Assembly: GCA_013911065.1 (NCBI GenBank)
Contig: JACERV010000036.1
Span: 1 to 50,534 of the forward strand
Direction of reading: 5' to 3'
DNA: 50,534 nucleotides
Source: Ruminococcus sp.
GTDB lineage: Bacteria > Bacillota > Clostridia > Lachnospirales > Lachnospiraceae
In this document: positions 1 through 50,534 of the stretch, piece after piece
How positions within the stretch are numbered: position 1 is the first letter of the stretch
Layout: each line of letters opens with the position of its first letter
Notes under the pieces: generated by a model
Seen by the model: only the letters and a program-made list of their open reading frames with translations
Told to the model about the DNA's origin: nothing
Databases searched by the model: none
Position numbers and translations under genes: made by a program

Positions 1-340
1 TGCTTATGCTTCTTAGGTTCGGTCTCTTCGAACCTTAGTAGCAAAGTACAACCTGCTGGCTTAGTGAGGTCCTTTCGAACTTAGCAGCATGGTTGTTTCC
101 CTTGCTTATGCTTCTTAGGTTCGGTCTTTTCGAACCTTAGTAGCAAAGTACAACCTGCTGGCTTAGTGAGGTCCTTTCGAACTTAGCAGCATGGTTGTTT
201 CCTTGCTTACGCTTCTTAGGTTCGGTCTTTTCGAACCTTAGTAGCAAAGTACAACCTGCTGGCTTAGTGAGGTCCTTTCGAACTTAGCAGCATGGTTGTT
301 TCCTTGCTTACGCTTCTTAGGTTCGGTCTCTTCGAACCTT
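1..340. repeat. ~101-bp tandem repeat, 3.3 copies
   Basis: Units start at 1, 103, 204 and 305 (lengths 102, 101, 101, then a partial copy of about 36 bp). Copies differ by only a few bases. Each unit holds two hairpin-like parts: AGGTTCG paired with CGAACCT around a 7-8 base loop, and AACCTGCTGG with CAGCATGGTT further on. The last partial copy ends exactly at the TAA stop of the V-ATPase F gene (TTA at 339-341). The array may extend past the left edge. Diverged copies lie at 38213-38369 and 42564-42600, so this is a dispersed family and not only a local expansion. Confidence 0.93.
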
Positions 341-659
341 ATTTTTGTGAAAACAAAATATCTGATCCAACTGCTTGTTCCACGGTCTTTTTCACATTCT
401 CCACGCCTGCTCCTGTGTTGCCGGACACTCCCGGTATCTGGATAATTGCGGGCAATGTGTGCTCTTTATATTCTTCAATTACATCTGCCAGCTCTGCAGC
501 AAATTCTTCTGTAATATAAATAATTCCATATTTTCCCTGGGCAAGCTGCCTCAGCTTCTGACTTGCTTCCTCACGGGTCCGGACGGGACAAATACTAAGA
601 CCCAGCGTAGCAAAGCCATAAATACTGTCGTAATCCCCGACTACTGCTATCTTATACAT
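339..659 (-). CDS. ntpF: V-type ATP synthase subunit F
   Basis: 106 aa, the normal length for the small F subunit of the V/A-type rotary ATPase, part of the central stalk linking the A3B3 head to the C subunit and the membrane ring. The N-terminus MYKIAVVGDYDSIYGFATLG has the family's Rossmann-like start with GD and GF. The start overlaps the end of the C-subunit gene by 8 nt, so the two are probably translationally coupled. It is the last gene visible in an operon read H-I-K-E-C-F; A, B and D subunits would be expected beyond position 1. The stop codon is formed at the edge of the tandem repeat array. Confidence 0.93.
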   Translation of the reverse strand: MYKIAVVGDYDSIYGFATLGLSICPVRTREEASQKLRQLAQGKYGIIYITEEFAAELADVIEEYKEHTLPAIIQIPGVSGNTGAGVENVKKTVEQAVGSDILFSQK

Positions 660-1623
660 ACATCTCCCTTATCCTTTCCCTGATTGACTCCTCGGAAAAT
701 CCATTCTGTTTCCCAGTCAAAATAATCCGGACTGTCTTTATTTCACTTTCTCTGGCCAGCACATAAGCTACCAGAGGGCCTACAGAAAAAGAATTATATT
801 TCTGCGGCCTGATGGTTTCCATCATACGATTATCACACCAACGTTCAAATGCAGAAGAGGACTCTTGTAGTGCCGCTGCCCCCTCGGCATAAGCTGTTCC
901 TAAGAGATAATCTCTGATTGCATCCATACCTGCTGCTGCCGCCTTTGATAACTGTTCCACGCTGATAGTCTCACATTGAGCCATAGCACGTTTCATGAAA
1001 TCAATGGATTTTGCAGTCTTTTGTGAGCGCACAGCAATCTTAATATCCGCAATCGCTACAGTAGACTCTGCATAATTCCGGATAATCTCAGCTTTTGACC
1101 TTTTACCAGCTTCATAGATTGCATCCAGCGCAGCCTTATCTACAATCACATCACACAATTGTCCATCTCTTGTATGCAGAAGTGTGTCATAAGCCTCTGC
1201 TGCTGCCTCTCCCATATTTCCCGGAAGTTGTCCCCATTCCTTATTTCTCACAATCTGGAGCATTTCCTCGCCTGTGATGGAACAATCCTCATAAAAAATA
1301 CTTTCACCCTCTACCTCGGTGCAAACCTGCTTTACTGCCGCTTTCAGATTATGATATAACTTAGGATAGGAAAGCACGTCAAACACCGACATATCTGGAG
1401 CCAGTTCTCTAATTACTTCCCATGTCTTTTCCTCTTCTCTTTTCAACATGTCGGAAATATCCATAGAACCCGTTCCGTCACCCCAGCCCTTTTCACTCAG
1501 AAGCTGCAGGCACTGTTCCTCTTCTGTACATGCCAGAAGACGCTCAATCTCAGAATCAGAAAACAGAGAGTTCTCCAAAGCACGTACACGCGCAACCGCA
1601 TAAGTATAATCTAAATCTTTCAA
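652..1623 (-). CDS. ntpC: V-type ATP synthase subunit C
   Basis: 323 aa, all-helical subunit C (V-ATPase d-like), which seats the central stalk on the membrane K ring. The start MKDLDYTYAVARVRALE is typical of the family, with the short YAVARVRALE segment that opens most archaeal and bacterial C subunits. It overlaps the E gene by 4 nt (ATGA) and the F gene by 8 nt, giving a tightly coupled block. No unusual feature is seen. Confidence rests on position in the operon plus the N-terminal motif, as the rest of the family is weakly conserved. Confidence 0.92.
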   Translation of the reverse strand: MKDLDYTYAVARVRALENSLFSDSEIERLLACTEEEQCLQLLSEKGWGDGTGSMDISDMLKREEEKTWEVIRELAPDMSVFDVLSYPKLYHNLKAAVKQVCTEVEGESIFYEDCSITGEEMLQIVRNKEWGQLPGNMGEAAAEAYDTLLHTRDGQLCDVIVDKAALDAIYEAGKRSKAEIIRNYAESTVAIADIKIAVRSQKTAKSIDFMKRAMAQCETISVEQLSKAAAAGMDAIRDYLLGTAYAEGAAALQESSSAFERWCDNRMMETIRPQKYNSFSVGPLVAYVLARESEIKTVRIILTGKQNGFSEESIRERIREMYV

Positions 1624-2210
1624 AATAAGACCTCCTGCACTTTATCGGATAACTCATCCCTCTTAGCATCAAATAATGCTTTCACCGTACAGTTTTCTTC
1701 AATCCCTCCATAAACCAGGATAAAGCCGCCTTCCATAACCTTTGACTCTTTGGAAAGCTTTAAAACACCGCCTTTAGATGCAGCAATTTTTTCAATTTCT
1801 GTTTCAAATCCAACAGGTATACGTTTTAAATCCTCCTCTGAAAAGTGAATCTCTCCTTCTTCCGGCAGCACGTATTTATCCAGCATCCTGCGAATCATAT
1901 CAAAATAATTTTTTGTTTCCAGATTCACGATCTCGTCATATGCCTTATTAAGCACCCCTGCTATCATACTCTGCTTCGCACGCAGAAGCCCCTGCTTGCG
2001 CTGCATTTCACAGGAAGAGACGATACGCTGTATATAGGTATCAGCGTCTGCCTGAGCCTTATTGGAGATTACCTCAGCTTGAGCTGCAGCCTCTGCTTTT
2101 GCCTGTTCTAAAATCTGTTCAGCTTTTGCTTTGGCCTCCGCTATTTTACTGTCCGCCGAGTGGTTCGCCTCATCCAGAATCTGACTTTTCATTTTGTCCA
2201 ATCCACTCAT
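1620..2210 (-). CDS. ntpE: V-type ATP synthase subunit E
   Basis: 196 aa peripheral-stalk subunit. Residues about 1-90 are a long Ala/Lys/Glu-rich coiled coil (AKAKAEQILEQAKAEAAAQA), and the C-terminal half is the globular domain that contacts the catalytic head, as is usual for E subunits. A ribosome site GGGAGAG lies about 8 nt before the ATG. An 82-nt gap separates it from the K gene upstream, the largest spacing in this operon; I see no clear terminator in it. It pairs with the H/G coiled-coil subunit encoded at 4813-5121. Confidence 0.93.
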   Translation of the reverse strand: MSGLDKMKSQILDEANHSADSKIAEAKAKAEQILEQAKAEAAAQAEVISNKAQADADTYIQRIVSSCEMQRKQGLLRAKQSMIAGVLNKAYDEIVNLETKNYFDMIRRMLDKYVLPEEGEIHFSEEDLKRIPVGFETEIEKIAASKGGVLKLSKESKVMEGGFILVYGGIEENCTVKALFDAKRDELSDKVQEVLF

Positions 2211-2292
2211 TTATAAACTCTCCCTTTCTTGGTAAACGAACTTATTGTAACCAATTTTCCAACTGGTTTCCTGTTACCCTTATCTCAATTGA

Positions 2293-4784
<2,492 letters not shown>

Positions 4785-4812
4785 ACTCTCTCCCTCCTTT
4801 CCATTCTCAAGT

Positions 4813-5121
4813 CTAAACTAATTGTGAGACTACCATATCTACCGCTTCTTGCTCTTTTTTTGAAGCAGCTTCTTTTAATAACTTAATTTCATTTTCAATC
4901 TCAGATATGGCATCCCGCTGAGATTGTTCACCCTGTTTCTTTGCAGCCTCCAGCATAGCTTTTGCCTTTTGGTGAACTATATCCCTTTGTTCTTCCTTTA
5001 ACCGCTCAGCCTCTTTTTCTGCTTCTTCCAGTATTCTTTTACACTGTGTATCCGCATCCTTTACAATGGCTCCGGCATTTGCTTCTGTCTCCCGAATTGC
5101 CTGGATTGTTTCTTCTACCAT
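4813..5121 (-). CDS. V-type ATP synthase subunit H/G (peripheral stalk coiled coil)
   Basis: 102 aa, almost entirely a charged coiled coil rich in Ala, Glu and Lys, with heptad-like spacing from about residue 15 to 90. It is the first gene of the operon and precedes subunit I by 28 nt, the usual place for the stalk subunit that pairs with E (called AhaH, NtpF or G in different species). The sequence alone is low complexity, so the call relies on length and place. The ribosome site is AAAGGCGGTGA before the ATG. Confidence 0.85.
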   Translation of the reverse strand: MVEETIQAIRETEANAGAIVKDADTQCKRILEEAEKEAERLKEEQRDIVHQKAKAMLEAAKKQGEQSQRDAISEIENEIKLLKEAASKKEQEAVDMVVSQLV

Positions 5122-5508
5122 TATTAATCACCGCCTTTCCTGAGTTGATGTGTGTTTCAATTTTATAGTCAAAATCTTAACACGGACTTAATCCTAGCAT
5201 ATCATATGTATCAACGCTAGTCTACACTAAAGTATTGAATTCACGTGCACTATGGCATGTTTTCCATCAATAATAAGCGTGCTTATTCGCCATGTTGTGT
5301 TGTATGATATCACGTATAATCCTCGTTGTAAACATTAAAATATGTGAAAATGCACAACATTAGCTGTCATTTAGCCATAAATTAATTTTTTCAAGAAATA
5401 CGATAAATCATTCCATTAGTACCGGAGGGGTAAAAGAAGGCTGGCTACTCTCCATAACCAACCTTCTTTTTCAAATTATATAAATACAATCTGACTTCCA
5501 CGAAATTA
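5122..5508. other. Intergenic region upstream of the V-ATPase operon
   Basis: 387 bp with no ORF that looks real. It holds the terminator of the upstream trmL operon (5432-5470) and must hold the V-ATPase promoter. I find no strong sigma-A match: TTAAGT and TATAAA with an 18-bp gap near 5165-5195 is the best and is weak. A perfect inverted repeat AATAAGC-GT-GCTTATT at 5272-5287 could be an operator. Confidence 0.5.
5432..5470 (-). terminator. Rho-independent terminator after trmL
   Basis: Read on the minus strand, AAAAGAAGGTTGG pairs with CCAGCCTTCTTTT around a 13-base loop, and the 3' arm ends in a T run. It lies about 40 nt after the trmL stop codon and ends the operon that starts near 12767. 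The A run on the other side could let it work in both directions, but no plus-strand gene is close. Confidence 0.8.
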
Positions 5509-6000
5509 TCACCAATTTAAGTGATGCAGATGCCCTTCCAGATTCATACCTTCAAACTGATTCTGTCTCAATGCTTCATATAAAATAACTGACACGGAAT
5601 TGCCCAGATTCAGGGACCGCATATCCCCGACCATGGGTATCCGGATACAGTTCTCCTTATTATCTACCAGAATTTCCTCCGGTATTCCTGCACTTTCTTT
5701 TCCAAACATAATATAACAATCCGGCTCATACTGAACTTCCGTATATACTTTCGCCGCCTTGGTCGTAGCCATATAAATCCTGGCGTCAGAATTCTTTTCC
5801 AGGAAATCCTGAAAATCAATGTAGGTTGCCACATCCAGATCAGACCAGTAATCCATCCCGGCGCGTCTTAATGCCTTTTCATTCAGCTTAAATCCCAGTG
5901 GTTCAATCAGGTGAAGACGTGTATTTGTGGCTACACAAGTACGCCCGATATTTCCGGTATTTGCCGGGATTTCCGGTTCATACAGTACAATATTCAACAC
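5509..6000 (-). CDS. trmL: tRNA (cytidine(34)-2'-O)-methyltransferase
   Basis: 163 aa, the usual length of TrmL, a SPOUT-class enzyme that methylates the wobble ribose of tRNA-Leu. It opens with NIVLYEPEIPANTGNIGRTC, the family's first conserved block. The C-terminal knot motifs are present: GKESAGIPEE, RIPMVGDMRSLNLGNSVSVI. The start appears to be GTG at 6000, with AGGTAGGA upstream. It follows the aminotransferase gene by 5 nt and is probably the last gene of the operon. Confidence 0.93.
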   Translation of the reverse strand: MLNIVLYEPEIPANTGNIGRTCVATNTRLHLIEPLGFKLNEKALRRAGMDYWSDLDVATYIDFQDFLEKNSDARIYMATTKAAKVYTEVQYEPDCYIMFGKESAGIPEEILVDNKENCIRIPMVGDMRSLNLGNSVSVILYEALRQNQFEGMNLEGHLHHLNW

Positions 6001-6005
6001 TTGTC

Positions 6006-7175
6006 CTACCTCTCATTTCTCAGTCTCTGTATAAAGCGTCCTATACGCTCCAATGCTTCCTTCAGATTTTCCAGGGAATATGCATAAGAAATTCTTAAAA
6101 ACCCTTCTCCGCAGGCTCCGAACGCTGTTCCCGGAACTACAGCCACCTTCTCCTCCTGCAGCAGGCGGTTGGCAAATTCTTCTGATGTCATATTAAATTC
6201 CTGGATACTTGGAAATACGTAAAAAGCTCCAAACGGCTCGAAACATTCCAATCCCATACGGGAAAATTCATGCATCAGGAAACGTCTTCTCTGATTATAG
6301 GACTTCCGCATTTCCTGTACTTCCTCATCACAGTTCTTTAATCCCTGAATGGCTGCATACTGGCTGTTTGTAGGTGCGCACATAATTGCAAATTGATGCA
6401 GCTTTATCATCTGCTCAATGATGGCCTCAGGCCCGCAGCAGTATCCCAGGCGCCACCCCGTCATGGCAAAACCCTTGGAAAATCCATTGATAACGATTGT
6501 TCTTTCCCGCATTCCCGGCAGGCTTGCAATAGAAACATGCGCTGCGTTATAAGTCAGCTCAGAGTAAATTTCATCTGAAAGAACATACAGGTCGTGCTCC
6601 TTTATAAATTCTGCCACCGGTTCCAGCTCCTCTTTCGTCATGATAGAACCTGTTGGATTATTGGGAAACGGCATGATTAAAACTTTTGTTTTTGGGGAGG
6701 TATACCTTTCCAGCTCTTCTACAGTCAATTTGAATTCATTTTCATGCTGAAGCGGTATCACAACCGGAACTCCATCCGCCATAACTGCACAGGGAAGATA
6801 GGACACATAACTGGGCTGCGGTATCAGTACCTCATCGCCCGGATCCAGCATACAGCGAAGTGCCACATCTATCGCCTCACTGCCGCCGACAGTAACCAGT
6901 GCTTCTGTACCCGGGTTATATTTTACATGTATTTTTCTATCAAGATACTTACAGATTTCTACTCTCAATTCCTGCAATCCAGCATTCGAGGTGTAAAAAG
7001 TACGTCCCTTTTCCAGGGAATAAATTCCTTCCTCCCGTATTCTCCACGGAGTATCAAAGTCAGGTTCTCCCACGCCAAGAGATATCGCATCTTTCATCTC
7101 GCTTACCAAATCAAAAAATTTTCGTATGCCGGACGGCTCTATTTCTACTATTTTTTTAGATAATGGATTTCTCAT
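6006..7175 (-). CDS. Class I/II PLP-dependent aminotransferase
   Basis: 389 aa fold-type I aminotransferase. The pyridoxal-binding lysine is in NGFSKGFAMTGWRLGY (SKxxAMTGWRxGY), and the substrate-carboxylate arginine is near the C-terminus in FLRISYAYSLENL. FPNNPTG and SDEIYSELTY supply the PLP-contacting Asn and Asp. Its ATG overlaps the stop of the Lrp-type gene by one base (TAATG), so the pair is coupled. This pairing of an AspC/PatA-like aminotransferase with an Lrp regulator is common in Clostridia. The substrate cannot be told; aspartate, aromatic amino acids or a branched acceptor are all possible. Confidence 0.9.
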   Translation of the reverse strand: MRNPLSKKIVEIEPSGIRKFFDLVSEMKDAISLGVGEPDFDTPWRIREEGIYSLEKGRTFYTSNAGLQELRVEICKYLDRKIHVKYNPGTEALVTVGGSEAIDVALRCMLDPGDEVLIPQPSYVSYLPCAVMADGVPVVIPLQHENEFKLTVEELERYTSPKTKVLIMPFPNNPTGSIMTKEELEPVAEFIKEHDLYVLSDEIYSELTYNAAHVSIASLPGMRERTIVINGFSKGFAMTGWRLGYCCGPEAIIEQMIKLHQFAIMCAPTNSQYAAIQGLKNCDEEVQEMRKSYNQRRRFLMHEFSRMGLECFEPFGAFYVFPSIQEFNMTSEEFANRLLQEEKVAVVPGTAFGACGEGFLRISYAYSLENLKEALERIGRFIQRLRNER

Positions 7176-7666
7176 TAAGGCGTCACCAATATCCTTTCTT
7201 CCTCTCTCCCGCGCACCATGATCGTGCCGTGATCCTTGTATTTCTTGAGAATAAAATAGGTTGCCGTACTTACTACATCTTGAATCGTGGATAACCTTTC
7301 AGACACAAAATGAGACACCTCTTTTAACGTCTTCCCCTCCAGTGTTACAAGTAAATCATAGCCGCCGGATATCAGGTAAACAGAGCGCACTTCCTCATAG
7401 TTGTAAATACGCTCTGCAATTCTGTCAAATCCCTGATTTCGCTGGGGAGTCACTTTTACTTCAATCAGAGCAGTCACTGCCTCCACACCAGCCTTATCCC
7501 AATCAATCAGAGTATGGTACCCGCAGATGATTTTTTTCTTCTCCATATCCGCAATTTCATTTGCCACGGTTACTTCATCCACTCCCATCAGAACTCCGAG
7601 TTCTGCAAGGTCTACCCTGCTGTTCTTTTCCAGGTATTTTAATATTTCGCTCCTTAATCCATCCAT
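7175..7666 (-). CDS. Lrp/AsnC-family transcriptional regulator
   Basis: 163 aa. Residues 1-60 form the winged helix-turn-helix (ILKYLEKNSRVDLAELGVLM), and 65-145 the RAM/AsnC ligand-binding domain (VTALIEVKVTPQ, VYLISGGYDLLVTLEG). Lrp proteins assemble as octamers that sense amino acids. The coupled aminotransferase downstream suggests it senses a substrate or product of that enzyme; this is inference. The ribosome site AAGGAGG is 7 nt before the ATG. Confidence 0.92.
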   Translation of the reverse strand: MDGLRSEILKYLEKNSRVDLAELGVLMGVDEVTVANEIADMEKKKIICGYHTLIDWDKAGVEAVTALIEVKVTPQRNQGFDRIAERIYNYEEVRSVYLISGGYDLLVTLEGKTLKEVSHFVSERLSTIQDVVSTATYFILKKYKDHGTIMVRGREEERILVTP

Positions 7667-7718
7667 CTCTGTTCCTCCTTATATCGTCTGCTCCGTTAAT
7701 CTCGTATTCTAATTAATG

Positions 7719-8690
7719 TCAATGCGGCCTGAACCTTCTGTCCTGCTCCCACCAGAGCATCAGTTCATCCGGTGCCGGCCTGTCTAAATACCGCTTTTCT
7801 TCTCCGCTTGCGATTACCCGGGCATTCTTTTCCGTGGCAACCCCAAGCTTGGCGGCTCGAGCACCCACCTGCTCCAAGGCTCTGGCCAGAGCATCACCAT
7901 CTTCGGCTGTCATAAGGATACATCCGGCTGATGTCATCTGATAAGGATTCAGACCGTAATATTCACACACCTCTATCGTTTCCTGTTTCACAGGCATCTT
8001 TGTCCTGTCCACCTCCAGACCAACACCAGAAGCTTCCGCCAGTTCCCATAATCCGGCAAATACACCGCCTCCGCCTATCTGGTGCATGCAGGTCACTCCT
8101 GCACGTCTGGCCGCTGCAATTGCATCCACCGCCAGCATTTGGTTTTCGAGTTCTTTCATCTGCCTGAGAAATGCCGGAACAAAGCGCCTGCCAAGCTCTT
8201 CTTTCCGTTCTGATAAAATCCTGAGAGTGCCCTCCAAGCCCACATATCCGCATAATACGATATCCTGACCAGAAACCGCCCGGGAAACACAGGCTCTGTT
8301 TTCTTCCTGCACACGCCCTGCTGCACAGGCAAAAACGACAGGATAAGTTATGCAGGGACTTACTTCTGCTTTTACCCTTGTGATTTGAACTCCTGCAGTC
8401 CTGCATACCTTTTCCATATATCCAATCATTTCTTTCAGCCCCGACTCAGAAACAGACGGTGTGAGAAGAATTTGAAGAGATACATTTACGGGACCGGCGC
8501 TGCAGATAGCTGAATCATTCAACACTCTCGCAACAGCAAATCTCCCTACATCTCTCGCTTCCCCAAAAACAACTGCGTCAGTATATACTTCTTCCATAGA
8601 TGGAGAAAAGAGAACTTTATCCTGCACATTATGTAATTGTCCGAGTACCGACCTCTTCCATACGGTCTGCGATATATTCCCGATTTTCAT
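7719..8690 (-). CDS. AIR synthase-related protein
   Basis: 323 aa with the two-domain fold of the PurM/HypE/ThiL/SelD superfamily. The N-terminal part has a short conserved stretch with TDAVVFG, and the C-terminal domain has MHQIGGGGVFAGLWELAEAS, the glycine-rich loop of the family. It is not HypE: no Cys-containing C-terminal tail is present. Related Lachnospiraceae proteins are only annotated as AIR synthase related. It lies between the VanW and Lrp genes in one operon with short gaps (30 and 52 nt). The reaction is unknown, probably an ATP-dependent step. Confidence 0.78.
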   Translation of the reverse strand: MKIGNISQTVWKRSVLGQLHNVQDKVLFSPSMEEVYTDAVVFGEARDVGRFAVARVLNDSAICSAGPVNVSLQILLTPSVSESGLKEMIGYMEKVCRTAGVQITRVKAEVSPCITYPVVFACAAGRVQEENRACVSRAVSGQDIVLCGYVGLEGTLRILSERKEELGRRFVPAFLRQMKELENQMLAVDAIAAARRAGVTCMHQIGGGGVFAGLWELAEASGVGLEVDRTKMPVKQETIEVCEYYGLNPYQMTSAGCILMTAEDGDALARALEQVGARAAKLGVATEKNARVIASGEEKRYLDRPAPDELMLWWEQDRRFRPH

Positions 8691-8720
8691 ACTTCTCCAC
8701 CTTCTCTGATGTTTCTATAA

Positions 8721-10238
8721 TTATTCAGGCTCAGCCGCCCCTGTGACCTCTTGAATTGCCTTCATGATTCGGGCCTCATCCTGGGTCTGAACTGCGTTGT
8801 TGACTTTATCTGCGTATTCCTGATTTTCGGATGCCGTCCCTACTGCAACTGTCTCCTTTGAAGGGACATACTGGCTGTAATTTATAATATCCCGGCTTTG
8901 CTCCTCACCGTTTAAATATACCACCTTCCACAACTGTGCCGATATTCCCGGCTCCGCATAGCTGAGCACATAATAGCTGCCGATGTAATCCTCTGTTGCC
9001 ACAAATCGTTTCCCCTCAGGCATTGTCTCGTCCGTTGTCTCACTGACAAAATCCAGAGTTCTGCCCGCATCCCTCGTTTCTTTTCCATATATATTAAAAG
9101 TAAGGCTCCCGTCTGCAAACACCCCTTCTATATAAATGGGTGTCTTCTGGTTATTCCTAAATTTTAAATCCTTTACGTCATCTGCAATTGCCGCGTCCAT
9201 AGACGGCTGAACATAGGATACCAGCATAGTATGAGGAGAGCGTTCTGTCACTTCCAATTCTGCATACAGCACCGCATTATACAGAGTTGTGGATATCTGG
9301 CATATACCGCCGCCCATAGACTGCACTACCTTATCATCCTCATAAGATGCCGCCTCTGTAAAACCATTTTCCTCTGTATACGGCTCCATGGCAGCATTGG
9401 CAGAATACTCCTCACCTGGCTTCATGAATGTGCCACTGATAAGCTGCGTCCCTCTTTCAATATTCTGTGACCGGCCGGAACCATCACTTCCATAGAATGT
9501 ACTGTAACTTCCCAGCAAATCTGTAATCTCTGATAAATCTCCCTCGGTCACTTGGGGCTCCACATACGTCACATCCGCCCTGACGCTGACACTCTTTCCG
9601 TCCCAGCCGCTGCCTAGCAGCCTGTTCACACTCTTTATAGTCTTTTTCACATCTAAAGCTTCTCCCGGCTTTCCATTCACAATGGTTACCCCGGAATCAG
9701 ACTGTGTTACCCTGGCATTCTCAGGAATGTTCAAAACACCTGTCAGTGCTTTCTCCAGCACTTCTGATGCAGGCCCTTCCGCCACCTCATAATTTACCAG
9801 AAATACTTTTTCATTTTGGTTCTTTTCTGCTTTCTTAAGGATCTTATAACAGGATACCGCACTTCCCTTTTTTCCATAGTCAATGGCATTCCTTAACACA
9901 CCATCCAGACTCTTTACAGAAAGCCCCATATCTCCTAAGGATGCTTCACCTTTTCTTCCATCCTCTAAAGTAAGCAGGACCTTCTCACCTGCATAGGCGG
10001 ACAATTCTGTCTCCACCTTCTCTTTTGCTTTTTTCTTAGTTAATCCGGATACATCTGTGGTTCCAATGGAAACCCCCTGTATAATTATATGACTGTCAAA
10101 TTTCCTGATATAGCTCCTAAGAAAAATATGCACACCGAGAATCACTGCCGCTGCACATAATATAGTAAAAGCAGCTCCCAGAAGTACTTTTCCCTCGGAC
10201 CGCCCTATTTTTCTGGCTTTTTTTCTTTTGTTCCCCAT
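8721..10238 (-). CDS. VanW-family cell-envelope protein
   Basis: About 505 aa. A basic N-terminus is followed by one transmembrane segment (VLLGAAFTILCAAAVILGVH). Next come two peptidoglycan-binding-4-like repeats (about 60-220) and the VanW domain (about 270-400), with GTQLISGTFMKPGEEYS and the GGGICQISTTLYNAVLYA signature. It is likely anchored facing the cell wall. The frame also opens at a TTG at 10256, but the ATG at 10238 has AGAGGAAG just upstream and avoids overlapping the small membrane peptide gene, so I prefer it. The C-terminal tail is Gln/Ala-rich. Confidence 0.88.
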   Translation of the reverse strand: MGNKRKKARKIGRSEGKVLLGAAFTILCAAAVILGVHIFLRSYIRKFDSHIIIQGVSIGTTDVSGLTKKKAKEKVETELSAYAGEKVLLTLEDGRKGEASLGDMGLSVKSLDGVLRNAIDYGKKGSAVSCYKILKKAEKNQNEKVFLVNYEVAEGPASEVLEKALTGVLNIPENARVTQSDSGVTIVNGKPGEALDVKKTIKSVNRLLGSGWDGKSVSVRADVTYVEPQVTEGDLSEITDLLGSYSTFYGSDGSGRSQNIERGTQLISGTFMKPGEEYSANAAMEPYTEENGFTEAASYEDDKVVQSMGGGICQISTTLYNAVLYAELEVTERSPHTMLVSYVQPSMDAAIADDVKDLKFRNNQKTPIYIEGVFADGSLTFNIYGKETRDAGRTLDFVSETTDETMPEGKRFVATEDYIGSYYVLSYAEPGISAQLWKVVYLNGEEQSRDIINYSQYVPSKETVAVGTASENQEYADKVNNAVQTQDEARIMKAIQEVTGAAEPE

Positions 10239-10248
10239 AATCTTCCTC

Positions 10249-10350
10249 TTACGCAATATATGGAATTATCATCGTCGCAACCATAGCCAAAATAATTACC
10301 ATAATTACGATAGAGATAATTCTTCTCACCTTTTTATTATAAAAATTCAT
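10249..10350 (-). CDS. Small single-span membrane peptide (33 aa)
   Basis: An ORF of 33 codons between nth and the VanW gene. It begins MNFYNKKVRRIIS, with basic residues, followed by about 20 hydrophobic residues (IVIMVIILAMVATMIIPYIA). It overlaps the nth end by 14 nt and stops 10 nt before the VanW ATG. This size and layout resemble the DUF4044/Prli42 class of tiny membrane proteins, but that is recall and not a search result. AAAGG lies 10 nt before the ATG. Its snug fit in the operon makes it more than a chance ORF. Confidence 0.6.
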   Translation of the reverse strand: MNFYNKKVRRIISIVIMVIILAMVATMIIPYIA

Positions 10351-11041
10351 TCTTCTTCGCCTTTCTGCTTATTCTGCTCCTGCTTTCCTTTCTCTTAGAG
10401 ACAGGGCCGCTTCCTGTAATTTTATACTCTTTGCAATATTTTTGCAAGAAGCACCCCTCACATTTAGGGCTGCGGGCTGTACAAAGAGAGCGCCCAAAGG
10501 TAATAATCTGTATATTATACAAAATCCAGTGGTCTTTGGGAAGTTCTTTCATCAAATCCTGCTCTATCCTGTCCGGATTCCCACTTTCCGTCAGCCCAAG
10601 ACGCCTGGAAATACGTTTCACATGTGTGTCCACTACAATACTTGGCTCATGGTAAATGTTTCCCCGGATTACATTTGCCGTCTTACGTCCTACTCCGGCC
10701 AAAGTAGTCAGCTCTTCCAGGCTGCGGGGAACCTCCCCGCCAAACTGTGTGACCAGGGCTTTCGCACAGGAAATAATATTCTTCGCCTTATTGTGGTAGA
10801 ACCCGGTAGGTTTAATATCCTTCTCCAGTTCCTTCAAGTCCGCATTGGCAAGCTTCTCCAGAGTGTCATACTTCTGAAACAAATCTTTGGTTACAATATT
10901 TACCCTTGCATCCGTACACTGTGCACTAAGTATCGTGGCAATCAGTAACTGCCAGGGAGCCTTGTAGTCCAGATAACAGACATATTCCCGCCCATATTGA
11001 TCATCTAAAATCGAAAGAATCTCTTTCGTACGTTTCTTCAT
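10337..11041 (-). CDS. nth: Endonuclease III
   Basis: 234 aa base-excision repair glycosylase/lyase removing oxidised pyrimidines. The helix-hairpin-helix LTTLAGVGRKTANVI carries the catalytic lysine, and the catalytic aspartate is in VVDTHVKRISRRLGL. The iron-sulfur loop is CTARSPKCEGCFLQKYC, giving the C-x6-C-x2-C-x5-C ligand spacing. It is about 20 aa longer than E. coli Nth through a basic C-terminal tail. It lies 20 nt after the radical SAM gene. Confidence 0.96.
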   Translation of the reverse strand: MKKRTKEILSILDDQYGREYVCYLDYKAPWQLLIATILSAQCTDARVNIVTKDLFQKYDTLEKLANADLKELEKDIKPTGFYHNKAKNIISCAKALVTQFGGEVPRSLEELTTLAGVGRKTANVIRGNIYHEPSIVVDTHVKRISRRLGLTESGNPDRIEQDLMKELPKDHWILYNIQIITFGRSLCTARSPKCEGCFLQKYCKEYKITGSGPVSKRKESRSRISRKAKKNEFL

Positions 11042-11060
11042 AAAATCTCACCAATCACTT

Positions 11061-12767
11061 TCAGTCTATATAAAACACATTTGCCTGGTTTGTCAGTACA
11101 TCCCTGTTCTTATAATCAAACAGTACCAGTTTTTCTCCAACCTTCTCCAAATGTGTCATCTTGCGTATCTGCCGCTTATTGTATTTCTCATATCCTTTCA
11201 GGTAATAATACCCGGCGGCTTCTTTATCGTAAAATTGCGCTGACTCTTCTTTTGTTATGGTTGGCTCACCTGCAAAGGCGGGCCTGTTTTTCACATTATC
11301 CCGTAAATACAAATCTACAATCAGCAGCTTTCTATATTCTTCTTTATTTTTATCATCCCACTCTGCTGCAAAGTCAAACAGAACTTCGTACCTGGTAATC
11401 CGGGAATGACTTATCATATTCAGGTCATTTTTTTCATAATACCGGCCAAGCTCCTCATACATAGAAAATGCATCAGTAAATGCCTTTTCTAATAACTGTA
11501 ACGTATTGGTGAACTGACCGCTGTTATAATATACCTCCACCATTTCCTCTATCCCTTTTAGACGGATGATGTCACCGTAGGACAGCCATTTCGTAGACAG
11601 AACCTCAAAAGGCGGCCTGTCCTGGTATTGAAGCTGATATTCCCCGGCCTTTTCATACATATAAGAGCCTTTGAGTACTTTCAGAAATCCCAGTTGAAGC
11701 TGTTCAGGCTGCAAAGCATATACATGGTTGAAGGACCGGCGGAAACTTTCATAGTCCTCATAGGGGAGTCCGGCTATTAAATCCAGATGCTGATGTATAT
11801 TACCTCCTGCCTGGATACGGCTTACACATTTTCTTACTTCATCGAATTCCATAACCCGGCGGATCTCTTTTATAGTATCCGGGTTTGTGGACTGCACTCC
11901 TATTTCCAGCTGAATCAGCCCCGGACGCATGGATTCCATCAGGCGCATTTCTTCTTCATTCAGTAAATCCGCTGCTACTTCAAAATGAAAATTGGTTTTT
12001 CCTTTATCATGTTCGGCAATATAAGACCATATCCCTATCGCATGCTCATGTCTGCAGTTAAACGTTCTGTCCACAAACTTTACCTGGGGAACTTCCGCAT
12101 CTATAAAAATCTGCAGTTCTTTCTTTACTAATTCCAAATCCCTGAAACGCAGGCTCCTGTCAATGGAGGAAAGACAATAGCTGCATGAGAACGGGCAGCC
12201 TCTGCTGGATTCATAATAAATAATCTTATTCTGAAACTTTTCCATATCATGATACACAAAGGGAATTTTGTTCATATCAGCCGCCGGTCTCCATGGATTC
12301 TCAGTAATGGATGACGAATCACCAGAAGCTCCTCTTCTGCGGTATACAATTCCTTTTATATTCTCCAGGCCGTGTAATGTTCCGCTGTAGTAATTCATCA
12401 GCTCCAGAAATGTTTCCTCACCTTCCCCCCGCATAATGCCTTCCGCCTGGGGACAGTTTTCTAAAAATTCCACAGCATTATAAGAAACTTCCGGTCCTCC
12501 AAGCCAGATATGAACGTGAGGCAAAATCTTCTTTACCTCGGTGATCAACTGTTTTACATAAACAATATTCCATACATAAGTAGAAAAACACAGAATTTCA
12601 GGGGCTTGTCTGTATATATCGGCTAAGATATCGTCTATTCCCTGATTAATGGTATATTCTGCAATACTGATATTTTGTTCATAGGCTGATGCATAACTTT
12701 TCAAGCTATAAACTGCTAAATTAGAATGTATATATTTTGCATTAACTGCTATTAATAAAACCTTCAT
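11061..12767 (-). CDS. B12-binding-domain radical SAM protein (DUF4080 type)
   Basis: 568 aa. Residues 1-135 form a cobalamin-binding-like Rossmann domain starting KVLLIAVNAKYIHSNLAVYS. The radical SAM core begins near 190 with CPFSCSYC, the CxxxCxxC cluster motif, and continues with LIQLEIGVQSTNPDTIKEI and LIAGLPYEDYESF. The C-terminal part, about 400-568, matches what I recall of DUF4080. Substrate unknown. The ribosome site AAGGAAA precedes the ATG. It is the first gene of the minus-strand operon running to trmL; the 100 bp upstream is shared with the SRP RNA promoter. Confidence 0.85.
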   Translation of the reverse strand: MKVLLIAVNAKYIHSNLAVYSLKSYASAYEQNISIAEYTINQGIDDILADIYRQAPEILCFSTYVWNIVYVKQLITEVKKILPHVHIWLGGPEVSYNAVEFLENCPQAEGIMRGEGEETFLELMNYYSGTLHGLENIKGIVYRRRGASGDSSSITENPWRPAADMNKIPFVYHDMEKFQNKIIYYESSRGCPFSCSYCLSSIDRSLRFRDLELVKKELQIFIDAEVPQVKFVDRTFNCRHEHAIGIWSYIAEHDKGKTNFHFEVAADLLNEEEMRLMESMRPGLIQLEIGVQSTNPDTIKEIRRVMEFDEVRKCVSRIQAGGNIHQHLDLIAGLPYEDYESFRRSFNHVYALQPEQLQLGFLKVLKGSYMYEKAGEYQLQYQDRPPFEVLSTKWLSYGDIIRLKGIEEMVEVYYNSGQFTNTLQLLEKAFTDAFSMYEELGRYYEKNDLNMISHSRITRYEVLFDFAAEWDDKNKEEYRKLLIVDLYLRDNVKNRPAFAGEPTITKEESAQFYDKEAAGYYYLKGYEKYNKRQIRKMTHLEKVGEKLVLFDYKNRDVLTNQANVFYID

Positions 12768-12830
12768 AAGTTTCCTTTCATAATTTTACTATAACTTTTC
12801 TTTATAGTAAATAAAAACTCCCTCTATCCG

Positions 12831-12859
12831 TTGACATTTGGACAAAAACAATGTAAAAT
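12831..12859 (+). promoter_or_regulatory. Sigma-A promoter of the SRP RNA
   Basis: TTGACA at 12831-12836 and TAAAAT at 12854-12859, separated by exactly 17 bp. Transcription would start about 8 bases on, at the first base of the SRP RNA. The strong match fits a stable RNA gene. Confidence 0.85.
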
Positions 12860-12867
12860 TAATATCT

Positions 12868-13126
12868 GTGCAGCCGGGGTGCTAGCGGTACCTTGTACCT
12901 GCAATCCGCTATAGCAGGGGTGATATTACGCAGAGGGTGCTGATTTGCAAAGCTGCCCTTGGAAAGTGGCGTTGAGATTCGGGTCTTACGCGACGGAAAT
13001 CTGTGAATCGTGTCAGGTCGGGAACGAAGCAGCACTAAGCAGAATCTTCCGGGTGCCGTAAGGGTGCCTGGGTTGAGCTAACTACCAAGGTAACGTTTGT
13101 GGAGATGCATTCGAAGCGTAATGCAC
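12868..13126 (+). ncRNA. ffs: Signal recognition particle RNA (large bacterial type)
   Basis: The SRP domain IV hairpin is plain: GTCAGGTCGGGAACGAAGC at about 13013-13031, matching the conserved GGTC...GAAGCAGC bulge region that binds Ffh. Here the pair closing the GGAA tetraloop is G-C, against C-G in E. coli. The 5' end GTGCA pairs with TGCAC at 13122-13126, setting the ends and a length near 259 nt, typical of Firmicutes SRP RNA with an Alu domain. It is transcribed toward tadA, with which it converges; in Bacillus the two genes point the same way. A short GCATT/AATGC stem at the 3' end precedes a T-rich stretch. Confidence 0.93.
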
Positions 13127-13132
13127 ATAAAA

Positions 13133-13606
13133 TTATTCTTTTTTCTTCTTTTGCTTTTCCCGCAGTTCTTTAAAAAACTGCTTCATCATAATACTGCACT
13201 CTTCTTCCAGTATTCCCGTCGTAAGCTCTGCCTGATGATTGAACTCTTTCATTTCCAGCATATTTAAAATAGATCCTGCACAGCCCGCTTTTGGATTCAT
13301 ACAGCCTACTACTACTCTTTTTATCCTGGACTGGATAATCGCTCCGGAACACATCTGACATGGCTCCAGCGTCACATACATCGTACAATCTTCAAGGCGC
13401 CAGTCATTCATCTTTTTACTGGCTTTCCTGATTGCCAGAAGTTCGGCATGAGCCAGCGGATTTCGGTCTGTTGTCCTCCTGTTATATCCCCTTCCGATGA
13501 TTTTATTCTGATAGGTAATAACACAGCCTATGGGTACTTCCTCCAGGGCGTATGCTTTCTTTGCCTGTTTAATTGCTTCTTTCATAAATTTTATATCTAA
13601 ATCCAT
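13133..13606 (-). CDS. tadA: tRNA-specific adenosine deaminase
   Basis: 157 aa. It converts A34 to inosine in tRNA-Arg(ACG). The zinc site is HAE (HAELLAIRKA) plus PCQMC (LEPCQMCSGA), with the catalytic Glu in HAE. The NP segment (RNPLAHAE) is also typical. The C-terminal tail is a run of lysines. A GGGGGAAG site lies before the ATG. Its 3' end nearly touches the SRP RNA 3' end (7-nt gap), so the genes share a terminator region. Confidence 0.95.
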   Translation of the reverse strand: MDLDIKFMKEAIKQAKKAYALEEVPIGCVITYQNKIIGRGYNRRTTDRNPLAHAELLAIRKASKKMNDWRLEDCTMYVTLEPCQMCSGAIIQSRIKRVVVGCMNPKAGCAGSILNMLEMKEFNHQAELTTGILEEECSIMMKQFFKELREKQKKKKE

Positions 13607-13707
13607 TTTTCTTCCCCCCTCTCTATTAATTTACCACAAATGTTGTTCTTTTTCAAAAATTCTCTGAATAGATTAGAATCAAAGAGAGACAAGGTCAGAG
13701 GTATATC

Positions 13708-16302
13708 ATGATCCCCGGCATCTATTATTTATATGAATATAAAAATGAACAAAGGTTGAGAAATGTTGGTTTCATTAAAATCACACAACACTATCACACT
13801 TATACTCTAAAAATTAATGTCCGCAGAATTCCCATTCCTTCCGACGGTATGATTAAGCTTTTTGTTTTTTATGGGGAGGATTCTGATAGTGTTTCCCGGG
13901 AAATAGCTGAAATCCCCTTTGAAAACGAAAACCTTTCTGTAAACCTTTCCGTATCAGATTCCATGTTTCCCGGAGGTAAAACCATGGAAGCAATGGACGG
14001 ATTTTTCCTTCGTACAGACGATGATCAATTTTATGGGGCGGTTTCAAATGAAGCCAATTTTGACACAAGAAGAATAAGAAATTGGGAGGAACCGGAGCAG
14101 ACTGGTATAGAAACAGAAAATGAACTAGGCACAGAAATGGAAACTGAGCCTGCTATAGACACAGAATTTGAGCCGCCCCTGGAAACTGGTATACCACCAG
14201 CCGCGAAAACCGAGGGGCAGTATATCACCGAAGCAGACGAGGAATTTGGCATGGAATTTGGCATGGAACCTGACATGGAACCTGACATGGAATATGACAT
14301 GGAATATGACTTGGAATCTGACATGGAATCTGAGGCTTATCCACTAACAAGAAACAGGGGGCACCGGCACATGGTAATTGAAATACCGCCCGGAACGGAA
14401 ACCGGAGAGCAACCCGGCATGGAAAATGGGATGCCGCCAGCCACTGGAACCGCAGCTCCTCCTACCATGAATAATGGAATGTCACCAGCCACTGGAACCG
14501 GAACTCCTCCTATCATGAATAATGGGATGCCGCCAGCTACTGGAACCGGAGCCCCTCCTACCATGAATAATGGGATGACAACAGCTACTGGAACTGGAGC
14601 CCCTCCTACCATGAATAATGGGATGACAACAGCTACTGGAGCCGGAGCCCCTCCTACCATGAACAATCGCAGGCCACCAGCTACTGGAACCGGAGCTTCA
14701 CCTACCATGAATAATCGCAGGTCACCAGCTACTGGAACTGGAGCTTCACCGTTCATGAACAATCGCAGGTCACCAGCTACTGGAACTGGAGCTTCACCGT
14801 TCATGAACAATCGGAGACCATCAGCCACTGGAACCGGAACTCCTCCAAACATGAACAATAGGGTGTCGCCGGTCACTGGACCCGGGACTCCACCAAACAT
14901 GAACAATAGGGTGTCGCCGGTCACTGGACCCGGGACCCCACCAAACATGAACAATAGGGTGTCGCCGGTCACTGGACCCGGGACTCCACCAAACCTGAAC
15001 AATAGGGTGTCACCGGTCACTGGACCCGGGACTCCACCAAATATGAACAATGGGATGTTACCAGTCACTGGACCCGGAGCTCCATCAAACATGAACAATA
15101 GGGTGTCGCCGGTCACTGGACCCGGGACTCCACCAAACCTGAACAATAGGGTGTCGCCAGTCACTGGACCCGGAACTCCTCCAAACATGAACAATAGGGT
15201 GTCGCCGGTCACCGGAACCGGAACTCCTCCAAACATGAACAATAGGATGTCACCAGTCACTGGACCCGGAACTCCTCCAAACATGAACAACGGGATGACA
15301 ACAGCTACTGGAACCGGAACTCCTCCAAACATGAACAATAGGATGTCACCAGTCACTGGACCCGGAACTCCTCCAAACATGAACAACGGGATGACAACAG
15401 CTACTGGAACCGGAACTCCTCCAAACATGAACAATAGGGTGTCTCCAGTCACTGGACCCGGAACTCCTCCAAATATGAACAAAGGGATGTCACCAGTCAC
15501 TGGAACCGGAACTCCTCCAAATATGAACAATAGGGTGTCTCCAGTCACTGGACCCGGAACTCCTCCAAACATGAATAATGGGGCATCAACAGCCACTGGA
15601 ACCGGATGGAGCCGGAATATGAGCACTTGGAGGCAACCAGTCAATGGTCCCGGAGGGCGTCAGAATATGAACACTGAAGGACTACCAGCCACAGAGCCCG
15701 GAAGGCAATGGCACATGGACACCGGGGGACAGCCAGTCAATGCACCCGGATGGAACCCGCGCATGGAAATGGAGACACAGCCACTCCCGGAGTCTGAAGA
15801 ACAGCCACTTATGGACATCGGAGTGCCTCCGGTCACAGAAATTGAAGAGCAGTCAGCGATAAGTGCCGAGGAGCTGCGGGACACTATGGAAGAATGCATT
15901 ACCGGAGTGTCATACAAAACAGGGATGCCACGTGGTTCAGCGCCTGGTACAGTATCACAGACAAACATAGATTCCACCGAGAAGGCTCAGACTAAGAATT
16001 CAGAAAATGTGCGCAAAATCCAGCGCTCAGAACTTTCTGTTCTTCCCCGCAGGTATTGGAATATTGCCAACAACAGCTTTTTGATGCATGGATACCATAA
16101 TTACCATCATTTGATGCTTGTTGAGTCAGATGGCCATTATTGGATTGGAGTGCCCGGTGTTTATACTCCACGGGAAGCACGGGCTGCGGAATTGTTCGGA
16201 TTCCCACAGTTTACCAAATCCCATGTAGAACACTTAGATCTTGCCTCGGATGAAAGAGATGAAAGCGATAACTTTGGACACTGGTGCCGGTATATGATGT
16301 AG
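13708..16302 (+). CDS. Repeat-rich protein of unknown function with conserved ends
   Basis: 864 aa. Residues about 1-130 form a conserved-looking N-terminal domain (beta-rich, ending EANFDTRRI), followed by an acidic linker. That linker includes a short 4-residue DMEY/DMEP repeat near 185-207. From residue 254 there are 24 consecutive 16-residue repeats with consensus MNNRVSPVTGPGTPPN, then degenerate repeats to about 720. The C-terminal 90 residues are again ordered (LPRRYWNIANNSFLMHGYH, then YWIGVPGVYTPREA). I recall the two ends as a Lachnospiraceae family (DUF6128-like), without proof. No signal peptide or anchor is visible. AGAGG lies 7 nt before the ATG. Confidence 0.8.
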   Translation: MIPGIYYLYEYKNEQRLRNVGFIKITQHYHTYTLKINVRRIPIPSDGMIKLFVFYGEDSDSVSREIAEIPFENENLSVNLSVSDSMFPGGKTMEAMDGFFLRTDDDQFYGAVSNEANFDTRRIRNWEEPEQTGIETENELGTEMETEPAIDTEFEPPLETGIPPAAKTEGQYITEADEEFGMEFGMEPDMEPDMEYDMEYDLESDMESEAYPLTRNRGHRHMVIEIPPGTETGEQPGMENGMPPATGTAAPPTMNNGMSPATGTGTPPIMNNGMPPATGTGAPPTMNNGMTTATGTGAPPTMNNGMTTATGAGAPPTMNNRRPPATGTGASPTMNNRRSPATGTGASPFMNNRRSPATGTGASPFMNNRRPSATGTGTPPNMNNRVSPVTGPGTPPNMNNRVSPVTGPGTPPNMNNRVSPVTGPGTPPNLNNRVSPVTGPGTPPNMNNGMLPVTGPGAPSNMNNRVSPVTGPGTPPNLNNRVSPVTGPGTPPNMNNRVSPVTGTGTPPNMNNRMSPVTGPGTPPNMNNGMTTATGTGTPPNMNNRMSPVTGPGTPPNMNNGMTTATGTGTPPNMNNRVSPVTGPGTPPNMNKGMSPVTGTGTPPNMNNRVSPVTGPGTPPNMNNGASTATGTGWSRNMSTWRQPVNGPGGRQNMNTEGLPATEPGRQWHMDTGGQPVNAPGWNPRMEMETQPLPESEEQPLMDIGVPPVTEIEEQSAISAEELRDTMEECITGVSYKTGMPRGSAPGTVSQTNIDSTEKAQTKNSENVRKIQRSELSVLPRRYWNIANNSFLMHGYHNYHHLMLVESDGHYWIGVPGVYTPREARAAELFGFPQFTKSHVEHLDLASDERDESDNFGHWCRYMM
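14467..15618 (+). repeat. 48-bp minisatellite, 24 units, inside the coding region
   Basis: Exactly 24 units of 48 bp (1152 bp) with no length change, each coding one 16-residue repeat. Units group in two or three subtypes (RVSPVTGPG, GMTTATGTG, RRSPATGTG) and neighbouring units are nearly identical at DNA level, which points to recent unequal exchange. The opposite strand stays open through the array for the same reason. Confidence 0.95.
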
Positions 16303-16324
16303 GCATTGGGATAATTATATGAGT

Positions 16325-16371
16325 AAAAAATGGATAGTTCCCTCTGCAAAAGAGAGAACTATCCATTTTCC
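16325..16371. terminator. Bidirectional terminator
   Basis: AAAATGGATAGTTC (16327-16340) pairs perfectly with GAACTATCCATTTT (16356-16369), with A/T runs on both sides. It separates two convergent genes, and the stop codon of the MATE gene lies inside its 3' arm. Confidence 0.88.
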
Positions 16372-17726
16372 AGCTTAAAAGAAGGAGCTGTCTCCATCCT
16401 CTTTTGCAGTTTCCGGATGGTAATAAAGTAATCTGCCGCCAGAGGAATACATGCACCAATCCATGCCAGCGGGCTGGCCCAGCTAACACCGGTAAACCCT
16501 ATACTGGAGGCCAAAAAGATTGCTGCCAGTGTCCGCATAATCAACTCCATAATTCCGGCTACTGTCGGCATCACACTTCGTCCTAATCCCTGAATCGTCA
16601 GCCGGAAGATAAAAAGCATTGCTAACACCCAGTACATTGATCCGTTAATCTTCAGATAAGTCTGTGCCAGCTCAAGCACCTTTGGCACATCATTTCCAAC
16701 AAATATTCCCGCCAGCTGATAGCCTGCCAGAATATTAACCGAGCCAATAAAGATACTAAATCCTACCGATATCAAGCTGCACTGAAAGACCCCTTTCTTA
16801 ATTCTCTCAATCAGACCGGCACCATAATTTTGGGCCACATAGGTCGACATTGTGGTCCCAAAAGAATTCATCGGCTGCATTGCAATCTGATCAATTCTCT
16901 GAGCAGCGGTAAAAGCAGCAACCGCTACTGCTCCTAATCCATTCAGGACAAATTGCAATACCACTGCACCAATCGCAATGATGGACATCTGGAACCCCAT
17001 CGGCAAAGCCACTTTAATATGCTGAAGAATTTCCCAGCCGGAAACCTGCCAATCTTCTTTGGTTAAGTGCAGCATTGGTATTTTCCGGCGAATGTAAATC
17101 AGACATAAAAGTCCCGATATCAATTGTGCAATCACGGTGGCCCACGCGGCACCTTCTACTCCCGCATGAAGCAAAAGAATAAATCCATAATCCAGGAGAA
17201 TATTTAAGATGCAGGCAATTACTAAAAATAGCAGCGGCGTCTTACTGTCTCCCAATGCCCGGATAATATTCGAAAGCAAGTTGAAAAGCATGCTGGCAAA
17301 TATCCCTGCCAAAATGATTACGATATATTTATATGCATCCTCAATCAGTTCTGCCGGAGTCTGCATCAATTCCAGAATTTGTCTGGCAAATGGCACTGAG
17401 ATGGCAGTCAAAACTATTGTAATCATCAAACTAATCCATACACCTGCGGCCACACTGCGGCGCACGCCCCTCTCATCCTTTGCCCCGAAACGCTGGGCGG
17501 TGATAATCCCCAAACCTCCGGTTGCTCCCATAACGAAGCCAAGTATCAGAAAACTGATACTCCCGGTGCACCCCACTGCCGCCAGTGCATTCACACCGAT
17601 TGTCCTGCCCACAATAAATGTATCCGCCATACTATAAAGCTGCTGGAATATATTCCCAATTAACAGGGGAACGGAAAATACTATAATTAATTTTGCCGGG
17701 CTTCCTTCTGTCATTTTTTTAGTCAT
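16359..17726 (-). CDS. MATE-family efflux transporter
   Basis: 455 aa with about twelve hydrophobic segments, the normal length for MATE exporters that expel drugs or metabolites against Na+ or H+. The opening MTEGSPAKLIIVFSVPLLIG and the repeat-like QQLYSMADTFIVGRTIG are family hallmarks. AGGAGGAGAAAG lies before the ATG. Upstream is TATAAT at 17759-17764 next to an 18-bp palindrome that may be an operator. Substrate not deducible. Confidence 0.93.
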   Translation of the reverse strand: MTKKMTEGSPAKLIIVFSVPLLIGNIFQQLYSMADTFIVGRTIGVNALAAVGCTGSISFLILGFVMGATGGLGIITAQRFGAKDERGVRRSVAAGVWISLMITIVLTAISVPFARQILELMQTPAELIEDAYKYIVIILAGIFASMLFNLLSNIIRALGDSKTPLLFLVIACILNILLDYGFILLLHAGVEGAAWATVIAQLISGLLCLIYIRRKIPMLHLTKEDWQVSGWEILQHIKVALPMGFQMSIIAIGAVVLQFVLNGLGAVAVAAFTAAQRIDQIAMQPMNSFGTTMSTYVAQNYGAGLIERIKKGVFQCSLISVGFSIFIGSVNILAGYQLAGIFVGNDVPKVLELAQTYLKINGSMYWVLAMLFIFRLTIQGLGRSVMPTVAGIMELIMRTLAAIFLASSIGFTGVSWASPLAWIGACIPLAADYFITIRKLQKRMETAPSFKLENG

Positions 17727-17768
17727 TCTTTCTCCTCCTGCCTTTGCAAACTTATTTTATTATAATCC

Positions 17769-17786
17769 TTCTACTTAAAAGTAGAA
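17769..17786. promoter_or_regulatory. Palindrome in the MATE gene promoter
   Basis: TTCTACTT-AA-AAGTAGAA, 8-bp perfect arms. It sits between a TATAAT (17759-17764, minus strand) and a poor -35, the place expected for an activator or repressor site. No regulator gene is adjacent. Confidence 0.5.
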
Positions 17787-17854
17787 TGTAATTTCTTGCA
17801 CAATTCCTGTAGTATCCTGTACAAAATATTTATGCGTCTTGAACTACTAACGTT

Positions 17855-17897
17855 TAATAATGTATCACATAATCCCACTCCCTTCAACTCATAATAA
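17855..17897 (-). pseudogene. Vestige of a second BCCT transporter gene
   Basis: These 43 bases match 24739-24781, inside the intact BCCT gene, at 38 positions and in the same orientation. The matching minus-strand frame reads YYELKGVGLCDTLL against YYELNGIGLYDTLL in the intact protein. A stop follows on one side and similarity fades quickly on both. It is a relic of a paralogous transporter gene and not functional. Confidence 0.7.
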
Positions 17898-17987
17898 TTA
17901 TAAAATTAGTAACAAGAACTTCTTGGCTATATGAAGTAAACGAAGATTTACATCTAACTAGTTTCGGAACAAAAGAGATGTAAGTAA

Positions 17988-18779
17988 ACCCTGTCGAAAA
18001 CACACCAAAATCTCACAGGAACTCTGGTTGACTTTATATTATATGAGCTGTATCATATATTATATAATGAGATAGAACCCAATGACACAAGGTCGCAAGC
18101 ACAAGAAATCCAGGAGAATCAGTCAACTCCGGAAGGTATGTACAATCCAACTTTAGGTGGTACATATCAAATGAATGGCAATTCCAGTATAAACGACAAA
18201 GATTGGTTTAAAGTGAACCTGACTAAAGGAACCAAATATATGACATGTGGTGAGAAGGCATTTGATTTTCTTATAGAAGATAGTGCAGGCAATGTAATTA
18301 CAGAAAAAGCATACAGTACATCTCCTCGAGTATTTGCTTTTGAGATTCCTGCTGATGGTTTATATTATGTCAGGATAAAAGGTATTTCATCTGAACAAAC
18401 AAAATATTTATTTTATGTGGGAAGTCCGGTATATGCTGTTGGTTCTGTAATAATTCCTTGCAATACACCAACAATAAATATGACTGGCGGCACAAAGACG
18501 GCATACTTTGATTCTACTAATTTAAACATACCTAAAAATGCTGTTGTTACCTCTTTGACTTTTAATAATATAAGAACTACCGATGTGAAAAGCATTATAC
18601 TAACTAATAATAATTCTGGGATTAATTTGACCATGAATCAGTCTTCCTGGGATAAAGATCATTTGGAATCGATGCATCTGCCGGCAGTGACTATGTGGAC
18701 TGCTCAGTTTGGATATAATAAAACAACTTCCTTTAATCCAACTATAAAAATGTATTATGTGTATCCGATTTATCCATAA
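17988..18779 (+). pseudogene. PPC-type domain protein lacking its start
   Basis: The frame is open from 17988 to 18779. The first ATG is at 18138, but the conserved start of a bacterial pre-peptidase C-terminal (PPC) domain, EIEPNDT, lies upstream of it in frame (about 18069-18089). The motif DKDWFKVNLTKGTKY follows. So the ATG at 18138 would cut the domain in half. No ATG, GTG or TTG is found in frame between the stop at 17985 and the EPNDT motif, and there is no signal peptide. I read it as a gene that lost its 5' end. The C-terminal half (about 110 aa) is of unknown type. Alternatively a frameshift hides the true start. Confidence 0.6.
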
Positions 18780-18808
18780 GATAAAATAAAAGGACAGGTG
18801 AAATAAAA

Positions 18809-19651
18809 ATGAATCTTAGCGTACAATGTAGAATTGACAGTTACCGTAAGGCACACGCTCATTCTGCCATAGAATATCCCGCTAATGACAAAACTAATTT
18901 GAGTAGTTTGGGCAATACAGAAAAAGGAGGGCGCTGCAAGGATTCTTTGTCTATTAATAAATATGGCTCCGATATTAGGGCGAAACCGATTACAAATAGT
19001 ATTTTGGATATCATAAATTTCCAAACAAAATCTCTGGATCAATACGAAGACAAATTTTCTGTTTCCGGAACTGAATTTATACGTTCTCAGATTCCAGAAG
19101 TACCGCTGAATAGATTAAATGATATAAAAGCCGTGGATAATATACTACTATTTGGTAATGGAAAATATTATAAGTATACAGATTCGGCGGGAAGTATACA
19201 TAAAATAGCTTGTTCAAACAACTTGTTATCGACAGTTTATTCGGAAAATTTATTAGGGGTACCTGATAAAGAGAGTTGGAAATGTGGTCAATTTTGGAAT
19301 ATCTTGTCTGAAAATGCTACTTATATCAGATTATCTTATACGGCTGAAGAAGAAAAACAATATTTAAGAGCTGCTGGTATTACAGAGGGGTTCTTTACAG
19401 TAGGGGTAGGGAATGATTACCAAGAGTATTTCTACTCAAACGGAAATTGCGGTCGTTCTGTCTTAAAAAGTGTTTATGATACAAATTATAACGTTATAAA
19501 GAATGAGGGCCGTTTTTTTTCTGGTTATGACGCTGGCGCAATTTTTAAGATTGATGAAAAGGAATATGTGTTAAGTGAATCTCATACTCTGGATATTCCA
19601 TATGGCGCAGACATATTTAACATCAAATATCCGGCAAGAAATAACTATTAA
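18809..19651 (+). CDS. Hypothetical protein
   Basis: 280 aa, not recognised. It is soluble with no signal peptide or membrane span, and rich in Asn, Tyr and Ser. Residues about 85-135 and 150-280 look like small beta-rich domains (GNGKYYKYTDSAGSIHKIA; GVGNDYQEYFYSNGNCGRSV). An AGGTGA site lies 9 nt before the ATG, and the gene follows the headless PPC gene by 29 nt on the same strand, so the two may once have been one unit. Base composition is more AT-rich than the neighbouring metabolic genes, which suits acquired DNA. Confidence 0.6.
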   Translation: MNLSVQCRIDSYRKAHAHSAIEYPANDKTNLSSLGNTEKGGRCKDSLSINKYGSDIRAKPITNSILDIINFQTKSLDQYEDKFSVSGTEFIRSQIPEVPLNRLNDIKAVDNILLFGNGKYYKYTDSAGSIHKIACSNNLLSTVYSENLLGVPDKESWKCGQFWNILSENATYIRLSYTAEEEKQYLRAAGITEGFFTVGVGNDYQEYFYSNGNCGRSVLKSVYDTNYNVIKNEGRFFSGYDAGAIFKIDEKEYVLSESHTLDIPYGADIFNIKYPARNNY

Positions 19652-19740
19652 CTATATATAAACCCAAACAATGTAAGGAGATTATTACGAACTCATGAAA
19701 ATATTATGATTAAACTCTCCTTCGTAACCCTTTAAAGACC

Positions 19741-19795
19741 GTATACCCCTCCCAACTGATGTGATTTTATCTTGCATCAATTAGGAGGGTTATAC
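19741..19795. terminator. Terminator-like hairpin
   Basis: GTATACCCCTCC pairs with GGAGGGTTATAC, and an inner GATG pairs with CATC. It lies 90 nt after the unknown ORF. There is no good T run on the plus strand, so the role as terminator is uncertain. Confidence 0.45.
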
Positions 19796-19818
19796 CCCAA
19801 AAATAAGGGTATCTTTTT

Positions 19819-19867
19819 CCAGAGTATCCTCGTCTACCCAAAGACGGGATTTCAGCAGGAACAGCCG
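19819..19867 (-). pseudogene. Vestige of a second surE gene
   Basis: 49 bases match 20431-20479, inside the intact surE, with only about six to eight differences and the same orientation. The protein read is LLKSRLWVDEDTLE against LLKSHLWVDKDTLE. Similarity ends abruptly, immediately before the AraC-type coding sequence. It is a remnant of a duplicated surE. Confidence 0.7.
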
Positions 19868-19895
19868 CATTTTCGAATCTCCACATAAGAACTAT

Positions 19896-20213
19896 GTGGT
19901 TAATCAGATAATCCAGTATTTTAACAAACATTATTCTGAAAAAATATCGCTGGATCAGATTGCTCAGAACATGTATCTGAGCACCCTTTATATTTCTAAA
20001 CTATTTAAAAGTGAAACAGGGGATACCCCGATTAATTATCTTATCCAGCTGCGTATGGAAAAAGCCCGGAAGCTGATGGAAACGGAACCAGCTTCCAGTA
20101 TACAGAGTATTGCTTCACAAGTCGGATATGAGGATGCTTACTATTTCAGTAAACTATTTAAAAAGCATTTTGGTGTGTCACCTTCTAAATATCGCAGCAC
20201 CTTTAAGATATAA
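19896..20213 (+). CDS. AraC-family DNA-binding domain only (truncated)
   Basis: 105 aa. It is a complete AraC/XylS double helix-turn-helix: ISLDQIAQNMYLSTLYISKL, then SSIQSIASQVGYEDAYYFSK and KLFKKHFGVSPSKYR. Full members are 250-500 aa with an N-terminal sensor or receiver domain; here nothing of that kind precedes. The frame stays open upstream through the surE relic but is not AraC-like there. The start at 19896 is GTG without a good ribosome site. It is probably a remnant, though a free-standing short activator is possible. Confidence 0.7.
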   Translation: MVNQIIQYFNKHYSEKISLDQIAQNMYLSTLYISKLFKSETGDTPINYLIQLRMEKARKLMETEPASSIQSIASQVGYEDAYYFSKLFKKHFGVSPSKYRSTFKI

Positions 20214-20216
20214 TAA

Positions 20217-20289
20217 GGGGGAAACTATACTCTAATAGCAAGACACAAAAACAGAAGCTGTGTTTAACTATTAGGGTACAGTTTCCCCT
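20217..20289. terminator. Terminator hairpin between the AraC remnant and surE
   Basis: GGGGAAACT pairs with AGTTTCCCC, and the inner CTAATAG with CTATTAG. A T-rich stretch follows on the plus strand. It lies directly after the AraC stop and 55 nt after the surE stop, so it can serve both convergent genes. Confidence 0.75.
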
Positions 20290-20344
20290 CTTCTTTTAAA
20301 GACTCTGCCTTCTACTGTTTCTATTCATTCAAAATGAAGAACTC

Positions 20345-21118
20345 TTACATGCTTACAGACATCACAATATTAACTGGTGTGACCGATGTGACTTTATCCA
20401 CATACAACGCGTAAATATCACTCTCCTTCTCCAGAGTATCCTTATCTACCCAAAGATGGGATTTCAGCAGAAACGGCTGTCCTAATTCCCTTTTCTCCGG
20501 CTTGATAAATTGAAAATAATTCTGGCGGCTCTGTGTTGTTATCCGGTATTCTCCCCATTTTGCAGGCTTAGCCGGGACATTAATATTTAAAATATCCACA
20601 TCCTTTGGCATACCCTGCTGCAGAACCCGGGAAGCCCATGTACGGAGCACCTCTATGGATGCCCCCCAGTCGGTATCCTGAAACTCATTGGAACGCTGTA
20701 TTTGAAAGTCAGCCTCCAAAGACACGGCAATGGCAGGTACTTGATGGCTCACCGCCTCTAATGCCGCACCAAAGGTGCCGCTGCATGTCAGCACAGTCCC
20801 CAGGTTTTCTCCGTAGTTTATACCGCTGATGCAAAGGTCCGGCTTCCTTTCCGAAAGCTCTAATATACCATGGGCCGCCGCAAAGGCAGGAGAGCCGTGA
20901 ACACTATACCCTTTCACACTGCGTCCTCTTACTGACATTTCCACTTCTTCTATTATCCCGGTATCCTCAGCCCTGGGAAAGGCACGTCCCATCCCTGTCT
21001 GCTGGGTATGAGGTGCAGATATCACCACATCTGCCAGGTCTGCCACTGCTTCTGCTGCTGCGGCAAGACCAGGAGAGAGGATTCCGTCATCATTGGTAAT
21101 TAAAATCATCGGTTTCAT
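20345..21118 (-). CDS. surE: 5'/3'-nucleotidase SurE
   Basis: 257 aa metal-dependent phosphatase. It starts with ILITNDDGILSPGL, the DD plus ND metal-binding loop, and has SGINYGENLGTVLTCSGTFG, which supplies the remaining ligands. SurE dephosphorylates nucleotides and other small phosphoesters. It is the last gene after SDR and FGGY kinase (33-nt gap, GAGGTGAG site). In that position it may act on a phosphorylated intermediate and not on nucleotides; this is inference. A short relic of a second copy lies 500 bp away. Confidence 0.92.
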   Translation of the reverse strand: MKPMILITNDDGILSPGLAAAAEAVADLADVVISAPHTQQTGMGRAFPRAEDTGIIEEVEMSVRGRSVKGYSVHGSPAFAAAHGILELSERKPDLCISGINYGENLGTVLTCSGTFGAALEAVSHQVPAIAVSLEADFQIQRSNEFQDTDWGASIEVLRTWASRVLQQGMPKDVDILNINVPAKPAKWGEYRITTQSRQNYFQFIKPEKRELGQPFLLKSHLWVDKDTLEKESDIYALYVDKVTSVTPVNIVMSVSM

Positions 21119-21151
21119 ACACTCACCTCACGAGAGGGGCCGGAAGCCTCA

Positions 21152-22582
21152 TCAATGAAAAAGTTCGTAAGATTTTTTCAGTATATCATCTGTATGACTC
21201 GTTATATCCGTATATACAGGCAGCATTTTTGCATAAAATTCTACCCTCTCAGCATTTGGCTCGAAGCTGTCTTTCATTCTTACCATATTTGCAACCGCTT
21301 CGTCAAAGCTGTCATAGATTCCTGTTGCTACTGCCGCGCAGATTGCCGAACCAAGGCCTGCCGCTCCATTCACTTCATTGCGTACGGTCTGGATGTCAAA
21401 TACATCTGCAAATATCTGCATAAACAAATCGCTGTTTGAACCGCCTCCGGTAATAATAATCTTATCCAGGTTTACCCCCAGCTCCCCGCACATATCATTC
21501 AAGTGCTTCTTCATTGTCAGCGCAACTGCTTCAAGGATAGAACGGTAAATATGGCCTCTTGTGTGCCTTCCGTCAAATCCAATCATGATACCTTTCTTGT
21601 ACATGGCATCTACCGGTGCCAGCCAATCCAATACTGTCATCAGTCCGTCTGAGCCTACAGGAACCTTTTCAGCTTCCTCACTGAGCAGCTCTTCTGCAGA
21701 TAACCCTTTCTCTTTTGCAGCCTTTATATAACTGTCGCCAAGGATATCCCGGAACCAGCTGATGGTCCACATTCCTCTGCGGATTCCGTTGCTGTCATAC
21801 AGATACTTATTCGGTACACAGGAAAACTTAGGCCATACACTTTTTGTATTTCTTAAGAACTCTTTTCCTTCCATCATGGCTGCGGTATAAGTCCCAAGAG
21901 AAATGCATGCGGTAGTATCTCCCATGCATCCTGTTCCAAGGCCCTCTACTGCTTTATCATTGGAAGTCGCCACTACTGGCAGCCCTTCCGGAAATCCGGT
22001 GGCCTTTGCCGCTTCTTTTGTCACATGTCCCAGTATATCTCCCGGCATTACCAGATCAAAAAGCATGTCTTTAGGCATTCCGGTAGACTCATAAGCAGCC
22101 GGGTCGTCGGACCAGTTCCATTTGTCAACATCAATGGGCCATACACCTTCATAATTCGCTACCGTATCCTTAAATTCTCCTGTCAGACGGTGTGTAATAT
22201 AACCGGAAGATGCAACAATATATTTGACGTCCGGGTTCGTATGCTCATAAGGCTTTGCTACACGGACATCCATCCAGCTCAAAGCCGGCTGTGCCAGTGT
22301 TCCGTCTGCTTTCAGATAAGCTCTGCAATAACGGATGGTACACAGGCCGATGCCTACGATATCCTTTACATTACCTTTAAAATCAGCCATGCACTTCTTT
22401 GAAGCCTCACAGATTGCATCCCACCAATCATCATCCGGGTGCTCTACAAGCCCAGGCTCCGGCAGATTATATGGTTTTAATGCATGTCTTCCTTCACATA
22501 CAATATTGCCCCTCGTGTCAAATATAAGAATCTTGGCGCTTTGGGAACCTTCATCAACTCCGATGATATATTTCTCACTCAT
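21152..22582 (-). CDS. FGGY-family carbohydrate kinase
   Basis: 476 aa, two ribonuclease-H-like domains. The N-terminal phosphate loop is IIGVDEGSQSAKILIFD, the mid-protein signature GDTTACISLGTYTAAM matches the GxTxSxSxGTT pattern of the family, and the C-terminal FGGY signature is IIITGGGSNSDLFMQIFAD. The second metal-binding residues are in AALGSAICAA-like GAAGLGSAICAAVATG. It phosphorylates a sugar or polyol; the motif set is closer to xylulo- or erythritol-type kinases than to glycerol kinase, but that is weak. It is paired with the SDR dehydrogenase upstream under the attenuator at 23515. Confidence 0.9.
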   Translation of the reverse strand: MSEKYIIGVDEGSQSAKILIFDTRGNIVCEGRHALKPYNLPEPGLVEHPDDDWWDAICEASKKCMADFKGNVKDIVGIGLCTIRYCRAYLKADGTLAQPALSWMDVRVAKPYEHTNPDVKYIVASSGYITHRLTGEFKDTVANYEGVWPIDVDKWNWSDDPAAYESTGMPKDMLFDLVMPGDILGHVTKEAAKATGFPEGLPVVATSNDKAVEGLGTGCMGDTTACISLGTYTAAMMEGKEFLRNTKSVWPKFSCVPNKYLYDSNGIRRGMWTISWFRDILGDSYIKAAKEKGLSAEELLSEEAEKVPVGSDGLMTVLDWLAPVDAMYKKGIMIGFDGRHTRGHIYRSILEAVALTMKKHLNDMCGELGVNLDKIIITGGGSNSDLFMQIFADVFDIQTVRNEVNGAAGLGSAICAAVATGIYDSFDEAVANMVRMKDSFEPNAERVEFYAKMLPVYTDITSHTDDILKKSYELFH

Positions 22583-22642
22583 AGGTCCAAACCTCTTTCT
22601 TTTCTGTTTTTCTAAGTCTGATCAGGCAAAACGGAACACCTA

Positions 22643-23428
22643 TTATCTTACAAGATATCCGCCGTCAACCACTAATAAAGTTCCATTTACATAGTCAGCC
22701 GCATGGCTTGCAAGAAATACCGTTGCTCCCATGAGATCCTGCCTCTGTCCCCAGCGGTCCGCCGGAATATGGTCTTTAATCTTGTTATATTTTTCATCAT
22801 TTGCGCTTCCTGTTCCGGAAGTCATTGCAGTCTGGAAATAACCCGGAGCAATACCATTTACAGTGATTCCATACTTGCCAAGCTCGTCTGCATAAGCCTT
22901 TGTAAGACCCATAAGCCCTGCTTTCATAGCTGCGTATGCCGGGGAGCCAAGTCCGCCGAGGAATGAGAACAGAGAACAGATGTTGATGATTTTTCCGCTT
23001 CTTTGAGGAATCATGTATTTCGCAACTGCATGGCTCAAATCAAAAGCGCCTGTCAGATTGATTGCAATCATCGGATCCCATTCTTTTCTTCCAAACTCAA
23101 GTACATCCGCAATATTGCAGATACCTGCGCAGTTTACCAGAATGTCAATCTGTCCATAAGTTTCCACACACTTTTCAGCAATCTGATCGCACACGCCGTC
23201 CTGTGTTAAATCACCCTGCATAAATGTATATTTTACTCCACAGTCTTCGATTAATTTCTGTGTTGTTCCGTCATCGTCTACAAATGCAAATGCAAAAATA
23301 TTTGCTCCTGCTTTCGCAAGTGCCAGTGCAAACGCCTGTCCCAATCCACTATTCCCACCTGTTACGATTGCATTTTTTCCTTTCAGGGAAAAGAAATCCA
23401 TTGAAAAATCATTAATATCAAAGCTCAT
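22643..23428 (-). CDS. Short-chain dehydrogenase/reductase
   Basis: 261 aa classical SDR using NAD(P). The cofactor loop is TGGNSGLGQAFAL, with the catalytic Ser in NICSLFSFLG and the YxxxK motif in SPAYAAMKAGLMGL. The C-terminal VNGTLLVVDGGYLV is typical. The sequence resembles KduD/gluconate 5-dehydrogenase-like SDRs that work on sugar acids and polyols. GGAGG lies 7 nt before the ATG. It is the first gene after the attenuator leader and precedes the kinase by 60 nt, so oxidation or reduction then phosphorylation is a sensible order. Confidence 0.92.
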   Translation of the reverse strand: MSFDINDFSMDFFSLKGKNAIVTGGNSGLGQAFALALAKAGANIFAFAFVDDDGTTQKLIEDCGVKYTFMQGDLTQDGVCDQIAEKCVETYGQIDILVNCAGICNIADVLEFGRKEWDPMIAINLTGAFDLSHAVAKYMIPQRSGKIINICSLFSFLGGLGSPAYAAMKAGLMGLTKAYADELGKYGITVNGIAPGYFQTAMTSGTGSANDEKYNKIKDHIPADRWGQRQDLMGATVFLASHAADYVNGTLLVVDGGYLVR

Positions 23429-23514
23429 TTTTCTACCTCCATATACTTTTTATATTATGTTCAAAAAAGCTTCCCACATTCCGGCTCATTCATAAAATGT
23501 GTTTTTTAAAGGAC

Positions 23515-23618
23515 AAAAAAAGAGCAACCTTTACACGCATACCACGTGTAAAAGTTACTCTCTCTTCCGCTCTTTTAGTAACTATAGCCATTATAAATCC
23601 CACAATACTGTTTGTCAA
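23515..23618 (-). promoter_or_regulatory. Attenuated leader C: promoter, antiterminator stem, terminator
   Basis: Minus strand. TTGACA (23613-23618), 17-bp spacer, TATAAT (23590-23595), 6 bases, then AGTTAC at 23578-23583 at the likely start of the RNA. A purine-rich loop (TAAAAGAGCGGAAGAGAG) follows, then AGTAAC. GAGTAACTTTTACACG pairs with CGTGTAAAGGTTGCTC (23522-23560), followed by seven Ts: a strong terminator before the SDR gene. GTTAC and GTAAC can pair instead, which would break the terminator. The same arrangement recurs at 33228-33340 and 33416-33508. Confidence 0.85.
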
Positions 23619-23674
23619 TATCGTGATTATAGTTAAAATCACACCCTCATTTTTGTCTATATTGCATACTTAGC

Positions 23675-23721
23675 GTTACTGTTCAGACCATGCCGTGCAC
23701 CCGAAGGGTGTGAACTGTAAC
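23675..23721. repeat. Palindromic element after the glpP-like gene
   Basis: GTTACTGTTCA pairs with TGAACTGTAAC with one mismatch, and inside CACCC pairs with GGGTG. No T run follows, so it is not a plain terminator. A related element starting with the same CGTTACTGTTCA lies at 29767-29798. Confidence 0.6.
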
Positions 23722-23724
23722 TAC

Positions 23725-24300
23725 TTAACAATCCCACATTTCCCGGTTCGTTGTAGACACCGCAAAAGCACCTGCTTTCAGTGCCCCCATAACATCTTCT
23801 TTATCCAGAATCAAGCCGCTGGCTACCACTGGTTTGTCAATTTCTTCCAAGAGATATTTTATGACCTTAGGAAGTCCCGCGGGGAGAAATTCAACTACAT
23901 CCGGGTTACAGCTTTTTACGTGCTTTACAATATTGGCGTAAGTCAGGGCATCCATCATATAAAACCTCTGTATCGTAAACATACCCAGTTCATTAGCGCG
24001 TTTAATTAACGCTGGTTTCATACTGATAATTCCATCCGCCTTCGTATATTTCTTTATAAAGTCTACGCTAATTTCCTTAGAGGAAAGCCCTACAATCAAG
24101 TCCACATGTACAACCGCCATTTTTCCCATAGATTTTACACTATCCACAATATCTGCAATCGTACAGATATCCCCGTAAATGATATAAACAATCCCGCACT
24201 CTGCTTCTTTACAGTGGGCAAGCCACTCATCATTTTTGGCCGCCGGGATTACCGGAGAGACCTCTGTCGCTTCCATAAAATATTCCTTGGTCAATGCCAT
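23725..24300 (-). CDS. glpP: GlpP-family glycerol-3-phosphate-responsive antiterminator
   Basis: 191 aa, a complete GlpP-type TIM-barrel RNA regulator. Family blocks visible are SPVIPAAKN, VVHVDLIVGLSSKE, TIQRFYMMD, VEFLPAGLPKVI and VVASGLILDKEDVMGALKAG with AVSTT. In Bacillus, GlpP with glycerol 3-phosphate stops terminators in glp leaders from forming. Here no glpF, glpK or glpD lies nearby, but three leaders in this locus have matching attenuators, so the ligand may be glycerol 3-phosphate or another phosphorylated intermediate made by the FGGY kinase. It follows the BCCT gene by 6 nt; AAGGAG site before the ATG. The symbol marks the family, not proven glycerol control. Confidence 0.88.
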   Translation of the reverse strand: MALTKEYFMEATEVSPVIPAAKNDEWLAHCKEAECGIVYIIYGDICTIADIVDSVKSMGKMAVVHVDLIVGLSSKEISVDFIKKYTKADGIISMKPALIKRANELGMFTIQRFYMMDALTYANIVKHVKSCNPDVVEFLPAGLPKVIKYLLEEIDKPVVASGLILDKEDVMGALKAGAFAVSTTNREMWDC

Positions 24301-24306
24301 TCGCTA

Positions 24307-25923
24307 TTACTCCTTTTCCATTGGTAGCTGCGGTACCTCAATGGGACGTCCGCTGCTGTCATAATCTTCCTTGTGTATATCATATTTCCGGGGATTTATT
24401 CCGATTTTCCATAATCCGATAATCATAATAATTACCAGAAACATGTTCGGAAATCCACCAAGATTTGAAGCAGCCTTGATTCCGTCAATTCCCGCAAAAC
24501 TGATTAATATCCATGTCATCACCGCAATAGAAACGCCCCAGACAACCTTAAGCCATGGCCATGACTCCTGTTCCTCAACCGTAATACCATGTGTACACAA
24601 GCCCGCCATAGCATTTGTGTTAGAGTCGGCCGCTGTAACAAAGGATATGAATACAATAAACAGATAAAATGGAATTACAATGACTGCCAAAGGCAGTTGT
24701 TCAAATACGACATAGACAACCGCTTCCGCTCCTTTGTCTAATAATGTATCATATAATCCTATCCCATTCAACTCATAATAAATAGAAGCCGTAGCAAAAA
24801 GGCCAATCCAGATTGTACCGAAAACTGCAGGAATTACAAGGTTGCATTTAATCGCATCCCTTACAGTATAACCCTTTAGTATTTTCCCTAAAAACACAGC
24901 CGTAATCGGTGTCCACGCCAGCCAGTTGCACCAATAAAAAATTGGCCAGCTTTTCGCCCAGCTATCCTGAAATATATCTCCTGTCATAAGACTCATGCTG
25001 AAAAAATCCCGTAAATATGCTCCCATTGATTCCGTTGTGAAATTCAGCATAAATGCAGTTGGCCCAAACACCAGCAGAAAAATAATTAATACCATATATA
25101 CTTTTGTATTGATATTTGAAAGCATACGGATTCCGCGCATAACCCCAGAAATACTTGATGCAACAAAAGACGTTACTATCACCGCAATAATAATGCCCCA
25201 GGATAAGGGTGCGCTCGGAATTCCAAACCTATTTTCAATTCCGCCTCCGATAGTCAGAGTTCCGGTTCCTAATGATGCGGCCATCCCCGCAACAAGTGCA
25301 AAAAGGCAGATTACATCTACCACTGTATTATACCGCTTCACCTTCTCGCCAAATACAGGAACAAGTGCCGATCCCATAGAATACGGCTGGTTCATGTTAT
25401 AAAACACAAATGCAAATAGTATCGTTGCTACTGTATAGATTGCACAAGGAGACCATGTCCATTCCAAAAACATCGTCTTCATGGCAAAGATTGCGGAACC
25501 CGCAGAGCCTGCCTGGACTCCTGCCGCTGCAGGAGGGGCATACATGTGGTACATTGGTTCCGCACATGCCCAGAATAAAATCCCGGCAGCAATAATCGTA
25601 CAAAGCGTAATCCATGCCAAATCCCAGAACTTCATAATAGGCCTTGCTTTGTTTCCTCCGATCCTAACCTTTCCAAGAGGAGAAAACCATATAAATATAA
25701 TTGTAATTACACATGCAAGAACAGTCAGATTAAAAGCCCATGCAAAGTTATTCAGAATCCAGCCGGTTACCGCATTCAGGCCGGCCAAAAAAACATCCCC
25801 GTTCACCAGGCTTACAATAACCATCGCTATCAGAAGCAGCCATGGAGGAAAAAACACACCCTTCCTTAACGTCAGCTTTACAGTTTTCTCATTTGTCCCA
25901 TTCACCTCATTTGTCTCCGCCAC
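24307..25923 (-). CDS. BCCT-family transporter
   Basis: About 538 aa with twelve hydrophobic segments, of the betaine/carnitine/choline transporter family. It has FYWCNWLAWTPITAVFLG, a variant of the FYWAWWxxWxPFxGxF signature, and the glycine-rich GMAASLGTGTLTIGGG. The frame also opens at an ATG at 25965, but the GTG at 25923 shares one base with the stop of the upstream YcxB-like gene (TAGTG) and has GGGAGAG about 7 nt before it, so I choose that start. Substrates of BCCT proteins are usually quaternary amines or similar osmolytes; which one here is unknown. The pairing with EtfAB recalls the caiT-fixAB layout. Confidence 0.9.
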   Translation of the reverse strand: MAETNEVNGTNEKTVKLTLRKGVFFPPWLLLIAMVIVSLVNGDVFLAGLNAVTGWILNNFAWAFNLTVLACVITIIFIWFSPLGKVRIGGNKARPIMKFWDLAWITLCTIIAAGILFWACAEPMYHMYAPPAAAGVQAGSAGSAIFAMKTMFLEWTWSPCAIYTVATILFAFVFYNMNQPYSMGSALVPVFGEKVKRYNTVVDVICLFALVAGMAASLGTGTLTIGGGIENRFGIPSAPLSWGIIIAVIVTSFVASSISGVMRGIRMLSNINTKVYMVLIIFLLVFGPTAFMLNFTTESMGAYLRDFFSMSLMTGDIFQDSWAKSWPIFYWCNWLAWTPITAVFLGKILKGYTVRDAIKCNLVIPAVFGTIWIGLFATASIYYELNGIGLYDTLLDKGAEAVVYVVFEQLPLAVIVIPFYLFIVFISFVTAADSNTNAMAGLCTHGITVEEQESWPWLKVVWGVSIAVMTWILISFAGIDGIKAASNLGGFPNMFLVIIMIIGLWKIGINPRKYDIHKEDYDSSGRPIEVPQLPMEKE

Positions 25924-26444
25924 TACACTCTCTCCCTTCTCAACACTATATTTATAAAGCTGCATTTCTGTTTTGCTGCTATGTTCTTCAATTCTTTCTG
26001 CTGTGTCTCCGTTATGACCCTTTTCGGAATTGTAAATACATCCCGGTCAGCCCGTATGACACAGACATGCTCAGAACTCAAGAACAGAAGTCTTTTGCCT
26101 GCCAGCTTTATATTCTCTTTCCCGTCCCCCGGTATAATAGATGTGTCTGTAATTTTGAGCCTGTACTCCCCCTGCTGCCCTGCCATTTTCTTTGCTTTCC
26201 TTTTCCTTATATACCGAATCCCATAAGTCATATACAAAAGCATCACAATAATAATCAACAGAAGCAGAAAAAGAAACACTTGATCCGGATTCCTCATAAA
26301 CCCAATTAAAACAACTGCTCCAATGATACTAATCACCCAAAGGTTTATCCTGCTAAACGCCCCTTCCCGTTTCCAGTCTAAATCCAGCAGTGCTTCTTCT
26401 ATTTCTTCCCGAGTTAATTTATATCTAAATTCCAGTGAAATCAT
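25923..26444 (-). CDS. YcxB-like membrane protein
   Basis: 173 aa from the ATG. Two hydrophobic segments lie near 35-80 (LWVISIIGAVVLIGFM and FLFLLLLIIIVMLLYMTYG), and the soluble C-terminal half contains YRLKITDTSIIPGDG, a pattern of YcxB-like domains. Function unknown. It overlaps the end of etfA by about 20 nt and shares a base with the BCCT start, so it sits inside the operon as a coupled gene. No good ribosome site is placed for the ATG, and translation may rely on coupling. Confidence 0.65.
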   Translation of the reverse strand: MISLEFRYKLTREEIEEALLDLDWKREGAFSRINLWVISIIGAVVLIGFMRNPDQVFLFLLLLIIIVMLLYMTYGIRYIRKRKAKKMAGQQGEYRLKITDTSIIPGDGKENIKLAGKRLLFLSSEHVCVIRADRDVFTIPKRVITETQQKELKNIAAKQKCSFINIVLRRERV

Positions 26445-27438
26445 CACCTTTCTGCATTTTCAGCCGCTCAATCAGTTCAGGAACAATTCCATACAAATCA
26501 CCGCAAACCGGATAATGAGCTATCTCAAATATTCTGGCACTTGGATCTTCGTTAATTGCAATGATATTCTTTGTCTGCTTCATCCCTGCCATGAATTGTA
26601 CTGTGCCCGATACTCCGCATGTTATCATGTACTGGGGACTGACCGCATTCCCTGACAATCCAATCTGCTCCCGGGGAGACATCCATCCCTTTTCAACCAG
26701 CGCTCTGCTGGATGCCAGTTTACCGCCAAGAAGCTCTGAGAGTTCACGCAGCATTTCAAGGTCTTCCTTCTTCCTGACTCCTCTTCCCGCAACAACCAGT
26801 ATGTTCTGCTCCGTAATGCTGTCGCCGCTCTCTGTCTCTTTTACCTCCAGAACTTTGAATCTCTCATCCGTCAAGTTTACCATTTCCCTTACTATCACCG
26901 GTTCGCGGAGGCTTTCTTCAAAAACAGGTTCCATAACCCCGGGCCTTACTGTGGCAAACTGAGGTCTGCTGTGAGCGGTTACGATGCTTGCCATCACATT
27001 TCCCCCAAATGCGGGCCTTATCTGTATCAAATTACCTTCTGTATCTATTTCAAGAGATGTACAGTCTGCGGTAAGTCCACTTTCAAAGGCAACTGCCAGC
27101 CTGGGGGCAAGTGCTCTCCCCTCATAAGTACCTCCGATAAGGACGATGGACGGTTTCAGCTTCTCTATACATCCAGCTATTATGTTTTCATAAACAATGG
27201 GAGTGTATTCATCGTCTGTCTCATATAAATACAATTTCTCAAGAGGGCATCCGGTCAGCTGAGAGGAAATATCATCCAGCCCGCTGCCTGCCGCCACTGC
27301 ATAAACAGCAGCCCCCAGCTCCTCTGCAAGGCGCCATGCCTCACCAATCAGTTCACGCCCTACCGGATGCACTTTTCCCTTTCTGCATTCCACATACACG
27401 AGGATTCCGGACCACTCCCCGATGTTTGACTTTCTCAT
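26425..27438 (-). CDS. etfA: Electron transfer flavoprotein alpha subunit
   Basis: 337 aa. The C-terminal FAD domain has GLSGNAVSPQYMITCGVSG, QFMAGMKQTKNIIAINEDP and the GD-containing end, all typical of EtfA. The N-terminal adenine nucleotide-like domain starts ILVYVECRKGKVHPV. The frame opens 19 codons earlier at 27495, but AAAGGGG lies 8 nt before the ATG at 27438, so I take that one. It lies 74 nt after etfB. Together they carry electrons from the FAD-linked oxidases in the same operon; whether they bifurcate cannot be told. Confidence 0.94.
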   Translation of the reverse strand: MRKSNIGEWSGILVYVECRKGKVHPVGRELIGEAWRLAEELGAAVYAVAAGSGLDDISSQLTGCPLEKLYLYETDDEYTPIVYENIIAGCIEKLKPSIVLIGGTYEGRALAPRLAVAFESGLTADCTSLEIDTEGNLIQIRPAFGGNVMASIVTAHSRPQFATVRPGVMEPVFEESLREPVIVREMVNLTDERFKVLEVKETESGDSITEQNILVVAGRGVRKKEDLEMLRELSELLGGKLASSRALVEKGWMSPREQIGLSGNAVSPQYMITCGVSGTVQFMAGMKQTKNIIAINEDPSARIFEIAHYPVCGDLYGIVPELIERLKMQKGDDFTGI

Positions 27439-27512
27439 ATCGGTTCCCCTTTCTATCAAGCATAAAGTTTTATCACAGTTCAGCCGTAAGTTCAAGCACC
27501 TTTCCCTTTACA

Positions 27513-28301
27513 TTACGAAAGATTTGCATGGCCTAACTGTGATAAAATATATTCTGCCGCTCCGGCCCCGCCAAGAGTCACTGGTTCCTGCTGTTTTGTC
27601 CGCGGCGGCGGAAATATTTTGCGTACTCTTGTAGCCGATCCCGACAGTCCATAATGTTCCTTGTCCTTATCTTCTAAATCCTCCATGGTCAGCACATGTA
27701 TTTCCTTTTTCTTCCCGCTGATTTTCAGCTTCAGGGAAGGCATCCTGGGCACAAAAGAATCCTTTTCCACCGACACCAGACAGGGTAAGCTTACACTAGC
27801 TGTAACCATCCGGTTTTCCATACTATACCTGACCTTCATGTCTGCATCGGAAATATCCATAATCTCCGTTGTCCAGTTTACATGTGGAAGATTCATCCAT
27901 CTCGCAAGCCCGCCGCTTACCTGAGCCGTATCTCCATCCGTCGTCTGTTTTCCACACAAAATAAGGTCATAATCTCCTGCAGCCCTGATGGACTGCATCA
28001 AGGTGTAAGAAGTGGCAAGCACATCTGCCCCGGCAAATGCTTTATCACAAATAAGCCAGCCCTCATCTGCACCCATGGCAAATGCTTCCCGCAGGACATT
28101 CTCTGCTTTTGCAGGCCCCATGGTAAAGACATGGACGCTTGCTCCCCTGCTGTCTTTTATTTTCAATGCAGCTTCCAGGGCAGACAAATCATACACATTC
28201 ACGATAGCTTCCAGACCGGCCCTCAGGAGTACTCCTGTCTCAGGGTCCATATTTCCCTCGGAAACTGCCGGCACCTGTTTCATGCAAACTGCAATTTTCA
28301 T
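27513..28301 (-). CDS. etfB: Electron transfer flavoprotein beta subunit
   Basis: 262 aa. Family blocks: MKIAVCMKQVPAV at the start, FTMGPAKAENVLREAFAMGADEG, and LILCGKQTTDGDTAQVSGGLA. It overlaps the upstream FAD oxidase gene by 4 nt and has an AAAAGGTGG site. Partner of etfA downstream. It belongs to the EtfB group that keeps the GKQTTDGDTAQ loop contacting the nucleotide. Confidence 0.95.
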   Translation of the reverse strand: MKIAVCMKQVPAVSEGNMDPETGVLLRAGLEAIVNVYDLSALEAALKIKDSRGASVHVFTMGPAKAENVLREAFAMGADEGWLICDKAFAGADVLATSYTLMQSIRAAGDYDLILCGKQTTDGDTAQVSGGLARWMNLPHVNWTTEIMDISDADMKVRYSMENRMVTASVSLPCLVSVEKDSFVPRMPSLKLKISGKKKEIHVLTMEDLEDKDKEHYGLSGSATRVRKIFPPPRTKQQEPVTLGGAGAAEYILSQLGHANLS

Positions 28302-29740
28302 ACCTCACCCACCTTTTCCGGAAAAATATTCCCCCTGTTCCACATATTTTCCTTATCAAACTCTGCCTTCAATTCCCGGCATAGCCCTGTATATTCTTCC
28401 GATATCAAATCACCCAATATTTTCTGCTTTAACTTTCCTACTCCATGCTCTCCAATTACCTCTCCCTGCTGTTCCTTAACTTCTGCTGCCCATTTTCGGA
28501 TTAACAGAATTCCTTTTTCATAGTCTTCATAGCAATCCGGCAATATATTAACATGAAGATGATTCTCCAGCGCATGTCCAAATATGCAGCCTTTTAAGCC
28601 TGCAGCAGATAATTCATTTTGAAAGTTTTCAAGAACACGGGAAAACGGAATGTCTGGAACTACCATGTCCGTACCCAGTTTTGTAATCCGTTTATCTTCC
28701 CTGCGGACCGCCTCGATATAAAGATTGGCGGTTTCTGCTGCACCGTGGCGGAAGGCATGAAGTTTTTCCACATCAAGCTCTCCCGATACGGCCCACGCCT
28801 CATCCGGGTCACTGTTGGCAAGCATCGCTGATTCCATCAGGGATTCTGCCAGCACTTCAATGCCCTCTTCCTCACCGTGAAGCTCTATATACACCATACC
28901 TGCCCTATTTTCATCGATATCAGGCAGCTCTTTGATTTTGGTCATGGTGCTTTTATGAGACTCAATTAGATTTATCGTCTCTCTATCCATATACTCCACT
29001 GCTGCCACAGAGGCATTTTCACTCTTCGGAAGTTCCTGTTTTAAAATATCCACAAACTTTCCGGCATCTCCAATCTCTTGAAAGAAGAAAGCAATGCCCC
29101 ACATACTTTCAGGTTTTGGTATCAATTTTAAAGTTAGTTCACTGATAACCCCTGTAATGCCTTCCTTTCCCAATACCACATCCAGCATTTCCATCGTTTT
29201 TCCAGAGCTAAGCGTAAACTTTTGTCCTCTCTCAATGACATGAATCTTTCCCTTGCTGTCAATCATTCGTAACGCTTCAATATAATCCTGGCTGGGGCCA
29301 TAAAGCAGACGGCTGATCCCCTGGGCATTTGTAGCCACAATTCCGCCCATCGCAGCAGAACTCTCTGTTGGATCAGGAGGCCAAAACAGCGGGTTTTTCC
29401 GGAATCTCGCACTAATTTCCTTTTTCAGGTCCATAAGGTTGATTCCTGGCTCTACAATCATCCGCCCGGTTCCATCCTCCAAAAGGTAGCTGTCCTTCAC
29501 CTTGTTCATATGGGAAAGGTTCATAATATGTCCGCCCTCCGGGATGGATGAGCCTGTGATGCCCGTTTTGCCGCCCTGTATTGTAACCGGCACGCGCTCT
29601 TTTGCAAGTTCTCCGATGACTTCCTGTATCTCTTCTTCATTCTCAGGAAAAGAGATACTTTGTGCATACCCGGAAAACTTGGCTTCATCAATGACATATT
29701 CTTCATACTGTTCTTTCATCGGATAAATCAGTTGTCTCAT
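28298..29740 (-). CDS. FAD-binding oxidoreductase, GlcD type
   Basis: 480 aa of the VAO/PCMH flavoprotein family. The N-terminal FAD domain has VPVTIQGGKTGITGSSIPEG, and the C-terminal cap domain ends with GEHGVGKLK, the GlcD/D-lactate dehydrogenase pattern. Such proteins oxidise 2-hydroxy acids and pass electrons to EtfAB, whose genes follow directly (4-nt overlap). The substrate is open: lactate, glycolate, glycerate-like acids. AGGGAG lies before the ATG. A 15-bp palindrome sits in the 61-nt gap to the EtfBA-fusion gene upstream. Confidence 0.92.
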   Translation of the reverse strand: MRQLIYPMKEQYEEYVIDEAKFSGYAQSISFPENEEEIQEVIGELAKERVPVTIQGGKTGITGSSIPEGGHIMNLSHMNKVKDSYLLEDGTGRMIVEPGINLMDLKKEISARFRKNPLFWPPDPTESSAAMGGIVATNAQGISRLLYGPSQDYIEALRMIDSKGKIHVIERGQKFTLSSGKTMEMLDVVLGKEGITGVISELTLKLIPKPESMWGIAFFFQEIGDAGKFVDILKQELPKSENASVAAVEYMDRETINLIESHKSTMTKIKELPDIDENRAGMVYIELHGEEEGIEVLAESLMESAMLANSDPDEAWAVSGELDVEKLHAFRHGAAETANLYIEAVRREDKRITKLGTDMVVPDIPFSRVLENFQNELSAAGLKGCIFGHALENHLHVNILPDCYEDYEKGILLIRKWAAEVKEQQGEVIGEHGVGKLKQKILGDLISEEYTGLCRELKAEFDKENMWNRGNIFPEKVGEV

Positions 29741-29766
29741 AAGTTGTACTCCCTGTCGTTTAATCG

Positions 29767-29798
29767 TTACTGTTCACAGGCTTGCCTGTAAACAGTAA
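29767..29798. repeat. Palindromic element in the operon
   Basis: TTACTGTTCACAGGC-TT-GCCTGTAAACAGTAA, with one mismatch in 15 pairs, in the gap between the EtfBA fusion and the second FAD oxidase. It may affect mRNA stability or attenuation. It shares CGTTACTGTTCA with the element at 23675. Confidence 0.6.
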
Positions 29799-29801
29799 TG
29801 T

Positions 29802-31646
29802 TTAATCCTCTGCCAGCGCTTTAACTGCCTTCATCACAGATTCAAAATCCTCTGCCACCGCAACATCAGCTTTTTTCATAATCGGTGCTTTTTCATCTGT
29901 GTTTATAGCCACAATAAATTTGCTCTTTTCAATACCCGCAAAAAATGCGGCTGCACCGGACACTCCTGCCGTAATGCAGATTTCCGGCTGTATCATTGCG
30001 CCTGACACACCAATTAGTTTATTCATGGGAGCCCATGCATTCATGGCTGCCGGACGGCTGACTCCCAATTCTCCGCCCAGCACTTTTGCCGTCTCCTCCA
30101 AAAACTTTACACGCTCTTTATTTTTTGCGCCTCTTCCGGCTGCTATCACAACTTTGGCACTTTCCAGTCCTCCTGTCGTCTCCTCCTCACAGGTTTCTCT
30201 GGAAACCACAAAATCATTTCCGGTCAGGCATGGAATTTCTTTTAAGATACAAAAGCTTTTTTCTTCTACTGCTTTACGCTCCATTCCCTTCGCCAAAGAA
30301 ATGCAGTATGGTCCCTTTTTCATCTGGAAGGTTCCTTCCATGTGGTTGGAATATACCATTTTTTTGACCATCAGTTGTGCTTTGGCTTCCAAAGCATGCA
30401 CTGCCGTAACGGAGCTTCCCTTTGTTCTTTCAGCTATTCTCACTGCCAGCTCCGTTCCGCCAAAGCCACTTCCAAAAATATACAGGTCATCCTCTGCTGC
30501 TTCCTGACATAAGCCTTCCAGTACTGCTTCCGGGAAATAGTCCTGTGCACTTAAAATAACTGCATTTTCCGCTATACAAAGGGATTCAGCTTTTGCCTCC
30601 GAAGCCGTTTTGCTTAAAATATACGCTTCCCCTTCTTCAAATCCCTCCAGAAATGCTTCTCTAAAGGCATTCATCTCTTCCATCTGCCGGTGCACATCTT
30701 TGGAATACCTGTCAATCACAAAATGAAATTTCATCTCTTTGCAAGATGAAGCCTCCGGCGGATTACAGAGGCGCGCTGATGCATGTGTCATGCTTGGCAT
30801 GACTCGCGCCTCGCAGCAAGTACGCCTCGGCGTACTTGATAGAGTCTCAAGCCTCCCTTTCAGATATGTCTCATACAGTACTCGTGCCTTATCCTCCGGG
30901 GTATCTCCTGTAATTATCACCGTATCTCTTTTACTGTCCTTAGGTTCCAATCCCACAAGTTCCACATTTTGTTGCGCTCCTGACAGTTCAAATTTTTCTG
31001 AAATAATATGTTCGATGGGCTTCTTTCCAAGTCTCATTTTTTCTTTCAGGGTGGGTACTCTCAGGTAAGAGCATGTTGCATTTCCCACTGCAAATACGCA
31101 GGGCAATTTTATAACCTGAGTCACCGTTTTCCCATCTTCCTGACTGAAAACTTTTATATGCTCCTCATCTACAGGAAAAAGGTCTGTCACCTGGGTAATA
31201 CAGGGCCAGTTCAATTTTTCTGCAAGAAGTAAAGGTGTTTTCATATTACTTCCATCAGAACTTTGTGTCCCCATCACAATCAAATCCTGAGGGGCACTTT
31301 CGGTCACATAATCTGCAATCACCTCTGCAATGACTTCAGGACAGAAGCTGATATTTTCTTCGGCCTCTACCCGGACTGCATATGCAAATCCCAGTGCATA
31401 TAATGTTTTCAAAAAATTTTCATGCTGGCGCCTGCCCACTGTCAATGCGTTCAATTCATAAACGACATCAAAGCCTTCTGATAAATCAGAAAGCTTTAAT
31501 ATCATTTCCAGTGCTCCTTCGTCAAAACAGTTCCACAATAACTTTCCATAGCTGGTGTCCACCTGAAGCTGGTCATCTGCTATCCAGTCTTCCTCAGCAA
31601 TCAAGTCTAAGTCCGGAACTATCTTAAAACAACCTAATACTTTCAT
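29802..31646 (-). CDS. Fused electron transfer flavoprotein beta-alpha
   Basis: 614 aa. Residues 1-265 are EtfB-like (MKVLGCFKIVPDLDLI, LIVMGTQSSDGSNMKTPLLL). Residues from about 305 to the end are EtfA-like and end with KLIGVSGAMIQPEICITAGV and FIVAINTDEKAPIMKKADVA. The link, about residues 267-304, is a Ser/Arg/Cys-rich stretch coded by a nest of perfect palindromes (30735-30845) and looks like an inserted element. Both halves differ clearly from etfA and etfB at 26425-28301, so this is an old paralogue. It follows the first FAD oxidase by 4 nt, suggesting a dedicated pair. Confidence 0.88.
   Translation of the reverse strand: MKVLGCFKIVPDLDLIAEEDWIADDQLQVDTSYGKLLWNCFDEGALEMILKLSDLSEGFDVVYELNALTVGRRQHENFLKTLYALGFAYAVRVEAEENISFCPEVIAEVIADYVTESAPQDLIVMGTQSSDGSNMKTPLLLAEKLNWPCITQVTDLFPVDEEHIKVFSQEDGKTVTQVIKLPCVFAVGNATCSYLRVPTLKEKMRLGKKPIEHIISEKFELSGAQQNVELVGLEPKDSKRDTVIITGDTPEDKARVLYETYLKGRLETLSSTPRRTCCEARVMPSMTHASARLCNPPEASSCKEMKFHFVIDRYSKDVHRQMEEMNAFREAFLEGFEEGEAYILSKTASEAKAESLCIAENAVILSAQDYFPEAVLEGLCQEAAEDDLYIFGSGFGGTELAVRIAERTKGSSVTAVHALEAKAQLMVKKMVYSNHMEGTFQMKKGPYCISLAKGMERKAVEEKSFCILKEIPCLTGNDFVVSRETCEEETTGGLESAKVVIAAGRGAKNKERVKFLEETAKVLGGELGVSRPAAMNAWAPMNKLIGVSGAMIQPEICITAGVSGAAAFFAGIEKSKFIVAINTDEKAPIMKKADVAVAEDFESVMKAVKALAED
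30735..30845. repeat. Nested palindromes inserted in the EtfBA fusion gene
   Basis: Four stems in 110 bp: GCCTC/GAGGC (30751-30772), GAGGCGCG/CGCGCCTC (30768-30812) enclosing GTCATGC-TTG-GCATGAC (30787-30803), and AAGTACGCC-TC-GGCGTACTT (30818-30837). It is in frame and GC-rich compared with the flanks. It resembles a small palindromic mobile repeat. Part of the base string (GACTCGCGC) recurs in the hairpin cluster at 50308. Confidence 0.75.
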
Positions 31647-31650
31647 AAGC

Positions 31651-33108
31651 CTATTTCCTGAGCGGAATCAGTGTTCCCATGTTCATGATACCATTCGGGT
31701 CGAATGCTTGTTTCAGCGTCTTGAGCATGTAATAGGAAGAACCGTATTCCTGTGTTACATATTTTGCTCTAGCTTTTCCAAGTCCGTGGTGGTGAACAAT
31801 AGACCCGCCGTATTTAATAACCTGCTCGCAGATAATCTGATTGATTCTGTCATGGTATTTATTAATTTCTTCTTCCGGTGCACAATCCACAACATTGTAG
31901 TAATATACGAAGTACATATTTGTACCATTGATGTAGCTGTGTGAAGAATGTCCGCCCATCAGAGTCATATCCGGAACTTCCTCCAGAATTCTGTCACAGG
32001 CTGTTCTGTAAATTTCGTAGATATTATCCCAGCTTCCTGATACTTCTGTTGTGATGCCGATGTTATGAGTTGCTCTGATTTCTTCCATTTCCTCAGCAAT
32101 CTCTTCCGGTCCCCAGTTGAGTCCGCTGTACCATTTTTCAATGAGCGTTGGATCTATTTCTTCAAGCTCCGGATGTTTGGACATCATTTCTTTGATTCCT
32201 GCCTCCATTGCCGGAGTAATATTTGCCGGTCCTTCTGCCATCCAAATCAGGATTGCCTTGCCGTCCTCCAGCCATGAACTAAAATGCTGCTGTGCATCTG
32301 CCGCATCATAAAGTCTTGCAAAAGATGGTTTGTACCCTGCAACCATAACCTCACGCAGGCAGTCAAAGCCAAGCTTCATCTGGTCATCATCCAGCTTATA
32401 TCCGATGTATCTGTTGTTTTCCGGCATCCATTTAAATAATTTTAATGTCACTTCTGTGATGAAGCACAAAGCACCCTCATTTCCGCAGATAATGTGTCTG
32501 ATGTCCGGTCCTGCCGCACGTCTTGGCACGTTTTTGATTTTACAGATTTTTCCGTTAGGAAATACAGCTTCCAGACCTACAATCATATCTTCAATTCCAC
32601 CATACAAAGTAGAGAACTGTCCGATACTTCTTGTTGCAACCAGGCCGCCCATCTGTGCCAGAGGTTTAGACTGAGGAGAATGGCCTGTTGTATAGCCTCT
32701 CTCTCTTAACATATCGTCCAGCTCCTGAAGAGGAACTCCGCACTCGCATGTAACCTGCATGTTATACTCGTCCACTTTAATTACCTTATTCATAGTGGAT
32801 CCGTCAAGGACTATAGAATCTTTCAGTGAAGTCTCTAATCCGCCTTCAATTGCAGACTGCCCTGTTCTTGGTACTACGTTAATTTCGTTTTCATTTGCAA
32901 ACATAAGTACTTCAGATACCTCTTGGGCACTATTTACATATACAACTGCTGCCGGAATCGGCTGTGTGTATACTTCACATGCCTGCTCATATTTTCTGTA
33001 CCGGTCGAGGCTGCTCTCTTTTAGTACCTGTTCGTCCGTTACTACCTGTTCTTTTCCCAGGATTTTTACCAATCCTTCTACGATTTGCTCTCTTGGAATA
33101 ATTGCCAT
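31651..33108 (-). CDS. FAD-binding oxidoreductase, GlcD/alkyl-DHAP synthase-like
   Basis: 485 aa VAO-family flavoprotein. The FAD domain has VVPRTGQSAIEGGLE and a second contact region around GGLVATRSIGQFSTLYGG. The C-terminus has IVHHHGLGKARAKY; the triple His followed by GxG is the signature I know from alkyl-DHAP synthase, whereas GlcD proteins read GEHGxGxxK. So the substrate may be a glycerol-phosphate or DHAP-type compound or a related 2-hydroxy acid. It heads the operon behind the attenuated leader at 33228-33340. AAAGGAG lies 9 nt before the ATG. Confidence 0.9.
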   Translation of the reverse strand: MAIIPREQIVEGLVKILGKEQVVTDEQVLKESSLDRYRKYEQACEVYTQPIPAAVVYVNSAQEVSEVLMFANENEINVVPRTGQSAIEGGLETSLKDSIVLDGSTMNKVIKVDEYNMQVTCECGVPLQELDDMLRERGYTTGHSPQSKPLAQMGGLVATRSIGQFSTLYGGIEDMIVGLEAVFPNGKICKIKNVPRRAAGPDIRHIICGNEGALCFITEVTLKLFKWMPENNRYIGYKLDDDQMKLGFDCLREVMVAGYKPSFARLYDAADAQQHFSSWLEDGKAILIWMAEGPANITPAMEAGIKEMMSKHPELEEIDPTLIEKWYSGLNWGPEEIAEEMEEIRATHNIGITTEVSGSWDNIYEIYRTACDRILEEVPDMTLMGGHSSHSYINGTNMYFVYYYNVVDCAPEEEINKYHDRINQIICEQVIKYGGSIVHHHGLGKARAKYVTQEYGSSYYMLKTLKQAFDPNGIMNMGTLIPLRK

Positions 33109-33227
33109 GATACTGGGCTCCTTTCACTCTTCCACATTTTCTTTGATACTTCACCTAAAGGTTTATTTTGCCCTCTCTTCGGAGAGTTATTCTTATGTAA
33201 CGGGAAACACAATTTTTCAAATTACAT

Positions 33228-33340
33228 AAAAAAAAGAAAAGCAACACAACGCAGGGAATCCCTGACTCTGTGGTTACTTTTCTCTCAAAATCTCTTTTGG
33301 TAACTGCTACTAGTATATACGCACTGCTATCAATTGTCAA
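33228..33340 (-). promoter_or_regulatory. Attenuated leader B: promoter, antiterminator stem, terminator
   Basis: Minus strand. TTGACA (33335-33340), 17-bp spacer, TATACT (33312-33317), 6 bases, AGTTAC (33300-33305). Loop CAAAAGAGATTTTGAGAGAAA, then AGTAAC. GAAAAGTAACCACAGAG pairs with TTGTGTTGCTTTTC across a CAGGG/CCCTG tip, followed by eight Ts. The FAD oxidase operon, including the GlpP-like gene, lies behind it, so the regulator would control its own synthesis. Confidence 0.85.
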
Positions 33341-33415
33341 TTGTTTATTTTTCATATGATTGTATTATTGTTTTTATGCACAATGTTTATTTTTCTTATT
33401 TTGCCCTTTTTTTGA

Positions 33416-33508
33416 TTGACTTCTTTAGACAAATATCTTATAATCCGATTAGTTACAAGAGTGGAGAGAGAAGTAACGCCAATCGTGGCATTATTTTTCT
33501 CTTTTTTT
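33416..33508 (+). promoter_or_regulatory. Attenuated leader A: promoter, antiterminator stem, terminator
   Basis: Plus strand. TTGACT (33416-33421), 17-bp spacer, TATAAT (33439-33444), 6 bases, AGTTAC (33451-33456). Loop AAGAGTGGAGAGAGA, then AGTAAC at 33472-33477. GAGAGAAGTAACGCCA pairs with TGGCATTATTTTTCTC (33466-33501), followed by seven Ts, all before the MFS gene. It lies divergent to leader B with about 75 bp between the two -35 boxes. Confidence 0.85.
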
Positions 33509-33584
33509 GTTACACTAATAACAGGTACGATGACTGCAGCATCGTATCACCACTAAATTTTATAGTTAATCTGGAGGCAAACTT

Positions 33585-34826
33585 ATGAACAAAGCTTTTA
33601 TTAAAAAGTATGGTACCCTGCTTCTTCTCGCAGCCGGTGCCGGGATTATTTTCCAATTGCCGTACATCCGTGAGACCTTCTACGTACCAATTCAAAACGC
33701 AATGAACCTTACAAATGCGCAGATGGGACTCTTATCTTCCGGATATGCAACAATGGCAACTCTTTCTTATTTTGTAGGAGGTATTATTGCCGATAAGTTT
33801 TCAGCAAGAAAACTGCTTACGTTTTCCTTTATTGCAACCGGTATCCTTGGATTATGGTTTTCCACATTCCCTGGCTACACCATAAGCCGTATTATCTTCG
33901 TATTGATGGGTATTTCTACAATCATTACTTACTGGTCTGCCTGCATCAAGGCAACACGTATGCTGGGTTCCGACGATGAACAGGGCCGTCTCTTCGGTCT
34001 TCAGGAAGGTCTTCGCGGTGTCCTCAATGCTCTTCTCGTATTTGGTATGACTGCTGCATTTACACGCTATACTAGTGAAGTAGCCGGAGCTTCCGCTGCA
34101 ATTAGAGTTTGCTCTATTGTTGTAATTATTATCGGTATCCTGAATTTTATCTTTATTGAGGATACAAAGAGAGAAGAAAACGCTGAAAGTATTGCAGAAG
34201 TTACAAAAGGTATGTTTAAAGCTCTGTTAATTCCAAGAGTATGGCTCCTTGTTGCAATTATCTTCACTGCATACAGTGTGTATGGACTGATTGGATATGT
34301 AAACACCTATGCAGTTAAGTTTTATGGATTATCTGCTGCAACGGCTGCAACACTTGGCGGTGTGCGTTATTTGATTCAGGGACTTGGCGGTATCGTCGGA
34401 GGATTCCTGGCAGATAAAGTAAAATCACGTTTCAAGGTAATTATTGGTGGATGTATCGGATTGGCAGCATCATTCGGACTGTTCATCGTACTTCCTGCAA
34501 ATGCTTCTCTGGTTGTAGCAATTGTTGCTAACTTCTTCCTTGGCCTGTTCTTCATCTACGCCGTAAGAAGCCAGTACTTTGCAGTGCATGATGACGCTGG
34601 AATCCCTGTAAATATGAGCGGACGTGTATCTGGTATCGCATCCTGCTTAGGTTATACACCAGACCTCTTTATGTATACACTGGTAGGCGGATGGATGGAT
34701 AACTATGGCAGAACAGGTTACAACATGACATGGGCTTATGCAATGGTTGCCGCACTTCTCTGTGCAGTTATCACATTTGTATTAAGCCGGATTGTAAAAA
34801 AAGAAAAGGCTGCAAAAGCGGCGTAA
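33585..34826 (+). CDS. MFS transporter
   Basis: 413 aa with twelve hydrophobic segments. The loop after helix 2 reads GGIIADKFSARK, the conserved GxxxDRxGRR-like motif of the major facilitator family, repeated in weaker form as GGFLADKVKSRFK. Its closest resemblance is to sugar-phosphate or organic-acid MFS proteins. It is divergent from the FAD oxidase operon and has the same type of attenuated leader, so it likely brings in or exports a compound of that pathway. GGAGG lies 7 nt before the ATG. Confidence 0.92.
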   Translation: MNKAFIKKYGTLLLLAAGAGIIFQLPYIRETFYVPIQNAMNLTNAQMGLLSSGYATMATLSYFVGGIIADKFSARKLLTFSFIATGILGLWFSTFPGYTISRIIFVLMGISTIITYWSACIKATRMLGSDDEQGRLFGLQEGLRGVLNALLVFGMTAAFTRYTSEVAGASAAIRVCSIVVIIIGILNFIFIEDTKREENAESIAEVTKGMFKALLIPRVWLLVAIIFTAYSVYGLIGYVNTYAVKFYGLSAATAATLGGVRYLIQGLGGIVGGFLADKVKSRFKVIIGGCIGLAASFGLFIVLPANASLVVAIVANFFLGLFFIYAVRSQYFAVHDDAGIPVNMSGRVSGIASCLGYTPDLFMYTLVGGWMDNYGRTGYNMTWAYAMVAALLCAVITFVLSRIVKKEKAAKAA

Positions 34827-34837
34827 TTCAAAATTTA

Positions 34838-34891
34838 AAGGATGTTGCAAAGCTGGTGTTTTTAGAGATACCTGCATCTTGCAACATCCTT
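34838..34891. terminator. Bidirectional terminator between MFS and amt
   Basis: AAGGATGTTGCAA pairs perfectly with TTGCAACATCCTT around a 28-base loop, with A/T-rich flanks, between two convergent genes. Confidence 0.85.
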
Positions 34892-34913
34892 ATTTTATGA
34901 ATTAAAATTTCTC

Positions 34914-36164
34914 CTACAATCTAAAGTTAAAGTCTGCATAAGCTGTGGAACCATGCTCATGGACATCCAATCCTTCATCCTCTTCCTCTTTAGTGACTCT
35001 CAGACCAATTGTCTTATTAATAATTGTAAAGACAATACCAGCCATTACTCCCACAAATACTATAACCGACCCAACACCAATCAATTGTGTTACTATAGAA
35101 ACATCCGGAGAGAAGACACCTGTCAGAATAGTACCAAGTGCACCGCAGACGCCATGAACACTGATTGCTCCAACCGGGTCATCAATCTTTGCTACTTTAT
35201 CGAAAAACTCTACAGAAAATACTACCACTACACCTGCAATTGCACCAATTAAAATTGCCGACCAATTACTCACCGTATCACATCCGGCCGTAATTGCCAC
35301 AAGACCTGCCAGGGCGCCGTTAAATGTCATAGACAGATCTGGTTTCTTGTAGCGGACCCATGTTACTGTCATCGCAAGCAAAGTTGCCGATGCTGCCGCA
35401 AGGTTGGTCGTCATTGCAATATCACCCAGACTGGTGGTTGCTGCTGTTGTAGAACCGCAATTGAAACCAAACCAGCAAAACCATAGAATAAATACACCCA
35501 GTGCGGCAAGCGGGAGACTATGCCCGGGAATCGCTTTGACTTTTCCATTCTTGTCATATTTTCCAATACGAGGACCTAAAATTTTTGCTCCAACCAGTGC
35601 ACATATGCCGCCCACCATATGTACGGCTGTTGATCCTGCAAAATCGTGGAATCCCATCTCAGAGAGCCAGCCTCCTCCCCAAATCCAATGGCCCGATACC
35701 GGATAAATAAAGACGCTGATTGCTGCGCTGTACGCCAGGTATGCCAGAAATTTCGTCCGTTCTGCCATAGAGCCGGATACAATTGTTGCTGCCGTTGCAC
35801 AAAAGACTGTTTGAAAAATAATAAATACCCCCATAGGAAGTCCATTGAACATTCCTCCCGCATCTGCCAGGGCGGCTGGGTTAAAAAACCCTTTCATTCC
35901 AATAATTCCACCCAAGTCTGTACCGTGCATGATGGCAAACCCAAAAATGAAGAAAAACAGGCTTCCCAAAACAAAATCCATCATGTTTTTCATCAGTATA
36001 TTTCCAGCGTTCTTTGCTCTGGTAAAACCTGCCTCACACATCGCGAATCCTGCCTGCATAAAATAGACCAAAATTGCAGCTATCATCGTCCACATTACAT
36101 TCATTAGCAAGGAAGCTGCCTCACTGGCCTCCATACCCCCTGCAATTAATTCTGTTAATCCCAT
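34914..36164 (-). CDS. amt: Ammonium transporter
   Basis: 416 aa, eleven hydrophobic segments, of the Amt/Rh family. The pore histidines are in STAVHMVGGICALVG and ISVHGVCGALGT. The Phe gate area reads WFGFNCGS. The C-terminal tail EEEDEGLDVHEHG is the usual Amt regulatory tail docking P-II. It follows the P-II gene on the same strand with a 157-nt gap holding a terminator-like hairpin. GGAGG lies before the ATG. Confidence 0.95.
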   Translation of the reverse strand: MGLTELIAGGMEASEAASLLMNVMWTMIAAILVYFMQAGFAMCEAGFTRAKNAGNILMKNMMDFVLGSLFFFIFGFAIMHGTDLGGIIGMKGFFNPAALADAGGMFNGLPMGVFIIFQTVFCATAATIVSGSMAERTKFLAYLAYSAAISVFIYPVSGHWIWGGGWLSEMGFHDFAGSTAVHMVGGICALVGAKILGPRIGKYDKNGKVKAIPGHSLPLAALGVFILWFCWFGFNCGSTTAATTSLGDIAMTTNLAAASATLLAMTVTWVRYKKPDLSMTFNGALAGLVAITAGCDTVSNWSAILIGAIAGVVVVFSVEFFDKVAKIDDPVGAISVHGVCGALGTILTGVFSPDVSIVTQLIGVGSVIVFVGVMAGIVFTIINKTIGLRVTKEEEDEGLDVHEHGSTAYADFNFRL

Positions 36165-36223
36165 AACAACTCCTCCTTATAAAATACGGGTTCTCAAACT
36201 CCTCTGCCAATAACTACAAATAT

Positions 36224-36279
36224 AAAAGGGAGATATCTGTAACCAACACATTTCTATGTTCTTTACAGTTATCTCCCTT
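36224..36279 (-). terminator. Terminator-like hairpin between P-II and amt
   Basis: AAGGGAGATA pairs with TATCTCCCTT, extended inside by CTGTAA and TTACAG with bulges; on the minus strand TTTT follows. It would cut amt expression relative to the P-II gene or act as an attenuator. Confidence 0.7.
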
Positions 36280-36321
36280 GATAATTTGTTTCTACTAATA
36301 CTTTTTCTATAATCAAATCTT

Positions 36322-36660
36322 TTACAGCGCCCCCTCGCCGCGTTCTCCTGTACGTATCCTGACTGCATCTTCAACTTCATAAACGAAAATCTTGCCATCT
36401 CCATATGTGCCGGTCTGAATTTCTGCTACCACTTTCTTGATAATCACTTCTGCGGTTTCAGCCCCGACAATGGTTTCAATCTTTATCTTGGGAAGCAGAT
36501 TTACACCATATTCGGCACCGCGGTACATCTTCTTATGCCCTTTCTGATTACCATATCCCATAATATTTGTAATCATAAGGCCATTTGCAGCATTTTCATC
36601 AAGAATAGACTTTAAGTGCTCCAGTTTCTCCGGCTGAATAATAATTTCCAGCTTCTTCAT
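36322..36660 (-). CDS. P-II nitrogen regulatory protein
   Basis: 112 aa, exactly the usual length. The ATG at 36660 has AAAGGAGG 7 nt upstream; the longer frame to 36771 would cover the promoter and terminator and is not used. The T-loop region runs YRGAEYGVNLLPKIKIE, with the tyrosine of the T-loop in AEYGV. The C-terminal TGTYGDGKIFVYEVEDAVRIRTGE is the classic block. It binds 2-oxoglutarate and ATP/ADP and, with the adjacent amt, controls ammonium uptake. GlnK or GlnB cannot be told apart; amt linkage favours GlnK. Confidence 0.95.
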   Translation of the reverse strand: MKKLEIIIQPEKLEHLKSILDENAANGLMITNIMGYGNQKGHKKMYRGAEYGVNLLPKIKIETIVGAETAEVIIKKVVAEIQTGTYGDGKIFVYEVEDAVRIRTGERGEGAL

Positions 36661-36691
36661 ATCACAACCTCCTTTTAATGTTTTAACAATC

Positions 36692-36767
36692 AAAAAAGGG
36701 CGTCTTCCCGATGGAAAACACCCTTGTTTGATATATCTAATTATACTCATATAAAAGTAAATGTCAA
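36692..36767 (-). promoter_or_regulatory. P-II promoter with leader terminator
   Basis: Minus strand: TTGACA (36762-36767), 16-bp spacer, TATAAT (36740-36745). The RNA then runs almost at once into AAGGGTGTTTTCC paired with GGGAAGACGCCCTT, followed by a T run (36692-36725), before the ribosome site. This is a transcription attenuator of unknown trigger. Confidence 0.8.
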
Positions 36768-36783
36768 ACATATTTTATAAAAA

Positions 36784-38196
36784 TTAAATTAATCCATTCA
36801 TTTCCTGATACAGACGCTTGGCATAACTGTCAGTCATACCGCATACATAATCCGTTACAAGCAGCAGCCGGAGATATAATTTTTCTGCTTCGCTTTTACC
36901 CTCTGACTGGTGTTTATATGCATTTTTATAATTATCAGAAATAAACGATACTACCCTGATATCAATAGAATCCAGCGGTTCATCTGTATCGTAATACAAT
37001 ACGGCATGTACCAGTTTGTCCATCAGAAAATTCAATATGACTGACTCTGTAACTTCCATTTTGTATATGGCAGTAGAGGAAAATACATAGCGGTATGCAA
37101 TATCCCCCAATAAATCCATTAACTTACCTCCGAAAGTACCATAAAACAAATCGTACTTGAAAGTTCCCGCCATAATCTCCTCATAATGGGAGGTAAATCC
37201 AAAAGTGGCACAACTGATAAGATAACCCTGTACCCGTACAATCCAGTTCTTAACTGCGTAGGATTCCGGATGACTCACGCTTTTCTTTATTCCTCTTTCA
37301 TACAAGGAGTTCAATTTTTCAAAGGCTGGAAAGTCTGCGTTCGGATTCTCTTTTTGCAATTCTTCCAATTCCCTGCTCAGTTCATGGAAAGAAAGGAATC
37401 CTTTCACAAATGCATCCTCAATATCTGCCGTTTTATAAGCCAGATCATCTGCCGCTTCTAAAATATATGTGAGGGGATGCCTATTGTTTCCCGCACCAGT
37501 TTCTGTTGATATATCTTCAAAAACGGTTGTGTCGGCATAATAGTATCCCATCTTCTTATCTTTGATATTCCCCGTACTGGGATCAATTCCGGTGGAAGGC
37601 ACCGGATATTTTACAATAGTATTCAATAGTGCATAAGTCAGGTTCATACCGAATTCGTCCACAAGATAATGCAGCTTTGTCACAAGCCGCAGCGCCTGGG
37701 CATTTCCCTCAAAATAATGGAAATCTGCCTTCATCTGCGCAGTCAGCATCTTCTCTACAGATTCTCCCCGGTAGACCATCTCCGGCAGATTCTTTATGAA
37801 CCACTCCCGGATGGCGCTTTCCCCAAAATGGCCAAAAGGCGGATTCCCAATATCGTGTATCAGACCCGCACATTGAAGTATGTGGCAGATATCTTCTTTC
37901 ATCTGGGGTGTAAATCCTGAATCAGCCTTGCAGTTCAGAATATTTTCTCCTATATTTTGTCCCAGTGATTTTCCAAAAGAAGATACCTCCAGAGAATGAG
38001 TGAGCCTGGTACGGATAAAATCACTTTTATCCAAAGGGAAGACCTGCGTCTTATCCTGCAGCCGCCTAAAGGAAGCACTGCCGATAATCCGGTGGTAATC
38101 TTTTTCAAACTCACTTCTCAAATCTGTTGCCCTGGGCTGTTGGCCTCCTGCACCTTCACGCATCCGTTTTGTGCAGAGTAATGCATTCCATTCCAT
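36784..38196 (-). CDS. dgt: dGTPase (deoxyguanosinetriphosphate triphosphohydrolase-like)
   Basis: 470 aa HD-domain enzyme hydrolysing dGTP and related dNTPs to nucleoside and triphosphate. The histidines and aspartates are in TRLTHSLEVSSFGKSLG and CAGLIHDIGNPPFGHFGE (H...HD...D). The first residues include DYHRIIGSASFRRLQDKTQV, typical of the clade. AAGGAAAGG lies before the ATG. It is followed by the repeat element at 38213-38369 and the XRE gene upstream on the same strand. Confidence 0.93.
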   Translation of the reverse strand: MEWNALLCTKRMREGAGGQQPRATDLRSEFEKDYHRIIGSASFRRLQDKTQVFPLDKSDFIRTRLTHSLEVSSFGKSLGQNIGENILNCKADSGFTPQMKEDICHILQCAGLIHDIGNPPFGHFGESAIREWFIKNLPEMVYRGESVEKMLTAQMKADFHYFEGNAQALRLVTKLHYLVDEFGMNLTYALLNTIVKYPVPSTGIDPSTGNIKDKKMGYYYADTTVFEDISTETGAGNNRHPLTYILEAADDLAYKTADIEDAFVKGFLSFHELSRELEELQKENPNADFPAFEKLNSLYERGIKKSVSHPESYAVKNWIVRVQGYLISCATFGFTSHYEEIMAGTFKYDLFYGTFGGKLMDLLGDIAYRYVFSSTAIYKMEVTESVILNFLMDKLVHAVLYYDTDEPLDSIDIRVVSFISDNYKNAYKHQSEGKSEAEKLYLRLLLVTDYVCGMTDSYAKRLYQEMNGLI

Positions 38197-38212
38197 AATA
38201 TGCCTTTCCTTA

Positions 38213-38369
38213 CTTATGCTTCTTAGGTTCGGTCTTTTCGAACCTTAGCAGCAAAGTACAACCTGCTGGCTTAATGAAACATTGAACACTTGGTGAGGTC
38301 TTTTCGAACCTAGTGTGAAAGTTCACCAGTGGTGTGTTCTTTCGAACTTAGCAGCATGGTTGTTTCCTT
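38213..38369. repeat. Diverged copy of the left-end repeat
   Basis: Contains CTTAGGTTCGGTCTTTTCG, the middle part AAAGTACAACCTGCTGGCTT and the end AACTTAGCAGCATGGTTG as in the array at 1-340, plus about 55 bp of extra hairpin-like sequence in the middle. It fills the gap between dgt and the XRE gene, ending 11 bp from the XRE stop. Confidence 0.88.
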
Positions 38370-38379
38370 ATTGCTGCAT

Positions 38380-39252
38380 TTAATCAAGATAAATGGGCGG
38401 CTCATATGCCTTGCCCAGCAGTGCTTTCTTACGCTCCTGATATCCCAGGAAAGCCCATTCTGTCATATCCGTCCATCTGTGAATAGAGCGGTCATATACC
38501 TGGACATATCCGATTCTGGTGGGATGCATACGGACACTGTTAGACTGATATTCTTTGCCGGTGTATGGGTTCACCTCACCCTGATCCCTGTCTTCCTCCA
38601 CATCCTCATGTTTGATAACCGGCTCAAAATCTTCCGGTTCCTGGACTGAAGACTCATTGTCCTCATGCAGCTCATCTGCAGGTTCCTGCTCTTTTACGGT
38701 CTCTGCCTCCTCCGTGGATGATGCCTTTACCTCCGGTTCCGGCGCAGGATTCGCTTTCTTTCTGAGGAAAATACCGCCGGTAAGGAACTTTTCTTTCTTC
38801 TCTGCCTTTGGCTCCTCTTTCTTCTCTAGTTCAGACAGTTCTTCATGAATTTCGTAGAGTTCTCCAATCGTCATATCCCTCTCTTCGCTTTCATTACTGC
38901 TCTCCGCCTTCTTATCCTCATGGCTGGAAGAGGTTGTTTTCTGCCTTCTCTTTTGTTCTATTTTCTCCCATTCCTGTTCGCTGGGGCCTGCTGCCTGGGC
39001 AGCTTCCATAGGCTTGGACTGCCCCAAAGTTTCTCCTGGTAAAATACTTAAATGAAAAGGACAGCCCAAAATTTCTGCAATCTTGCGCATATCCTGCTCC
39101 TGGAAATTATCTCTTCCCAAACGCTGTGTCAAATTCTGCCTGGACATCTTCTGTCCGGTACGTTCCTCAATAATCTCTGCAAGTTCTTTAATAGTCATGC
39201 CTTTTCGGCCAAGAATAATTTTGACTTGTTCTCCAAATGTAAGACCTTCCAT
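38380..39252 (-). CDS. XRE-type DNA-binding protein with acidic linker
   Basis: 290 aa from ATG at 39252, chosen because GGAGG lies 7 nt upstream. Residues 1-70 form a helix-turn-helix (MTIKELAEIIEERTGQKMS, RQNLTQRLGRDNF). Residues 90-220 are a low-complexity Glu/Lys linker. The last 65 residues are ordered (EVNPYTGKEYQSNSVRMHP, then RSIHRWTDMTEWAFLGYQE). The two ends with a variable linker look like a Lachnospiraceae family of unknown role. A perfect palindrome in its leader suggests self-regulation. Confidence 0.8.
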   Translation of the reverse strand: MEGLTFGEQVKIILGRKGMTIKELAEIIEERTGQKMSRQNLTQRLGRDNFQEQDMRKIAEILGCPFHLSILPGETLGQSKPMEAAQAAGPSEQEWEKIEQKRRQKTTSSSHEDKKAESSNESEERDMTIGELYEIHEELSELEKKEEPKAEKKEKFLTGGIFLRKKANPAPEPEVKASSTEEAETVKEQEPADELHEDNESSVQEPEDFEPVIKHEDVEEDRDQGEVNPYTGKEYQSNSVRMHPTRIGYVQVYDRSIHRWTDMTEWAFLGYQERKKALLGKAYEPPIYLD

Positions 39253-39292
39253 GGTGTTCCTCCTTATTAAAATGAACATATACCCAACGGTT

Positions 39293-39310
39293 AGAAACTA
39301 TATAGTTTCT
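39293..39310. promoter_or_regulatory. Operator-like palindrome before the XRE gene
   Basis: AGAAACTAT-ATAGTTTCT, a perfect 18-bp palindrome, between the promoter (39340-39368) and the start codon. A good candidate for binding the XRE protein. Confidence 0.6.
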
Positions 39311-39339
39311 TCATAAACCCATCTTTTTCCCCTTTTTTC

Positions 39340-39368
39340 ATTTTAACAAATGCACAAAAATACGTCAA
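39340..39368 (-). promoter_or_regulatory. Sigma-A promoter of the XRE gene
   Basis: Minus strand TTGACG (39363-39368), 17-bp spacer, TAAAAT (39340-39345). A palindrome lies just downstream. Confidence 0.7.
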
Positions 39369-39431
39369 TGTCCAATTTAGTTGATAAACCTTCCATATAT
39401 CTCCAGCCACCCGCCGTTTCCTGAATCTTAT

Positions 39432-40226
39432 TTATTTCACGCCCAGGTATTCTTCCAGTGTGATTCCTTTTTCCGTAATCTCCTTTGCTGCATCTTTACC
39501 CACATAGCGGTAATGCCACGGTTCATAAATGATGCCTGTAATATCTGCCTTGTCCAGAGGATATCGCAGAATAAATCCATACTTGTAACAATTCTCGGCC
39601 AGCCATTTTGCCTCGGGAGTATCCGCCTGTTTCTCATCCAGTTCCTGGTAGTCCTCAGACATGATATCCAGAGCCAGTCCCAGGGCATGCTCACTGTAAC
39701 CCGGCACTGCCACGGACTTTTTCGTTTCATTATAAGCATCTATATAATTGTCTCCCTGATTAATCCAATCCTGCATTGTTTCATTAAACACTGCCTTTTG
39801 GTCATCATAAGAGCGGTATGTGGAACAAAGATAAAATTTAAGTCCGGCAGCCTTTCCATCTGCAAGCATTTGCTTTGCATCCTCAGCAATTCTGGAATCT
39901 ACCGAATGCTCCGGAGCAATTTCTGTAAGCTCCGGCACATAATTTGTATCCACGGGATGGCTGTCATTCACCAATACCAGCGCCCAGTCATCCGGCTGCT
40001 TTTCCGATAAAGTGGCAGCCGCCTCCACTGTCTCCTGCTGTTTCAACTGGGACTGGAGATTTTTATTTTCCGCCTGCAGCTCCTTTTTTGTCTCAATCAT
40101 TGCTACTTCTTTTTTATTAACTGCCTTACTGGCTGCAGCGAAAGTAATCACTACCCCCAGCATTGCCCCGCATATCACGCCTAGTATCAGTGCCTTTTTT
40201 ATCTTTCGGTTCATCTTTATATTCAT
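39432..40226 (-). CDS. D-alanyl-D-alanine carboxypeptidase, VanY type (M15)
   Basis: 264 aa. One N-terminal membrane anchor (LGVICGAMLGVVITFAA) is followed by a coiled stretch, then the M15B peptidase domain. Zinc and catalytic residues are in YSEHALGLALDI (SxHxxGxAxD) and EPWHYRYVG (the final ligand His and catalytic Glu). It trims the D-Ala-D-Ala end of cell-wall stem peptides outside the membrane. Its start overlaps the stop of the phosphopantetheinyl transferase gene by 4 nt (ATGA). Confidence 0.93.
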   Translation of the reverse strand: MNIKMNRKIKKALILGVICGAMLGVVITFAAASKAVNKKEVAMIETKKELQAENKNLQSQLKQQETVEAAATLSEKQPDDWALVLVNDSHPVDTNYVPELTEIAPEHSVDSRIAEDAKQMLADGKAAGLKFYLCSTYRSYDDQKAVFNETMQDWINQGDNYIDAYNETKKSVAVPGYSEHALGLALDIMSEDYQELDEKQADTPEAKWLAENCYKYGFILRYPLDKADITGIIYEPWHYRYVGKDAAKEITEKGITLEEYLGVK

Positions 40227-40852
40227 GCTTTCAACTCCATCCGTATTTTTGAATCTATTTCTTTATCCGTAGAACAAACCGCTATTTTATAAGGTATTCC
40301 AGGCACCTTATATTCCTGGTAATAATATTCCCCCAGATAACCTTCCGGCTTTTTCAAAAGAACAGGAGGCCGGGAAAGCTGGATTTCAAAACTCCTGGTA
40401 TCCATCGCCATTCCCAGCCGGATGGCCTTCATAAAACTTTCCTTGAGAACCCAGAACCGGTAAAACAAATCATTTTGCTGCTCTTTGCTCTTTTCCTCAA
40501 AAATTGTCCTGCATTCCGAGGGACAGAAAAACCTCTCTGCAATCCTTAGGTTAGCCTCTTTTATCTCTTCTATGTCACATCCTATCTGAGTATTTTCACA
40601 ACAATCCATATCAATAGAACACAGCACGTAATCCCCCGAATGCGAGAGATTAAATGCTGCTTTCTCTGAAATTTCATATTCTTTTCGTATTTTTTCCAGC
40701 AACATCCAGGCGCCTGCGCTCTGAGCCTTTCCTTTTTGATAGCGGTGCTTGTCCGCCTTTTCTTTTCTAAATACCGGAAGTCCTTCATAACATGCACGGT
40801 ATCTGTCGGCCTCATAAAGGGGCCGGATATCCATAATCCATGTTCTTATCAT
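40223..40852 (-). CDS. 4'-phosphopantetheinyl transferase, Sfp type
   Basis: 209 aa. Magnesium-binding residues are in IGCDIEEI (GxDIE) and RFWVLKESFMKA (FxxWxxKEAxxK variant). The N-terminal NLSHSGDYVLCSID is the conserved SHSxxxV block. It attaches phosphopantetheine to carrier proteins of polyketide or peptide synthetases, or to AcpP. No such synthetase is in the window. The ribosome site is weak. It sits between the GGDEF/EAL gene (51-nt gap) and vanY (overlap). Confidence 0.9.
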   Translation of the reverse strand: MIRTWIMDIRPLYEADRYRACYEGLPVFRKEKADKHRYQKGKAQSAGAWMLLEKIRKEYEISEKAAFNLSHSGDYVLCSIDMDCCENTQIGCDIEEIKEANLRIAERFFCPSECRTIFEEKSKEQQNDLFYRFWVLKESFMKAIRLGMAMDTRSFEIQLSRPPVLLKKPEGYLGEYYYQEYKVPGIPYKIAVCSTDKEIDSKIRMELKA

Positions 40853-40903
40853 AAATATGCCCGCTTTCTAGTTCTGTATCTGCTCAGAACCATGAACAGA
40901 TAC

Positions 40904-42523
40904 CTAGTTCTTCATATAGCGTACTTCGAAGGTATCTACCGTAATCGGTTTGTTAAACAAGGTTCCCTGTACATAGTCACATCCAAGCTCCTTGAGCACA
41001 TTTAACTGGTCCTGTGTCTCGACTCCTGAAGCTGCAACATGGACACCAAGCTGCCTGCACACATCAATAACTGCCTTTGCGGCAATCTGGCTTCGTTTAT
41101 TTCCCACAATATTCATTACAAGGCTGCTGTCCAGCTTCAAACCATCAAATTCCATAATGGAAAGAATGGAAAAACTGGAATCTTTTGCACCAAAGTGGTC
41201 TAAAACAACGCGAATATTTTCTTTCCTGATCTTATCACTTGTCTCAGCTAACATCTCTTGATTCATATATTCATAGGATTCAGAAACCTCTACTTCAAGA
41301 TATTCACAGGATACATGGTATTTTTCCACAAGAGCCAGCATTCTCTCCACAATGTTCGCCTGACTGAGTGTTGCCCCCGAAAAGTTCACGGAAACAGGCA
41401 GTATCGGTATATCTTCCGTCTCCCAGCGTCTGAGTGTTTTACAAACCTGCTCAAATACATACATATCCAGATAATGTGACAGCCTGGTTTCTTCTAAAAG
41501 TGTAATATATTTTCCAGGATTCATAATTCCCAAATCCTTATGATGGTAGCGTACAACTGCCTCCGCACCAATGATTTCCTCAGTTATGGCATCCATTCTG
41601 GGGACAAAGCATATAATAAAATTACCCTGTTTGATATCCTCCAGCAAGTCCTCTTTAATAATAGGCTCGTGATGCCCTTTTTTCAGATTTTTATAATACT
41701 TCTGCTTTTCTTCCCGCATCATACTTTCGGCACTTGCCACAAGGCTGTCCACATCAATATCAACTTTTTCCCACGCATACCCCATAGATGTAAGTCCAAG
41801 ACTGATATTTTCCAGCTTATCATGAGCCCCATGAACGTTTTTCATAAAGTCCTCGTATGATACATTTTCCATGATTACCAGATATTCATCGCCTGTCAGC
41901 CTGAATACCATGGCTCCCCTGAAATATTCTTCCAGAACTTCTCCCACACGGGTAACTACTTCATCCCCATATTCATGTCCGAATTCCTTGTTAAAATTCT
42001 TCAACCCGTTAATATCCAAAGACAAAGCTCCCAAAGACCTCAGCTCTTCCTGCCCGGCTTCTGCCATGTAGCCCATAAAACTGTTTCTGTTCAGCAGGCC
42101 CGTCAAATCATCATGATAGCTCAGATACTCCTGCTGCTTCTGCATCTTCTGCAGTATAATGGCCTGTGAGATATATGGGATAACCGCGCGCATAAGAGAA
42201 AGGTCACACCCGCCTCTGTGAACGCCTACTGCCGCTAATACCGCAACCACACCGTCATCCAGGGGCCGGAAGACACTGTAGTCATCTTCTGTCGTGTCCG
42301 TAATCTCACGCTTCATCCACTTAGGCATCTGCTCCGCACTCAGCATCTTCAGCCGGTCCCTCTGCCACGGGACATTTTCTGCACACCACTCATAGATTGT
42401 AAGGATATCTTCCTCATCTTTTTCTATATAGTAAACATACTCAGAATCATAATAATCGCGTACTGTACCCAGTACATCATTCATGATTTCTATAATAGAA
42501 CGTTGTCCATATTTTTCTCCCAT
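40904..42523 (-). CDS. Degenerate GGDEF plus EAL domain protein
   Basis: 539 aa. An N-terminal sensor part (1-130, GAF-like, unsure) is followed by GGDEF (about 150-290) and EAL (about 300-539). The GGDEF motif reads RLTGDEYLV, so LTGDEY replaces GGDEF; the EAL motif reads AEAVVRY instead of AEALxR, and DDFG is replaced by LDHFGAKDSS. Some EAL metal residues seem kept (KLDSSLV, VNFSG) and others changed. It may bind cyclic di-GMP or act as a weak phosphodiesterase, and need not be active. GGGGAGAG lies before the ATG. Confidence 0.85.
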   Translation of the reverse strand: MGEKYGQRSIIEIMNDVLGTVRDYYDSEYVYYIEKDEEDILTIYEWCAENVPWQRDRLKMLSAEQMPKWMKREITDTTEDDYSVFRPLDDGVVAVLAAVGVHRGGCDLSLMRAVIPYISQAIILQKMQKQQEYLSYHDDLTGLLNRNSFMGYMAEAGQEELRSLGALSLDINGLKNFNKEFGHEYGDEVVTRVGEVLEEYFRGAMVFRLTGDEYLVIMENVSYEDFMKNVHGAHDKLENISLGLTSMGYAWEKVDIDVDSLVASAESMMREEKQKYYKNLKKGHHEPIIKEDLLEDIKQGNFIICFVPRMDAITEEIIGAEAVVRYHHKDLGIMNPGKYITLLEETRLSHYLDMYVFEQVCKTLRRWETEDIPILPVSVNFSGATLSQANIVERMLALVEKYHVSCEYLEVEVSESYEYMNQEMLAETSDKIRKENIRVVLDHFGAKDSSFSILSIMEFDGLKLDSSLVMNIVGNKRSQIAAKAVIDVCRQLGVHVAASGVETQDQLNVLKELGCDYVQGTLFNKPITVDTFEVRYMKN

Positions 42524-42563
42524 GGATATCTCTCCCCTAAACTTTATGTTACAGTTCAGCCAT

Positions 42564-42600
42564 ACTTATGCATCTTAGGTTCGGTCCTTTCACGCCTTAG
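42564..42600. repeat. Short diverged copy of the left-end repeat
   Basis: Contains CATCTTAGGTTCGGTCCTTT, close to the first hairpin of the unit at 1-101, and ends GCCTTAG. It lies upstream of the GGDEF/EAL gene. The rest of the 218-bp gap holds the F-ATPase terminator. Confidence 0.65.
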
Positions 42601-42687
42601 TGACATGGATATCTCCTTAAACCTTATCTTATATGGCCAAACTATAGTAAGTTTATTGTAGTATAATCTTATTTAAATTGCAAGACG

Positions 42688-42737
42688 GAAAAAGCACCGC
42701 AATAAGGCCCGACGGGAAAATCGGATATTGCGGTGCT
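42688..42737 (-). terminator. Terminator of the F-ATPase operon
   Basis: AGCACCGCAATA pairs with TATTGCGGTGCT, with an inner CCCG/CGGG stem and a run of T on the minus strand. It lies 5 nt after the atpC stop. Confidence 0.9.
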
Positions 42738-42741
42738 GCTT

Positions 42742-43155
42742 TTATTTCTTCCTCTGAGATACTTTCAAACGGCTCATCGCCCGGGACAGGGCCGCCTGGG
42801 TCATATAGTATTCCTGGATGCTCTGCTTCTGTCTCAAACGTTCCTGTGCACGTTCTTTCGCTTCTTCCGCCCTGCGCACATCAATTTCTTCCGGACGCTC
42901 TGCAGTCTCAACAAGAACAGTAACACGGTTGTTTACAACCTCAGCAAATCCTTCACCTAATGCCATTTCTATCCACTGGTTTTCCTCAATTTCCATCTTT
43001 GCATCACCCACGCTCAGTGCAATGACCGTGTTCTCATGATTTGCAAGAATCCCTATTTCCCCGTCAGGAGCCGGCAGCGTCAGTTTCCTGCAGCGGCCGT
43101 CATAGAAAATCTTGTCACTGGCTATTATTTTCAGACCAAATGTATCCATATGCAT
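42742..43155 (-). CDS. atpC: F-type ATP synthase epsilon subunit
   Basis: 137 aa, normal length. The N-terminal beta barrel (FGLKIIASDKIFYDG, LPAPDGEIGILANHENTV) is followed by a C-terminal two-helix hairpin (RRAEEAKERAQERLRQK) that can inhibit rotation. Last gene of the operon, 6 nt after atpD. Confidence 0.95.
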   Translation of the reverse strand: MHMDTFGLKIIASDKIFYDGRCRKLTLPAPDGEIGILANHENTVIALSVGDAKMEIEENQWIEMALGEGFAEVVNNRVTVLVETAERPEEIDVRRAEEAKERAQERLRQKQSIQEYYMTQAALSRAMSRLKVSQRKK

Positions 43156-43161
43156 ACACCT

Positions 43162-44637
<1,476 letters not shown>

Positions 44638-45528
44638 TTACTTTTTCCGTTTCTGCGCATTAGCGCCGCCGCAAACTTCTGTTATTTCCTGTGTAATTGC
44701 AGCCTGTCTTGCCCTATTATATAAGGTAGATAGTTCTTTAATAATATTTTCCGCGCTGTCTGTTGCGGATTTCATAGCCATCATACGTGCATTATGCTCA
44801 CTGGCATAAGACTCTACCAGACAGCCGTAGATCATGCCGGTTACATAATTGGGCACAAGGATGTCCATAACACTTTTTGCAGACGGATAGAACTCAATTT
44901 CTTCCCTGTACATGTTCAGCGGCATAACCATCTTGTTGAAAGTAGCCCGTTCCAAAGGAAGGAGCTTTACTTTCTCTGCGTCAACCTGTACGGAATTTTC
45001 CATACGGGTGTACAAAACATAGACTTCATCTAACTCTCCCTGTTCAAATTGCTCCAGGATTACAGAAGATATCATCCTGGCCCGGTGCATGGTCGGCTTC
45101 TGAACCGTGTATTCGAAGTTTGATGCAATTTCTACGTCACGCTTTGAAAAATAATGGCGTCCCAATTCTCCCACGACAAACAGCTTGTGTATTCCGGGCA
45201 TCTCTAATAATTCTTCTTCCAGCTTAATGATATTATGGTTGTATGCTCCCGCAAGCCCCTTATCTGCCGTAATGACTATAGATCCTATCTTTCTTTTCTC
45301 AGCCGGCAGTTCTTCCCGCATGTCAAAGTAAGGGTCTTCTATCTCCGGCACATGGCGCAAAATTCTGGAAATCTCCCTCTGCAGCCCGTAAAAATACGGC
45401 TCTGTATCTGACAGCTTTTTCCTGGCCTGCTTCATTTTAGAAGAGGAAATCATATACATCGCATTCGTAATTTTCATCGTATCTTTAACGCTGTTTATAC
45501 GAGTCTGTATTTCTTTGATATTTGCCAT
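44638..45528 (-). CDS. atpG: F-type ATP synthase gamma subunit
   Basis: 296 aa from ATG at 45528 (MANIKEIQTRINSVKDTMKI); the frame opens earlier at 45570 but that part is inside atpA. It forms the rotating shaft. The C-terminal ELSTLYNRARQAAITQEITE is the conserved helix reaching into the head. One base separates its ATG from the atpA stop (TAATATG). Confidence 0.96.
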   Translation of the reverse strand: MANIKEIQTRINSVKDTMKITNAMYMISSSKMKQARKKLSDTEPYFYGLQREISRILRHVPEIEDPYFDMREELPAEKRKIGSIVITADKGLAGAYNHNIIKLEEELLEMPGIHKLFVVGELGRHYFSKRDVEIASNFEYTVQKPTMHRARMISSVILEQFEQGELDEVYVLYTRMENSVQVDAEKVKLLPLERATFNKMVMPLNMYREEIEFYPSAKSVMDILVPNYVTGMIYGCLVESYASEHNARMMAMKSATDSAENIIKELSTLYNRARQAAITQEITEVCGGANAQKRKK

Positions 45529-45529
45529 A

Positions 45530-47038
45530 TTAACACCTGCTCTTTTTAAATTCCTGTGCCGTTTCCACAATCTTTTCTATCAGCTCACTGGTAAGAGCTT
45601 TTGTCTCTTCAATTTCCTTTCCAATTTCCGGATATTCCGCGTCAAAATGATGCAGCATCTCCAATTGGAATGATTTTATCTTTTTCTTCTCTATTCCCAG
45701 GAACACCTTATGAGTTGCTGTGCACAGAGTAAGAACCTTTTCATGAAGACTCATGGGATTGCACAGTGGCTGCTTCAGAAGCTCCATCAGGCCGCCGCCA
45801 TATTCCAATTGTTCTTTTGTTGCCGCGTCCAGATCAGAACTGAACTGCGTAAACACTTCCATCTCACGGTACTGCGCCAAATCGATACGAATACTCCCTG
45901 ACGCCTTTTTCATAGCCTTTGTCTGAGCCGCACCACCTACACGGGATACGGACAGGCCCACGTTGACCGCCGGCCTCATTCCAGCGAAAAACAAATCGCT
46001 TTCCAGGAATATCTGACCATCTGTAATAGAAATTACATTGGTCGGAATGTATGCAGATACATCACCTGCTTGTGTCTCAATAATTGGAAGAGCTGTAATA
46101 GAACCGCCTCCATTCGCTTCATTCAAGCGGCTGGAGCGCTCCAGTAATCTGGAGTGCAGGTAAAATACATCTCCCGGGTAAGCTTCACGTCCCGGTGATC
46201 TTCCCAGCAGCAGGGATAATGCACGGTATGCAACCGCATGTTTGGATAAATCATCATATATAATCAGTACATCTTTCCCCTGATGCATAAAATATTCCGC
46301 CAGAGCTGTTCCTGCATATGGTGCAATATATTGCAGCGGTGCACAATCACTTGCGGTAGATGAAACTACGATTGTGTAATCCATAGCACCATTTATCGTC
46401 AGTGTATTCACTACCTTTGCTACTGTAGATGCTTTCTGCCCGACAGCTACATAGATACATATTACATCTTTTCCTCTTTGGTTAATAATTGTATCTAAAG
46501 CTATGGAAGTTTTACCTGTTTGTCTGTCCCCGATAATCAACTCTCTTTGTCCCCGGCCAATTGGAAACATCGCGTCAATAGACAAAATACCTGTCTCCAA
46601 TGGCACAGTAACTGATTTACGGTCAATGATACCAGGTGCTTCCTGTTCGATTGGACGATAGCCATCTGCCGGAATCTCGCCTCTTCCGTCAATAGGAGCT
46701 CCCAGAGAGTTCACCACTCTGCCTATATACTTGTCCCCTACCGGAACTCCGGCTTTCTTACCTGTACGGCTTACTTTTGTGCCTTCCCTGATTTCAGTAT
46801 CATGTCCGAAAAGAATACAGCCAACCGCATCTTTCTGGATGTCCTGTACCATTCCCTTCAGTCCATTTTCAAAAGTCACAATCTCCCCGTACATGGCGTG
46901 GTCAATCCCATAAACAGTGGCAATGCCGTCACCTACAGCGATGACTGTTCCAACCTCACTGTTCTTGCTGATTGTATCAAAATTTTCTATCTCATTTTTC
47001 AGAATAGAAATAATTTCATCTGAATTGATTGAACTCAC
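45530..47038 (-). CDS. atpA: F-type ATP synthase alpha subunit
   Basis: 502 aa from a GTG at 47038, with GGAGG 8 nt upstream; an earlier GTG at 47047 has no spaced ribosome site. P-loop [11 protein letters not shown]. The [20 protein letters not shown] block carries the conserved arginine finger region. Non-catalytic nucleotide-binding subunit. Five nt separate it from atpH. Confidence 0.96.
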
Positions 47039-47043
47039 CTTGT

Positions 47044-47589
47044 TCACCTCCAGGTCAATTTTTGTTCTAATCTCTTCAGGCGCCCTTTCAGACTCCAGTC
47101 ATACTCGTCACTCTTTGCATGCAGTATAAAACCGCCGAGCAGCCCTAAGTCCTCTCTGATTTCAATATTTGCCCTGCGGACACCGTACTTTTTACAGAGA
47201 AACGCCTGCATTTCTTTTAACTGTACCTCACTTGGAGGTTCTACACAAGTCAGTACTGCGTTCAGAATCTGATTCTGTTCATCACAATATCTGTCATATG
47301 CTGTAAAAATATCATAGAGAAGATCTATTCTCTGATATCTGCACGCCACTTTCAGGAAATTCCTGATTTCCTCCGGGAATACCTGGTCTATCACCTTCAT
47401 TTTCTGTGCTTCCCTGATAGTTGGATTCACAAAAACATCATAAAGCTGAGGAACCTCAGCAAATATTTCCCTTGTTTTTTGTATGGCTTCTTCCGGAATA
47501 CTCAGCTCATACAACGCATGGGCATATCCTGCCGCCGCCTGCGGCAAGTATAGATGACTAGTCGTTGTCTGAGTCTTCATGAGCATCAC
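47044..47589 (-). CDS. atpH: F-type ATP synthase delta subunit
   Basis: 181 aa, normal length. The N-terminal helical domain ([20 protein letters not shown]) binds alpha and the C-terminal part ([20 protein letters not shown]) matches the family end motif. Its start overlaps the end of atpF by 32 nt, with two alternative ATGs a few codons on. Confidence 0.94.
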
Positions 47590-48070
47590 CTACTTCTTCT
47601 AGAAATTGATTATAGATTTCCTGATTTCCTTGATTCTCTGTCTTTTCGCTCACAATCTTCTCAGCAGCCGCCATGGCAAGGCCGGCAATTTCTGACTGCA
47701 GCGCTTTTATTGTCTGCTCCCGTTCCGACTGAATATTTATCTTGGCAGAATTCATAATATTTCCTGCTTTTTCTCCTGCTTCTGTCACAATTCTGTCGTA
47801 CTCGGCCTTAGCCCGTACCTGTGCCTTTTCTACGATTTCAGCGGATTCTTCTCTTGCTCCTGATAAAGCATCTTTATATTCCTGCTTCATTTTCAGGGCC
47901 TCTTCCTGAGCTTCATTCGCATGATTCAGACCATCAGCAATCAGCTTTTCACGTTTTTCCATCACATCAGTTACCGGTTTGATTAAAAACTTTTTCAACA
48001 AAAGATAAAGAACAACAAGGTTTATAATGGTAAAGAGAAGGTTCACATTTAATTGCAGCACCTGTCCCAC
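47558..48070 (-). CDS. atpF: F-type ATP synthase b subunit
   Basis: 170 aa. One N-terminal membrane helix (LLFTIINLVVLYLLLKKFL) is followed by a long charged coiled coil, the peripheral stalk. Start appears to be GTG at 48070 with AGGA about 7 nt before it. Follows atpE by 16 nt. Confidence 0.95.
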   Translation of the reverse strand: MGQVLQLNVNLLFTIINLVVLYLLLKKFLIKPVTDVMEKREKLIADGLNHANEAQEEALKMKQEYKDALSGAREESAEIVEKAQVRAKAEYDRIVTEAGEKAGNIMNSAKINIQSEREQTIKALQSEIAGLAMAAAEKIVSEKTENQGNQEIYNQFLEEVGDAHEDSDND

Positions 48071-48086
48071 CTGCCTTTCCTGTTAT

Positions 48087-48311
48087 TTATTTCAAAAGTA
48101 AGATAATCAACAAACCGATGATAAAACCATAAATAGCTGTAGCCTCGGCCAAAGCACATCCCAGAATCAGGTTCTTGCTTATTTTGCTCTCTGCTTCCGG
48201 CTGTCTTGCAATCGCATCTACCGCCTTACCAGTTGCAATGCCAATACCAACACCTGCTCCAATACCTGTTAAAACTGCAATACCTGCTCCAATTGCGATA
48301 ATTGTTCCCAT
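48087..48311 (-). CDS. atpE: F-type ATP synthase c subunit
   Basis: 74 aa helical hairpin forming the rotor ring. The carboxylate is E56 in LAEATAIYG. In sodium-type c subunits a glutamine (Ilyobacter Q32) and a serine after the Glu (S66) bind Na+; here they are I23 ([10 protein letters not shown]) and A57. So proton coupling is predicted. AGGAG lies before the ATG. Confidence 0.96.
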
Positions 48312-48355
48312 AATACTAATCTCCTTTTACTATTCTTCTAAATTTTTCTCAAATA

Positions 48356-49042
48356 CTATTCCTGTTCCTCATTCATAAACAATGCCGTCAGGAATACAAA
48401 GACATAAGCCTGCAAAAGTCCGTCAAATATGTCAAAATAAAAGCTAAACGGTACCGGCACCAGCACTGGTATAATTAGCTTCAAAAGCTCCATAATAACA
48501 AATGAACCCAATATATTACCAAATAACCGCATGCATAGAGATAACGGACGGATTAAAATTTCCAGAACCAGAATAGGTGCTACTATGGGCACCGGCTCTG
48601 CAAAATGTTTTACCCAATGCTTAAATCCATTCTTGTGTATTCCCGAGTATTCAATCAGGAACATACTCATAATGGCGAGTGCTGCCGTCACATTTAGATC
48701 CTTTGTCGGTGGTTTGAATCCAAACAGACTTATAATATTGGAAACTCCCAGATAAAGAGCTACTGTAATTAAATAAGGAATATACCGCTTATTTTCTGCT
48801 CCCATAACTCCCACAAAGAAATCCTGCACTCCGCCAATAACAGACTCCAGCACAATCTGTTTTCTTCCCGGATTCTCAACACGTAGATTCCGGACAAAGA
48901 TTATCGAGAGCAGGACCATAACTGCCATAATAATCCAGGTAACCACAACAGATTCCGATACACCAATTCCGCCAAAAACAGGAATGGTGAATACAATGTT
49001 ACAATTTAGCTCTTCCAGCAAATTTTCTGTTAAACTTTCCGT
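48356..49042 (-). CDS. atpB: F-type ATP synthase a subunit
   Basis: 221 aa if started at TTG (49021), 228 if at ACG (49042). Five or six membrane segments; the essential arginine is in LCMRLFGNILGSFV, facing the c ring. No ATG or GTG exists in frame upstream. GGGAGG stands 7 nt before the ACG but the TTG has no site, so I place the start at ACG and flag it. The operon promoter is at 49193-49221. Confidence 0.9.
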   Translation of the reverse strand, partial: TESLTENLLEELNCNIVFTIPVFGGIGVSESVVVTWIIMAVMVLLSIIFVRNLRVENPGRKQIVLESVIGGVQDFFVGVMGAENKRYIPYLITVALYLGVSNIISLFGFKPPTKDLNVTAALAIMSMFLIEYSGIHKNGFKHWVKHFAEPVPIVAPILVLEILIRPLSLCMRLFGNILGSFVIMELLKLIIPVLVPVPFSFYFDIFDGLLQAYVFVFLTALFMNEEQE

Positions 49043-49597
49043 ATTGCTCCCTCCCTTTCTTTCATTTTCTGTATGCGCCCGGATAAAGGATTTCTCTCAT
49101 TATTTACTGCATAAAAAAAGAAATTCCGTTTTCGAAATTCCCGCCCATATGCGCCCTCTTAAGAAATGGTTTTTCCTTAAAAGATTCCTAAAGTTTACAC
49201 CCAAATTTTTTGTTTGTCAACGGTTAGAAAAGGCAGGATTTTTGCAGGAAAACAGCACCTTATTATTAAATCTTCATGGGATTCAAGATGAAGTTTTCAG
49301 GTTTTTATAAAAAATTAATCTTTATTTTTTAATTTTAAAGCTTCCATATTCCAAAAAACGACAATTTAATCGATATACTCTACTTAAAAAGCAATATTTT
49401 TGTTAATATCAACGAATAAGGCAGCTTATATTTTAAAAGCAATTATAAAAATCTTAACAACTTCTTAATCCCTGCCGCCAGATTCACGTGCATTTTTATT
49501 CCGTTTGATTTATAATTCTTATAAATGGCATCTAAAGTATATTACTGCATGTTACATTCCCTCAGGAATTACCACTAAAATGTAAAGAAGGATTAGA
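49022..49597. other. Intergenic region between atpB and the YwaF-like gene
   Basis: 576 bp, very AT-rich, no convincing gene and no atpI. It holds the F-ATPase promoter on the minus strand and an AT-rich stretch that must hold the promoter of the YwaF-like gene on the plus strand. A stem TTACATT/AATGTAA (about 49551-49584) lies just before that gene. Confidence 0.6.
49193..49221 (-). promoter_or_regulatory. Sigma-A promoter of the F-ATPase operon
   Basis: Minus strand TTGACA (49216-49221), 17-bp spacer, TAAACT (49193-49198), giving a leader of about 140 nt to atpB. Confidence 0.75.
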
Positions 49598-50290
49598 ATG
49601 AAGAAATATATAGCGAATACATCTTATAAATTTAATCATTTTTTCTTAGTCTGTGGCATCCTCATGAGCATCAGCGAAATATGGAAGCAATGGTATCTCA
49701 CCTTCCGATTAAGTGAAGGGTCTTATCAGTGGTGGTTTTTTCCATTCCAACTGTGCAGCATCTCCATGTATGTTCTTCTTATTCTTCCATGGAGTAAGAA
49801 TCTGCGTATCCGAAATGCCTTGCTTACATTTTTAATGTGTTATGGTCTTTTAGGCGGAATTGCTGTTTTTGCTGATACAAGCGGGCTTTATTATCCTGCA
49901 CTCTGTCTGACAATTCACTCCTATTTGTGGCATGTCATGCTTATTATAATAGGTATTGCAGCAGGCGCCGCCTATATATTAGAAAGTAAGGACAACTTTT
50001 TTCATTACCGCAAAATTGGAGACAGCACCCTGCTTTACCTACTCTGCTGCCTCATTGCAGCATTTATAAATCATCTTTTTGGTACTCGCGGCACTATCAA
50101 CATGTTTTACATCAATCCATATTATGAGATGCAGCAGATAGGATTTTCTTCCCTTGTAAAATACCTGGGGAATATCCCCGCTATTTTTATTTATATTTTA
50201 GCAACGATTTTCGGGGCATGCCTTCTTTTCTGTATTTGGACACTTGTTGTATATTATTACCGGAAATGTAAAAAAGATTCTACCGGATAA
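49598..50290 (+). CDS. YwaF-family integral membrane protein (TIGR02206 type)
   Basis: 230 aa with about seven hydrophobic helices, as in Bacillus YwaF and the related TMEM164 proteins. Recognisable stretches are WWFFPFQLCSISMYVLLI near residue 45 and LTIHSYLWHVMLIIIG with the conserved His pair. The family sits in the membrane; its function is unknown. AGAAGG lies about 6 nt before the ATG. Confidence 0.85.
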   Translation: MKKYIANTSYKFNHFFLVCGILMSISEIWKQWYLTFRLSEGSYQWWFFPFQLCSISMYVLLILPWSKNLRIRNALLTFLMCYGLLGGIAVFADTSGLYYPALCLTIHSYLWHVMLIIIGIAAGAAYILESKDNFFHYRKIGDSTLLYLLCCLIAAFINHLFGTRGTINMFYINPYYEMQQIGFSSLVKYLGNIPAIFIYILATIFGACLLFCIWTLVVYYYRKCKKDSTG

Positions 50291-50307
50291 AGCATCTGGA
50301 TAGCCAG

Positions 50308-50411
50308 ACTCGCGCGCCGAAGCGCGGCCGCTTTAGCGGCCATTTTCCTTATGCGCGTAGTGCGCATCCCTGGGATGGGTTTTATATAATAGGAAGCGTA
50401 GTTTCCTATTA
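50308..50411. repeat. Hairpin cluster
   Basis: Serial short palindromes: CGCGCC-GAA-GCGCG, GGCCGC-TTTA-GCGGCC, ATGCGCG-TAG-TGCGCAT, ATCCC-TGG-GAT, and AATAGGAA with TTCCTATT (50389-50411). The first part shares GACTCGCGC with the insertion in the EtfBA gene. It directly abuts the intron end. Confidence 0.7.
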
Positions 50412-50534
50412 ATCGAGTAGGAGGCAGTGACTAACCGCCGTCCTCTCACAGCACCGTGCGTACCGTTCGGTACACGGCGCTTTCAATAGTTGATGTGCAC
50501 AGACTGATAGGCTGTGGCTAAGTCATAAAAGCCA
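50412..50534 (-). mobile_element. Group II intron, 3' end (domains V and VI)
   Basis: On the minus strand, domain V lies at 50450-50481: AGCGCCGTGTACC, loop GAAC, GGTAC, two-base bulge GC, ACGGTGCT. All 13 pairs form, with the AGC catalytic triad at its start. Domain VI follows (GGCGGT and ACTGCC arms), and the intron ends near 50412 (CTACTCGAT). The rest, including any reverse transcriptase, lies past the right edge. No coding sequence for it is seen here. Confidence 0.85.

Follow-up and report, generated by a model that had tools for sequence, protein, structure and literature searches.

A probable GlpP-type antitermination regulon of three operons outside the glycerol genes in a Ruminococcus genome

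Results

The window, i.e., the complete stretch of 50,534 nucleotides analysed here (Ruminococcus sp., contig JACERV010000036.1), harbors on its minus strand a gene at positions 23725-24300 for a GlpP-family antiterminator protein. In line with the preliminary description this protein is complete, as it shows a full-length match to PF04309 (E 1e-59); its nearest solved structures are 3kts and 1vkf. The gene is the last of a predicted operon that starts with glcD1 (31651-33108), encoding an FAD enzyme with an HHH motif that resembles alkyl-DHAP synthase (4bby, E 1.2e-45). The resemblance comprises the FAD fold and the residues R265, Y399, and H439-441, identical in 15 of 15 sequences, which we take to be the counterparts of the Arg, Tyr, and HHH in the active site of the alkyl-DHAP synthase AGPS. 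The genes in between encode a fused ETF beta-alpha protein recognised by domain search (29802-31646), GlcD2, an FAD enzyme like LctD of the bifurcating lactate dehydrogenase (28298-29740; 7qh2, E 1.2e-40), separate ETF beta (27513-28301) and ETF alpha (26425-27495) subunits, and a BCCT transporter of the quaternary-ammonium type (24307-25965; PF02028, E 4e-115). A second predicted minus-strand operon encodes a short-chain dehydrogenase (SDR; 22643-23428), an FGGY-family kinase (21152-22582), and a SurE phosphatase (20345-21118), and a gene for an MFS transporter lies on the plus strand (33585-34826).

Each of the three transcription units is preceded by a leader, and the promoters and motifs were located again where the preliminary description had placed them, namely at 33416-33508 (plus strand, MFS), 33228-33340 (minus, glcD), and 23515-23618 (minus, SDR). 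The predicted sigma-A promoters read TTGACA-17-TATAAT for the SDR operon (23590-23618, minus; 12 of 12 consensus positions), TTGACA-17-TATACT for the glcD operon (33312-33340, minus; 11 of 12), and TTGACT-17-TATAAT for the MFS gene (33416-33444, plus; 11 of 12). The 17-bp spacer thus holds for the window but is not universal, as it measures 18 bp in several orthologous glcD leaders. In all three cases AGTTAC follows the -10 hexamer at a distance of six bases, and a purine loop with AAGAG and GAGAG lies between complementary GTTAC and GTAAC segments, which are 16 (MFS), 22 (glcD), and 19 (SDR) bases apart. The resulting putative GlpP elements, or antiterminators, span 23553-23583 (minus, SDR leader), 33272-33305 (minus, glcD leader), and 33451-33478 (plus, MFS leader). 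The SDR element, AGUUACU...AGUAACU around AAAAGAG/AGAGAG, scores 41.3 bits with the covariance model R1, in whose training set the sequence is contained. The motif AGTTACN{0,4}AAGAGN{6,20}AGTAAC matches the 4.34-Mb genome three times, only at the three leaders; the reversed control yielded no match. One further GUUAC-type site of the same genome (C37:64339, E 0.0012) lies, judged by eye, inside an apparent clpP coding sequence and was dismissed as a chance match.

As expected for GlpP antitermination, an intrinsic terminator is located between each promoter and the first gene. In the SDR leader it extends from 23518 to 23564 (minus) and overlaps the 3′ half of the antiterminator; in the glcD and MFS leaders it lies at 33233-33285 (minus) and 33463-33508 (plus), respectively. 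The minimum free energies are -31.3 kcal/mol for the SDR leader (z -8.5), -28.3 kcal/mol for the glcD leader (z -5.4), and -20.2 kcal/mol for the MFS leader (z -4.8), each equalled by none of 200 shuffled sequences. Alignments including the window comprised 12 sequences for the SDR (A4), 12 for the glcD (A6), and nine for the MFS leader (A5); across the 12 aligned SDR leaders, 98.6% of the cells of the terminator stem are paired, with changes on both sides in 6 of 18 pairs. The leader site overlaps the terminator, and the proposal that GTTAC/GTAAC pairing and termination exclude each other is borne out on paper. The isolated GTTAC/GTAAC hairpin is weak, with -3.7 kcal/mol for SDR (7 bp), -0.3 for glcD, and -1.1 for MFS (5 bp each), and the glcD and MFS pieces reach -2.5 kcal/mol when folded freely. 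By itself the hairpin should thus leave termination as the default.

The same weakness (-0.3 to -3.7 kcal/mol), together with the fact that GUAAC belongs to the terminator arm, could be taken to mean that the leaders are plain constitutive attenuators in which GUUAC and GUAAC match without any regulator. However, GUUAC at the start of the RNA is dispensable for the terminator and is yet kept in the orthologous leaders: all 21 distinct hairpins have it, its presence being a criterion of their selection. Moreover, loci with a changed stem retain the pairing: L037, with a GlpP at least 66% identical and devoid of strict matches, carries elements with altered but still paired stems such as UAGGUAC/GUAUUUA, and in L035 the stem reads AGUUGCUU/AGGCAGCU. 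We thus consider an unregulated attenuator extremely unlikely.

The leaders recur beside orthologous operons. Strict matches, 32 in total, were found in 13 of the 15 loci with a GlpP at least 66% identical (L028-L042; window excluded). An upstream-region scan detected the element in front of SDR genes in 13 of 14, GlcD1 genes in 12 of 14, and MFS-like genes in 14 of 15 regions, and in none of 51 regions upstream of the control genes for FGGY, SurE, EtfA, and GlcD2. Correspondingly, glpP is located in or beside the regulated operons in 14 of the 15 pathway loci, L041 being cut by a contig end. In L041, which encodes a GlpP of the clade, no element was present in 11.9 kb and no pathway gene in the 10 kb upstream of glpP. 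As this contig stops 1.3 kb past glpP, and the pathway lies downstream of glpP in L039, its closest relative in the GlpP tree, L041 counts neither way.

The GlpPs of the pathway loci form one clade (support 100/99), which is tied to the SDR/FGGY-kinase/FAD-enzyme/ETF pathway and not to glycerol genes. E. coli GlpF, GlpT, GlpQ, GlpA, GlpB, GlpC, and GlpX as probes (E≤1e-8, 40% coverage) yielded no match in L028-L042, and the GlpK probe gave merely cross-matches to FGGY proteins with 22-26% identity in 5 of the 15 loci. The preliminary suggestion that a GlpP-type system here runs a different pathway is in keeping with these data: the window system works like GlpP antitermination but stands outside the glycerol regulon. 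In addition, all 16 pathway GlpPs (including two identical sequences, from the window and L028) have serine at position 161, as against glycine in 60 of 62 others. Glycine 161 is presumably part of the phosphate loop, and the use of ligands may therefore differ in this clade.

To survey the family of the window, 397 genomes were searched with a covariance model at E≤0.01, where approximately four chance matches are expected. Nine genomes contained a match, including all seven with a GlpP at least 70% identical, which agrees with the predicted co-occurrence of leader and GlpP clade. The training set of the model included relatives of several of these genomes, the more independent cases being G259 and G469; R1 was built on the MAFFT alignment A3 despite misplaced gaps in its SDR-type rows. 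The remaining two matched genomes are G469 and G548. G469, with a GUUAC element and a GlpP of only 45%, is not a counter-example, as its contig ends inside EtfBA, before the expected glpP. The match in G548 (E 0.004) is directly followed by an ATG without a visible terminator and looks like chance.

These counts bear on the possibility that the leaders are antiterminated by the other GlpP of the genome, encoded at C26 beside the glycerol kinase gene glpK, so that the locus would extend an ordinary glycerol regulon and answer to glycerol 3-phosphate. Both proteins belong to PF04309, which speaks for this possibility. However, C26 carries an element of its own, which differs in its stem and has a shorter loop (GUGCU-GAGAUGAUGAG-AGCAU), and of the 98 genomes among the 397 that encode a GlpP at E≤1e-40, only the seven clade genomes and G469 contain credible elements of the GUUAC type. 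Control by the C26 protein is thus very unlikely.

Beyond what the preliminary description had seen, leaders of glycerol genes in other genomes with GlpP are built to the same plan, with a stem that is free in sequence but paired, two GAG triplets, and overlap with a terminator. A set of 63 elements, chosen without regard to a stem, was obtained from 118 cores after removal of 26 in ORFs, of overlapping cores, and of duplicates; L028, a near copy of the window, was left out. Stems of at least 5 bp occur in 42 of the 63 elements (mean 15.4 and maximum 29 in 5000 permutations) and in 21 of the 34 outside the pathway loci (mean 7.0, maximum 15). Within the pathway loci (29 elements) stem covariation is modest, with 21 stems, a number equalled by the permutation maximum (z 2.3), since the stem is nearly invariant there. 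As a word control, GAG gave 77 elements with 54 stems, six other words at most 23 with 6, and AAG, which overlaps AAGAG, 56 with 19; the count of 77 differs from the set of 63 because a plus-strand ORF mask was used on both strands. In all 55 elements with a stem of at least 5 bp the 3′ half lies inside the terminator, an overlap that is partly a selection rule. The element was found in only 11 of 18 regions upstream of GlpO-like genes and, by a strict 5-bp scan, in 4 of 12 Bacilli glpF regions, where GGA scored 5. E. coli GlpA served as the probe for both GlpA and GlpO/GlpD-like genes, and as its matches in Clostridia are merely 22-25% identical, the label GlpO-like is provisional.

In Bacilli genomes, a twin-GAG hairpin overlapping a terminator is present upstream of glpF, glpA/D-like, and glpT genes; the B. 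subtilis leaders were not identified by name among these genome leaders. The covariance model R2 was built from 15 leaders selected by us among 30 Bacilli loci. At E≤0.005, a line set after inspection of the list, it returned 46 matches, 33 of which were counted after subtraction of 13 training sites. Of these 33, 22 lie within 6 kb of glpP, and 15 of the 18 non-training loci have a glpF, K, A/D, T, or Q match next to them. R2 is weakly specific, with matches in 97 of 151 genomes at E≤0.1 and, immediately beyond the 0.005 line, in genomes lacking GlpP (G128, G118). In the Bacilli alignment a slide by two columns (+2) scores 0.330 for covariation, as against 0.316 for the named stem, and 57.3% paired cells, as against 64.0%. 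None of the three window leaders, whose different loop spacing makes R2 miss them, was among its 15 matches up to E 10, nor did R2 recover the leaders of glycerol genes from 27 Clostridia-type sources. The window leaders hence appear to be a distinct variant, and their link to the Bacilli element rests on the common architecture rather than on a single profile.

Discussion

Taken together, leaders, terminators, orthologous loci, and the association with one GlpP clade agree with the antitermination regulon proposed in the preliminary description. We consider it very probable that the three operons form a regulon antiterminated by the GlpP-family protein of the locus itself; judged from sequence, GlpP most likely grips the RNA hairpin common to the three leaders and thereby lets transcription through. 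RNA polymerase would start at a strong promoter, and the first transcribed bases would form GUUAC...GUAAC, a hairpin too weak unaided, so that the overlapping intrinsic terminator would prevail by default. Ligand-loaded GlpP of the pathway clade would bind the stem and the two GAG-containing strands of the purine loop and withhold the 5′ arm of the terminator, whereupon the operon would be transcribed. Judged from gene order, glpP closes an operon that its product would open, suggesting a positive feedback circuit. The ligand would resemble a triose phosphate and arise from the FGGY kinase reaction, instead of being glycerol 3-phosphate from glycerol.

The closest known system is GlpP of B. 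subtilis, which acts on the glpD, glpFK, and glpT leaders, the regulated operons having a strong promoter, a GlpP site, and an intrinsic terminator in the 5′-UTR (PMC9604022). The window shares with this system (glpD, glpFK, glpTQ) the GlpP-family protein and the promoter/site/terminator leaders of several operons. In contrast, its targets belong to an SDR/FGGY/AGPS-like/ETF/BCCT/MFS pathway, its stem is nearly fixed as GUUAC/GUAAC when compared with other GlpP leaders, and its GlpP differs, with S161 and A141, at two positions at which glycine predominates in the others. We came across no RNA motif described for GlpP in the literature covered, partly as excerpts; such a description may be given in the B. 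subtilis leader papers (Glatz, Holmberg) outside this coverage.

A different regulator could nevertheless act on the leaders, either a small molecule via a riboswitch or an RNA-binding protein of the BglG/SacY, HutP, or TRAP type, with GlpP as a bystander. TRAP binds GAG repeats, and the twin GAG resembles such triplets beside a terminator. It likewise resembles the NAG repeats at the binding site of HutP (PMC7430163). The window, however, has only two GAG strands in one small hairpin, and its protein is a GlpP (PF04309). The RAT of BglG, SacY, and LicT is a short hairpin with internal loops, the 3′ part of which overlaps the terminator, a likeness to the elements described here. The LicT antiterminator is also covered in PMC7430163. 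Yet none of the ten scanned proteins of the locus is of the BglG/SacY, HutP, or TRAP type, and at gathering score the Rfam matches of the window were confined to SRP RNA and one group II intron, six other GlpP loci gave none, and the leaders matched no family. As the leaders track one GlpP clade and the same plan occurs at glycerol leaders of other GlpP genomes, another regulator is exceedingly improbable.

The similarity of GlcD1 to alkyl-DHAP synthase suggests a DHAP-ether pathway. As a speculative extension, which as a whole we rate as unlikely, the GlpP clade would have been repurposed from glycerol 3-phosphate to sensing O-substituted dihydroxyacetone phosphate. Gut Lachnospiraceae might import, via the BCCT transporter, a glycerol ether bearing a quaternary ammonium group, such as the head group left after deacylation of dietary betaine lipids. 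The SDR would oxidise C2 of the glycerol, the FGGY kinase would then phosphorylate the product, and the AGPS-like GlcD1 would reverse the alkyl-DHAP synthase reaction to release DHAP together with an alcohol, in whose oxidation the ETF-linked GlcD2 may assist. The antiterminator and the twin-GAG element would join the three operons, and the element would be part of a general family of RNAs targeted by GlpP in Bacillota that is as yet uncatalogued. Literature searches on this combination of genes and, at the level of titles and opening parts of abstracts, on betaine lipids in gut bacteria revealed no such pathway.

With a covarying stem, two GAG strands, and overlap with the terminator, the likely RNA target of GlpP gains a concrete shape, which helps to read regulons from genomes. 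This shape is seen both at glycerol genes and in a new pathway, and it makes recognition by GlpP testable with a few point mutants. A clade GlpP on a non-glycerol pathway together with a glycerol-type GlpP in the same cell offers a natural test for cross-talk between paralogous antiterminators, and the locus hints at a little-known pathway of the gut that is centred on an enzyme like alkyl-DHAP synthase.

Architecture of the leaders and their operons

The positions in the preliminary description were borne out for all three leaders, located upstream of the SDR gene (23515-23618, minus strand), glcD (33228-33340, minus) and an MFS transporter gene (33416-33508, plus). Their promoters, with 17-bp spacers, score 12/12 (SDR), 11/12 (glcD) and 11/12 (MFS), and AGTTAC lies 6 bases downstream of the -10 hexamer in every leader, as described. 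The purine-rich loop is likewise present, with 16-22 bases before GUAAC. Folding placed GUAAC within the 5' arm of the terminator in all three leaders, with MFE values of -31.3 (z -8.5) for SDR, -28.3 (z -5.4) for glcD and -20.2 (z -4.8) for MFS. Moreover, the combined leader pattern occurs at only three sites in the 4.34-Mb genome, all in the window (control, 0). Since the GUUAC/GUAAC hairpin by itself is weak (-3.7, -0.3 and -1.1 kcal/mol for SDR, glcD and MFS), the terminator should be the default outcome unless something holds the hairpin. Another possible hairpin, AGTTACAGTTC...GAACAGTAACG (23674-23722, minus), lies between glpP and the SDR promoter; it starts with AGTTAC and contains AGTAAC without a T-run. 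It is retained in L028, a near copy of the window, and none was seen in the GlpP locus L030.

The SDR leader precedes SDR-FGGY kinase-SurE (23428-20345, minus), the MFS leader the transporter gene (33585-34826, plus), and the glcD leader GlcD1-EtfBA-GlcD2-EtfB-EtfA-(174-aa protein)-BCCT-GlpP (33108-23725, minus). Judging from this gene order, GlpP would control its own synthesis if the model is right. The 174-aa protein between EtfA and BCCT (25923-26447, minus) gave no Pfam match above the cut-off and has relatives in 11 of the 15 pathway loci.

Elsewhere in the window, the leader (36657-36767, minus) of a PII gene (36322-36771, minus) upstream of an ammonium transporter gene has a perfect promoter, TTGACA-16-TATAAT, and a strong terminator-like hairpin (36725-36696) at most 15 bases past it and before the PII start. 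This leader, without an Rfam match, is perhaps an attenuator of another kind. Rfam matches comprise a large bacterial SRP RNA (12866-13128, plus) and a group II intron (50412-50482, minus).

Conservation with the GlpP clade

Scanning one genome per species yielded 44 named loci with GlpP relatives. Fifteen of them (L028-L042) encode a GlpP at least 66% identical, and 14 of these carry the SDR/FGGY/ETF-type pathway; the exception is L041, whose stretch ends 1.3 kb beyond glpP. None of the 29 loci below 66% has the pathway; in 23 of the 29, E. coli GlpK, GlpF or GlpA gave matches instead (GlpA at 22-25% identity only). Thus, the proposal that a GlpP-type regulator here serves a different pathway holds. 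All 16 pathway members fall into a single clade (support 100/99) of the phylogeny built from 78 GlpPs.

The leaders proved conserved beside the orthologous operons: leaders that fit the strict GTTAC...GTAAC pattern and have both a promoter and a T-run occupy 32 sites across 13 of the 15 loci, with a further three in the window. R1, a covariance model of this hairpin, gave 37 matches at E<=1 in 49 sources, confined to the window and the pathway loci, most being training sequences or their copies. The 12 aligned SDR terminators retain pairing in 98.6% of cells, with two-sided changes at 6 of the 18 pairs. Elements with other stems at L032:2734 (minus; CAGAAC/GTTCTG) and L035:271 (minus; GTCACTT/AGGTGGC) are perhaps extra regulon members.

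In line with the predicted co-occurrence, R1 matched 9 of 397 genomes of the window's family at E<=0.01, including all seven with a GlpP at least 70% identical (next best, 55%); several of the seven are close to R1 training loci, G259 and G469 less so. In the G259 MFS leader, AAGUUACUUG pairs with UAGGUAGCUU, so that the stem is altered and pairing kept. Of the two matched genomes beyond the seven, G469 has its match in a GlcD1/MFS locus whose contig ends inside EtfBA, ahead of glpP, and the G548 match lacks a terminator.

Twin-GAG elements at other GlpP loci

Other GlpP loci share the plan of two GAG triplets and an overlapped terminator with different stems: UGCUA/UAGCA in Enterococcus, CUUGUGUU/AACACAAG in an uncultured Clostridium, AUUUACC/GGUAAAU and UUACC/GGUAA in Lachnospiraceae, and UGUGA/UCACA and UUGUG/CACAA upstream of glpF in Bacilli. 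When elements were picked blind to the stem (terminator plus GAG-N(2-9)-GAG), 42 of 63 had a stem of 5 bp or more (permutation mean 15.4, maximum 29; 5000 permutations). Outside the pathway loci these were 21/34 (mean 7.0, maximum 15), and within them 21/29 (mean 15.3, maximum 21), where the excess is small because the stems are mostly alike. When seven other words took the place of GAG, none yielded more than 23 elements and 6 stems, save for AAG (56 elements, 19 stems), which overlaps AAGAG. For elements with a 5-bp stem, the terminator takes in the 3' half in 55/55 cases, a figure partly built in by selection for closeness to the terminator.

Among 60 trinucleotides compared in upstream regions, GAG came first or level first for GlpO-like (11/18), SDR (13/14), GlcD1 (12/14) and MFS-like (14/15) genes; it was joint second in Bacilli glpF regions (4/12; GGA 5, AGA 4, TAA 4) and third for glpA/D-like or glpT (5/7; AGA 6, GAA 6), AGA and GGA themselves overlapping GAG. 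The element was found in 0/51 control-gene upstream regions of the pathway loci and in 0/12 glpK upstream regions of Clostridia.

A second model, R2, was built from 15 leaders chosen out of 30 Bacilli loci; their alignment on GAGANNNGGAGA-like cores needs no gaps. With the register fixed at one position, paired cells make up 64.0% of the stem, a share that none of 500 shuffles reached (mean 50.5); a +2-column slide gives 57.3% and similar covariation (0.330 vs 0.316 at the named stem), because stem offsets vary among leaders. At E<=0.1, R2 matched 97/151 genomes, some without GlpP, so weak matches carry little weight. A cut-off of E<=0.005, set after the list was seen, left 46 matches, 13 of them training sites; the 33 others fall in 27 genomes, all with a PF04309 gene (background 105/151), and 22 of the 33 have glpP no more than 6 kb away. 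Of 18 non-training hit loci examined, 15 adjoin a match to glpF, glpK, glpA/D, glpT or glpQ, given as GlpP-controlled genes in B. subtilis (PMC9604022).

The R2 search did not recover the window's three leaders, and the purine strands of the pathway element are spaced differently; it is a distinct variant. Pathway leaders begin with AGTTAC; in 8 of the 15 R2 leaders (L098, L099, L102, L103, L105, L110, L113, L118), GTTAATA immediately precedes the element on its 5' side. Rfam 15 at gathering score has no family for the window leaders, nor any in six other GlpP loci.

Predicted pathway and mechanism

Among solved structures, GlcD1 is closest to alkyl-DHAP synthase (AGPS; E 1.2e-45), followed by glycolate oxidase (7e-29, the best non-AGPS enzyme) and LctD (2e-26); GlcD2 is LctD-like. 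Arg265, Tyr399 and HHH439-441 of GlcD1, whose counterparts are catalytic in AGPS, are kept in 15/15 sequences. A glycerol ether could be converted by the SDR and FGGY kinase to an O-substituted DHAP, and this in turn could be split by GlcD1. Such a route would explain both the recruitment of GlpP, a triose-phosphate sensor, and its changed residue 161 in the presumed phosphate loop (S in 16/16 pathway members, G in 60/62 others). BCCT proteins in 14/15 loci hint at a substrate with a quaternary ammonium group. Downstream of glpP, L029 encodes an ARMT1-like damage-control phosphatase (10593-11474, plus; PF01937), which together with SurE suggests clean-up of a phosphorylated intermediate; L033 and L036 have ORFs resembling it (PF01937 checked in L029 only). 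In Clostridiales 1_7_47_FAA (L037:10685-15489, minus), two sulfatase genes precede BCCT behind a GlpP-type element (stem AGCCA/TGGTT); they fall outside what the glycerol-ether reading explains.

On the simplest reading, ligand-loaded GlpP would grip the 5' hairpin, keeping the terminator arm busy and thereby causing antitermination. Taken together, the data support the interpretation first proposed and widen it beyond this locus: the regulator is of a known kind and the RNA element definable, with GlpP-RNA binding, ligand and substrate as predictions. The same genome encodes a second GlpP adjoining a glycerol kinase gene, with its own GUGCU/AGCAU element upstream of glpP; thus, two GlpP paralogues probably function side by side in one cell.
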